The notes below the pieces were generated by a model. That model was not told where the DNA came from, made no database searches, and was given only the letters and a program-made list of their open reading frames with translations. Of a DNA stretch of 44,528 nucleotides, positions 1 through 44,528 are shown piece by piece. This DNA is from a virus. The position numbers were made by a program, and so were the translations under genes. Position 1 is the first letter of the stretch; each line of letters opens with the position of its first letter. The stretch spans positions 1-44,528 of the IMG/VR virus record IMGVR_UViG_3300009706_001267; one strand, written 5' to 3'.

Positions 1-165
1 ACCTTCAAACGAACCCAATTTAAATAAAAATTCTTCATTTTCATATGGTTCTTTATCTGCATCTTTATATGAATCAAAAAAATCTTCTAAAACTTGTTGC
101 TTTAATCGTTTTGTGGTTGATGGTATTTTAATTTCAACAGTTTTATTTAAATATGTTAATTTCAT
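1..165 (-). CDS. Partial gene of unknown function (N-terminal 55 residues)
   Basis: An open frame starts at an ATG at 163-165 and runs without a stop off the left edge of the window. It begins MKLTYLNKTVEIKIP and then turns charged (KRLKQQVLEDFFDSYKDADK). Its ATG overlaps the TGA of the upstream radical SAM gene as ATGA, the same coupling seen throughout this operon, which is the main reason to accept it. I recognise no domain. It is presumably one more member of the modification cluster. Because only the N-terminus is visible, no role is assigned. Confidence 0.65.
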   Translation of the reverse strand, partial: MKLTYLNKTVEIKIPSTTKRLKQQVLEDFFDSYKDADKEPYENEEFLFKLGSFEG

Positions 166-1589
166 AATTTATTATACCATTCTAACCATTCCAGGTCTGG
201 AAAAATTTTATTAAAATCTAGATTTCTTTTTTCTGATACTTTATAACACCATTCAACTGTTTCTGGTAATCTTTCCGACCAATCTTCTGTATTCATAAAA
301 GAAACTAGACCTTCTAATCTTTTAATTCCATATGGAAGTTCTTTCCATTCATTCCATGTTAAGTTTTCTACTCCATTACATTTCTGCCAATTACTTTTTA
401 ACCATTTTCCAAAATCTTGATACTTTAAAGTTGTTTCTTTTTTAAACCAATCTGGAAGTACTTTACAGTTCAATTGCGGCGGCCAATATGCAAGATGCAA
501 ATCTATCATGCCGGCACCGGCAGGAAATTTATTTAATATCTTCCAATCTTCTTCTAATTTCCAAGTTATAAATTCGGGTAAATAAAAAATATTTAGTGCT
601 GTAATACATGTTGCTGTTGTAAGTCTTAAATTATCATAAGGGTAATCATCCATTTTGTGTAATTGATTTACAACTCTTTTCCACTTTGCAGGATATCGAA
701 TAAAATAATTTTGTTCTCCATATGCATCTATACTAAAATGCATAATAACATTTTTAAATTCTTTCCAAAGATCAAATAACTTCGATTGCCATTCTATACC
801 GTTTGAATTATATCTCAGCTCAATATTTTTAGCATAACCCATTTCAATAATTTTTTCAAGAACCTCATAATGTTCATTCATTATAAGTGCTTCACCACCG
901 GCCCAATATAATTGCTTTAATGTGGGAACCTGTTCGTAAAAGTCTTTCCAAAATTCTGGATTCTTTTTATGCCATGCATAACTTCCACCTGACCATGCTA
1001 ATTTTCCAGATTCCTTTTCCCACTCCATACTAGCCTTGAGTCTTTTATTTTCTAGAGTAGGCCAAATTTCTTTATATTCTTTTACCCATTTGCTACTATC
1101 ATGTGGACTACACATAACACATGCAAGATTACACTTACTACCAAGGCGAAGATCAATGTACCTTATTTTAGGTGGTATAGCGCCGTCAGTTTCAGTTTCT
1201 CCAATGATATCGTCGAGTCCGAGCTCATTAATCCATTTGGCTGTTTCCCATTGTCTTTTACTTCTGTGACCGGCATCTTCTTCCTTAAAACATTTTAAAC
1301 AAGATGATGGTTTTTCACCTCGCAACATCATTCTTCTGACACCTTTCATATATTCATTATTCCAGGCATCTAATAATCTAGTTGTGGATAAATTTGCTGG
1401 CTTGCCGTCATCTCTTTTAAGAACACCGGCTTCCGAAACAGTTTTATTAGTAGAATCTTTATCTTGTACCGCTGAAGCATTTGCAGTACAACATACTCTC
1501 ATATGACCTGATGGTCGAGTCGAAATATGCATCCATGGTAAAGCACAAAATGTTGAAGATGGAGTTGGCGGATCATTATCTATTTTCAT
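162..1589 (-). CDS. Radical SAM protein with N-terminal twitch/SPASM-like module (475 aa)
   Basis: The canonical CX3CX2C cluster motif is at C153, C157 and C160 (CNLACVMC), followed by a GGE segment (WAGGEALIM) that normally helps bind SAM. Ahead of it, residues 14-100 read like a SPASM/twitch auxiliary Fe-S domain: FCALPW at 14-19, a CC pair at 33-34, and CLKC at 97-100. In most SPASM proteins that module follows the TIM barrel, so this is the N-terminal-twitch arrangement. Such enzymes make 5'-deoxyadenosyl radicals to modify peptides or small molecules; the substrate is unknown. It is the longest of five such proteins here. Its ATG at 1589 follows the stop of the next radical SAM gene in a TAATATG junction. 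Confidence 0.9.
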   Translation of the reverse strand: MKIDNDPPTPSSTFCALPWMHISTRPSGHMRVCCTANASAVQDKDSTNKTVSEAGVLKRDDGKPANLSTTRLLDAWNNEYMKGVRRMMLRGEKPSSCLKCFKEEDAGHRSKRQWETAKWINELGLDDIIGETETDGAIPPKIRYIDLRLGSKCNLACVMCSPHDSSKWVKEYKEIWPTLENKRLKASMEWEKESGKLAWSGGSYAWHKKNPEFWKDFYEQVPTLKQLYWAGGEALIMNEHYEVLEKIIEMGYAKNIELRYNSNGIEWQSKLFDLWKEFKNVIMHFSIDAYGEQNYFIRYPAKWKRVVNQLHKMDDYPYDNLRLTTATCITALNIFYLPEFITWKLEEDWKILNKFPAGAGMIDLHLAYWPPQLNCKVLPDWFKKETTLKYQDFGKWLKSNWQKCNGVENLTWNEWKELPYGIKRLEGLVSFMNTEDWSERLPETVEWCYKVSEKRNLDFNKIFPDLEWLEWYNKL

Positions 1590-1590
1590 A

Positions 1591-2766
1591 TTAACTGTCT
1601 AACCAGGATATTAAGTTGGGATGAAGGTAATCTCGAAAATTCTGATTACGAGATGAATCAAACAATTTTATTTCTTTAATCATCTTTTGTTTATCTTCTT
1701 GATTATTATCAATAGCATCTTGAATCATATTTAATAACATATGATCACTAAATTCTACATTAAGAATTTTATTATATAATTTTTTTAATAAAAATATGGG
1801 TAATCTTTTTATACCTATACCTCTGAGATTGGGATATACTTCAGTAAAATAAATATTAAATGAATCATTATTCCAGTTTATCAATTCATCTATATAAAAT
1901 ATATTTAATGAACTTACTACACAATTATATTTAATTTCTCTTATATTATAACATTTTTTAATAAAATTAGCAATTGATTTTTCTACTTTTTTAAAAGTAT
2001 ATGGATATCTCACATATTCAAAATTTTTTCCTATTGAATCAATCGATATTGTAAAATATAATCCCTTGAACTCGTTAAGAATATCACAAATTTTATTAGT
2101 AAATAAAGACCCATTCGTTGTTACATTTAAATTTAACCCATCTTTTTTTAGCGGTATCATGGCATTAATAAATTGTTTATTAAAAAGGGGTTCCCCCCCA
2201 GTTACTTTTAATGCACCAATTTTGTGTATATTATTGATCACCCACTCCCATTGGGGTAATTCTACTGAGCTTAATATATTACTGGAGGAAAAAAAACCAT
2301 CGGTTGCCGAAGTGATATCATCAATGTTTTCATGATGACTGAAATAATTAAAATCTTTTTGTAGTAAACTTGAAGCCATTGGTGAACACATCCTGCATGC
2401 CATATTACATTTATTATCTAATAAAAAATGTACCAGGAGTCCGCGTGTATCTATATCAATTTTGTCAGGATTTAATCTGGGACTATGTGGTCCTGTTTTT
2501 TCTAAGTCCCAACAAAATTTACACCTTTTATCTTTCACGCCCTTTAGGTGGTTATCCTGCAGGGTTCGATAATTTGAAGAATCAATTATCTGTTCCGGAT
2601 TTAATTTCGAATCATTGGATTGCCATTCAAGGGGGTTTGGTATTTTTTGAATAGGGCAATGGCTTTCATTATTTTTAGTTATAGCCTCACAGGGCATAAA
2701 AAGAGGAAAATCTTTTTTTCGATTTATAAAAAAAACAGATTTGAATGGTAAATCACAAAGAGGCAT
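1591..2766 (-). CDS. Radical SAM protein with N-terminal twitch-like module (391 aa)
   Basis: CX3CX2C is at C120, C124 and C127 (CNMACRMC), with TGGEP further on. N-terminal cysteines at 4, 26 and 82/85 (CKFC) fit a pre-barrel auxiliary cluster domain. The protein is a clear paralog of the one at 19691-20836. Both end with KEI(K/T)LFD.SRNQ.F..YLHP.L..WL(D/E)S, and both carry the segment YIRYP or YVRYP followed by a KSI motif. This makes an internal duplication within the cluster likely. The start lies 3 nt after the nitroreductase stop and has no clear Shine-Dalgarno, so translation probably depends on coupling. The substrate is unknown. Confidence 0.9.
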   Translation of the reverse strand: MPLCDLPFKSVFFINRKKDFPLFMPCEAITKNNESHCPIQKIPNPLEWQSNDSKLNPEQIIDSSNYRTLQDNHLKGVKDKRCKFCWDLEKTGPHSPRLNPDKIDIDTRGLLVHFLLDNKCNMACRMCSPMASSLLQKDFNYFSHHENIDDITSATDGFFSSSNILSSVELPQWEWVINNIHKIGALKVTGGEPLFNKQFINAMIPLKKDGLNLNVTTNGSLFTNKICDILNEFKGLYFTISIDSIGKNFEYVRYPYTFKKVEKSIANFIKKCYNIREIKYNCVVSSLNIFYIDELINWNNDSFNIYFTEVYPNLRGIGIKRLPIFLLKKLYNKILNVEFSDHMLLNMIQDAIDNNQEDKQKMIKEIKLFDSSRNQNFRDYLHPNLISWLDS

Positions 2767-2769
2767 TTT

Positions 2770-3438
2770 CTAAACATAATTAACACTGATTTGCTTATTG
2801 CGCTTTAATGATGGGAATGTAAAAGTAGGATCGCTGTGATGTTCTCGTCTATCTCTTTTTGTATCAGCAACACCAACACCCATTAACAATACGGGACTCT
2901 CTCCTAAAATATCTTTAACAGCTTGAGAATCCATACACTTACAACAACCAGTGGAATAACCCATCTGCGTTGCTATAACATTTACGTAGCCGGCTGAAAT
3001 ACCAATCGCCATTGCACGATCTTCTTCATAATCATCATCCTCTTCTCTTACTTGAGTAGGTTCATTTTTAGTAAATGCCAATAGCATTTGTCCTAAAACT
3101 TGAGGATTAGTATACCAATCTCCCTTTCCATCACCTTCTTCAAAGTGAGCTCGACCGTCTTTAGATCTTTCATGAGGAGATTTGTTCGCATCAAAGGTTT
3201 TATAGATTGGTCCAAAACCTTCTGTGTGTGAATGAATTTTTTCAATCATATCTCGATCTTCAATAACGTGAAGATTAAAATAGTTAAGATTTTGTTTCGA
3301 AGGAGAATTAGTTGCAGCCTCAACAATTAAATCTTTATCTTCTTGAGGAATGTCTTTACTTAAATCCCAATTTCTCTGACACTTTTGAGATTCATGAATC
3401 GTTTCTCGCAGCATCTTATTAAATGAACCATGTGCCAT
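2770..3438 (-). CDS. Nitroreductase-family flavoprotein
   Basis: This 222-aa protein matches the FMN-dependent nitroreductase fold: SPSKQN near residue 46 (FMN phosphate loop), a central AMAIGISAGYVNVIATQMG helix, and GVGVADTKRDR near the C-terminus. Family members use NAD(P)H to reduce nitro groups, quinones, flavins or enones, and some desaturate peptides. The start has a good ribosome binding site (AAGGAAA, about 7 nt upstream). It lies inside the radical SAM/halogenase operon. A plausible but unproven role is supplying reduced flavin to the two halogenase-like proteins, or reducing or dehydrogenating an intermediate. Confidence 0.85.
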   Translation of the reverse strand: MAHGSFNKMLRETIHESQKCQRNWDLSKDIPQEDKDLIVEAATNSPSKQNLNYFNLHVIEDRDMIEKIHSHTEGFGPIYKTFDANKSPHERSKDGRAHFEEGDGKGDWYTNPQVLGQMLLAFTKNEPTQVREEDDDYEEDRAMAIGISAGYVNVIATQMGYSTGCCKCMDSQAVKDILGESPVLLMGVGVADTKRDRREHHSDPTFTFPSLKRNKQISVNYV

Positions 3439-3462
3439 AATTATTTCCTTATTAAATTTTTA

Positions 3463-3792
3463 TTAATCAATAATCTGTTCCATAACATCTGAAACGGTAT
3501 ATCTTATATTATATTTATGCATTAATCTTTTTTGATCATTTCTTAATTTTATACTATTATAATATTCTTCTTGTGTTTGATATATGTGTGTTAATATACC
3601 GATATTAGGTGGAGTAAAGGTTAAGAAAAAGTGTTCATGACCATATTGCTCCATAAGTTTAAAATTATATATTCGTAACGGATCCTTGTTTTGGGACACT
3701 AACGATGTTTCAAACCAATTTTTAAATTCATATTTATTTTTAAATGATTTATCAGAACACGTTATTATTGTTTGTATAATATATCTATTCAT
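3463..3792 (-). CDS. Small conserved-looking protein of unknown function (109 aa)
   Basis: I chose the ATG at 3790-3792 (MNRYIIQTIITCSDKSF), which overlaps the end of the upstream 2OG-oxygenase gene by 8 nt. A longer in-frame start at 3945 would lie almost wholly inside that gene and adds a segment with no domain features. The product is basic and aromatic-rich (YGHEHFFLTFTPPN; QTQEEYYNSIKLRNDQKRLMHKY) with no signal peptide and no recognisable motif. Its place between a 2OG oxygenase and a nitroreductase suggests an accessory or substrate-handling role, but nothing in the sequence proves it. Confidence 0.7.
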   Translation of the reverse strand: MNRYIIQTIITCSDKSFKNKYEFKNWFETSLVSQNKDPLRIYNFKLMEQYGHEHFFLTFTPPNIGILTHIYQTQEEYYNSIKLRNDQKRLMHKYNIRYTVSDVMEQIID

Positions 3793-4309
3793 TATTCTCC
3801 GGAATAATCCATGGATAATCAATATTGCTTGGTGCCGAAAAATAGTTAAGAGACCAACGATTATTCTTACATTCAACTTTATGTTCCATTGCCGGTTTAT
3901 TAAATTGTTTTGCTCCCATATCACCGAGCCAAATAAACAATCCATAATCTAATTCTTTCCATTGTTTATTTATTTTAAGATACATTCCTGGATAAATGTT
4001 ATAAAGAAAAGTTAACATTCCTCTATCTGTATGCTCTCTAATATAACCTTTATTATATTTTAATATCGAAGCTTTAAAGTTTTTTGTATTTTCATATAAA
4101 GGATCATCTAAAATATCCATATTTAAATTATACATATCACTACACCATTTTTCAGCCTTCATTTCTAGAAATGGGGTCCAATCATACATTTCCATTTTCC
4201 AATAGTTATCGTGAAAGTTATTCCATTCTACATTATCAAATTCTTTAATAGGGATATCAATTTGATAATCTATTTTACAATATCCTTTATCTAATATTTT
4301 ATCTATCAT
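3785..4309 (-). CDS. Fe(II)/2-oxoglutarate oxygenase, isopenicillin-N-synthase-like (short, 174 aa)
   Basis: The metal site is readable: H93-x-D95 in EHTDRGMLTFLYN (the HTDxGxLTLL motif of IPNS-like enzymes), a distal H143 in EHKVEC, and the 2-oxoglutarate-binding R151-x-S153 in NRWSLNYFSAP. At 174 aa it is about half the usual length of these enzymes and is reduced to the double-stranded beta-helix core. The expected reactions are hydroxylation, desaturation or cyclisation of an unactivated carbon. It overlaps the nucleosidase gene upstream by 11 nt and the next small gene by 8 nt. The substrate is unknown. Confidence 0.75.
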   Translation of the reverse strand: MIDKILDKGYCKIDYQIDIPIKEFDNVEWNNFHDNYWKMEMYDWTPFLEMKAEKWCSDMYNLNMDILDDPLYENTKNFKASILKYNKGYIREHTDRGMLTFLYNIYPGMYLKINKQWKELDYGLFIWLGDMGAKQFNKPAMEHKVECKNNRWSLNYFSAPSNIDYPWIIPENNE

Positions 4310-4781
4310 AAAATTCTTTAAAATGTTTTTTACCTATTTCTAAATTATTATATAAATCTTTTATATTATTATTACCTACTTCATCAGTAATATATTTGTA
4401 ACATACAAATTCTACATGAAATTTATCACATATTTCTTTTAAAAAAAAGGCTTCGCAATCTATTAAATCTGGATTTGAAATATTCTGAGAAACAACTTTT
4501 TTTGTAACATACTTATCTTGAGATAAAAGAGTCAATCCCATATTGTTACCTAAAATAATGTTTCCATGTTTAAATGTAGTAATTTGATGTAAACCTCTTA
4601 AACCTGAAATATATGTTCCACAAGAACCATAATTTACTATTCGTGTTAATAACCTGTGGTAGCACGTTAAAGATTGTAAATAATTTCTTAAACTTTCTTT
4701 ACATTTTTTTTCGCCGATTCCTAATAAAATATCCGGATTATCATATTCCTCCGGCATTGCTACTGCTAATATGTTTCGCAT
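4299..4781 (-). CDS. MTA/SAH/5'-deoxyadenosine nucleosidase-like protein (compact MTAN, 160 aa)
   Basis: The sequence aligns by eye with 5'-methylthioadenosine/S-adenosylhomocysteine nucleosidase. ILAVAMPEE covers the N-terminal strand and the Glu at 11/12, IVNYGSCGT matches the INTGSAGG loop, and IDCEAFFLKEICDKFHVEF followed by YITDEVG matches VEMEA...SDVAD. The residues equivalent to E. coli E12, E174 and D197 are retained (E11/12, E110, D133). It is about 70 aa shorter than bacterial MTAN. These enzymes hydrolyse adenine from MTA, SAH and 5'-deoxyadenosine, which is the product of radical SAM chemistry and inhibits it. The gene overlaps the 3' end of a radical SAM gene by 16 nt, fitting a by-product-clearing role (inference). 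Confidence 0.78.
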   Translation of the reverse strand: MRNILAVAMPEEYDNPDILLGIGEKKCKESLRNYLQSLTCYHRLLTRIVNYGSCGTYISGLRGLHQITTFKHGNIILGNNMGLTLLSQDKYVTKKVVSQNISNPDLIDCEAFFLKEICDKFHVEFVCYKYITDEVGNNNIKDLYNNLEIGKKHFKEFYDR

Positions 4782-5875
4782 ACACTATCGTAAATGATTT
4801 GACATTCTTTCGGCATTCCCCATTTTTGAAAATGCTTATAAAATTTTATATATTGGTTTGTATATTCCGGATTATTTTTTTCACTAAACATGAATTCAGA
4901 AACCTTGTCTAATTTTTTATCTAATTTATTTGATATTAATTCTTTTGTAATATCTGGTAACTGTAAAATACTTAAATAATGAGGTTTTAATATTAAATCT
5001 AATGCGTGGTTTTCACCTTCCATGCCGTAATGAATTGGAAGATCTATCCAATCGATTAAATCATTTAAACCTAAAACAGAAAAATTATGAATCACAGAAT
5101 TATAAGAAATGTTTGTTGTATAATTCATCCATTTTGCAGAATTAATTTTAAAATCTTTTATATTTAAACCACGTCTATTCCATTCACCTAATTTACCAAT
5201 AGAATCTATACTTAATACTAAAGAAATCTTTTTAAATTTGGGCAAATAATATTGCCATTTTTTATTTGGAAAAACAGAATTATTTGTGTTAATAAACAAT
5301 TCAACATTTTGAATAATTTTTTGATCTTCTAAAACTTTAAAAACTTTTAAAAAATTATCTTCTATTAGTGGCTCTCCTCCAAGGATTCTTAATAATATTA
5401 AATTTTCTAGATTTACATCAAGCAAATCATATGGAGAAGTTAAATGTTTTTGAGGAGCTATTTGCCCAACTTTATCTACTCCAATATTATTTAATGCTAT
5501 ATCATCTTCATACCAATTTTGACTAAAATGGCTGTTACACATGATACATTGAAAATTACATTTATTACTTAAACATAATTCTAATTCTCTTATAGAAGGA
5601 GTAACAACATGAGGATATTTTTCATTCCAATAATCTCTATGGCTGGGATTGTCGTTTTTAGCATCAACCTTACATTCTATACACCCGGGAATATCTTCAT
5701 TGGTAACCATTCGCATACGAAAATTATAATATTCTTTACCATCAAAAAATTCTTGAAGATTTTTATGAGTTTCGCCAATTTTTACATCCCTAAATCTATC
5801 AAAATATGTTGAACAAGGAACAACGCTTCCGTTTTCATCTTGTCTTATTGTAACCCACGGTGCAGAGCATCTCAT
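4766..5875 (-). CDS. Radical SAM protein with N-terminal twitch/SPASM-like module (369 aa)
   Basis: I chose the ATG at 5873-5875 (MRCSAPWVTI), which overlaps the aldo/keto reductase stop as ATGA. A start 11 codons upstream at 5908 is possible but would lie further inside that gene. The N-terminal module reads RCSAPW, then a Gly and C21, then CIEC at 65-68, like an auxiliary-cluster domain. The radical SAM CX3CX2C is at C106, C110 and C113 (CNFQCIMC), followed by RILGGEPLI. The fold and length are normal for this N-terminal-twitch group. The nucleosidase gene follows directly and overlaps its 3' end. Confidence 0.88.
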   Translation of the reverse strand: MRCSAPWVTIRQDENGSVVPCSTYFDRFRDVKIGETHKNLQEFFDGKEYYNFRMRMVTNEDIPGCIECKVDAKNDNPSHRDYWNEKYPHVVTPSIRELELCLSNKCNFQCIMCNSHFSQNWYEDDIALNNIGVDKVGQIAPQKHLTSPYDLLDVNLENLILLRILGGEPLIEDNFLKVFKVLEDQKIIQNVELFINTNNSVFPNKKWQYYLPKFKKISLVLSIDSIGKLGEWNRRGLNIKDFKINSAKWMNYTTNISYNSVIHNFSVLGLNDLIDWIDLPIHYGMEGENHALDLILKPHYLSILQLPDITKELISNKLDKKLDKVSEFMFSEKNNPEYTNQYIKFYKHFQKWGMPKECQIIYDSVCETY

Positions 5876-6621
5876 GACCAATCCCCCATGGTATTTGGGT
5901 CTGGACATAAACGAAATTGTCTATCATATTCTTTATAATTCTCTAAAGCTCTTTCTGTTAATCCACTTTCAAGTTTTATCATTTCTTGTAATCGATTAAT
6001 TTTAGTGCTTCTAACAATGGGATTAACACCTTTAGATAATAACCAATCGAGCATAACACTTAATGAGATTGATGTCGCTCCCGGCAAAGACGGAGGTCTA
6101 CCTCTACAAATAGAAGAATAAGACTGTACTTCAATGTTATGACGTTTACATTCATTAATTAATTCATCATTCTGACAAAATATATTCAATTCAAATTGAT
6201 TTATATCAGGTGGTATTTCACATATATCTAATAATTTTTGAAGATGTTTAATTGTAAAATTGCAGACACCTATTTTTTCAACTTGGCCTTGATTTTTAAG
6301 ATGTTCAAACGCTCTCCATGTTTCTTTTAACTCTTTTAATGGTAAAACGGGCCAATGTATTAAATATGTTGTTATACTTAAATGTTCGCTGGAATTTTCA
6401 AACTCTTCAATAACATTTTCATATCCCCATTTAAAATAATCTAATTTGGACTGGACTCGAAAGTTACCCTCAAGATCATTACCAACTTCTTTCTCATTTA
6501 AATATCCAGGTGCGGTATCAAAAGTATCAAAGCCGGCTTTTACTGCATTTTTAATTCCAGTACCTTTACCTTTTAAAGCGTGACCATCGTTGCCCCATTT
6601 TTCAACTGTTCCAAATATCAT
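5872..6621 (-). CDS. Aldo/keto reductase family oxidoreductase
   Basis: The AKR catalytic tetrad is visible: D35 (FDTFDTAPGY), Y40, K59 (QSKLDYFKWG) and H89 (YLIHWP). Also present are the family segment KIGVCNF and, near the C-terminus, a probable NADPH-phosphate contact region (PIVRSTKINRLQEM). At 249 aa it is somewhat short for an AKR but covers the whole barrel. It would reduce or oxidise a carbonyl/alcohol using NADPH. It overlaps the flanking radical SAM genes by 4 nt (ATGA) at both ends, which ties it to the same pathway. Its substrate cannot be inferred. Confidence 0.88.
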   Translation of the reverse strand: MIFGTVEKWGNDGHALKGKGTGIKNAVKAGFDTFDTAPGYLNEKEVGNDLEGNFRVQSKLDYFKWGYENVIEEFENSSEHLSITTYLIHWPVLPLKELKETWRAFEHLKNQGQVEKIGVCNFTIKHLQKLLDICEIPPDINQFELNIFCQNDELINECKRHNIEVQSYSSICRGRPPSLPGATSISLSVMLDWLLSKGVNPIVRSTKINRLQEMIKLESGLTERALENYKEYDRQFRLCPDPNTMGDWS

Positions 6622-7685
6622 ATATCATACATTATAATGGGCGGAACATTTTCGGTCATTTTGCTCATATCTTCTAAGAGATATTCAGAAGGCAAAGCTT
6701 GTTTATATTCATCTTCAAATTCCGGTAAAAAATCTAATAATGATTTATTATATTGAACATCGCGCATCTTTAAAAAACTCATGGCCGATTTAAATTTATC
6801 TAAATCTGGTACTGCGTGTTTAAAAGATTTTGTTAACTGATGGCTTTCACTATTTTGAAGCTTATAAGGAATAGGTAAATTTATGGCATCTAAAATGCTA
6901 GGTATCATTAATCTATTAACAGTAGTTAATATTTTTCCGAATTCACTGGACACATAATTTTTAATATCATTTAAATACTTATAATTCATCATCTGCATAG
7001 TACACATAAAATCTATATCAAAATATTCCGCATATTTTTTTACATTTAAATGTTTTTTAGTAAAATTGGAACCTTGACGAATATAATCATCTAATTGCCC
7101 AACACCATCTATCGAAACTATAAATTTAATTTTCTTCTTAGTTAATTTATATAACCACTTGGGAAAAACGGTGGCATTAGTTATGAGTACAAATTCTGCA
7201 TCAAGATTAAATAGTGCGTCTTTTACACTTTTCATTAATAATGCTTCGCCTCCTATAAACCCAATTTTTTTAATATCTTTAAATTCATCAATATTATAAT
7301 TCCAATTATCTATTATTGGTCCATACTGGGAAGATCTCTCAGGACCACATCCAGCGCATTGTAGGTTGCATAGATTACCAATTTGATTTAAATTAATATG
7401 AGTTAATTCTTCCTTAGGTGGCTCAATAAAAGGAATTCTGGGAGACGTTTCATTAGAGTTTTCTAATTTTATACAAAAACGGCACATGTCTTGGACATCA
7501 GAAGAAAATATGCCATTAGCCATATCTGATCGAATATTTTTTAATAAAGAACTATTAAAGAAACTATTCGGTGATGAATTATGATATTTTGGATATACCT
7601 TAGACCAAGAACAAGTTTGATAGCCCCCTTCCATGGTCATGTTTAACATGCTATATGGAAATTCACATGTAAAATTTTTAGTCAT
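6618..7685 (-). CDS. Radical SAM protein with N-terminal cysteine module (355 aa)
   Basis: CX3CX2C is at C106, C110 and C113 (CNLQCAGC), with IGFIGGEALLM further on. Cysteines at 7, 25, 68 and 71 (CRFC) precede the barrel and are spaced like the auxiliary module of the sibling proteins. It is divergent from the other four: a Gly replaces the usual hydrophobic residue before the third cluster cysteine, and CGPERSSQYG replaces the CSP/CNS/CDP continuation. It starts in a TAATATG junction with the FkbM methyltransferase and overlaps the AKR gene as ATGA. The target is unknown. Confidence 0.86.
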   Translation of the reverse strand: MTKNFTCEFPYSMLNMTMEGGYQTCSWSKVYPKYHNSSPNSFFNSSLLKNIRSDMANGIFSSDVQDMCRFCIKLENSNETSPRIPFIEPPKEELTHINLNQIGNLCNLQCAGCGPERSSQYGPIIDNWNYNIDEFKDIKKIGFIGGEALLMKSVKDALFNLDAEFVLITNATVFPKWLYKLTKKKIKFIVSIDGVGQLDDYIRQGSNFTKKHLNVKKYAEYFDIDFMCTMQMMNYKYLNDIKNYVSSEFGKILTTVNRLMIPSILDAINLPIPYKLQNSESHQLTKSFKHAVPDLDKFKSAMSFLKMRDVQYNKSLLDFLPEFEDEYKQALPSEYLLEDMSKMTENVPPIIMYDI

Positions 7686-7686
7686 A

Positions 7687-8538
7687 TTAATCGGGGACAG
7701 CTATCCTATACTTCATATTCCACTCTGAAAAAGTATCCACTATTGAGACAGAATATCCTAGACTAGCTAAAAGATTATTGAGTGTAGCCATGCCCATATT
7801 GAAAGGTTCATTCGATTCACGAATTCCAGAATCAAAATTAACAGTAGATTCATCATGACTATAATAACTTATTTGATCTTCATATAGTTGGTATATTATA
7901 ACGGGCCTGTGTGTTTGTATAGTATTAATAGCGCCCATAATAGTAAGATATTCGCTACCATTAGTATGTAAATTAATTAAATCAACATCGGCGAAATCGT
8001 ATTCATCAATTTCTTTCATTGGAATATCTGAAGACCTATCAGTTAGTGCTGAAAATTTAGACTCAATTTCTGGTATATCGGCTCTGATAAATCTGAAAGA
8101 ACTATGGTCGGCTTCATCAGTTAATTCCATAATAGCAATTTCCCCCTGCTTGTACAGTAATCCATCTTTCAAAAATATGTTCACATTATATTCCTGACCA
8201 TCCGACAGAACAACAGTTTTATTATTCCGATGAGAAATAGCAACATTATATAGTTCTATATTAGATAAATCTTCGGTATTTTTGCGAAAACATTCACAAT
8301 TAGATGCAGAAGGTTCAAATGCATGAACTTTATTGAAATCCTTACTCAATACAGTTGACCAGATCCCATAATATGCTCCAATATCTATTGCTGTTCTTTT
8401 ATTAGATAAATCCAAATCATTTAATATTTTCTTATGCTTATCAAACGCCGTGCTTCCTGTAATAGGAAAGTCATCAGCAAGTTTTTGGCTGAATGCTGTA
8501 TCATCTTCGTGCCTATGCCATCCGTTATCTTGTATCAT
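7687..8538 (-). CDS. FkbM-family SAM-dependent methyltransferase
   Basis: A Rossmann motif I is at 50-60 (AIDIGAYYGIW), motif II is VHAFEPS near 73-79, and NIELYNVAIS follows, which together are typical of FkbM methyltransferases. Later ADVDLINLHTNGSEYLTIMGA matches the D.lKiDveG.E segment of the family. These enzymes O-methylate sugars or natural products using SAM. The gene has a good ribosome binding site (AAAAGG, about 8 nt upstream of the ATG) and sits between a TauD-like oxygenase and a radical SAM gene. It produces SAH, another substrate of the nucleosidase in the same operon. Confidence 0.85.
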   Translation of the reverse strand: MIQDNGWHRHEDDTAFSQKLADDFPITGSTAFDKHKKILNDLDLSNKRTAIDIGAYYGIWSTVLSKDFNKVHAFEPSASNCECFRKNTEDLSNIELYNVAISHRNNKTVVLSDGQEYNVNIFLKDGLLYKQGEIAIMELTDEADHSSFRFIRADIPEIESKFSALTDRSSDIPMKEIDEYDFADVDLINLHTNGSEYLTIMGAINTIQTHRPVIIYQLYEDQISYYSHDESTVNFDSGIRESNEPFNMGMATLNNLLASLGYSVSIVDTFSEWNMKYRIAVPD

Positions 8539-8554
8539 TTAATTACCTTTTTAC

Positions 8555-9634
8555 TTAATAAGAATTGAACGCTGGAAATCTTTCATCATTTAATCCTAAA
8601 ATATTGTTCATTTCATTATTTTCTTTTATATATTGAGATTTCCATGGTTCTTTTAAATATAGACTATCAACTCTTTGAATATATCTTAAATTATGTTGAA
8701 TCCTATATCCTAATCTACCTGTAGATAAATCGCCTTGACGCCTATGTAGAGAAATAGAATTATCAAGAAAAATTAAATCACTGGAAGTATACCAATGATC
8801 GTAAATATATTTATCTACTAATAATGTTTTATTTATATTATCGGTTATCTTTTTAAATTCAGAATCAGTCGCGCCTTTAATTCCGGCAACAGTGCTAGTA
8901 ATAGTATAATGTAAACCCTTTATTCCGCCAGGAGACTGCAAAACCATGGGCAGTTCACATCTTTCGGGGCACATATTATTTTTAATTATTACTTGTTGTT
9001 CATCTTCAGATAATTCGGGAGTAAATCTATTTTTAGTAAAATCGTGAATGAGAATCATATCATCGAGCTCACTTCTAAAAGACTGTGTCTGTTCTTCATA
9101 CCAGTCGGCCGTAGTCAAAAACCCAGTAGAAGATCCAATGACATCTTTATATCCATAAAAAGATACGCTGGGCGCGAATAAAAAATTGCCGGATTCATTA
9201 GCATGCCAAAGCAGTTCTCCGTCGGGGAACATTCCTGTAAAATCACCATTGGAATCTCTTCTAGATGTTACTCTAACTGCCGCAGCTTTGTCCTTATCTA
9301 TATCAGTAGCCTTAACCTTATCCACTGCCCTGAACCATTGCTTCTCTTCATCAGTTAAGTTTAATTTCGACATATTATTAGCAAATTGAAAAACATCTGC
9401 GAACCCATATTTTTTGGTAATATTAACCAAAAAAGTACTAGTACCATCACCCCATTTCAGAGTTAAATCTTCGAATTGTGATAAAGTAAAATCACAATTG
9501 CGTATTATAATTACCAAATTGTCCAAATATAAAGTGGCAATCTCACTCCATAATTCGGGGGTAATATCTTTATAATATAGATCATCTATGAATAGGCCAA
9601 AGCTTCCTAATCCGGGAATTTTACTTGTTTTCAT
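8555..9634 (-). CDS. TauD/TfdA-like Fe(II)/2-oxoglutarate dioxygenase with altered facial triad
   Basis: At 359 aa this has TauD/clavaminate-synthase-like features: LLWHANESGNF at 141-150 in the position of the WHTD motif, a long insert, and a C-terminal region FLDNSISLHRRQ...GYRIQHNLRYIQR carrying the distal His and the cofactor-binding Arg. The metal-binding HxD is replaced by H144-A-N146-E147, so the carboxylate ligand is either lost or shifted by one residue. Expected chemistry is hydroxylation or a related oxidation. If the carboxylate is truly absent, a halide-binding or inactive site is possible. It follows the PhyH-type gene after 8 nt. Confidence 0.75.
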   Translation of the reverse strand: MKTSKIPGLGSFGLFIDDLYYKDITPELWSEIATLYLDNLVIIIRNCDFTLSQFEDLTLKWGDGTSTFLVNITKKYGFADVFQFANNMSKLNLTDEEKQWFRAVDKVKATDIDKDKAAAVRVTSRRDSNGDFTGMFPDGELLWHANESGNFLFAPSVSFYGYKDVIGSSTGFLTTADWYEEQTQSFRSELDDMILIHDFTKNRFTPELSEDEQQVIIKNNMCPERCELPMVLQSPGGIKGLHYTITSTVAGIKGATDSEFKKITDNINKTLLVDKYIYDHWYTSSDLIFLDNSISLHRRQGDLSTGRLGYRIQHNLRYIQRVDSLYLKEPWKSQYIKENNEMNNILGLNDERFPAFNSY

Positions 9635-9642
9635 ATAACTAT

Positions 9643-10650
9643 TTAAAATTGTGTGGTGTTGCTCATAATATGGTTTGTTGCGTCATCTATTTCATCTGGC
9701 GATACAAATTTTGATTGTAAAAAAGACCAATACCATTGATACTCTGTACTGTCCCAATCTTCATATATTTCATCCCATGTCTGCTCGGTCATATGGGGAA
9801 TATAAAAATAATCTGCCATAGGATCAGATAATGGTATAAATCTAAAATCAGCGGAAAATCTTAAATGATTCGTTGTATTGGTCGTACTAAAATGGGTAGA
9901 CATATTATGAAAAAGAAGGACGTCGCCACTTTCAAAATCATTGGTTAACCATTTATAATCATCTTTATTTAGTTTAAAAGTTAACTGTTCAGATTGATCA
10001 TAAAATCTACTTTCATTTGGAATAACACCCAAATTTAAATGGCTGTCTTTCGCAATTACTAAAACACCTTTATTCATGGGGATATCACCTAATGGAACCC
10101 ACGCGGTCCACATATTTCGCGCAATACCAGAATACCAAAAATCCTGATGTAATTTAGAAAAGTCACCGTTATTTTTAAAAAATCTAAAAAGTACTCTGGG
10201 CAATAAAATAAATTCTTCGCCATATATATGAGAAAATAATTTATGTAAGGGAAGTTCTTTATGTAAATATTCATTAAAAGATTGTAATTTAACGAAATTA
10301 TCCCAAAATGCAGTGGGCCCAGATCCGGTATTAGTATCTACCTCATCGCGTATAATATCATCTTTTAATAATAAATTTTGTTTGTTACATATACGCAAGA
10401 CATCATCCCTTAAAGACATATTTCTTTTTACATCTAATGCGCCCTTTAAATATAAGTAACCATCTAACTTAGCCCTTTTTTTAATCTCGTCATAATCACC
10501 ATCATGAAATGCAACGCTGGAATCTGTATATGGAGATATATCATAATCTTCAATCTTACCAGACCAATCATTATGAGCGGTTTTATATAAGCCATTTATT
10601 ACAGCACTGTCTGTAGCATTATGTTGAATTCGAGTTTCTACGTCATGCAT
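9643..10650 (-). CDS. Phytanoyl-CoA dioxygenase (PhyH)-like oxygenase 1
   Basis: I chose the ATG at 10648-10650 (MHDVETRIQH, 335 aa). It has a strong ribosome binding site (GGAGAGGA, about 9-13 nt upstream) and overlaps the upstream radical SAM stop by 8 nt. The alternative ATG at 10680 has no ribosome binding site. The PhyH Fe site is clear: H168-Q-D170 (KLHQDFWYSG), a distal His near 253 (MSTHFSTTN), and an Arg near 264 in LRFSADFR for 2-oxoglutarate. It shares a general layout with the second PhyH at 12466-13392, and the two flank one B12-type radical SAM gene. Confidence 0.82.
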   Translation of the reverse strand: MHDVETRIQHNATDSAVINGLYKTAHNDWSGKIEDYDISPYTDSSVAFHDGDYDEIKKRAKLDGYLYLKGALDVKRNMSLRDDVLRICNKQNLLLKDDIIRDEVDTNTGSGPTAFWDNFVKLQSFNEYLHKELPLHKLFSHIYGEEFILLPRVLFRFFKNNGDFSKLHQDFWYSGIARNMWTAWVPLGDIPMNKGVLVIAKDSHLNLGVIPNESRFYDQSEQLTFKLNKDDYKWLTNDFESGDVLLFHNMSTHFSTTNTTNHLRFSADFRFIPLSDPMADYFYIPHMTEQTWDEIYEDWDSTEYQWYWSFLQSKFVSPDEIDDATNHIMSNTTQF

Positions 10651-12469
10651 AAATTTCGTTCCTCTCCGGTGAACCCCCATCTATGATATTTTGTGTTACA
10701 TCTCGATAATAAAAATTCGAATCGTCTTTTCTTTTTACCATTTCAATCACTTCCGCAAACTGTTCATCATTTAAAATATTTATATACGCATCAGAAATAA
10801 ATGTTGTGATATCGTGGAAAAAAAACATATGATGTTCCTGGAAAAATTTAATATCTTGAAATTTTAAAGATTTCATATCATATGCAAAATAACTCTTGTT
10901 TATTAAAGACTCCAATTCTGAATATCTTTCATTTATTATTCCATGAGAATTAATAATATATGTTTGTAATCTTTTAAAAACTTCAACTAGCGGCTCATCA
11001 GTACATTTGCTTATATAATTTACAACGTCTTTTAGAATAATATGATACCAAAAACATTCTATTACCCAATAAAACATCCAACACTTAATAGCTTCAGATT
11101 CTGTCATTGAAAAGGTTTCTACTATTATATCAGCATATTCCAAATGTTCATTTTTAAATTTGTCCAAGCTAGTATATATGCGCCTCTCGGAAAATTCCTT
11201 ACTTACAAAATAATTATATGGCATATTTCTAACTTTGATTTTATATTTTTTTTGATATTCTGGCTCACCGAATTCGGAATTGGGAAGAACCATGGCCGGA
11301 TATATCATCCCATCGGACGAATCATTTTGTAAAAAATATTCCCAATCAGAAACAAAACTATTATATGTCATTCCCGGTAAGGGAATTATAAGTTCAACTT
11401 CAAAAGGCACATCATTTTGCTTTTGATTATCTACTATTAGATCTAGATCAGCTATGCTTAAATTATCTCGTCTAATATTAGCTAATGTATCATGATCAAA
11501 ACTTTGTATAGCTACTCTGGGTGATGGTGTTTTATCAAAAGGTAATGCCTCTCTGATCAATTTCTGAATTTCCGCGACACCATTTTTTTTCGGAGGAGTC
11601 TTGGCGTACCCTAGTGTAGGAAAAAATTCAGGATAGCCCTCTTTTTTGTAAACATCAACCAAATGCTGTACGAGTTCAATATCTCTTTTTTTAAATATAC
11701 CAAAATTCGCATCGGATATCCACATAGCAAACATTTTTTTATCTGCAATATATGTAATTTCATCCTTACACCGATCTATATCAAATATTTTTACTTTTTG
11801 ATAAGTTAATCCTCCCCAATCACAAAAAGAACATCTAAAGGGACATCCCCTATTAGATTCCCACGTAGCATGGAATTTTACATCAGGATAATCTAACATT
11901 AACTTTTCAAAAAATCCAGTGAGATAGGGGCTTGGTATTACATCAAGATTCTTCATTCTGGGATGAGAGGGGGTTCTCAGAATATCATTAGAATCATTTA
12001 ATATGATTCCATTTATTTTAGAATAATCTGGTATATCATTGACTCGCTCTAATAAAATATTTTCAAAAATTTCTTCGCCTTCATTTACGACAGCAATATC
12101 AATATATGGATGATCTTTAAACCATTCATCCTGTTTAATTGGTATATGGGGTCCGCCGACAATAATAAGACAATTAGGATATAATTCTTTAATTTTTTTT
12201 GCTATAATACATTGAAAGCTTGTATTCCAAACATAACAACAAAATGCTACCACATCTGGTTGATCTAGGGTTTTTAGTATATCATTTAAAGGATCCCTAA
12301 ACACAATAGTGTCTTTAAGGATATAATTATTTTTAATCAATTCATTGCGGTGAGCATATTCCCACAATACGCCTGCCGTATAGGGTAAAAAGGCCCATTC
12401 ACATTTTGACATTCCCCCTATAGTTTCGTCAGCTGGGGTTATTTGACACATGTATAAATTTTTATTCAT
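10643..12469 (-). CDS. B12-binding-domain radical SAM enzyme 1 (608 aa)
   Basis: Residues about 60-145 resemble a cobalamin-binding Rossmann domain (PDVVAFCCYVWNTS; CLIIVGGPHIP; VNEGEE). CX3CX2C then follows at C209, C213 and C216 in RGCPFRCSFCDWGG, the usual order in B12-dependent radical SAM methyltransferases and ring-forming enzymes. The canonical DxHxxG cobalamin His motif is not obvious. A tail of about 190 aa (from roughly residue 420) is unassigned. It is a clear paralog of the 550-aa protein at 15158-16810, sharing AKTPP.KN, PRVA(I/L)QS and PLPG.TYN blocks. Its ATG overlaps the upstream PhyH stop as ATGA. Confidence 0.88.
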   Translation of the reverse strand: MNKNLYMCQITPADETIGGMSKCEWAFLPYTAGVLWEYAHRNELIKNNYILKDTIVFRDPLNDILKTLDQPDVVAFCCYVWNTSFQCIIAKKIKELYPNCLIIVGGPHIPIKQDEWFKDHPYIDIAVVNEGEEIFENILLERVNDIPDYSKINGIILNDSNDILRTPSHPRMKNLDVIPSPYLTGFFEKLMLDYPDVKFHATWESNRGCPFRCSFCDWGGLTYQKVKIFDIDRCKDEITYIADKKMFAMWISDANFGIFKKRDIELVQHLVDVYKKEGYPEFFPTLGYAKTPPKKNGVAEIQKLIREALPFDKTPSPRVAIQSFDHDTLANIRRDNLSIADLDLIVDNQKQNDVPFEVELIIPLPGMTYNSFVSDWEYFLQNDSSDGMIYPAMVLPNSEFGEPEYQKKYKIKVRNMPYNYFVSKEFSERRIYTSLDKFKNEHLEYADIIVETFSMTESEAIKCWMFYWVIECFWYHIILKDVVNYISKCTDEPLVEVFKRLQTYIINSHGIINERYSELESLINKSYFAYDMKSLKFQDIKFFQEHHMFFFHDITTFISDAYINILNDEQFAEVIEMVKRKDDSNFYYRDVTQNIIDGGSPERNEIYA

Positions 12470-13392
12470 TGCAATGTATCATTAAAATCTATTTTTATGG
12501 TTGCATGATTTTCAGCAACGGCTCTGGATAACGATTCATCCTGAACAATATTTAAATTATATCTATCCCAATAAAAACATTTTGATTTATCTTTAAAATT
12601 TGAATATATATCTTTCCATTCCAAATCTTTAGAATGTGTATCAAAAAATAAATCAAAAAATCTCTCATCTATGGGTTGGTATCTAACGTCTAAGGTGCAT
12701 CGGACTTTAGATGATATATTATGGTTGTTTCCATGTTGAGTGAGGACATTGAACATTAAAAAATCTCCTGTTTGAAAATTATCAGAAACCCATTCTTCAA
12801 AGTTAGTTGGATGAAATGCAATCATCTGATTTTTTTCATGAAAATATCTTTGTTCTGGAGGGATTTCTCCAAGAATATGGGATTGAGAATTTATTTTCAT
12901 GGTACCAAGCTCTATGGGAACGTCTCCAAAAGGAACCCATATTGTCCACAAATCATTTGACATTCCAGCATACCAATGATCTTGATGTGGTAATGTTGTC
13001 AATCTGGGATTATTAGGAAAAATTGTCCTTTGAACTAATCTGGGTATAGGTATGCAATCTTTGCCAGTAATTATTTTCATTACATCATAAAACATTTTTT
13101 GATGCATATATGAATGTAAATCTTCCAGATAATTAATATCAGTAAAATAATCATCCGGGCCCACTCCGCCGGCATAAAACATATCTTGAAAATCTGTATT
13201 AAAATCCCCAGTTTCAGTAATATAATTATATTTTAATAAAATTTCGTCTAGTTGACGTTTAACATTTAAATTCTCTTCTATATCTAAACATTGTTTAAAA
13301 AAAAGATATCCATACTTATCTGCAAAATTTTTAATTTCTGAAACATTTCCATTTTTCCAATGCTCACTACAATCTATGAATTTTTTTACCAT
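12466..13392 (-). CDS. Phytanoyl-CoA dioxygenase (PhyH)-like oxygenase 2
   Basis: The 308-aa sequence has H136-Q-D138 (LPHQDHWYAGM), distal H220 in VLTQHGNNH and R231 in KVRCTLDVRYQP, the PhyH Fe(II)/2-oxoglutarate set. WTIWVPFGDVPIELGTM mirrors WTAWVPLGDIPMNKGVL in PhyH-like oxygenase 1, so the two are paralogs, but they are diverged and probably act on different positions or substrates. The start overlaps the preceding oxygenase-like gene by 7 nt, and its stop overlaps the B12 radical SAM start as ATGA. Confidence 0.83.
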   Translation of the reverse strand: MVKKFIDCSEHWKNGNVSEIKNFADKYGYLFFKQCLDIEENLNVKRQLDEILLKYNYITETGDFNTDFQDMFYAGGVGPDDYFTDINYLEDLHSYMHQKMFYDVMKIITGKDCIPIPRLVQRTIFPNNPRLTTLPHQDHWYAGMSNDLWTIWVPFGDVPIELGTMKINSQSHILGEIPPEQRYFHEKNQMIAFHPTNFEEWVSDNFQTGDFLMFNVLTQHGNNHNISSKVRCTLDVRYQPIDERFFDLFFDTHSKDLEWKDIYSNFKDKSKCFYWDRYNLNIVQDESLSRAVAENHATIKIDFNDTLQ

Positions 13393-14081
13393 AAAACATC
13401 CAGTGCTCGTGGATTCAATGATATAAAAAACTGGTATACATCATCAGTAAAGGCTAACCCTTCGTGGGGTTTAATGGAATCATGTAAATAGAGCCGGCCT
13501 GATTCTATATGAGATTCACTTATCATTCTTCCATCTTTTTCATAACGTATAACCATGCCGTCGGGATTAGTGGTGCCCCATAATTTAATCCATTGTGTTG
13601 GATGCCATGTATCTATATGTTTTTTAAAATGGCCCAAATAATCCCATTTGAGTATGCAACTTCTGTACATATAAGGTAATAATTCACTTAATGCGGATAG
13701 GCTAGAAATCTTTAATGCGGCGGTTGGCACCTTAAAATGTTTTTCATTCACAATGCTGTCCATATCAATTTCCTGAGAATTCCATTCTTTCCATTTAACC
13801 AGATGGTCATCTGTCCATTCTTTATATTTGAATTGGGGATATTCTAATAAAAAGTTCCATCTATCTAATGGATAACACGCAGGGTCATCTTTTTTAAAAA
13901 TACCATCTTCATTAATTAAAGGAATCGCATACCGTGGAAATTCTAGATGAACATCTCCCCAAGGCGTAAAATTAAATTTAGATATTTCCTTTACAAATAA
14001 TTCACTATCTATTTTTAGTTTAGTAGGAACCACATTTTCGGTATGATATGTGTAATATTCTTTTTCCGTTAAGACTTCCAT
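13386..14081 (-). CDS. Probable Fe(II)/2-oxoglutarate oxygenase, aspartyl/asparaginyl-hydroxylase-like
   Basis: This 231-aa protein has H155-x-D157 in GHFKKHIDTWHP followed about 49 residues later by H206 in SIKPHEGLAFTDDVYQF, a spacing that fits a jelly-roll oxygenase metal site of the Asp/Asn beta-hydroxylase type. The region between is strand-rich (WIKLWG; MVIRYEKDG; RLYLHDS). The N-terminal 130 residues are unassigned. The call rests on motif spacing only. It overlaps the adenylation-like gene upstream by 13 nt and sits in a mini-module with that gene and the GNAT-like gene. Confidence 0.5.
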   Translation of the reverse strand: MEVLTEKEYYTYHTENVVPTKLKIDSELFVKEISKFNFTPWGDVHLEFPRYAIPLINEDGIFKKDDPACYPLDRWNFLLEYPQFKYKEWTDDHLVKWKEWNSQEIDMDSIVNEKHFKVPTAALKISSLSALSELLPYMYRSCILKWDYLGHFKKHIDTWHPTQWIKLWGTTNPDGMVIRYEKDGRMISESHIESGRLYLHDSIKPHEGLAFTDDVYQFFISLNPRALDVLW

Positions 14082-14689
14082 GTATCATTCTTTATCTGAG
14101 TTGATCTAGTCAAAAATTCTCCTGTGTCAAGGTCAAATGTATCACCTGTATTTACACCATCAACAAATAATGTATCTTCGTGTTCCAAATAATATGGTGA
14201 TTCTTTAAAATTAAAAACAGGGCCATTTGAAATCATTACGGGTGGAATACATTCTGTAGATCCATATATATTCCAAACATTTTGCGCGCCTGTTGATTCC
14301 ATTAACGAAATATCTTCATCGGTAACTGGAGCAGAACCTGTAGAAAAATTTTTAACAAATTCAAGATTTGGTTTTTTTCTTTTAACAAGAGTCCTCCATG
14401 TTCCGACTGCTAATGTAAGAACTGTTGGTTTAACTTCTTCTACAACATCCCAGAATTTCAAAGGTTCCATTTTAATATTTACTATTTCACAATGGGTAAT
14501 TTTTGCAGGTATTATACAAAACGCCCAGCTTGCTATAGTCCATGTCGGAAAGGGATTTAGGATAACATCTCGATTATCTATTCTCCATTTTTCAACTAAC
14601 CAATTTCCTGCTTTATAAAAGTCCCCCATGTCATGCGTAACTTTTTTTTGTTTTCCTGCGGAGCCACTTGTAAATAAGGATATTTTCAT
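14069..14689 (-). CDS. Minimal AMP-binding (ANL adenylation-like) protein, 206 aa
   Basis: The adenylation core is visible. Residues 6-19 contain FTSGSAGKQKKVTH, matching the (S/T)SG(S/T)TGxPKxV phosphate-loop motif, and residues 141-146 are IYGSTE, matching the YGxTE motif. A short GDTFDLDTGEF follows. Normal ANL enzymes exceed 450 aa. Here the N-terminal subdomain before the P-loop and the entire C-terminal subdomain with the catalytic lysine are missing. It might form or bind an acyl-adenylate, act with a partner, or be a repurposed scaffold. Overlaps: ATGA with the GNAT-like gene and 13 nt with the next oxygenase gene. Confidence 0.75.
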   Translation of the reverse strand: MKISLFTSGSAGKQKKVTHDMGDFYKAGNWLVEKWRIDNRDVILNPFPTWTIASWAFCIIPAKITHCEIVNIKMEPLKFWDVVEEVKPTVLTLAVGTWRTLVKRKKPNLEFVKNFSTGSAPVTDEDISLMESTGAQNVWNIYGSTECIPPVMISNGPVFNFKESPYYLEHEDTLFVDGVNTGDTFDLDTGEFLTRSTQIKNDTWKS

Positions 14690-15171
14690 AAATTATATCT
14701 CCAAATATTTTGTTTTACATTATTAAACATTTTACATTCCACTAAGTCTACGATACCTTTTTGGGATAACTTTTTCATAATGTTTGAAAATTTATAACTC
14801 TTAGCGCCATTTTTAGAATCTACATTATTTGTTAAATAATATGGACCGATTCCACCAGTAATTTCCTTTTGGATGTTTATATGGCTCCATTGATACGAAC
14901 TTTGTGTAATATCTCCCGATACTTTTTTTACATGTCCAGGAAGAGTAACGCCTCTGAATAATAAACGATATCCTTTTAATTCATCCTCCCATTTAACCCC
15001 ACTCATAGAAATTAAAGATGAATCTATAAAAGTCCCCACCCAATTGGCTTCATTATATTTAATACTATTTAAACTCACATTATTAATATATCTTAAATAT
15101 GAACATTCAACTAAAAATTCTAATATTATCAGTAAATCATCATCATTTAATAATCTATTACCGCATACCAT
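14686..15171 (-). CDS. Possible GNAT-type acetyltransferase-like protein (161 aa, tentative)
   Basis: Size and layout resemble a GNAT fold: an N-terminal helical part, then strands (NWVGTFIDSSLISMSGVKWED), then GYRLLFRGVTLPGH, and a C-terminal LVECKMFNNVKQNIWRYNL. No unambiguous acetyl-CoA-binding Q/RxxGxG/A motif is seen, so the call is weak. The gene overlaps the end of the B12 radical SAM gene by 14 nt and the adenylation-like gene by 4 nt. The company of an adenylation-like protein would fit an acyl-transfer step, but this is inference. Confidence 0.35.
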   Translation of the reverse strand: MVCGNRLLNDDDLLIILEFLVECSYLRYINNVSLNSIKYNEANWVGTFIDSSLISMSGVKWEDELKGYRLLFRGVTLPGHVKKVSGDITQSSYQWSHINIQKEITGGIGPYYLTNNVDSKNGAKSYKFSNIMKKLSQKGIVDLVECKMFNNVKQNIWRYNL

Positions 15172-16810
15172 AACCCACGCCTAAATTATCTATATGTTTA
15201 TTAAAATATATGGATATAAAATTTTCAATGTCCTTTAAAACTAAAGTAATGTGTTGCCGAAAATAATTGATAGAGTAATTATGATCAACCACTTGGTCAT
15301 AGTCATCATATGTTTTATGAATATTATTTTTTAATAGATCATATAATATGCCTATAGTTGTCGTTGAATCACATTCTAAAAATTCTTGAAACTTAACGAA
15401 AAAATCTTTTACTTCAATATCTCCTTTAAAATATTCAGAATATATATATTTTAATATTGGCTCGAACCAAAAATTCATAATAATCCATACGAACATCCAA
15501 CCTCTAACAACATCTTCATAAGACATAGACTTCATAGAAGTAATAATTTCACATTCTTCCATGTCGACATTAAAAGGAATAACTTTTGTTTTTATTTTAA
15601 AACGTTCCTTATAAGATTTATCATTAAGCTCTGCATTGGGCAAAATCAAACAAGGATATACGTTTATTTTTAATTTTTTAATAGGCATTAGCTCGGATAT
15701 TTCATTAACCCATCCATTATACGTAGTGCCTGGTAGGGGATATATTAATTCAATCTCTATATTTTTAGAATCCATCCTATCCGCATTGACAATGCTCATA
15801 TTTTTTCTTTTAATATTAGATAAAACTTCCGGGTCAGTGGATTGTAAAGCAACTCTAGGAACAGTATTATTATTCTTAACCCCCTCTGCTAATCGTTGTT
15901 GTATTTGTAATGAAGAATTTTTACTAGGTGGAGTTTTTGCATATCCCGAGTGCGCTATTTTTTGGGGATAACCAGTAGTCTCATGAAACTTCACTGCATT
16001 ATCTATTATATTATAATCTCTTTCTTTAAATATACCCAAATTACTATTTGTGAACCAAAGATAATTTATTTTATTACGGCTGATCCATTCGAATTCTTCG
16101 AATAGTCGCGGTTCATCAAATTTTATCATTTTTTGTGCGGTTAAACTACCCCAATCACAAAAAACACATTTAAATGGGCAACCCCTATCCATCTCAACGG
16201 TGGCATGAAAATTAACCGAAGGATTTTTTGATATAAGACCATTAAAAATGCCCGACAAATATGGACTAGGAATTGTATTAATATTTTTAATTCTAGCACC
16301 GGGTTTTGTTTTTAAAATTTTATTATGTTTTCTAAAAATAATGCCCGGTATCTCAGAAAAATCTTTTTTATTAAAATATTCTAATAAAATTTGTTCAAAG
16401 ACTATCTCCCCTTCCCCCACAACTCCGATGTCTACATAATCATGCAAATTATACCATTTATTATCATTAGAATTTGGAACATGTGGTCCACCACAAATAA
16501 TCAAGCAATTAGGATACCTTTCTTTTATTTTTTTTAATATATAAAGGTGTTTATTAGAATTCCACATATAATTGCTAGTAGCGACTACATCCGGCTGTTC
16601 CATATTATCAATATAATGATTTAAATTATCTATATTGAAAACCAAATCCTTTAACTTAAAATTATCGGATATTATTTTATTTTGCAAACTATAAGACCAA
16701 AGAAGCCCGACAGAATATGGTAAAAATGCAGATTTATTACTTGACATTTCAACGCCAACGGAAGAGTCGGTTAAAGGAGACGTTAATTGTAACAAATAAA
16801 CATTCTTCAT
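15158..16810 (-). CDS. B12-binding-domain radical SAM enzyme 2 (550 aa)
   Basis: An N-terminal cobalamin-binding-like domain (PDVVATSNYMWNSN; CLIICGGPHVP; GVVGEGE, about 60-145) precedes CX3CX2C at C211, C215 and C218 in RGCPFKCVFCDWGS. The protein is paralogous to enzyme 1 at 10643-12469: both have SPYL(S/T)GxF, FHAT.E..RGCPF and GYAKTPP.KN. It is about 60 aa shorter, and no DxHxxG motif was found. The genes probably arose by duplication within the cluster. Expected chemistry is radical methylation of carbon or phosphorus, or another B12/SAM radical step. It overlaps the halogenase stop as ATGA. Confidence 0.88.
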   Translation of the reverse strand: MKNVYLLQLTSPLTDSSVGVEMSSNKSAFLPYSVGLLWSYSLQNKIISDNFKLKDLVFNIDNLNHYIDNMEQPDVVATSNYMWNSNKHLYILKKIKERYPNCLIICGGPHVPNSNDNKWYNLHDYVDIGVVGEGEIVFEQILLEYFNKKDFSEIPGIIFRKHNKILKTKPGARIKNINTIPSPYLSGIFNGLISKNPSVNFHATVEMDRGCPFKCVFCDWGSLTAQKMIKFDEPRLFEEFEWISRNKINYLWFTNSNLGIFKERDYNIIDNAVKFHETTGYPQKIAHSGYAKTPPSKNSSLQIQQRLAEGVKNNNTVPRVALQSTDPEVLSNIKRKNMSIVNADRMDSKNIEIELIYPLPGTTYNGWVNEISELMPIKKLKINVYPCLILPNAELNDKSYKERFKIKTKVIPFNVDMEECEIITSMKSMSYEDVVRGWMFVWIIMNFWFEPILKYIYSEYFKGDIEVKDFFVKFQEFLECDSTTTIGILYDLLKNNIHKTYDDYDQVVDHNYSINYFRQHITLVLKDIENFISIYFNKHIDNLGVGYGMR

Positions 16811-17814
16811 AAGATGGCATTATTTAAAAACTTATAAGAATAATTTTCCCTAAAAAAATTAATTTGATATTTGGGTTTATTCAATGTATGATATTTTTTT
16901 AAAGATCTCCAATATTCAGTATGATCATTTTTAGAAGAAGTGTAAAACAATTCCAAAAAATCATATACATGCCGACACAATCTAACATATGAACGATTAA
17001 ATATTTCCTCTTTATTTTTTTTATATTTTAATTTTTCAATAGTTTCTATCGCCCATGTTATTAGAAAAAGTCCTGTAGCTTCTAGAGGTTCTGCAAATCC
17101 ACAACTTAATCCCACAGATACAGTATTACCTAACCACGGGGTTAAACAATACCTATTATTAAAGGGAATGGCGTGAATGTCTTCGGCTTTAACATTACCT
17201 ACATTTTTATTTTTAAATTCTTCAATGGCATCATTTACACTTATAAAATTATTATTAAAAACATACCCATTACCACTCCTTGATCTTAAATCTACATTCC
17301 ACATCCACCCATAATCCATAGCGAAAGTGTTTGTTATAGATTGACAATTAGAATCACCGGGTGCGAAGAGGGCCATATTATTAGACAGAGTTTTATAAGA
17401 ACCAAATTGTTTATTTTTAGAAAAATCACTATTGAAGCCAGTGCAATCTATTACTAAATCAGGATTATCTACTTTACATAATCTGGGACGCGTTATTTCT
17501 TCTAAAAGAATAATCATTTTTAACGCATCTAAATGATAAGCATGAGTATTATTGGGAAACGGGTGTACCCAATCAGTTTTATGCCAACCATGATGTTTAA
17601 TACCATATTTAATTACACCGTCACACTTATTAATTACATCATCTTCAGATATTCCACAATAATCAAAGAATTTAACTAGTCCGGGTAATGTACTTTCTCC
17701 AACACCTATAGGTTTGGAATTTTTAGGAAGCTTTATTTCAACTTTATTAGTTTGGGATAAATATGCAGCAGCTAACCAACCGGCACTTCCACCGCCTAAA
17801 ATTATTATGTTCAT
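16807..17814 (-). CDS. Flavin-dependent (tryptophan-type) halogenase-like protein, short form (335 aa)
   Basis: The FAD site GGGSAGW is at 7-13 and GVGESTLP at 37-44. A lysine at K69 (IKYGIKHHGW) lies where these halogenases carry the catalytic Lys that relays HOCl. FAEPLEATG, near residue 254, is the usual family segment. The signature WxWxIP is changed to W170-M-W172-N-V-D175, with Asp for Pro. The protein is about 180-200 aa shorter than classical tryptophan halogenases and has lost much of the substrate-binding region. Halogenation or another flavin monooxygenation is possible. It needs FADH2 from a reductase, and the nitroreductase in the operon is a candidate. Confidence 0.8.
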   Translation of the reverse strand: MNIIILGGGSAGWLAAAYLSQTNKVEIKLPKNSKPIGVGESTLPGLVKFFDYCGISEDDVINKCDGVIKYGIKHHGWHKTDWVHPFPNNTHAYHLDALKMIILLEEITRPRLCKVDNPDLVIDCTGFNSDFSKNKQFGSYKTLSNNMALFAPGDSNCQSITNTFAMDYGWMWNVDLRSRSGNGYVFNNNFISVNDAIEEFKNKNVGNVKAEDIHAIPFNNRYCLTPWLGNTVSVGLSCGFAEPLEATGLFLITWAIETIEKLKYKKNKEEIFNRSYVRLCRHVYDFLELFYTSSKNDHTEYWRSLKKYHTLNKPKYQINFFRENYSYKFLNNAIL

Positions 17815-18278
17815 AATTGTTTAAACAAATATAATGTTTCTTTAAATGGAATATATACGGAATGTCCATTTCGTGTTTCTATTTTATCTTTTTGATATTT
17901 GAGCATATTACCAAAAAACCCAATATTCGGGTGTAACATATGTTTCATCCGGTGTAGGGGGAGACCATCTTTAGGTAATAAAAGTGTGCGATTTAATCTA
18001 TAGGTATAATCTAATGATTCTTTTTCCATATCATCCAAAGTCAAATTCATATCATAGCTGACTAAATCTCTCCAATGAACATGTTCAGTTATCATAAACT
18101 CCGCTACTTGTTCAGGTATAGAATTATCGCGATAATCCGGTGTCATATCATATTCATTCATATAATCTACTAATGTTTCTCCGTTAGGTGCAGGACAAAT
18201 ATTTCTATCAGGATTATTGTGCATACTACATGTCCATGTCTGTAATGTAATAGCAAGTTCTTTCAAAGGTTTTTTCAT
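17811..18278 (-). CDS. Unknown 155-aa protein between halogenase genes
   Basis: I chose the ATG at 18276-18278 (MKKPLKELAITLQTW), which shares its A with the upstream TAA (TAATG) and has a strong ribosome binding site (GGCGGAAAG). A longer frame to 18302 would lie inside the upstream gene. The protein has two cysteines near the N-terminus (WTCSMHNNPDRNIC), many acidic and His residues (TEHVHWRDL; HRMKHMLHPN) and no transmembrane segment. I recognise no family. Its tight position between the two halogenase-like genes suggests a partner, reductase-docking or substrate-binding role (inference). Confidence 0.75.
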   Translation of the reverse strand: MKKPLKELAITLQTWTCSMHNNPDRNICPAPNGETLVDYMNEYDMTPDYRDNSIPEQVAEFMITEHVHWRDLVSYDMNLTLDDMEKESLDYTYRLNRTLLLPKDGLPLHRMKHMLHPNIGFFGNMLKYQKDKIETRNGHSVYIPFKETLYLFKQL

Positions 18279-18451
18279 TACTTTCCGCCGTGCTTCTTCC
18301 AATTTTCAGGATACTTTTCTCGTAATATCGCATCTATAGAATCTTCAAATTCTTTGCTATTTCTACCTGGTTTATAAGTGCAAGGGAATTTTAAATCTTC
18401 ATCTTTCCCAAAGTTTTCTTTCCAAAAGTTGACTATCTTGTTTATTTTCAT
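18278..18451 (-). CDS. Unknown small protein, 57 aa, between halogenase genes
   Basis: I chose the ATG at 18449-18451 (MKINKIVNFWKENF), which follows the halogenase stop in a TAATATG junction. An 11-codon longer frame would start inside the halogenase gene. The product is charged, with one Cys (FPCTYKPGRNSKEF) and a C-terminus ENWKKHGGK. The GGK coding sequence (ACGGCGGAAAG) doubles as the ribosome binding site of the next gene, so this tail may be constrained by that. No family was recognised. A small partner protein or a peptide substrate are both open possibilities. Confidence 0.65.
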   Translation of the reverse strand: MKINKIVNFWKENFGKDEDLKFPCTYKPGRNSKEFEDSIDAILREKYPENWKKHGGK

Positions 18452-18452
18452 A

Positions 18453-19706
18453 TTATCTTTCTTCAGTGAAGCATTCATACCCAACCATCATAGATCCAAT
18501 ATTATAATGATTCAACAAAGTATCATTCTTTTTACAATATCGTTTATTCTTTAATGAGAGTTCAAAAAAATCTTGTATATCATTTTTCTGTTCTGTCCAA
18601 TATTCCCACCATTCTGAATCTTTTCTTTCACTTAATATATAGTGATATTTCACAAATTCTTTAGTGTGATTTAAAAATTTATTCATAACTTTATTAAGAG
18701 TCTCTATTCTTTTTCCTCTCTTAATAACCTCAACTAATTTTTCAACTGTATAACAAGTCATCATTAATGATGTTGCTTCTAGCGGTTCAATAAAACTTTG
18801 CGCTAGACCATTACTAATGCAATTTTTAATTGCTATGTCTTTCATTTTACCAGATACAAAATTTTTCTTTTCTCCTTCTATGCCTGATTCTTTCATTGCT
18901 TTTTCATGACTTGTTAAATGATCACAAAAAACATAACCAGCATTCGTTCTATCTTGAGTGTCTATTTCCCAGCACCAACCATTTTTTAATGCTGTTATTT
19001 CAGTATAAGGTCTTTTTTTATGTTTGTCTAATCTGCCAGTAATATATGAATTTGCTATCATATCCTTATATGGTTCAAAAGAAGTTAAATTCTTAATTAA
19101 TATTCTTTCAAATCCGGAACAATCAATAAAATAATCTGCATATAATGTATGTGTTTTTGTTTGAATAGATTCTATTCCAAATTCATCTAAATGAACTTCT
19201 CTAACATCTTCTTCAACTAGTGTATAATCATTAGCCAATTCATTTTTACAGGCGAGACCTAATTTATCTGCTTGTACTTGAAACCCGTGGCCGGGAATTG
19301 AATTATTATTTGTTTCTAATAAATTATTTTTACATCTAACTAAAAAATCTCCATGAAAATTATTAAATAAAGTCGAATTAATTTTAGGATGTTCTTTTCT
19401 CAAATATTCAATAGAATCACCAAATTCTTTTATAAAAGCATCTTCAAATAAATGAAACCATTCACTACCTGGTCTTAACCAATCTTTAAATTGAATACCA
19501 TACTTAATAAGAGCTTTACTATCTTCTCGCCATGATTTAAGATCTTCTATGACTTTTAAAATAGTCGGTGTTGTTGATTCTCCTACACCTATTATTTCAT
19601 TTTCTTTTTTATGAACAACGGTTAAATTACAATCTAAATTTCTTTTTAAATAATGTGCTGTAATCCAACCTGCGGAGCCTCCACCGACTACTACGATTCT
19701 AACCAT
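18453..19706 (-). CDS. Flavin-dependent (tryptophan-type) halogenase-like protein (417 aa)
   Basis: The FAD-binding GGGSAGW is at 8-14 and GVGESTTP at 40-47. K68 in IKYGIQFKDW matches the position of the catalytic lysine of tryptophan halogenases, and FIEPLEATS is present further on. The diagnostic WxWxIP becomes W244-C-W246-E-I-D249, the same Pro-to-Asp change as in the sibling halogenase at 16807-17814. At 417 aa it is about 100 aa shorter than the classical enzymes. It may halogenate an aromatic group, or act as a related flavin monooxygenase. It overlaps the radical SAM gene upstream by 16 nt. Confidence 0.85.
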   Translation of the reverse strand: MVRIVVVGGGSAGWITAHYLKRNLDCNLTVVHKKENEIIGVGESTTPTILKVIEDLKSWREDSKALIKYGIQFKDWLRPGSEWFHLFEDAFIKEFGDSIEYLRKEHPKINSTLFNNFHGDFLVRCKNNLLETNNNSIPGHGFQVQADKLGLACKNELANDYTLVEEDVREVHLDEFGIESIQTKTHTLYADYFIDCSGFERILIKNLTSFEPYKDMIANSYITGRLDKHKKRPYTEITALKNGWCWEIDTQDRTNAGYVFCDHLTSHEKAMKESGIEGEKKNFVSGKMKDIAIKNCISNGLAQSFIEPLEATSLMMTCYTVEKLVEVIKRGKRIETLNKVMNKFLNHTKEFVKYHYILSERKDSEWWEYWTEQKNDIQDFFELSLKNKRYCKKNDTLLNHYNIGSMMVGYECFTEER

Positions 19707-20836
19707 TGTGTTAAATATGGATGTAAATAATTTTGAAATTGTTGATTTCGAGAAAAATCAAATAGAGTAATTTCTTTAAGTGTTTTCTTTTTATTTTCCA
19801 CATTTCTTTTTAAATATGAATTGAGTATTTGAGTAAACTTTTTCGAATCTATCCGAGGAACTTTTTCTAATAATTGTCTACTTAGATGAATTGGGCTTAT
19901 GCCTCGACTATCCGGATATACTTCACAATATGAAACATAAACTTTTTTAGGTAGGGTACAACACCATTGCCAATGATTATGCAAATCTAAAATATTTAAT
20001 GCAGAAACAACAACTGCAATATTAACTCTTCCTAAATTTGTAGAAGTTCTTAAAAATAATCTTATAGATTTATCTAGGTCATCAAATGATTGAGGATATC
20101 TTATATATTCGTAACCTTCTTCGACCGAATCTATACTTAATTTAGGATGTTGCTTTTTAAATTTATTTAATTTTTCAATTAATTGATCGTTAAATAATGT
20201 CCCATTAGTATGATATGCAAGAATGGTATTTTTAGCCCAACCTTCATTAATATATTTATCGAGAAGTTTCAAAACTTGTGCATCAAAAAAAGGTTCCCCT
20301 CCACTGAATCTGAGTTCCTTTAAGGGATTATTTAAAAGCCAATTATATTGTTTTGAATTAGAAGTTTTGGGAATTTCAATTCGCCCTCTAAATTTACCAG
20401 ATGTAGACTCTTCAACTTCATGAAGTAAACCTTCTTTGCTAAAGAATTCATAATCTAACATTAATCTATGACTCGTTTGGGGATCACACATTCTACATGC
20501 CAGATTGCATTTATTAGAAAAAATGAAATCAACTACATCTAATTTTCCTCTGGGAATAGTATCATCATTATGGATTCTGAAAGATTCTATACCTCTTTCT
20601 TCCATATCCCAACAAGTTTTACAAAATGGATGTTTTTTATTATTAGATAAAGCTTCACGTAATTCTTTAAATTGTTTTGAATTAAAAGCTTCTTCGGGGG
20701 TAAGATCTGTCTCTTCCCATTCCATTGGATCTTCCCAATCAGGGCGCGACATATTACAACAAGGATGAAACCATTTAATTTTGTCTCCATCCCAATCTCT
20801 AATTGTAATTTGTTTAAAGGGATAACTACATAACAT
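19691..20836 (-). CDS. Radical SAM protein with N-terminal twitch-like module (381 aa)
   Basis: CX3CX2C is at C110, C114 and C117 (CNLACRMC), followed by RFSGGEPFF. The N-terminal C3, C26-C27 and CKTC at 72-75 form a pre-barrel auxiliary-cluster module. It is a close paralog of the protein at 1591-2766, with a matching C-terminus (SRNQQFQNYLHP). It is the first radical SAM gene transcribed in the cluster. Its ATG at 20834-20836 shares one base with the epimerase stop (TAATG), which links the cluster physically to the upstream nucleotide-sugar gene. Confidence 0.9.
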   Translation of the reverse strand: MLCSYPFKQITIRDWDGDKIKWFHPCCNMSRPDWEDPMEWEETDLTPEEAFNSKQFKELREALSNNKKHPFCKTCWDMEERGIESFRIHNDDTIPRGKLDVVDFIFSNKCNLACRMCDPQTSHRLMLDYEFFSKEGLLHEVEESTSGKFRGRIEIPKTSNSKQYNWLLNNPLKELRFSGGEPFFDAQVLKLLDKYINEGWAKNTILAYHTNGTLFNDQLIEKLNKFKKQHPKLSIDSVEEGYEYIRYPQSFDDLDKSIRLFLRTSTNLGRVNIAVVVSALNILDLHNHWQWCCTLPKKVYVSYCEVYPDSRGISPIHLSRQLLEKVPRIDSKKFTQILNSYLKRNVENKKKTLKEITLFDFSRNQQFQNYLHPYLTQWLES

Positions 20837-21621
20837 TATTCTACATTAAAATCATCACTCGCGAAGCCGGCTTCCCAACCAAACTTTTTAATTTCAGTAG
20901 GATCAGCACAAGTTTCTTCGCTCTCGCCAGTTACATTTTTAAAATCAATTGAATCGATATCAAAATCTTTCGGTGCATGTTCTTTAGCAAAATCATAAAC
21001 AGATTTTGGTGTTCCATATCCGATATCAAAAACTTTAGGAAAAAATTTCCATACGGAAGTTTCTGTCATAAGTAAATATATAGCTTTTACACAATCTTTT
21101 ACATATAACCAATCTCTCGTGTGAGTTGTTAAATAATTAATATTTCCTTCTTGTAATTGTCTATAAAACATATCAGGCCGCGATCGCGGTCCCCATACTG
21201 TAAAGAATCTCATTCCTATAGCATTAGTTGGCGCCATAACTTCACAGGCACCTTTTGTCATTGCGTAAGGACTTTTCATATCCGAAACAGAAGAACTCGA
21301 TGCATATAAGATTTTAGAATTTTTATAAGTATCAAAGATACGTTTTGTTCCCTTAATATTTACTTTATAATATTCTTTTAAATATTTTGGATCCCAACTA
21401 TTACGAACACCGGCTTTCGCGGCTAAATGAACCACAACATCAGCATCAACATGGGGTAAGGGGTCTGTAGTGATGTCACAATCAGAGTGAGGAACTTCGC
21501 GATCTTCCCAACCTAATCCCGAACAATTATCAATACCGTAAACATCATGGCCCTCTTCAGATAAAAAATTATATAAATGATGGCCAATAAATCCTTTGAC
21601 TCCGGTTATTAATATTTTCAT
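20836..21621 (-). CDS. NAD-dependent epimerase/dehydratase (short SDR, nucleotide-sugar type)
   Basis: I chose the ATG at 21619-21621 (MKILITGVKGF, 261 aa), which has AAGGA about 9 nt upstream and a TAATG overlap with the exonuclease stop. An ATG at 21630 sits directly on that ribosome binding site. The NAD motif GVKGFIGHHL is near 7-16, HLAAKAGVR follows, and the catalytic YAMTK (YxxxK) is preceded by ASSSS. It resembles UDP-glucose/glucuronate 4-epimerases but is about 60-80 aa short, so the C-terminal substrate domain is reduced. It probably interconverts a nucleotide sugar for surface or virion glycans. Confidence 0.83.
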   Translation of the reverse strand: MKILITGVKGFIGHHLYNFLSEEGHDVYGIDNCSGLGWEDREVPHSDCDITTDPLPHVDADVVVHLAAKAGVRNSWDPKYLKEYYKVNIKGTKRIFDTYKNSKILYASSSSVSDMKSPYAMTKGACEVMAPTNAIGMRFFTVWGPRSRPDMFYRQLQEGNINYLTTHTRDWLYVKDCVKAIYLLMTETSVWKFFPKVFDIGYGTPKSVYDFAKEHAPKDFDIDSIDFKNVTGESEETCADPTEIKKFGWEAGFASDDFNVE

Positions 21622-22265
21622 TATAACCATTCCTTTAATGTTGTTTCAAGTAATCTCCAATAATCAAAAGATTTCTCTTCAAAAATTTGAGGTTCTTCAT
21701 TCTCAACTGCTATTACTATAACAATATTATTTATTGGGATTTTAGTTCTTTCTTCAAACATTATTGAATAAGCTGTTGCCTGAAGGAAATATTCTTCAAC
21801 CCATTCTCTTTTTTTATATTTTCCTGAAGTCTTCCAATCTAAAATTGCTTTTTGGCCTTTCCAATCGGCAACACAATCGCAACGGCCAGCAACTCCCAAT
21901 TGTTTACTCCATAGTGGAATTTCAATGCCAGCAATATTATCAAGATTATTATCTAAGTGAGGTTTGATAGCATAGAACATCTCTTGAACATTTGGTTGAG
22001 AATCTTCAAAATAATTTTCTTTATTTGAAATATAATTTTCTACAACTTTGTGTACTTTTGTTCCACGACGAGTGGCTTGAGTTGTTATTTTGTTGGCTTC
22101 TTCTTCGCCAATTCTAGCTCTCCACTCTTTAAAGAATTGAGCTTTTTTTCTACCTAATACTGTTGTAATGGATGGAAAGGATCCGTCGGGAGTTTGATAA
22201 ACTCTGGATCCATTTGTGGTGGTGGCATTTAATTCTTCAAATTCAAGTTCTACATGATCAAACAT
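21621..22265 (-). CDS. PD-(D/E)XK exonuclease (MGME1/phage exonuclease type)
   Basis: The 214-aa protein shows the nuclease core: GVAGRCDCVADWKG, then AILDWKTSGKYKK (the D...DxK signature), then LQATAYSIMFEE as the Q..AY helix. The N-terminal YQTPDGSFPSITTVLGRKK is typical of the exonucleases found in T4-like marine phages. It probably degrades single-stranded or duplex DNA ends during replication, recombination or host DNA breakdown. The start overlaps the upstream zinc-ribbon gene by 8 nt (ATGTTTGA). Confidence 0.83.
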   Translation of the reverse strand: MFDHVELEFEELNATTTNGSRVYQTPDGSFPSITTVLGRKKAQFFKEWRARIGEEEANKITTQATRRGTKVHKVVENYISNKENYFEDSQPNVQEMFYAIKPHLDNNLDNIAGIEIPLWSKQLGVAGRCDCVADWKGQKAILDWKTSGKYKKREWVEEYFLQATAYSIMFEERTKIPINNIVIVIAVENEEPQIFEEKSFDYWRLLETTLKEWL

Positions 22266-22521
22266 TCATCTTACTTCCCGGATAATTCCTTTTCATTTGT
22301 TTCAGGTGATCTGTAAAAGCTTCATCGGGTTTTTTTCGATGGCCCTTAGCAGTTGTACCTGAAATATTATCATAAACAAACATCGGGCATGCGACTTTCA
22401 TTTTTATCTTCCCATTGCATTCAGGACATTGGCTTTCCAAAGGCTCATTCCTTCTTGCAATAGGAAAAATATCTTCAAATTCAAAATCACATTCCTCACA
22501 TTCATAATCATATGTTGGCAT
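22258..22521 (-). CDS. FmdB-family zinc-ribbon protein (87 aa)
   Basis: It starts MPTYDYECEECDFEFE, the typical FmdB/CxxC zinc-ribbon opening, and a second pair follows in QCPECNG, so four cysteines could bind one Zn. The C-terminus is basic (KGHRKKPDEAFTDHLKQMKRN). Proteins of this type are common in phages and are suspected regulators or nucleic-acid binders, but no specific role is known to me. It starts 3 nt downstream of the SleB hydrolase gene. Confidence 0.85.
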   Translation of the reverse strand: MPTYDYECEECDFEFEDIFPIARRNEPLESQCPECNGKIKMKVACPMFVYDNISGTTAKGHRKKPDEAFTDHLKQMKRNYPGSKMNV

Positions 22522-22524
22522 AAT

Positions 22525-23145
22525 CTACCTATAAAATATATGCGTATCTATTTGCACTGTTTTTTTCTTAAGGAGCGCCCATCTAGGGCTGTCAATATAA
22601 TCAGCATGGTAATGTGTTGCTCCATCTGTTATATCTCTTAAATCATTAGCATTTTTATAATAGTAATTTGCTAAATCTTGAACCTTCTGCCAAGTTGGCC
22701 CTGGATATGGACTATCATATCTTCCGTCACAATACCAACTGAATTGGCATCGATCTCGTTTAGGAAAACCATTTGCATGATGTATTCCTTCATAAATTAC
22801 ATTACAATAAGAATTAGGAAAATACCTACTACTTACTCTATTATGAGTCACATGAGCAACTGCTAATTTTCCCGCTGTACTTTCAACAGCAGCTTCAAAA
22901 TATATATTTAAAGCTAGACAAGATATTTCATCTTGATCTACGGATATTAGTGTAGTCGGATCTATTGTTTGAGATCGTGGACCCATGGGTATTAATTTTT
23001 TCTTTTCTGGTCCATGGAATATTACATGCGCATCGCGAGGTAAATTTATTTTCGCTGCTAGAGCATCTGATTCCTGGATAATTATTTTTACTGGGTAAGT
23101 AATTACTACTACTACCGCCATAACAAAAACTATAAAAAATTTCAT
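22525..23145 (-). CDS. SleB-type cell wall hydrolase with N-terminal membrane/signal segment (probable endolysin)
   Basis: Residues 1-24 (MKFFIVFVMAVVVVITYPVK) form a basic-hydrophobic signal or signal-anchor segment. From about residue 75 the Hydrolase_2 (SleB) domain is clear: DEISCLALNIYFEA with the catalytic-type Glu, HVTHNRV, and CQFSWYCDG. It would cleave the glycan strand of peptidoglycan as a lytic transglycosylase or amidase-like enzyme, exported through the host Sec system for lysis or released into the periplasm. The ATG has AAGGA 6-8 nt upstream and a leader of about 55 nt with a TATAAT-like box. Confidence 0.85.
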   Translation of the reverse strand: MKFFIVFVMAVVVVITYPVKIIIQESDALAAKINLPRDAHVIFHGPEKKKLIPMGPRSQTIDPTTLISVDQDEISCLALNIYFEAAVESTAGKLAVAHVTHNRVSSRYFPNSYCNVIYEGIHHANGFPKRDRCQFSWYCDGRYDSPYPGPTWQKVQDLANYYYKNANDLRDITDGATHYHADYIDSPRWALLKKKTVQIDTHIFYR

Positions 23146-23187
23146 ATAATCCTTGATTAGAAGTTAGAAAATCACACTTCCATAATT

Positions 23188-23193
23188 ATTATA
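23188..23193 (-). promoter_or_regulatory. Weak -10-like box upstream of the wall hydrolase gene
   Basis: The minus strand reads TATAAT here, about 45 nt before the hydrolase start codon, in one of the few intergenic gaps of this half of the window. No convincing -35 lies 16-18 nt upstream, so this may be chance in AT-rich DNA or may need a phage activator. Confidence 0.25.
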
Positions 23194-23200
23194 ATAAATT

Positions 23201-23656
23201 TTATGTATTGCTGGTTTGCATAGGTGGTATAAGATGGGGAAAAGTCTCACTTACGAGCTTATAAGTTAAACCGCGAATACCGAGATCTTTCTTCTTCATG
23301 TTTACAAGATACTCAGCTTCTTTTGGTGTTAAACTCTCTAACATTGTTATGTACATTGTCTCTCTTCTAGCTGGTTCGATGGTATTTCCTGTGCAAAAAG
23401 TTACACCCCCCGGACCTTCAACAAAATATCTTAATTTGCGAATTTGTCCGTAAAGCAGTGTTGAACCCGGATCTTCTGCACCGGCGTTAAAAGGAGGTTT
23501 TCCCTCAGGTAACAAAAACTTTACATCTGGATGAAATGTATACCACAATAAGTTTTCCAAATGGTCAGTGTGATTTTGTTTGAGTAAATCCCCTCTTTCT
23601 TTTTGACTCTTTGCTTTGTCTACCAATTCCAATAATTGCATTAATGATAAAGCCAT
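23201..23656 (-). CDS. DUF6433-like conserved phage protein (151 aa)
   Basis: It begins MALSLMQLLELVDKAKSQKERG and contains HPDVKFLLPEGKPPF, features I associate with the DUF6433 group of T4-like marine phage proteins. The C-terminal half (LTPKEAEYLVNMKKKDLGIRGLTYKLVSETFPHLIPP) is mainly helical. The function is unknown; its position beside the FEN-type nuclease suggests a DNA-metabolism role. The ribosome binding site is excellent (AGGAG). Confidence 0.7.
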   Translation of the reverse strand: MALSLMQLLELVDKAKSQKERGDLLKQNHTDHLENLLWYTFHPDVKFLLPEGKPPFNAGAEDPGSTLLYGQIRKLRYFVEGPGGVTFCTGNTIEPARRETMYITMLESLTPKEAEYLVNMKKKDLGIRGLTYKLVSETFPHLIPPMQTSNT

Positions 23657-23658
23657 AA

Positions 23659-24516
23659 TTAAAACTCCTGTATCGATTCAGTCATATCTTTAAGTCGATG
23701 CTTAATAAAATAATTGAGCATTCTATCGCGACCCAAATATTGGTCACTTTCATACTTTGTTCTTATATTTATCTCGATTTTATCTGGGATACAACCGAGA
23801 TCTATTAAAGTCTCATTGCGTTTAAAGTTTCTTAAAATTTCTCCTTCAAAAGCCTTTTCCGGTACTATATTTAGCCAATCCAGGATCCTCTTCTTCGACA
23901 TTGGCTTTTGTCTTAGTCCTTCTACCAAACATGCGTCATTTGAAAGAATATTAGGTATACCGTCGCTTCTATCTCCATTTACTATTAAAGCGCGCAATTG
24001 TCCAGCCGGATCATCTTCTTTAATAAATTTTTTAGTTCGAGGCGACCATTGAAAAACATTAGGATATTTTTGCAATTGGATAAAATCTTTATCAGAAGAA
24101 ACTATCAATATATTATAATCTCTATGGGAATATTCCTTACAAATAACCCCGATAATATCATCTGCTTCACATCCTTCTAAATTAACTACCCTGTAAGGCA
24201 TATTTTCTGCTATCTCTTCTCGAATATTATCGAGTATTTTAAATAACGCTTGCCAATCTACACCTTGTTTATTTTCTTCTCTTGCTTTCTTTCTATTAGC
24301 CTTATAAAATGGATAAATTTCTTTGCGCCAATTTTTTCTGCTATCACAACAAAAAACAATATCTTTTCCGAACTTGGTACCAAATTTATTCTTGATCATT
24401 TTAATATTATGGAGAACCATATGCCTCATCGTGGCATCCTCTTTACCTGGTTCAAATTGTTTACGGAATGCCATAAAATTAGCAATTATCATCTGGTTAT
24501 AATCAATTAGTATCAT
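23659..24516 (-). CDS. rnh: FEN-like 5'-3' exonuclease / RNase H (T4 Rnh type)
   Basis: Acidic metal-binding motifs of the FEN/T4 RNase H family occur in order: MILIDYN, FCCDSR, LEGCEADDIIG, SSDKDFIQL and GDRSDGIPN. The 285-aa length is close to T4 RNase H (305 aa). It would remove RNA primers and flaps from lagging-strand fragments, working with the phage polymerase and helicase-primase. Its start is joined to the previous stop as TAATATG. Confidence 0.88.
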   Translation of the reverse strand: MILIDYNQMIIANFMAFRKQFEPGKEDATMRHMVLHNIKMIKNKFGTKFGKDIVFCCDSRKNWRKEIYPFYKANRKKAREENKQGVDWQALFKILDNIREEIAENMPYRVVNLEGCEADDIIGVICKEYSHRDYNILIVSSDKDFIQLQKYPNVFQWSPRTKKFIKEDDPAGQLRALIVNGDRSDGIPNILSNDACLVEGLRQKPMSKKRILDWLNIVPEKAFEGEILRNFKRNETLIDLGCIPDKIEINIRTKYESDQYLGRDRMLNYFIKHRLKDMTESIQEF

Positions 24517-24517
24517 A

Positions 24518-25285
24518 TTATTTTTTTAGTTTTTTAATTTTAATCTTCTTTCCCAGTTTTACTTTCTTTTCTTTTTTTGTTGTGATTATTATTTCACATT
24601 CTTCTATCATCATATCATAAAATTTAATTAATCTATTTTGTAAGGGTTTATTTAAATGACTGTAGGCTTCTGCAAAATCTACATCACCATCTTTGGCTAA
24701 TTTTATTTCACTAGCCATTTCTACAATTTCAGATTTTAAATGTTTAGCTACAGGTCTTGAAATCTTATTATGTGTAATAAATTGTTTAAAATTATATTTC
24801 TTTTTAAAATTTTCTTCAAGTTGTTCGTCAACAATATCCTCTATATCATATTTTAATTTTTTTGCAGCTTCTCGAATTCTTTTCTGAATATCTGGTTTTA
24901 CTTTATCTTTTGTTTCTACTGCTACCTTACGATGTTCGGCAATCTCTTCTATCTTTTTTAATTTTTGAATAAAAAGATCTTCATATTCTTCTGGTAAACT
25001 CTTTAATCCTCTTAATTTCATTCGCGCAATATAACCAACATGATTTCCAACCTCGATTAAATCTGTGATTTTAAGTTTCCCTGGAGATTTACTTTTTACT
25101 TTATTTTTTTTATAATATTCTTGAACAAACTCCATACTCTCTTTAAAATCAAAAAATTTATAATACCATCTAAAGGCTTCATGAATTTCAGATTTTAATT
25201 TATCGAGAGGCAAACTATCCCAATCAATAGGATCCGGTTCGTCGCCCATATATTTTGCGTTAATACTTCTTTTCGAAAAAGCCAT
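24518..25285 (-). CDS. Lysine-rich conserved phage protein of unknown function (255 aa)
   Basis: The protein is highly charged, with an aromatic helix EAFRWYYKFFDFKESMEF, a basic middle (KVKSKSPGKLKITDLIEVGNHVGY), and a strongly basic C-terminal tail (KKEKKVKLGKKIKIKKLKK) that could bind nucleic acid. I recognise no named domain. It lies immediately upstream of the Rnh gene, suggesting a DNA-replication-associated role. The start is close behind the isomerase stop (TAAATG) with AAGGT as ribosome binding site. Confidence 0.7.
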   Translation of the reverse strand: MAFSKRSINAKYMGDEPDPIDWDSLPLDKLKSEIHEAFRWYYKFFDFKESMEFVQEYYKKNKVKSKSPGKLKITDLIEVGNHVGYIARMKLRGLKSLPEEYEDLFIQKLKKIEEIAEHRKVAVETKDKVKPDIQKRIREAAKKLKYDIEDIVDEQLEENFKKKYNFKQFITHNKISRPVAKHLKSEIVEMASEIKLAKDGDVDFAEAYSHLNKPLQNRLIKFYDMMIEECEIIITTKKEKKVKLGKKIKIKKLKK

Positions 25286-25975
25286 TTAGCTACCTTCGTA
25301 CTCTCCAAGTGATACTTTATGTAATTCTTTTATCTCGCACATAATATAATGCAAGATAATAGACATGATGCCTTCACATTTTTCCATATGATTTAAATTA
25401 ATATGTATATAATTTAAGAGTTTGTCTTTCAAAATTCCCCCACCATATCCTAAAATACCGAAAGTTTCCATTCCGTTTGAATTGGCCCAGTCAACGGCTT
25501 CTATAAGATTTTTACTATTACCACTACCACTAAGAACTAATAACCCATCGCCTCTATTAGCATAAGTTACAAGTTGATGCTTAAATATATTATCATAAGA
25601 ATCGTCGTTAGATGTAGCAGTAATGAAGCCGATATCATTGCAAAGAGATATAGCTTTGATTCTAGGTCTTGAAAGTCCATTTTCAATTGTCCCTTTAGTT
25701 AGATCTTGTGCGAAATGATTGGAATTACATGCACTTCCTCCATTTCCACATATAAAAAATTGTTTTTCGTTTATATATATGTTCCGAATAGCTTTTAATA
25801 ACTCATCGAGTTGACCTTCTGAAACTAAATGCAGAGAACTACTTATAGAATTAACATGTGATCTCCATCCGGATCGTTCCTTTAATAATTCTATTTCTGA
25901 ATTTACTTTAATATCTGGCATATTATTTGATGAAATATTATCTGCCCATTTTACATGTATATTTTTATTTTTCAT
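25286..25975 (-). CDS. gmhA: SIS-domain sedoheptulose-7-phosphate isomerase (GmhA-like)
   Basis: The SIS phosphosugar motif FFICGNGGSACNSNHFAQDLTKG is near residues 77-99, followed by ISLCNDIGFITATSNDDSYDNIF and LLVLSGSGNSKN, which match phosphoheptose isomerases. GmhA converts sedoheptulose 7-phosphate to D-glycero-D-manno-heptose 7-phosphate, the first step of ADP/GDP-heptose synthesis. The 229-aa protein has about 35 extra N-terminal residues compared with E. coli GmhA. It overlaps the heptose kinase gene by 11 nt. Confidence 0.85.
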   Translation of the reverse strand: MKNKNIHVKWADNISSNNMPDIKVNSEIELLKERSGWRSHVNSISSSLHLVSEGQLDELLKAIRNIYINEKQFFICGNGGSACNSNHFAQDLTKGTIENGLSRPRIKAISLCNDIGFITATSNDDSYDNIFKHQLVTYANRGDGLLVLSGSGNSKNLIEAVDWANSNGMETFGILGYGGGILKDKLLNYIHINLNHMEKCEGIMSIILHYIMCEIKELHKVSLGEYEGS

Positions 25976-26927
25976 TATAAAACACTATTCTTGTTCCCTG
26001 ATTATCGAATCCAACATCAAATGTATCTAAAGTTCTATTTTTCATATGTATCTCTTTAGCATGATCTGTCATGAAAAGTATATAGCCACCTCCGCCAGCT
26101 CCACATATTTTAGATCCTGTTACCCAAGAAGCAGAATTTTGCATAATGGCTTTAATTGCATCATTAGTAATTCCTTTGGCCAGAGTGTTTTTAATTTGCA
26201 TGGATTCATTCATGAGTATTCCAAAATCATCGTACTGTCTGAGATCATAATAATCTAAAGCTTCGGTACAAATGTCATATATTTTATTATATTTTTTTAT
26301 ATTTTTTTCAATAGAATTTATCTGAGAAATAAGAATTGAAGATGATTGTCTATGCTGGCCAGTATTAACCAGAACAAACTTTCTTTCAAACTCTGCATCA
26401 TATTGTAATTTTTTAATTTTTACACTGCCATCTTTAAAAAACCGAAAATGGTTAAAACCGCCGTAACTAACCGCAAATTGATCTTGCTTCCCAATCGGCT
26501 TATCTAAGATTTCAAGCTCAATATGACATGCTAGATGCGCTATATCGGCCTGATTCATTGGAGCCCCGATCCAAGTACTTATAGCATTTATTAGCCCGAC
26601 CAGAATACTTGAAGAAGAAGCTAAGCCAGATCCCTCAGAAGGAATATCTGCTAATGTTGTAATTTCGAGACCGGATTTTACATCAAAATATCTAAGAACC
26701 TCTCGAATATATTCATGTTCAATTTCATCAACATTATCGACAGTTTCTTTTTTAGTATAATTACAAACAAATTGGTCTCGATATAATCTATTTAATATAA
26801 CATAGGTAGATTTATCGATAGCAGCATTTATGACTTGACCGCCATCAGGTGCCGTAATATAATATTCTGGAATATCGGTTCCGCCCCCGAAAAAACTAAT
26901 CCGTAAGGGTGTTTGACAAACTAACAA
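25965..26927 (-). CDS. hddA: GHMP-family heptose-7-phosphate kinase (HddA-like)
   Basis: PLRISFFGGGTD near the N-terminus, the ATP loop PSEGSGLASSSS near 95-106, and KICGAGGGGYILF near the C-terminus are the three GHMP motifs in their HddA form. The enzyme would phosphorylate D-glycero-alpha-D-manno-heptose 7-phosphate to the 1,7-bisphosphate. The start appears to be TTG at 26925-26927: no ATG is available before an in-frame TGA just upstream, and family members start at this point. It overlaps the nucleotidyltransferase gene by 32 nt. Confidence 0.83.
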   Translation of the reverse strand: MLVCQTPLRISFFGGGTDIPEYYITAPDGGQVINAAIDKSTYVILNRLYRDQFVCNYTKKETVDNVDEIEHEYIREVLRYFDVKSGLEITTLADIPSEGSGLASSSSILVGLINAISTWIGAPMNQADIAHLACHIELEILDKPIGKQDQFAVSYGGFNHFRFFKDGSVKIKKLQYDAEFERKFVLVNTGQHRQSSSILISQINSIEKNIKKYNKIYDICTEALDYYDLRQYDDFGILMNESMQIKNTLAKGITNDAIKAIMQNSASWVTGSKICGAGGGGYILFMTDHAKEIHMKNRTLDTFDVGFDNQGTRIVFYNEK

Positions 26928-27315
26928 TTCTCTTCTTCAGTTCAGTTGATGAATAATGATGAAATCTTTTACAATAATAGAGTTCAATATTTTTTAAGAT
27001 ACATGTATTATACCCCGTTATGAATTTATTGTCACGGGAATAATCTTCACCTAAAAATCTAATATTAATTTCTATTGTTTTTAATATATTTTTAAGATCT
27101 TTTTCTGATTCATAAGGAATAATTTCATCAACATATTTACATCCTTTTAATTGTATGAATCGTTCAAAGACTGACTGTACTAAATCTTTTTTGTGAGCGG
27201 GACTAGTGTGAAGACCAACGATTAAATAATCACAATTTTTCCTCGCTTCTTCTAACATTACAATATGCCCTGCATGTAATAAATCAAAAGCGGATGCTGC
27301 AAATCCTTTTTTCAT
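26896..27315 (-). CDS. Cytidylyltransferase-fold nucleotidyltransferase (TagD/HldE-C-like)
   Basis: The first 20 residues contain AASAFDLLHAGHIVMLEEA with H14-A-G-H17, the HxGH nucleotide-binding motif. KGCKYVDEIIPYES and the C-terminal YYCKRFHHYSSTELKKRI follow the glycerol-3-phosphate cytidylyltransferase/HldE C-domain pattern. At 139 aa it is a single domain. In this operon it could activate heptose-1-phosphate or another phosphorylated alcohol to its nucleotide form. It overlaps the glycosyltransferase gene as ATGA. Confidence 0.82.
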   Translation of the reverse strand: MKKGFAASAFDLLHAGHIVMLEEARKNCDYLIVGLHTSPAHKKDLVQSVFERFIQLKGCKYVDEIIPYESEKDLKNILKTIEINIRFLGEDYSRDNKFITGYNTCILKNIELYYCKRFHHYSSTELKKRIVSLSNTLTD

Positions 27316-28331
27316 AAGACCGTTGATATTCTTTCGGCATCTGATTGTTCTTCGAGTTCATCTTCAATATCCATTAATTCAAACATCTCTATCCATTTAG
27401 GAGCTCTATAATCCCAACTATAATATTTGTCAGCATGTTTTTTGGCCCGGTCTATAATATCTTGTGTTTCATCATCCCAATATGTATCTAATAATTTATC
27501 TATTTCATCAGCAAATCTATAACAATGTTCTATTTCATCTTTAATATAAGGATACATAAATGCATGATCAGAACAAGTCTCTGGTAACGCTCCTAAACTA
27601 TTTGTAAGCATTAATGTTCTGGAAGACATTGCTTCCATAGCAGTTCTACAAGAAGTTTCTTCCCATATACATGGATAAGCCCAAATATGCATATCTTTCC
27701 ATTCTTCTCTTAAAGGCCTTCCTTTAACAATTTTATGTAAGGTCATATTAGGATTTTTTTCAATATGATCAAATAATTCTCCGTATGGTTGATCGTTTTC
27801 TTTCCACCCATAAATTTGAAAACTTGAATATACATGTAAATGCCAATCATCTCTTTCGAGTTCATGTAAAGCATTACATAATACATGTAAACCTCTTTGA
27901 GGTGTAGAAGCATAAATTAAATTTATTTTACCTTCTCTAGGTTTTTCATAATGTTCAAATGGAAATATTGCTGTTTTTTGAACTTCACAACGATCCATTG
28001 GTAAATCATATTTTTCTAGAAAAGTATGCATTTGCCAATAACTCGAAAAGATTAATTTCTCAAATTCTTTTGCACCATCTTTATTTTTTAAAAAATCATG
28101 TCCGCCACTTCCATCTTTTGCTAAATCATGAAACCACCAAATTCTGGGCAAAATAGTTTGAATATTTTCTGGATATAATCTTGATATTATCCATTGATAA
28201 TCTGTTTTATATTTTTTAGGTAAATGCGACCATAATTCTAAGGTTGTTAATTCTGTTCCCCCAAAAGAATTCTTGGCCATATTATTTTCTTTTCTTTGAG
28301 GTATTGTTTTATCTTTATAAATGTCTTTCAT
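27312..28331 (-). CDS. GT-B glycosyltransferase (GT4-like)
   Basis: The C-terminal half carries INLIYASTPQRGLHVLCNAL and HIWAYPCIWEETSCRTAMEAMSS, the GT4 pattern of an acceptor-side turn followed by a donor-binding E(x7)E motif. The N-terminal half (NSFGGTELTTLELW; RIWWFHDLAKDG) is consistent with GT-B proteins. It would transfer a sugar, perhaps the heptose made by neighbouring enzymes, to a glycan or virion protein. It starts in an ATGA overlap with the pyruvyl transferase gene. Confidence 0.83.
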   Translation of the reverse strand: MKDIYKDKTIPQRKENNMAKNSFGGTELTTLELWSHLPKKYKTDYQWIISRLYPENIQTILPRIWWFHDLAKDGSGGHDFLKNKDGAKEFEKLIFSSYWQMHTFLEKYDLPMDRCEVQKTAIFPFEHYEKPREGKINLIYASTPQRGLHVLCNALHELERDDWHLHVYSSFQIYGWKENDQPYGELFDHIEKNPNMTLHKIVKGRPLREEWKDMHIWAYPCIWEETSCRTAMEAMSSRTLMLTNSLGALPETCSDHAFMYPYIKDEIEHCYRFADEIDKLLDTYWDDETQDIIDRAKKHADKYYSWDYRAPKWIEMFELMDIEDELEEQSDAERISTVL

Positions 28332-29191
28332 ACGTTGATCTTGAATGTTCTAGGACTGTTTGAAATATGATCTATTAATTCTTTGTGAAAATTTATATTT
28401 GCTTCTCTACATTCTTCTAAAGAACTTTTATATTGTCTTTGTTCTTTATCTTGAATAGTTTTCCACCAATCAGTTGTCGGGCAATATAAAGGTTTATGTT
28501 TTAAACCGTAAAATTTAGAACACCAAGGAAAAGCTACAACAACCTTTCCCAAAAGAGTTGCCCAATAAGCACCGTGATAAGAATTTGTAACAACAATATC
28601 TCCACTTGCGATAAATTCTATTGTTTCTTCAAAATTGATTTCATTGTTTACTTTATGAGGATAATCCCAAGTTTCTGGAGGCATACCATGGACAACATTC
28701 ATTGGAAGCGAAGCATGAGTAAAAAATACAATATCATATTTGGTTTCATATTCTTTATCAAAAGCTTCATGCATACAACTCGCACAGGGAACCCATCTTG
28801 CAGCTGGTATCGATTGATATATATGTGGATGATGATCACGTATGCCCAATAAATCAAATGATCTTATATAACCCGGATACGTTATATTCATTGGCGGTAT
28901 ACATTGTACTTGTTCATCTAAACAAATATACATATGTTCGCCTAATCCCCATCCATATATTCTATAATTAGAATTTTTTTGATGTCTCAGAACGTGAGAC
29001 ATTGGTCTCATTTGACCTATGAGTCCTCCACCACCGTAAATGACGTTTTCATGGGGTGGTGCATAATCATATTCTAATTGAAAGATATCTTTTTGATTTC
29101 CCGGTAAATCAAAATACTTTGTGGGGGTACTGTACGAATCACCTATGTTAGTTTCATCTGTCCTAAATATATTGGTAAACTGTAATTCCAT
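28328..29191 (-). CDS. Polysaccharide pyruvyl transferase family protein
   Basis: The 287-aa protein has NVIYGGGGLIGQM near the N-terminus, RIYGWGLGEH, GIRDHH and VVTNSYHGAYWATLLGKVVVAFPW near the C-terminus, matching the pyruvyl transferase (CsaB/WcaK) fold. These enzymes add ketal pyruvate from phosphoenolpyruvate to sugars, making them acidic. It is the first gene of the sugar operon and lies 14 nt from a divergently transcribed gene, so its promoter must lie inside that gene. The ribosome binding site is weak. Confidence 0.82.
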   Translation of the reverse strand: MELQFTNIFRTDETNIGDSYSTPTKYFDLPGNQKDIFQLEYDYAPPHENVIYGGGGLIGQMRPMSHVLRHQKNSNYRIYGWGLGEHMYICLDEQVQCIPPMNITYPGYIRSFDLLGIRDHHPHIYQSIPAARWVPCASCMHEAFDKEYETKYDIVFFTHASLPMNVVHGMPPETWDYPHKVNNEINFEETIEFIASGDIVVTNSYHGAYWATLLGKVVVAFPWCSKFYGLKHKPLYCPTTDWWKTIQDKEQRQYKSSLEECREANINFHKELIDHISNSPRTFKINV

Positions 29192-29205
29192 AGAAAGGTA
29201 TATTC

Positions 29206-29592
29206 ATGCAAGATTTAAATGATTTTGGTTTTAGTACTGTGAGTGAACAAGAATTTACTTCGGCTGCTAAAGAACCTGAAGAGAAAGTAGTTACTGCTGC
29301 GGTAGAAAAAGCCAAAGCTGGACAAATAAAAGAAGTTGAGGGAACTGTAAATAAAATTTGGAGTTTGCTGGACTATCATTATGAAGATATTGATAAGCAT
29401 AAAGAAAAATTAAATAAAGAATTCAGTAGGTGTATGAAAGAAGTAGAAGATTTAATTGTACCTCTGCTAAATAATTTAGCAAAATCTTCCACTAATGAAT
29501 ACATATATTGGCCTGGTAGGCGGGAAATTTTAGAAACACAGATTGAGAAAATTACTGCACATACTCGAGATGTAAATATATTCACTGAGTAA
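29206..29592 (+). CDS. Conserved phage protein of unknown function, the only plus-strand gene (128 aa)
   Basis: This is an acidic, helical protein (MQDLNDFGFSTVSEQEF; EEKVVTAAVEKAKAG; HKEKLNKEFSRCMKEVEDLI), probably with a coiled coil over residues 40-110. The ribosome binding site AGAAAGG lies about 8 nt before the ATG. It is divergent from the pyruvyl transferase (14-nt gap) and convergent with the RuvC-like gene (11-nt overlap of the 3' ends), so it is fully embedded in an oppositely transcribed region. Similar acidic proteins occur in T4-like marine phages, but I know no function. Confidence 0.78.
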   Translation: MQDLNDFGFSTVSEQEFTSAAKEPEEKVVTAAVEKAKAGQIKEVEGTVNKIWSLLDYHYEDIDKHKEKLNKEFSRCMKEVEDLIVPLLNNLAKSSTNEYIYWPGRREILETQIEKITAHTRDVNIFTE

Positions 29593-30121
29593 CTCCGTAT
29601 TTACAAAGATAGTAAGAATCAACAATATCGGTTGCAGGGTTGCCATTTTCTTGAACTAATTCAAAATTATCCGGCTCTGCCTTCCATGATTCTAGCATAG
29701 CTTCTTTATTAGAATTTCCCTTACCTGTTGCGAACTTCTTAATAACAGTTGGAGGAACTGTTTCATAGCGGAAACCATTCTGTTTTAATTTTAATTTCAA
29801 AATACCAACATTTTCCGCGATGTTAAAAACTCTGCCGGTAGACCCATAAGAATAATCTTCTAGTATAACTTTCTCAACTCTACCATTATGCCAACGTAAT
29901 GCTTCTATGGTCCAATCAGCTAAAAAAATATACTTATCTATTAATTTTAAATCTTTTGGTAACTTATAACAATTTACATTTTGAAGGGTGGCCCACCGAG
30001 GCCTCCACTTATCCAAAGCAAAAAAACTAAAATTACAATCAATAGGATTAATTGTTCCATCTTTTTTAAATATACAAATACATGGGCTGGTTGTAGAATA
30101 ATCTATTCCTGCGCAAATCAA
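29582..30121 (-). CDS. RuvC-like Holliday junction resolvase
   Basis: The RNase H-fold nuclease motifs are visible: CAGIDYSTTSP with the first catalytic Asp, VILEDYSYGSTG with the Glu, and NPATDIVDSYYLCKYG with the C-terminal Asp residues; FATGKGNSNKEAM lies between. It is 179 aa, close to bacterial RuvC. It likely resolves branched DNA before packaging, in place of T4 endonuclease VII. The start codon appears to be TTG at 30119-30121, in a TAATTG junction with AGGA upstream. Confidence 0.82.
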   Translation of the reverse strand: MICAGIDYSTTSPCICIFKKDGTINPIDCNFSFFALDKWRPRWATLQNVNCYKLPKDLKLIDKYIFLADWTIEALRWHNGRVEKVILEDYSYGSTGRVFNIAENVGILKLKLKQNGFRYETVPPTVIKKFATGKGNSNKEAMLESWKAEPDNFELVQENGNPATDIVDSYYLCKYGVTQ

Positions 30122-30586
30122 TTAAAATCCTAACTGTTGTAATTCTCTTATGCTATCTTTTGCAGATGTATGTAATATCGCAATGCCACCTTTGGATTTC
30201 CATTCAGCTACGTTTGATTCAGAATCATCGATTAAAATATTCGGTGATAAATTTTCTTCAACAGCATAATATTGTTTTTCTCTCTGAAAAACACAATGAA
30301 TCCTTACGGGGAATAATTTATAATGTTTAAAAATCCATTGCATTTTTTGTATGCGACATTCTGGAAAACCAGAGTCGTTAGGGATCGCGGTCAAAACATG
30401 CCAATCAAATTGCCCGGAAATATGATTTATTAATTCATCTGCATCAGGCATTTTGGGAAGAGAAAAGAAAAAATCTTCGGGGAGAAGTTCCCATCTGTTT
30501 GCCCATTCTTTTTTAGTATTAAATTTGTCAATGATGGGTTTATCAAAATCTGATAAAACACCATCCATATCAATAAAAACTTTCAT
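30122..30586 (-). CDS. HAD-superfamily phosphatase, 5'(3')-deoxyribonucleotidase-like
   Basis: Motif I is FIDMDGVLSDFD (DxDG) at 5-15, motif II is LTAIPND near 70, and the C-terminal motif is NILIDDSESNVAEW, matching NT5C-type nucleotidases. It probably dephosphorylates nucleotides in the pool-adjusting set with NrdJ and ThyX. An alternative role as the missing heptose-1,7-bisphosphate phosphatase is possible but the motifs fit nucleotidases better. Confidence 0.8.
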   Translation of the reverse strand: MKVFIDMDGVLSDFDKPIIDKFNTKKEWANRWELLPEDFFFSLPKMPDADELINHISGQFDWHVLTAIPNDSGFPECRIQKMQWIFKHYKLFPVRIHCVFQREKQYYAVEENLSPNILIDDSESNVAEWKSKGGIAILHTSAKDSIRELQQLGF

Positions 30587-30588
30587 AA

Positions 30589-30801
30589 TTAATCGTATAT
30601 AAAATTCATTTCGCCTTCAAGGCCCACTTTTTCTTTATATGCTTTATCAAGAATATCTTCTAACCAGAGTTTGCCTGTAAAAGCAGGCGCATTCTCAATA
30701 TCTTTCCACAACTCTTGGATTGCGGGAACACCTAATGATTCAGTATGTTTTTCAAGAACCTTAACACACTCATCAACATATTTTTCAAATGTTGTTTTCA
30801 T
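30589..30801 (-). CDS. Small acidic protein of unknown function (70 aa)
   Basis: The sequence MKTTFEKYVDECVKVLEKH...WLEDILDKAYKEKVGLEGEMNFIYD is helical and acidic, with no recognised motif. It is the first gene after a sigma70-like promoter at 30812-30840 and has GAGGG just upstream of the ATG. An early function is likely from that promoter, but its nature is unknown. Confidence 0.7.
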   Translation of the reverse strand: MKTTFEKYVDECVKVLEKHTESLGVPAIQELWKDIENAPAFTGKLWLEDILDKAYKEKVGLEGEMNFIYD

Positions 30802-30811
30802 AATACCCTCT

Positions 30812-30840
30812 ATTATACATCATTAATAAGTAAATTTCAA
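30812..30840 (-). promoter_or_regulatory. Sigma70-type promoter (TTGAAA-17-TATAAT)
   Basis: The minus strand has TTGAAA at 30840-30835 and TATAAT at 30817-30812 with a 17-nt spacer, in the 49-nt gap after nrdJ. The start site would fall near 30805, only a few bases before the ATG of the 70-aa protein at 30801, with GAGGG between. It should drive the small protein, the HAD phosphatase and the resolvase early in infection. Confidence 0.75.
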
Positions 30841-30850
30841 CAAAAAAATT

Positions 30851-32812
30851 TTAAATCAAATCTACAACTTCACATCCACCGGGACTTGCACAAGCTTGTG
30901 TTTGTGCTCCGGCTGTATGGTCTTCTTTTTCATAATCACTTAATTTATCCCAATTTACATTTTTGGGCATTTTTAATAATAATTCTTTATACTGTTCTTC
31001 ATCGCAATCTTGGTAAGGAGCTTGTTTATATGTATGTTCACTGAATGGTAAAAATGAAATGCCGCTAATAGAATCAAAATTATCCCAAACCCATGAACCT
31101 ACCATCATCCATTCGTGTTCCTTAACCGATATTGTAATAGATGGTTTATGCTCACACCAATGATCTTGATATACTTTCCACAATTCTAATTGATCTATAG
31201 CTGTCATATCGGTTCTACATATAGCCCCTTTTGGGCTTTTTTGTGGAAAAGAAAATACTGCAGTATGTTCTGGTTTTGTTATATCAGGTTCATTCGGAAA
31301 CTTAGCTTCTTTCATAAACTTACATAAAGGATCTTTATTATCGGCTCGTACAGTTCGTATATAATAGGGATTATGACGAGCATGAATACCACTAGCACTA
31401 TCAACGAGCTGAGAAACAGTTCCACTCGGTTTGACACAAGTAACTGCTGCCGATCTTGGGATCCCCAGTTTTTCAGCCCACTCTTTATTTGTTTCGATAG
31501 CGACATTTCGGAGTTCCTCTAAAAGTTTACCGGTTTTTAACATTCCCCTTTTTCCATTTGTTAATTCATTATCCATTATTCCGGTAAGCGATACTCCCAG
31601 AAGTCGTTCTTCTTCGCAATTTCTGGCCCATTCTTTTGTAAGATATTTGAAGTTAGTGAGAGTTGATTGGAACGTTCCAAGTATGGTTGCATTGCGCACT
31701 TTATCTTTGAGACATTGGCGAGTGTCCCGTCCTCGGACAACGACTTCAGATAAGTTGCAAAATTCCCGTGACCGTAAAATGATCTCGCTGCATGGATTTG
31801 TGCCAAAGTCCTCTCTGGGATCTCTTCTTCTAATAAATCCTCCATGTTCATCTTGTTCCCTTTCATTTAATTTTTGTACTTGTCGACTAGCTGAATCTCC
31901 ATTATATATTCCCCGTTCTCCAGATTTTGAATCATAAAGAGATAACCATTCTCTCATAAAAGTACCGGCATCTGGTTTTTCTTTATAATTGACAGAATTG
32001 TTTGCTAAAGCACGCTGTACATTAATTTTATACCATTCCCCATGTTTTGCAAATCTCATTTCGCGATCATTAAGATCACTAAGACTAATAAGCGCGCTCC
32101 TTCGAACGCCTCCTACAACAACTACTTCCGCAGTCTTACAAATAATATCATGACATTCAATTGGTTTAAGTTGTCTTCCTGCGGCATTTGAAATTATCCC
32201 TGTTACAAAATTAAATAAATCTACTAATGGTTCGGGGCCAGAAGCTCTACCCCCAAAAGTTTTCAAAGGCATGCCTGCAGCTCTTACCTTGCTCATATCC
32301 CATTTAGGCTTTTGACCTTGATATAATAATGAGACTAATTCCTTATAAGCTTTACACCAACCCAATTTACTATCTGCAACTACTATGGTGGTATCTGTTG
32401 GAAAAAATTCTTCTGCGATAATTGGCATTTGATTTGTATATTTTTCTTCAACAGAAAAACCAACTCCTGTTCCATTCATTAAAACATACATAATTTCATC
32501 AAACGTTCTTTGATTATCACATTTTAAATATGAACAATTATACCCAGCAACATTTTCTTTTTTGAGAGGTTCGCCAGCCGTCATTAAACATCTCATAGAT
32601 GGCATAACTTCTAAATTTAGAACCGCTTCTTCTAATTCTTTTCTTACCTCATCAGAAAAATCATAATTACATTTTTCTTTTAAATCTTCTTTAAAAAAAT
32701 CAAAATATCTTCCAATTGTTTCGGACCATTTTTCTCTTCTTTCTTCATCATACCTCCATCTCGCATATCTTGAAAGATGTATAAATGATTGATATTCTGT
32801 GGGTAAGTTCAT
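30851..32812 (-). CDS. nrdJ: Adenosylcobalamin-dependent (class II) ribonucleoside-triphosphate reductase
   Basis: The N-terminus (FIHLSRYARWRYDEERREKW), MNGTGVGFSVEEK, FGTNPCSEIILRSREFCNLSEV around the active-site cysteine, and CVKPSGTVSQL identify a monomeric class II RNR of the Lactobacillus leichmannii type. The tail AGAQTQACASPGGCEVVDLI keeps two cysteines for re-reduction. At 653 aa it is shorter than the 739-aa reference. It reduces NTPs to dNTPs with adenosylcobalamin, so it works without oxygen but needs B12. It follows thyX by 14 nt with AAGGA as ribosome binding site. Confidence 0.92.
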   Translation of the reverse strand: MNLPTEYQSFIHLSRYARWRYDEERREKWSETIGRYFDFFKEDLKEKCNYDFSDEVRKELEEAVLNLEVMPSMRCLMTAGEPLKKENVAGYNCSYLKCDNQRTFDEIMYVLMNGTGVGFSVEEKYTNQMPIIAEEFFPTDTTIVVADSKLGWCKAYKELVSLLYQGQKPKWDMSKVRAAGMPLKTFGGRASGPEPLVDLFNFVTGIISNAAGRQLKPIECHDIICKTAEVVVVGGVRRSALISLSDLNDREMRFAKHGEWYKINVQRALANNSVNYKEKPDAGTFMREWLSLYDSKSGERGIYNGDSASRQVQKLNEREQDEHGGFIRRRDPREDFGTNPCSEIILRSREFCNLSEVVVRGRDTRQCLKDKVRNATILGTFQSTLTNFKYLTKEWARNCEEERLLGVSLTGIMDNELTNGKRGMLKTGKLLEELRNVAIETNKEWAEKLGIPRSAAVTCVKPSGTVSQLVDSASGIHARHNPYYIRTVRADNKDPLCKFMKEAKFPNEPDITKPEHTAVFSFPQKSPKGAICRTDMTAIDQLELWKVYQDHWCEHKPSITISVKEHEWMMVGSWVWDNFDSISGISFLPFSEHTYKQAPYQDCDEEQYKELLLKMPKNVNWDKLSDYEKEDHTAGAQTQACASPGGCEVVDLI

Positions 32813-32826
32813 TCATTTTCCTTGTG

Positions 32827-33612
32827 TTAAATTTTTTCTAGGAATTCTTTTTGTTCTCGATTTGATAAACCCTCAAGGGCAAATGCTTTGCTGTCTGATA
32901 ATTCATACTTTATTACTTCCATTTCTTGTTTAGAAAATGTTACAGCATCTTTACTATAATCTTCAAATGCTTCACAACATAAAGGAAATTCGGGTTTGAT
33001 TAATTGATACATTGCTGTAGCATAATCCTGAGTTTCTTTCTGCGTATGATTATCCATTCTTAATTTACAAAAATGAAAAAAATTATGTAAATCTATTTTC
33101 CAAATAACCTCAGTATAATTACCCACCGGTAGCACAGAGCGAGCCAATTCTCGAGCCAAATCAAGTTCTAATAAATTGTGATAGGAGTGAATAGCATTAT
33201 CATATATGCGATTAAATTCGAATTTAACAAGACCTTTTTGCTCAATCTCTTCACCTCTACCCTGATTGTTTTGGGTTGATTGTTTTTGTATATCATCGTC
33301 ATGAGGAACGTAAAAGTCTTCACTCATCAACGAATATCGTCCTGAATATTCATTTAAATTCGCCGTCCGATGCCGAATTATTTGTCTCATAACAAAAATG
33401 GGTAATTTTAAATAGAATTTTACTTCACACATTTCAAAAGGAGATGTGTGTTTATGCCTCATTAAATATCGAATTAAATTACGGGTCTCACTAACTTTTT
33501 TTGTACCTTTGCCGTAACTTATTCGGGCGGCATCGACTATATCTTCATCACTTCCCATAATATCTAATAATCTAACTAGTCCATCTTCATGAACTTTCAC
33601 TTCTTCATTCAT
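32827..33612 (-). CDS. thyX: FAD-dependent thymidylate synthase ThyX
   Basis: I chose the ATG at 33610-33612 (MNEEVKVHEDGL, 261 aa), which overlaps the primase stop as ATGA and has GGAAAAG about 4 nt upstream. A frame 4 codons longer would begin with GTG inside the primase gene. The ThyX signature RHRTANLNEYSGRYS is complete. The enzyme methylates dUMP to dTMP with methylene-tetrahydrofolate and reduced flavin, feeding an AT-rich genome. It is in an operon with the primase and nrdJ. Confidence 0.93.
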   Translation of the reverse strand: MNEEVKVHEDGLVRLLDIMGSDEDIVDAARISYGKGTKKVSETRNLIRYLMRHKHTSPFEMCEVKFYLKLPIFVMRQIIRHRTANLNEYSGRYSLMSEDFYVPHDDDIQKQSTQNNQGRGEEIEQKGLVKFEFNRIYDNAIHSYHNLLELDLARELARSVLPVGNYTEVIWKIDLHNFFHFCKLRMDNHTQKETQDYATAMYQLIKPEFPLCCEAFEDYSKDAVTFSKQEMEVIKYELSDSKAFALEGLSNREQKEFLEKI

Positions 33613-34607
33613 GATCTTTTCCACTGGTTAAATTTTATTCTTGCGGGAAGGCCGCGATAAGTATTCATATTTATTATATCAATAATTTCCAAAATATCCA
33701 TTTCACCCACGACCATATCATTAATATCTTTAAATTTAACTGTGTCTGGCCATATGCAAACCGCGAAACCTTTTTTAATAGATTTTTCTATTTTAAATAC
33801 AATTTCTTTATTTCTTGGTTCATTATCATATACAAAAACAACGTTCTTAGCATAAAACATACTAACATCATCCAAATCGCTGCCGGCCATGGCAAGAGAA
33901 TTTGGAAGAAACATGCTATCAAACGGTCCTTCAACAATGTATATTAATTCATCTTCTTTTATTTTATCTAATCCGAATATTTTTGTAGCGCTCTTATCTA
34001 TTTTAATAGTAAAATATCTTAATGTATTATTTTCTAAACTTCTACCCTGAGCAGCAATTAGTTTTCGATCTTTACTAAAAAATGGAATAATTATTCTGGG
34101 ATCATTTGCTTTTAATCGCGCAGCTAATTCTACATCATATTTACTCACCCAACTTTTAAAACAATCTGCAAAGTACATATCACTATAGCGATCTTTGGGC
34201 AACATTCTTACATCACAAAATTTTACGGCTGGATGATCTGGATCCAAATCAATTAATTTTGGCGCATCTATTTTTGTAAAAACCGGTTTTCTAAAAATAG
34301 GAATTTTTTCTTGATAAACTGGAGTACCGTTTTCTTCTTTATAATTTTCAAATGAATATTGTCTTGATAAAGTAGGATCTATTTTGTCTAATAAAAATTT
34401 TAACGATCCGCCGGCTCCGCAATTATGACATTTAAAAATTAAGTTATTTTTTTTATTAAAAAGATAACCTCTTGCTTTAAATTGATTTTTTTGAGAATCT
34501 CCACATATTGGACATCTAAAATTATATAAGTCTCTGGATTTTCGGGCAAAACGAGATAAACGGGAAGAAAGCAAATTAGTATACTTGTGGTCGATATATA
34601 GACTCAT
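33609..34607 (-). CDS. DNA primase (T4 gp61-like, zinc ribbon plus TOPRIM)
   Basis: A zinc ribbon is formed by C32, C35 (CPICG) and C60, C63 (CHNCG). The TOPRIM segment is IYIVEGPFDSMF, then VVFVYDNEPRNKEI with acidic metal ligands. The 332-aa length matches T4 gp61 (342 aa). It lays down RNA primers for lagging-strand synthesis with the replicative helicase. The gene is the first read from a consensus sigma70 promoter, consistent with early expression. Confidence 0.9.
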   Translation of the reverse strand: MSLYIDHKYTNLLSSRLSRFARKSRDLYNFRCPICGDSQKNQFKARGYLFNKKNNLIFKCHNCGAGGSLKFLLDKIDPTLSRQYSFENYKEENGTPVYQEKIPIFRKPVFTKIDAPKLIDLDPDHPAVKFCDVRMLPKDRYSDMYFADCFKSWVSKYDVELAARLKANDPRIIIPFFSKDRKLIAAQGRSLENNTLRYFTIKIDKSATKIFGLDKIKEDELIYIVEGPFDSMFLPNSLAMAGSDLDDVSMFYAKNVVFVYDNEPRNKEIVFKIEKSIKKGFAVCIWPDTVKFKDINDMVVGEMDILEIIDIINMNTYRGLPARIKFNQWKRS

Positions 34608-34642
34608 TGTGCTCTATATTTTAGAGTTTAATTTAATAATAT

Positions 34643-34671
34643 ATTATAGTATGATTTAAAAGAAATGTCAA
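34643..34671 (-). promoter_or_regulatory. Perfect-consensus sigma70 promoter (TTGACA-17-TATAAT)
   Basis: On the minus strand TTGACA lies at 34671-34666 and TATAAT at 34648-34643, separated by exactly 17 nt. Transcription should start near 34636, giving a leader of about 29 nt to the primase ATG at 34607. It lies just downstream of the structural-block terminator, so early replication genes are insulated from late transcription. Confidence 0.9.
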
Positions 34672-34676
34672 GATAA

Positions 34677-34701
34677 AAAAAGGGACCAGTGGTCCCTTTT
34701 T
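34677..34701 (-). terminator. Strong intrinsic hairpin terminator (bidirectional)
   Basis: AAAAAGGGACC-AGT-GGTCCCTTTTT forms an 11-bp perfect stem with a 3-nt loop. Read on the minus strand it follows the stop of the 34719-35054 gene by 17 nt and ends in a run of seven T. It ends the structural block transcript just before the primase promoter. The symmetry means it would also stop plus-strand readthrough. Confidence 0.9.
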
Positions 34702-34718
34702 ACTCGCTGTGGATTTTA

Positions 34719-35054
34719 TTAAGAATTTTTAAACATTCTTATAATTTTTATGATTTCTACGCCAGCATTAATTGCTTCTTCAACTACTACGTCAAGATCA
34801 TCTGTTAGATCTTGTAATTCAAATTCATCTTTAGCAAATTGAATTAATTCTTCGAATTCAGTATCATCTAAATCTTGTAATTCAACTAAAACATCTTCAA
34901 CATGATCCATAGATGATCCTAATCTTTTCAAAGGATCAATAAACTTTTTTGCATCCGACCATCCAATATCACCTGCTTCCATTGCGGTAACAGATGCTTC
35001 ACTTAATGCGAAAACGAAAGCCAATACATCTTTCGTTTCTTGTACTCCTGCCAT
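34719..35054 (-). CDS. Acidic small protein of unknown function (111 aa)
   Basis: The protein is helical and very acidic in its middle (DHVEDVLVELQDLDDTEFEELIQFAKDEFELQDLTDDLDVVVEEA), ending in the hydrophobic-basic GVEIIKIIRMFKNS. No family was recognised. AAAGG is 7-10 nt before the ATG. It is the last gene before the terminator and closes the virion block, so a structural or assembly role is likely by context only. Confidence 0.75.
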   Translation of the reverse strand: MAGVQETKDVLAFVFALSEASVTAMEAGDIGWSDAKKFIDPLKRLGSSMDHVEDVLVELQDLDDTEFEELIQFAKDEFELQDLTDDLDVVVEEAINAGVEIIKIIRMFKNS

Positions 35055-35065
35055 AATATACCTTT

Positions 35066-35758
35066 CTAAATGTTATGATTGGGATGGGAAGGAAAAATTC
35101 TTCTTTGTTCCCTAATTCCCATAGGTTCAAGTCTTTTTAAAACTTCCCCTTTCCTCTTCTTTTTTCTTACGGGTGGATCATCGCCTGCTTCAGCACTTCC
35201 AGCTATTCCACCTGCGGCCATGGCATTAGCAGGAGCATCTTCTTTAACTTCCTTATGTTTAAGAAAATCTTTAACCATTTGAAGATCCATATCATGTAAT
35301 TTTTTCCAATTCGGATCATCAACCCATTTAATACCAGATTCACGGTCAGCTTCCATGTCGCCTTCTGCTAGAAAATCTCCTTCTCCCCACTCTTGGAGTA
35401 TATCTTCATATAAATTTGAAAACTTTTCTTCCAATACTTTTTCATCTGCTAATATTTTTAGATTTTTTTCTTCGCGAAGAAGTAACAAGGCTGCGGCATA
35501 GGTAGCAATTGTTGTTTTTCCAAAAGGTATCTTACCTAACAATTTCTTCAAATTGAAGATAAGAGTGTCCATCATAGTATAGGCATTTCTTTGTTCTATA
35601 GTAGTAAAGTCTCTTTTTTTAATGAGGACTTTACCATTCTTATCAATAATACCCAGCTTATAAGCATCTGTTTTTTCAAATCTGGTAACTAATCGTTTAA
35701 GGAAGGAAAATAGAAAATATAATTCTGAACCCTGTATTAGCACATTTTTTAGACCCAT
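35066..35758 (-). CDS. Probable virion protein with Ala/Gly-rich linker and basic tail (230 aa)
   Basis: Residues 1-150 are helical. A linker then appears, EDAPANAMAAGGIAGSAE, followed by DDPPVRKKKRKGE. Linkers of the form xAP(A/T)N...GxIAG...KKK recur in virion proteins of T4-like marine phages, which supports a structural assignment. The precise role (head, neck or tail) is not visible. It follows the 130-aa gene by 7 nt. Confidence 0.65.
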   Translation of the reverse strand: MGLKNVLIQGSELYFLFSFLKRLVTRFEKTDAYKLGIIDKNGKVLIKKRDFTTIEQRNAYTMMDTLIFNLKKLLGKIPFGKTTIATYAAALLLLREEKNLKILADEKVLEEKFSNLYEDILQEWGEGDFLAEGDMEADRESGIKWVDDPNWKKLHDMDLQMVKDFLKHKEVKEDAPANAMAAGGIAGSAEAGDDPPVRKKKRKGEVLKRLEPMGIREQRRIFPSHPNHNI

Positions 35759-35765
35759 GAAAATC

Positions 35766-36158
35766 CTATAACCGTCTTAATTGCTTTACTACGTGTTGAT
35801 CTAGTGTTATATCACTTTCTCTGATATTTGCACCTTTTATGCTGCGAACAACTTTTGGCATTCTTTTTAAATATATTAAAAAAGGTTTTAACACATGCCA
35901 ACTATTTTCATCAATTTTATAAAATAATATTCGGGTCGCAGCTTCGTTCTCGAATAAATTATATATCATAATCAAGTGGTTAAGAATTAATCTTTGTTTT
36001 AATTCATGAGTTGTTAGATAATGATTTAAAAGCCTTTTTAAATATTTAAACCTTTTCATATCATCTCTATAATCCTCAGTACCGATACATTGAGGATTAT
36101 CGTAAAACTTCATGCAATATAATTCTATATTATCTTCATTTATATCATCAAAATTCAC
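35766..36158 (-). CDS. Conserved phage protein of unknown function (130 aa), GTG start
   Basis: The protein is helical with many aromatic residues (NIELYCMKFYDNPQCIG; LNHYLTTHELKQRLILNHLIMIYNLFE; WHVLKPFLIYLKRMPKVVRS). Its length and layout resemble small conserved proteins beside virion genes of T4-like phages. The start codon appears to be GTG at 36156-36158, overlapping the upstream stop as GTGA. The function is unknown. Confidence 0.72.
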   Translation of the reverse strand: MNFDDINEDNIELYCMKFYDNPQCIGTEDYRDDMKRFKYLKRLLNHYLTTHELKQRLILNHLIMIYNLFENEAATRILFYKIDENSWHVLKPFLIYLKRMPKVVRSIKGANIRESDITLDQHVVKQLRRL

Positions 36159-36388
36159 TTTTTCACTTTTTTCACTTTTGAACTTTCAATCACATTATTA
36201 GTTTCAGTTTCTTTATTTTCAATCATACTTAAATAATGATTCGAAACTTGAATTGCACCGTCAAGAGAAGAAAGCGTCCGATCTAATTGTTTAATTTCGT
36301 CAGACGCTTGATCTAATCTTGTTTGAACTTGGACTCTATCTTTTTGTAAGAATTCCAATTGTTTTACAATTTCACTTTTATCTATCAT
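36155..36388 (-). CDS. Small coiled-coil protein (77 aa)
   Basis: Nearly the whole protein is a heptad-like helix (EIVKQLEFLQKDRVQVQTRLDQASDEIKQLDRTLSSLDGAI), ending in a basic tail KVKKVKK. It resembles the 79-aa protein at 38080-38319 in size and helical character, and both lie just downstream of a decoration/fibre-like gene. A chaperone or assembly helper for that neighbour is possible but unproven. Confidence 0.75.
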   Translation of the reverse strand: MIDKSEIVKQLEFLQKDRVQVQTRLDQASDEIKQLDRTLSSLDGAIQVSNHYLSMIENKETETNNVIESSKVKKVKK

Positions 36389-36413
36389 AATAAATCCATA
36401 AATTAAATATTAA

Positions 36414-37133
36414 TTACGAAACATTGTCCCAAAGTAAAAGATATTTGGTCAGGCCAGATACACATACTTTTATAGCACCGTTTGCAGGACCGGTATTTGT
36501 ACTAACAGTATTTTCACCGGTAGTTAAAAATGGTCCAACATTAGCACCAGCTGCGGCACTATAACCACCTCCTGGAGTAGCATCCCAAGCAAAGGCAACA
36601 TTTTGTGAAGTTCCCGTTAATGTACTTTGTACATCAAACTTAATGAATGCTGTAGGACTCGCGCTAGGTGAAGCTACGGTATTGGCATGAGATAAAATCA
36701 TGACATATGAGTTACCAGAATCGGCACTATCCCATGTATTTAAATCAAGTGTACCTCTTATAGCAGATGTTTCTGCAACAAAGGCAACATTAGCATCATG
36801 TATAAAAACTTTTGAGGCGGCAGCCGTTAAAGTTCCAACATTAGCTTGAGTTGCTCCTGTACCTTTTGCATCAACAGTAATTTGTGATGTGGTAATATTA
36901 TCAAAAACATCGGTAGATGAAGGAGTAATATTGGCAGTGTGTGTGGTTTTGTGAACTATTTCCTCAGTGGCTGCTGCTGTACCAGTAACGGTATGAGTAA
37001 CATTTGCTAAGAAATCTTTAACTGTGAGTTTTTTGTTCACAGGTGATCCGCTCGGATCATCGATAATATGAAGTAAATCTTCGGACGCCGCTTCTGACGC
37101 GGGCGTTAACGCGGTTATTTTCTTATCAGCCAT
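36414..37133 (-). CDS. Fibre/decoration-like virion protein A (239 aa)
   Basis: The first 45 residues ([26 protein letters not shown]) are the adaptor-like start common in phage fibre proteins and match those of the 280-aa protein next to it (DLLxIxDDPxGxPVNKK). The rest is Thr/Ala/Ser/Val-rich beta sequence ([46 protein letters not shown]). The ATG has a perfect AAGGAG site. It has a long, structured leader from a late promoter at 37227. Confidence 0.75.
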
Positions 37134-37226
37134 TTTTCTCCTTGCTGGCTTTTGCAGTGGGACTCACCACCAGTTAAAATCATGCTGAGAATCGCTCTTG
37201 CGAAGGGTCTTTCTCAGACATCCAAA
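37134..37226 (-). promoter_or_regulatory. Structured 5' leader of fibre-like gene A
   Basis: The leader RNA (minus strand) can form a 10-bp helix, AUG(U)CUGAGAA at 37221-37211 with UUCUCAGCAU at 37191-37182. It encloses UCGC-AAGA-GCGA (37203-37192) and a 7-nt bulge AGACCCU. A second stem, CUGGUGG at 37173-37167 with CCA at 37160-37158 and CCAG at 37148-37145, ends just before the AAGGAG ribosome binding site at 37143-37138. It is the longest leader seen in the window. It might tune translation or mRNA stability; no known riboswitch family was recognised. Confidence 0.5.
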
Positions 37227-37234
37227 TATTTATG
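37227..37234 (-). promoter_or_regulatory. T4-type late promoter (CATAAATA)
   Basis: CATAAATA on the minus strand fits the (N)ATAAATA late promoter recognised by the gp55-type sigma factor. Its TAA is the stop codon of the 280-aa gene ending at 37230. It lies about 95 nt before the ATG of fibre-like gene A, giving the long leader. Confidence 0.7.
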
Positions 37235-38072
37235 ATACCAAACCTAAGCGTTCTAATTCATCTATAATGTCCGCGGCTGTTGTTGCCCCGGCAATAAAAG
37301 TAGAATTAGCTGCAACGGGAGCTGTACCATAAAATCCAACTATATCGGTCGCGCTACCTATTTGTACGCCACCTCTAAATCTCATTACTGTAGTATTAGC
37401 TGAAATATACATATCTTTTTCGACACCATCTTCGAGTGCCATATCTATACCAGATTCTAATTGCATATTTCCGGTTTCAGAAAAGTTACTAGTAAAAGAA
37501 CCATTATCTGGAACGCTATCTTCTATTAATAGACTGCCTTGAAAATCTATTCTTGATTCTATCAAACCAACAATTTGCCATCGGTCAGTTATCTTGTGTC
37601 CGGTAACTGTATCAAATTTAATACTAACGCCATTGGCAAGGGCTTGATCAGTTCCATCAATATCAACAGTTGATGCACCTGTTGAAGTATCTCCATCTCT
37701 CCACCATTTAAAAGTGTCATTGGCGGTTATGGAAGTACCATCAATTTCAACATGCCATACTGAATTTTCTTCTAAATCAAAGGTTCCTAAAATAACTTTT
37801 AAATCATCTACTTCACCTTTTATTATTTCAGGCTGTAAAGCTGTTTTAGAATTTCTTAAATTTATATCTCTGGCAACATTTGTATCAGCGCGAGATTGAA
37901 TTTTATTAGCAACACTTCTTGTAGTTTTATCCGTAGATAAAGCTGATAATAAATTATCTAATCTTATCTTTTTATTAACCGGATTCCCAATTGGATCATC
38001 TACTATGATTAATAAATCTTCGGAGGTAGGAGATTCATGGGTATTCAGTGCTGGAATTGATTTATCTGCCAT
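37230..38072 (-). CDS. Fibre/decoration-like virion protein B (280 aa)
   Basis: It shares its N-terminal adaptor with fibre-like protein A (MADKSIPALNTHESPTSEDLLIIVDD...NKK). Beta-rich segments follow (NSVWHVEIDGTSITANDTFKWW; VDIDGTDQALANGVSIKFDTVTG) and a C-terminus IVGFYGTAPVAANSTFIAG...IIDELERLGLV that resembles the end of phage fibre or tail-knob proteins. The ATG has GAGAA upstream and probably shares a transcript with the upstream coiled-coil gene. Confidence 0.75.
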   Translation of the reverse strand: MADKSIPALNTHESPTSEDLLIIVDDPIGNPVNKKIRLDNLLSALSTDKTTRSVANKIQSRADTNVARDINLRNSKTALQPEIIKGEVDDLKVILGTFDLEENSVWHVEIDGTSITANDTFKWWRDGDTSTGASTVDIDGTDQALANGVSIKFDTVTGHKITDRWQIVGLIESRIDFQGSLLIEDSVPDNGSFTSNFSETGNMQLESGIDMALEDGVEKDMYISANTTVMRFRGGVQIGSATDIVGFYGTAPVAANSTFIAGATTAADIIDELERLGLVS

Positions 38073-38079
38073 TTATTTC

Positions 38080-38319
38080 TCAAAAATTTTCTGTTTCAAG
38101 TTCTTTCAGTTCAGGTACTTCAACGTCCACGGATTCGGCTGTCGTTAAAATATCATCGCAAGCACTAATTGCACCCGCGTAAGCTTGTATATTAGCTTTT
38201 ATTTTCTCAATTTCTCGGAGCTGCACCGAAAGCCGATTTTCGAGCTCGGCTTTCGCTGCGACATGTTGATTGCGTTTTTCAACAATTGTGCTCACATTTA
38301 TATTTTCAATATATTCCAT
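38080..38319 (-). CDS. Small coiled-coil protein (79 aa)
   Basis: The central region (VEKRNQHVAAKAELENRLSVQLREIEKIKANIQAYAGAISACDDIL) is one long amphipathic helix followed by an acidic tail. It lies between two beta-rich virion genes, as does the 77-aa helix protein at 36155. No Shine-Dalgarno is obvious, and a late promoter (CATAAATA) lies only 13 nt before the ATG, so the mRNA leader would be very short. Confidence 0.75.
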   Translation of the reverse strand: MEYIENINVSTIVEKRNQHVAAKAELENRLSVQLREIEKIKANIQAYAGAISACDDILTTAESVDVEVPELKELETENF

Positions 38320-38331
38320 AATTTAATTTAA

Positions 38332-38339
38332 TATTTATG
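38332..38339 (-). promoter_or_regulatory. T4-type late promoter (CATAAATA)
   Basis: The minus strand reads CATAAATA, and its TAA is the stop codon of the gene ending at 38335. The expected start site near 38326 would leave a leader of only about 7 nt for the 79-aa protein, so a near-leaderless mRNA or use by further downstream genes is implied. Confidence 0.6.
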
Positions 38340-38904
38340 TTATGGTTAACGTTTGTGCTGTTAAACCTGAAAGTACCAACAAAGCAACTGTTGTTCCATC
38401 GGTTGTATCTTTCATTGTACCACTATTTAGTACGACATTAGATCCGCCTAATGTAAGAACATCGCCTGTTACGACTGTCTGAGCCGCAACTGAAAAGGTA
38501 AGTCTGTTTGTTCCTGTTCCTGATGCATATACAGCAACGTGTGGTCCACGACCAGAACCAGCTCCCTCGTTACCATTTGCAATGGAAACTGAAGGTGCTC
38601 CGGTAACTGTCACTCTTTCATCGTAAGTAACCTGAACGGATACTGCTTTTGATCCGCCTGTGATTGCTGCAGCAGTAAATCTCATTGATGTAATAGATGG
38701 TGCTGCAAGTGTTGTACCGAGACCGCCCATGGCAACTAAAATTTCGGGGGATGCTGAAGCGTTTTTACTCGCTTTAGTATTAATAGCCCACCCTTGATCA
38801 GTCGCAAAGACGTCTTGTTTGTTATATGTAGCACCTTCTGTAGTACCTATGTATTTTGGTTTTTGCGCCTGTGTACCGGCAGCTGCTTTTCCCCATAAAG
38901 GCAT
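38335..38904 (-). CDS. Beta-rich virion protein, Ig-like/decoration type (189 aa)
   Basis: It begins MPLWGKAAAGTQAQKPKYIG, a start I associate with marine T4-like virion proteins. From about residue 65 an Ig-like or bacterial-surface-like repeat appears (APSITSMRFTAAAI; KAVSVQVTYDERVTVTG; TLTFS-like strands; GTTVALLVLSGL). It could decorate the capsid or tail and bind cell-surface sugar. It has AAGGAG as ribosome binding site and a TATAAATA late promoter 24 nt upstream. Confidence 0.75.
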   Translation of the reverse strand: MPLWGKAAAGTQAQKPKYIGTTEGATYNKQDVFATDQGWAINTKASKNASASPEILVAMGGLGTTLAAPSITSMRFTAAAITGGSKAVSVQVTYDERVTVTGAPSVSIANGNEGAGSGRGPHVAVYASGTGTNRLTFSVAAQTVVTGDVLTLGGSNVVLNSGTMKDTTDGTTVALLVLSGLTAQTLTIT

Positions 38905-38927
38905 TATGTCTCCTTGTTTGTTTAAAA

Positions 38928-38935
38928 TATTTATA
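38928..38935 (-). promoter_or_regulatory. T4-type late promoter (TATAAATA, consensus)
   Basis: A perfect TATAAATA lies on the minus strand 24 nt upstream of the ATG at 38904, with AAGGAG between. The TAA inside it is the stop codon of the gene ending at 38931. Confidence 0.85.
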
Positions 38936-39674
38936 ACAACTTTTTAAATTCGCGTATAGAAATATTATCTATATTAGAAATCTCTTTATTAAAACATTGT
39001 TCTTCCTGAACATGTATAAAATCAACTTCAGGAAAATAATCAGTAAACATTACTTCAAAATTTTGAATCCACCCTGCTGCTTTCACCGGTAATGCATAAC
39101 TAGGGGCATAGCAGTCTGTGTCTTTATATATATTGTTTACTTTTCCATTATTTATGTTAAAATCAAAACCCATTAAATAAACCTTGTCGGGTTTTTCATT
39201 CTCACAACACAACCAGGTTGCAAGAGGTCCTGAATCTAACAAAGGTATATGTTTAAAATCATCTACTACGTTTATCTTATCTTCTTCTGTTATCCATGTG
39301 AACCAATAGCAAGGATTTGTTTGTAAATCCATTGTATGTGTATCATCGTGAAAAACTCTACTAATTTCTTGGCCGTAATGAGCGAATTTAAAATCTGTTT
39401 TTTTATTCTCTATTACTTTTATTCCGGGCTCTAACGTTGACCGAAAAACAGGATACATATCAGGATCCAGTAACTGAAAATTCCTAAACCAACATTGATT
39501 TAATTTAGGATATTGTGATTCCACCAACTCATGTAACATTTTATTATCAATACATATAAGATTGGTTGGTGTCCAATCCCTATACATCGCATTGCATCCA
39601 TATGTTGTATGATCTAATAACAAATTAAGGTCAAAATCTTTACGACTTTCACCATTCCCAATCACTATAAACAT
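38931..39674 (-). CDS. DUF115-like (MptE/glycosyltransferase-fold) protein
   Basis: The N-terminus FIVIGNGESRKDFDLNLLL followed by TYGCNAMYRDWTPTNLICIDNKM and later LLDSGPLATWLCCENEKPDKVYLMGFDF follows the pattern of DUF115-type and sialyltransferase-fold proteins (GNGPS..., G.N..., D..., SG..A...A...G). At 247 aa it is a single domain. Such proteins are often linked to glycan transfer. In a virion block it might glycosylate fibres, or simply be a conserved phage gene. It begins 9 nt after the 969-aa gene. Confidence 0.6.
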   Translation of the reverse strand: MFIVIGNGESRKDFDLNLLLDHTTYGCNAMYRDWTPTNLICIDNKMLHELVESQYPKLNQCWFRNFQLLDPDMYPVFRSTLEPGIKVIENKKTDFKFAHYGQEISRVFHDDTHTMDLQTNPCYWFTWITEEDKINVVDDFKHIPLLDSGPLATWLCCENEKPDKVYLMGFDFNINNGKVNNIYKDTDCYAPSYALPVKAAGWIQNFEVMFTDYFPEVDFIHVQEEQCFNKEISNIDNISIREFKKLL

Positions 39675-39683
39675 ATTTGATTG

Positions 39684-42593
39684 TTATGCAGCCGAATTTT
39701 CCTTAGTTCCCATGGGCTCTGCTGGTCTGGGTGAAGCATATGTAAAATGCCCTGCTTTATCCCTAGTAATTGTTCCTGCTTCTGCCATATCGTCCAACAA
39801 TTTTTGTACTTTTGCTGGGCTACATCTTAATGTTCTGGCAATAGTTGAAGCTGAGGCGGGTTCATCGGAAACAGCAAATTCAGCGCCAACTGGTTCACCA
39901 TCAATACTAGCATAAGAACTTCGGAACAATTCTAAAACTTGATCTTGTAACGAAGTATCTTCATTTGTTTCAGATATTTTGTTCTTAAATTTTCGAACAA
40001 ATGCTACTCCTGTACTTTCTTTCATTTTCTCCTGTTCTGGTTCCATTTTTATTTTATTATTAATTTTACCATTTTCTTTTACTTTGGATTCATCTTCATC
40101 ATCTTCTTTCTTCATTGCTTTAGAAACTGCTTTCCTTTTTTTATGTAAAAATTTATCAGAATCATCTGCATCACCATCATTATCAATATCTTTATCTTTG
40201 CGATTTTTAAACTTCTTTTGAACAGCATCCGGTTGAACAGCATCTAATCCTTCGCCATCATCATCCTTATCATTCTTATTAGTTTCTTTAGTTATTATCG
40301 GTTCTACTGGTTGCCTCTTACCTAGAATTTCTTTGGCTTTTTCATAAGCTAATTTTTTAATTTTTTCTTTAAAAATTCTACGTCTGGCATCAATTCTTTC
40401 AGTGGTATGTTCTTCGTCTCCTTCAATCATTTGACCGACTGGTTCATAACTACCGGCCATGGCACCGAGAGCTGAACCAACAGCACCCATTACTTTTCCT
40501 TTTGTAGAGGTCGCCACAGCTTTTTTCATGGAAGGATCATCTGATAACCTTGCCTGAGCCAGTTTCTTTCTGGCTCTTTCTTTGCCTTCCGCATCCATTC
40601 TTTTCTGTTGGGCTTTATCTGCGGTTGATGCAGTGGCACCTCGTTGTTGATCGGCTTTAGTTTGAACTCCGGCAGTCTTTTGAGTTTGAGCGGCAGCTGA
40701 AGCTTTTTGATCTTTTACGGCTTTATCTGAAATTCGATCTGCATCTGATCTCACAGTCCGAACTCCGGCAGTTTTGACTGCTTGTGAGGGCCCGCGCGCG
40801 AGATCCTTTACGCCCCTCTTTACAGCGGATCCAATTTTTTTCAATAGGCCCGGTTTTTGTTTAGCTTTCAGTTCTACTGATCTTTCTTTCTCTGACTCAA
40901 TATCATCTAAATTATCCTGATGTGTCTGCATTGCATCGTTTTTACGTACCAGTTTATCTTTTTTGTTTTGTGTTCTGCCAGCTGCCGTCATGAAGTTCGG
41001 TAATTCTGCTAACACTTCCTCATCTTCTAATTGATTTACAAAAGACGCGAATGAAGTTTGTTCATCTTCATTAAGAGAATTATACATTTCGATGACTTCG
41101 TCAACAACTCTTTCGGTTATATCTGAATCATCCGTAATCATTTGACCGCAAGCTTTTTCTAAATCTTCTAATTCACATTCATCTGCTAATTTTTGAACTT
41201 CGGGTGAAGGAGCATCAATTGTTCCCATTTTAGTAGCATAAGCAAGAGAAACTAATCTGCGCTCTGTATTTTTAATTAACCTCTCGCCAATTTCTCCCCA
41301 TGTTAATTCATGATATTTTTTATACATCCCTTCAAGAATAAATTTATGAGAAGGAATTTCGCATTCATCATATTGCTCTGTTTTCATTTTTTTCATAACC
41401 GAATTAGCAACTTTTTGATCGGTCATTAATACCATCAAAACACTTTGTCGTGCTTCTTCTGACATCTTATCTAGATAAGGTGCTAATTTATCATAATCTT
41501 TTTTAGATACTAACGAAGCAGCTCCTTCGATTGAGAGTCTATCTTTTCCTCTAACGGCTTTGGCTAATTCTTTAATTTGTTTAGCTATTCCTTTTGATGT
41601 AGGTAATTCTTTTGATTCTATTTCCATTTCTAGATCACACCACCCACAATGTTCTTCAATATCATGATAATTATTAATTACCCTTTTAGCCCATTCCATA
41701 TTTGTTACTGTATCTTGTTTCTTGGAAAAATCTGGCTCTTCTATTCCTTTAATCTTCTTCTTCAAATTGTCATCCCTGTAATCTTTTTTATTCTCGCTTT
41801 TTTTCTGCTTCAGTCTTTTTTCATCAACTGGCATCCAACTTTCTTTTTTAGCGTACCAGTCGTCCTTTCTCCTCTCTTGGTCGCTTTTTGGAGCCGGCAA
41901 TGAAACTTTTTTCTTTACAGGTGCTTTTTTGTGCATTTGAGGATTTGCGTCTTTGTGAGCTGCATAAGCATCATCTCCTTTATACCAGGCAGCCTTGACA
42001 TCATCTTGATAATCTTCCGATGCCTGAAATGCCGCGGCGAATTTATTGCCTTGTTTCTCTCTCTTTGCTGCCAACTCACCTTCTCTTTTCCTTGGTGTGG
42101 GGTTGTCGACAACCCTCTTCTTTTGTGCGTCTCTTGCGTCTGCTGCTTTATTATAGGCTGTGTTTCTTGCGCGTTGTAACAGTTCTTTCGAAACTTCGTT
42201 GACATCATTCTGCTTCTTTGACATCTGGGACATCGCCGTGTCGTGTGCTGCAGGATTGCTAGCAATAGAAAATTTCCTTACTCCGCCTTGCTGAGTTTGA
42301 AGTTGTTTTTTCTTTGCTGCCGCGGCTGCTTTTACTCGTGCTATAGCTGGATCCATTGCTTCATCTGCATCTACAGCCTTAGTAATTGCTTTTCTTTTCT
42401 TATGTAAAAACTTATCAGAATTGTCTTCATCTCCATCAGCGTCTATATCAACATGATCATCATCTGAACGATCTTTCCAATCTTGTTTAACTGCATCTTT
42501 GTCTACAGGAGCGAGTTTTTTCTCTCTGATCATTCTAACATCTTCTGCGGTTACCGCGCTCCATTTTGCGGGATAATATTTTGACCAGTCCAT
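39684..42593 (-). CDS. Large charged structural-type protein with two DxDxDGD repeats and C-terminal winged-helix-like region (969 aa)
   Basis: Two near-identical segments, residues 49-73 and about 800-829, read (H/K)(V/D)DID(A/N)DGD(E/A)D(N/D)SDKFLHKKRKA(I/V), a calcium-loop-like acidic motif followed by a basic helix. Between them are long low-complexity stretches rich in Ala, Lys, Asp and Gln. Residues about 880-955 look like a winged helix (STIARTLRCSPAKVQKLLDDM...GTITRDKAGHFTY). Size, composition and position in the virion block suggest a structural or internal head protein; a scaffold or DNA-associated role is inference. It starts in a TGATG overlap. Confidence 0.7.
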   Translation of the reverse strand: MDWSKYYPAKWSAVTAEDVRMIREKKLAPVDKDAVKQDWKDRSDDDHVDIDADGDEDNSDKFLHKKRKAITKAVDADEAMDPAIARVKAAAAAKKKQLQTQQGGVRKFSIASNPAAHDTAMSQMSKKQNDVNEVSKELLQRARNTAYNKAADARDAQKKRVVDNPTPRKREGELAAKREKQGNKFAAAFQASEDYQDDVKAAWYKGDDAYAAHKDANPQMHKKAPVKKKVSLPAPKSDQERRKDDWYAKKESWMPVDEKRLKQKKSENKKDYRDDNLKKKIKGIEEPDFSKKQDTVTNMEWAKRVINNYHDIEEHCGWCDLEMEIESKELPTSKGIAKQIKELAKAVRGKDRLSIEGAASLVSKKDYDKLAPYLDKMSEEARQSVLMVLMTDQKVANSVMKKMKTEQYDECEIPSHKFILEGMYKKYHELTWGEIGERLIKNTERRLVSLAYATKMGTIDAPSPEVQKLADECELEDLEKACGQMITDDSDITERVVDEVIEMYNSLNEDEQTSFASFVNQLEDEEVLAELPNFMTAAGRTQNKKDKLVRKNDAMQTHQDNLDDIESEKERSVELKAKQKPGLLKKIGSAVKRGVKDLARGPSQAVKTAGVRTVRSDADRISDKAVKDQKASAAAQTQKTAGVQTKADQQRGATASTADKAQQKRMDAEGKERARKKLAQARLSDDPSMKKAVATSTKGKVMGAVGSALGAMAGSYEPVGQMIEGDEEHTTERIDARRRIFKEKIKKLAYEKAKEILGKRQPVEPIITKETNKNDKDDDGEGLDAVQPDAVQKKFKNRKDKDIDNDGDADDSDKFLHKKRKAVSKAMKKEDDEDESKVKENGKINNKIKMEPEQEKMKESTGVAFVRKFKNKISETNEDTSLQDQVLELFRSSYASIDGEPVGAEFAVSDEPASASTIARTLRCSPAKVQKLLDDMAEAGTITRDKAGHFTYASPRPAEPMGTKENSAA

Positions 42594-43987
42594 CAGTTGC
42601 TCCTACTTGCAATTATTTTCGAAAGAATTTTATTATGTCTTTCGGTTTGATTTAATCTTTTTTTATCTTGTTCGAGTTTAAACTCCTCTTCGGGAGTCAA
42701 ATTCACAATATATTGTCTATATTTATCTGTTCCTAATTCTAACTGTCTACCTTCGGAAGTTCGATTCTTATTCCATTCTTTTAAACCGAGAAGTTTTTGC
42801 AATTTATTACTAACTGGATCTTTAAAGTCAACTTCATCTACAGGAAGAATATCTACCATTTCTTGTAAATATGTAAAATCTGTCTTATTAAAATCAACCA
42901 TCCCGGACCCTTCATCTAATATTGTTATATAATCAGATGTCTTTTTAATAAGTCCTCTTAATGCTGAAAGTTCCCAAAGTTTTACTTTTTCCGTTATTAA
43001 TTCATACATTCCAAAAAATTCTTGACATTCTTTTAAACATCCTTTAATATAGGATATTTCTTGATAATTATATGGTAAAGATTTTATATAGTTAAATATT
43101 GTAGCGGCTCTCTTATCTACACAAAATGTCTCTCCTTCAAATTCAACATGTTCCATCCATAAACTCTCTTTAACATCATCATCGGGCATGGGTGGATACT
43201 TCACTGGACGCATTTTGGGCATATTAGCAGAAATAAAACTATCCGCGGCCTTTTTTTGTTGTTTTGGGGTTGTGGCCTTGTTTTTTCTTGGTGGTAAACT
43301 CTGCGGCCGTTTTATGCTCGTATTAAGCACTTCCGTAGTACTAAGTTTTTCTTTTATTTGTTTTTCCATTACACTGAGTTTCATTTGTTTTCTTAATAAT
43401 TGATATAAACTTCTACTGTCTCTTTCACTTAAAGTATCGGGTAAACCCGTTTTAAACGCTTCGAAATCGCCGTCTATAGCGAGAGATCTTAATTTAGATG
43501 CAGACATACCAGTCGCATCATCAGCATCAGGATCTCTTTCTCCTGCACTTTCTATATCTATTTTTTTAAAATCATAAAAACCATGCGGCTTATCTTTAAC
43601 GCCGTTATATTGAGTCAAGAGTTTTTTAAAGTCATTTATTCTATCACTTCCAACAACCATAATGATTTGTTTATATCCTTCATCGTGCAATAAAGAAGCA
43701 ACTTTCAAAACATCTCCAGGCTGCTCCTTGGAATATTTAAAAATATTTTGGCCTCTTGGCTTAAACATTTTCTTCATCCATTTGACTTTATTTTTATAGT
43801 CTAATGGATTTTTTTTCGAATCTTGTGAGGAACTTAAAAAAACAAATGCATCGGCCCGACTTCGAGAAGCCGCTGTTACAATTTTATTAACTAAAATCTC
43901 ATGCCCGGTTGTGGGCGGATTAAACCGTCCAAATGTAAATATAGCAGTTTTTAACGTTCCTTCACGTAATTCGATGAATGTTGTCAT
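42593..43987 (-). CDS. Nucleotidyltransferase (NMN/pantetheine-phosphate adenylyltransferase-like) with long unknown C-terminus (464 aa)
   Basis: Residues 14-190 form a nucleotidyltransferase domain: IFTFGRFNPPTTGHEILV with the (T/H)xGH motif, VVGSDRINDF, and GMSASKLRSLAIDGD resembling the ISSTxxR motif. From about residue 220 a 245-aa extension of unknown nature follows, with a basic RPQSLPPRKNKATTP linker. Similar adenylyltransferase-like genes occur among T4-like marine phages. Roles in NAD or CoA metabolism or in virion assembly are all possible. It overlaps the upstream gene as ATGA. Confidence 0.78.
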   Translation of the reverse strand: MTTFIELREGTLKTAIFTFGRFNPPTTGHEILVNKIVTAASRSRADAFVFLSSSQDSKKNPLDYKNKVKWMKKMFKPRGQNIFKYSKEQPGDVLKVASLLHDEGYKQIIMVVGSDRINDFKKLLTQYNGVKDKPHGFYDFKKIDIESAGERDPDADDATGMSASKLRSLAIDGDFEAFKTGLPDTLSERDSRSLYQLLRKQMKLSVMEKQIKEKLSTTEVLNTSIKRPQSLPPRKNKATTPKQQKKAADSFISANMPKMRPVKYPPMPDDDVKESLWMEHVEFEGETFCVDKRAATIFNYIKSLPYNYQEISYIKGCLKECQEFFGMYELITEKVKLWELSALRGLIKKTSDYITILDEGSGMVDFNKTDFTYLQEMVDILPVDEVDFKDPVSNKLQKLLGLKEWNKNRTSEGRQLELGTDKYRQYIVNLTPEEEFKLEQDKKRLNQTERHNKILSKIIASRSN

Positions 43988-44232
43988 TTATCCTCTTTAT
44001 CCTCTTCTCCGGGTCTTACAATTTTGTGTTCCGCTTCTTTTTGAACCATTGACATGTAGGTATTTTGAACAGATTTATTTGCGTTCTGTTCTGACATATC
44101 CCGAATTTGTTCCTTAGTATATTTAAACCCTTTAGACTTTTTATCTACAATTCTTTTTACAGAATTTGCTAGATCGGTATAATCATCGTTTGAGAAAGGG
44201 CTCTCTCCGAAATAATTATGTTTATCAGCCAT
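43984..44232 (-). CDS. Small charged protein of unknown function (82 aa)
   Basis: The sequence MADKHNYFGESPFSNDDYTDLANSVKRIVDKK... is helical and acidic-basic, ending GEEDKEDK. A good ribosome binding site (AGGAGAAG) precedes the ATG, and a TATAAATT late-promoter-like element lies 15-22 nt upstream. I recognise no family. Context suggests a virion or assembly role. Confidence 0.72.
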   Translation of the reverse strand: MADKHNYFGESPFSNDDYTDLANSVKRIVDKKSKGFKYTKEQIRDMSEQNANKSVQNTYMSMVQKEAEHKIVRPGEEDKEDK

Positions 44233-44246
44233 TATATTCTTCTCCT

Positions 44247-44254
44247 AATTTATA
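44247..44254 (-). promoter_or_regulatory. T4-type late promoter-like element (TATAAATT)
   Basis: The minus strand has TATAAATT, one base from the TATAAATA consensus, in the 36-nt gap between two genes, followed by AGGAGAAG and the ATG at 44232. Unlike the other three it does not overlap a stop codon. Confidence 0.55.
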
Positions 44255-44268
44255 ATTTAAAAATCGAA

Positions 44269-44526
44269 TTACCAGTTTTCGCGATCTACTCTTGCGTCCG
44301 ATCCTTCTTCTATTGCATTAAGCATATCTTTTAGCATTGGAGGAACTCTTCCCAGTTTGTGTCCCCTGCCAAATTTTTCCATATACTCTTCATAAATCTG
44401 GGCTAATTTATTTTTGGGCCTCGCCGGTGCAGCCTCGATACATTCTCTCAAAGCGTCTGTTATTTTTACTGACCATTGAGAACCTTCTTTCAATGCTTCA
44501 GTTTCTTTTGTAAAAATGGGTCTCAT
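44269..44526 (-). CDS. Protein of unknown function, possibly truncated at window edge (85+ aa)
   Basis: The reading frame ends at 44269 with DARVDRENW and could start at the ATG at 44526 (MRPIFTKETEALKEG), 2 nt from the window end, so a longer upstream start cannot be excluded. The segment LAQIYEEYMEKFGRGHKLGRVPPMLKDMLNAIEE is helical. No family was recognised. It is probably part of the virion block. Confidence 0.65.
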   Translation of the reverse strand: MRPIFTKETEALKEGSQWSVKITDALRECIEAAPARPKNKLAQIYEEYMEKFGRGHKLGRVPPMLKDMLNAIEEGSDARVDRENW

Positions 44527-44528
44527 TG

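Follow-up and report, generated by a model that had tools for sequence, protein, structure and literature searches.

A predicted compact, lid-less MTAN-fold nucleosidase tied to a single radical SAM enzyme gene in a T4-like marine phage

The DNA analysed here, which we call the window, is the whole 44,528-nucleotide stretch of IMG/VR record IMGVR_UViG_3300009706_001267; it derives from a T4-like marine phage, as seen from a primase that shares 48% identity with cyanophage gp61. Near its left end lies a cassette of eight leftward genes, among them a 160-codon ORF whose product we predict to be a minimal nucleosidase (Table 1). This ORF overlaps the gene of its partner, radical SAM 380, by 16 nt (4766-4781, the radical SAM ORF having its 3' end at 4766), exactly as an earlier note on this DNA had read it, and its stop is in turn overlapped by 11 nt by the gene for a 174-aa oxygenase-like protein that is always next in the cassette. 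The start of radical SAM 380 at position 5875 is an internal Met of an ORF that opens at 5908; we favour it because the homologues in L004, L107 and L286 begin at the same internal Met. The window contains seven radical SAM genes, all with the CxxxCxxC motif, and one FkbM methyltransferase gene, the same counts that the earlier note had given. Two of the seven are B12-binding KedN5-like proteins and an adenosylcobalamin-type ribonucleotide reductase is encoded at 30851-32812, so the phage looks cobalamin-dependent. The window also encodes two tryptophan-halogenase-like flavoproteins (PF04820; 16807-17814 and 18453-19706), and at 25286-27315 it has heptose-phosphate isomerase and kinase-like genes with a nucleotidyltransferase-like gene, a set that suggests an activated-heptose pathway.

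Table 1. Features of the nucleosidase cassette, in order of transcription
Feature	Position	Strand	Remarks
Radical SAM protein (radical SAM 355)	6618..7685	-	NF033640, below cut-off; upstream end of cassette
Aldo-keto reductase	5872..6621	-	PF00248; D-Y-K-H tetrad residues present; 4-nt overlap with radical SAM start
Partner radical SAM enzyme (radical SAM 380)	4766..5875	-	NF033640; N-terminal twitch/SPASM-like cysteines, CNFQCIMC motif
Nucleosidase ORF	4299..4781	-	160 aa; lid-less MTAN-fold nucleosidase (predicted)
Nucleosidase catalytic codons	E12 4746-4748; E110 4452-4454; D133 4383-4385	-	
174-aa oxygenase-like protein	3785..4309	-	Weak PF03171 (2OG-Fe(II) oxygenase), below cut-off
Small ORF	3463..3792	-	About 109 aa if begun at the Met conserved in L107
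Nitroreductase-family protein	2770..3438	-	PF00881; same cassette as nucleosidase
Radical SAM protein (radical SAM 391)	1591..2766	-	NF033640; same cassette as nucleosidase

Besides the window record, nine contigs carry a nucleosidase of this short, lid-less type. Four IMG/VR contigs have it at 87-100% identity (L001, one of the nine, has an identical copy) and others at 44-48%; the carriers also include L286, a contig of an Acidimicrobiaceae MAG that, judged by its gene content, is a phage-type contig inside that MAG. The order reductase-radical SAM-nucleosidase, with its 16-nt overlap, is present in all nine, as is the order of the entire cassette: radical SAM 355, aldo-keto reductase, radical SAM 380 and nucleosidase, then the 174-aa oxygenase-like protein, small ORF, nitroreductase and radical SAM 391. 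All homologues of radical SAM 380 with at least 68% identity adjoin a nucleosidase gene. The modules are mosaic, and in L106 radical SAM 380 is 94% identical to that of the window while the nucleosidase and reductase are only 48% and 44% identical; despite this, the three functions remain together. The nucleosidase ORF is a real protein-coding gene kept under purifying selection, with dN/dS values of 0.21-0.50 in the comparisons that have enough synonymous changes; on these values and the intact residues described below we reject a pseudogene.

Recognition of the nucleosidase as an MTAN relative depends upon an intermediate, the 180-aa homologue encoded by phage C48C1, as searches with the single sequence were uninformative. 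The window protein has no match in Pfam, falling short of the PF01048 gathering score that its lid-bearing relatives pass, and a phmmer search of the PDB returned a single match, due to chance. Its NCBIfam matches are weak and far under cut-off (2.4e-7 for the MTAN model and 1e-6 for NF004168, the latter scoring 28.7 bits where the cut-off is 129 and even lid-bearing C48C1 reaches only 102). The HpnG model TIGR03468, which is matched weakly by lid-bearing relatives, is not matched by the window nucleosidase (E up to 10) or that of L107 (0.001). Searches through C48C1 reach 80 viral loci, a second group, and many marine bacteria (SAR86, SAR11, SAR116). A profile of these relatives, built without the window branch, finds the window nucleosidase with E = 4.2e-19 (the best of 2000 shuffles gave E = 23), and the family profile that includes the branch matches the solved MTAN structure 4pr3 at 2.7e-25; C48C1 alone matches 4pr3 at 1.5e-10. 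An AlphaFold2 model built on the alignment of relatives has a pLDDT of 88 and pTM of 0.85, and its top Foldseek matches in the PDB are MTANs (4pr3, E = 2.2e-8, probability 1.0), so the MTAN fold anticipated by the earlier note is borne out; among predicted viral structures the model matches giant-virus phosphorylases only. In a tree the lid-less branch groups with Leucothrix/Lysobacterales proteins, on a long branch of 2.4 changes per site. We propose that the branch derives from the compact nucleosidases of marine bacteria and phages (about 173-200 aa); in view of its length in the tree we claim no exact origin within that pool.

The active site was aligned to E. coli MtnN as reference with 42 compact relatives, including seven lid-less proteins of 157-161 aa. 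E12, E174 and D197 of the E. coli enzyme correspond to E12, E110 and D133 of the window protein and are invariant in all 42, which agrees with the three catalytic acids assigned earlier. The position of R193 is Lys across the family (K129 in the window, invariant in the seven lid-less sequences), and the lid-less proteins keep a Tyr or Phe at the position of F151. They have lost, in 7/7 sequences, the residues V102, F105, Y107 and P113, which in MTAN structures form a loop that reaches over from the adjacent subunit to cap the 5' substituent. At 160 aa the window protein lacks 72 of the 232 residues of the E. coli protein, close to the gap of about 70 noted before. In addition, the ribose-contacting Met173 is Cys in the seven lid-less proteins, and a conserved GD before F151 is partly lost in their branch; because of these two changes and the long branch, the specificity may have shifted. 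The conservation of E12 suggests, on the MTAN mechanism, that the nucleosidase is hydrolytic and uses water, not phosphate, as nucleophile. Among possible substrates, 5'-deoxyadenosine or a bulky 5'-adduct is more likely than SAH or MTA, since the lid that holds the 5'-thio group of the latter two is deleted, and the SAH clearance suggested in the earlier note is thus less favoured.

The lid-bearing relatives have different neighbours. An adenine phosphoribosyltransferase (APRT) gene lies within 1.5 kb of the nucleosidase gene at 70/90 phage loci and 40/77 bacterial loci and MetK is nearby at 7 phage loci, figures that are locus counts and not independent events (many of the phage loci are near-copies, and the contigs are fragments); the identities of these neighbours were confirmed for representatives. 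One SAR11 locus has a SpeD/SpeE-type gene after the nucleosidase. The recurrent pair of APRT and lid-bearing nucleosidase (L010:5475-6543, L113:2457-3713 and L291:4466-5531; found in SAR86, SAR11, Leucothrix and many phages) suggests a phage-borne adenine-salvage pair, and APRT, MetK and the nucleosidase are encoded together in one phage stretch (L083:2694-5172), a candidate SAM-cycle set. These APRT and MetK neighbours point to a parent family that most likely frees adenine from nucleosides derived from SAM, so that it can be salvaged. There is no APRT beside the lid-less nucleosidase at any of 8 loci; PRTase-domain matches in L001 and L111 were considered as APRTs and rejected, since one proved to be a PRPP synthetase and the other a protein of 160 aa that does not resemble APRT. 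Our reading is that the lid-less branch left the salvage context, lost its 5' lid, and settled into a fixed association with a single radical SAM enzyme and with a reductase.

The nucleosidase tracks a particular radical SAM enzyme and not this enzyme class as a whole. It is absent from 43/43 other contigs that carry a related radical SAM gene; the nucleosidase search was repeated on a subset of the radical SAM contigs with positive controls, of which 7/7 were found. A PF01048 search excludes ordinary family members only, as lid-less proteins escape it (G001 and G003 were missed). The 17 of these nucleosidase-less contigs that were counted have 2-22 N_Twi radical SAM matches each, and the contigs with lid-bearing nucleosidases mostly have 0-2 (there are two exceptions, with 12 and 13). 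One of the 43, L279 (= L125), has flanking genes like those of the window phage, other cargo, and no nucleosidase. Comparison of L279:8801-11353 with window positions 1589-19691 reveals a hypervariable site for cassettes, flanked by radical SAM genes, with wholly different cargo in the two phages. The viral contigs L135, L133 and L141 have as many as 22 NF033640 (twitch-type radical SAM) matches. The co-occurrence with phage radical SAM genes that the earlier note proposed as a check holds for the cassette, in 9/9 contigs, and not for such genes at large. Since radical SAM-rich phages without a nucleosidase are common, removal of 5'-deoxyadenosine is not generally needed in phages.

We tentatively favour, at a probability of about 0.45, the idea that the lid-less nucleosidase serves its partner radical SAM enzyme by hydrolytic clearance of that enzyme's 5'-deoxyadenosine. 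The partner would make 5'-deoxyadenosine at every turnover, and the nucleosidase would split it into adenine and 5-deoxyribose, relieving product inhibition; the freed 5-deoxyribose may then be reduced by the aldo-keto reductase that this set of overlapping genes encodes. In favour are the predicted fold, the invariant catalytic residues, the conserved gene order, the APRT and MetK neighbours of the lid-bearing relatives, and the partner's predicted structure, which resembles SPASM/twitch and viperin/MoaA-type enzymes. It is documented, as the earlier note had stated, that 5'-deoxyadenosine inhibits radical SAM reactions and that MTAN cleaves it (PMC7557402), and M. tuberculosis MtnN has a preference for this substrate (PMC6302742). 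Of the dedicated clean-up enzyme originally imagined, the MTAN fold, catalytic acids and coupling to a radical SAM enzyme stand, and the general service to seven radical SAM enzymes and a methyltransferase is not supported. That broader role, in which the protein would dispose of SAH, MTA and 5'-deoxyadenosine from all the radical SAM enzymes and methyltransferases and feed adenine salvage, has in its favour the number of potential sources in the window (seven radical SAM enzymes, two of them B12-binding and KedN5-like, the FkbM methyltransferase and the adenosylcobalamin-type ribonucleotide reductase), the APRT and MetK neighbours of the lid-bearing relatives, and a Lake Baikal phage population with MetK, MTAN and radical SAM proteins (PMC7678222). 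However, we think it unlikely in view of the 43/43 contigs, L279 among them, that do without the enzyme, the loss of the lid, and the absence of a nearby APRT (the PRTase-domain matches being the PRPP synthetase, L115, and the 160-aa non-APRT-like protein, L366).

A different kind of tie to the partner would be biosynthetic: the radical SAM enzyme might add the 5'-deoxyadenosyl group to a substrate, the nucleosidase strip the adenine from this bulky 5'-adduct, and the reductase reduce the aldehyde of the ribosylated product. This suits the loss of the lid and the presence of the reductase equally well as 5'-deoxyadenosine removal does: exactly the 5' lid is gone, and the overlapping genes include one of the aldose-reductase type. 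That the nucleosidase is linked to a single radical SAM gene instead of radical SAM genes generally and has no APRT partner (0/8) also points this way. There are precedents in hopanoid biosynthesis, where HpnH is followed by HpnG (PMC12583986), and in menaquinone biosynthesis, where MTAN acts on 6-amino-6-deoxyfutalosine (PMC7557402). The partner itself speaks less for such a step: its predicted structure (pLDDT 88) best matches SkfB, anSME, viperin and MoaA and no enzyme known to add an adenosyl group (HpnH and MqnE are possibly absent from the PDB), and it belongs to the N_Twi radical SAM proteins, a family of mostly uncharacterised members. We judge the biosynthetic role improbable overall, and more doubtful still is its fullest version, a three-step phage module in which the radical SAM enzyme adenosylates a substrate, the lid-less MTAN strips the adenine and the reductase opens and reduces the ribose to a polyol chain; if true, that chain would resemble that of bacteriohopanetetrol, on a different molecule. 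The nucleosidase could also have become a non-catalytic or changed protein, an MTAN-fold binding or chaperone subunit of its partner. In favour of this, its gene ranks with those of the cassette that evolve fastest (48% identity in a comparison in which the partner keeps 94%), Met173 is replaced by Cys, the lid is missing, and the overlap with one enzyme gene is fixed. Against it, the whole lid-less branch retains the three catalytic acids and a Lys in place of R193 without exception, and with dN/dS at 0.22-0.46 as well we hold a non-catalytic role to be very unlikely.

Several known systems resemble parts of this arrangement. MTAN itself (the MTA/SAH nucleosidase MtnN) shares with the window protein the fold, the equivalents of E12, E174 and D197, the aromatic base-stacking residue and the purine-type Asp, but differs in its 72 additional residues, in having the 5' lid loop, Met173 and R193 (Cys and Lys in the window protein), and in that the window nucleosidase is embedded in a radical SAM-reductase cassette. 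Among curated families of such short proteins the closest one, NF004168/PRK05634 (about 185 aa), has a K-[YF]-[IV]-[ST]-D motif that is common to the window protein and the lid-bearing relatives; the window protein is without the QRDM...G.TP loop, and the aligned lid-bearing proteins of the NF004168 type differ from it in keeping Met at 173, often beside APRT. As in the HpnH/HpnG pair, a radical SAM enzyme is followed by a phosphorylase-superfamily enzyme that removes adenine (predicted here), but the window partner is of the twitch/SPASM type and the lid-less proteins do not match the HpnG model. Lake Baikal phage VP_139 also combines an MTAN and MetK with radical SAM proteins (PMC7678222), described as separate SAM-cycle genes and not a fixed reductase-radical SAM-nucleosidase set. 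Thus the general idea is not new, as phages that encode MTAN, MetK and radical SAM proteins have already been reported (PMC7678222); the lid-less, cassette-bound form of the nucleosidase appears to be new within the literature searched.

These comparisons define a minimal, lid-less branch of the MTANs that curated models have overlooked, and show that in marine bacteria and phages its lid-bearing parent family goes together with adenine salvage. They also offer a clear example of one predicted adenine nucleosidase bound to one radical SAM enzyme, and so make testable whether phages remove 5'-deoxyadenosine locally or use such a nucleosidase as a biosynthetic step.
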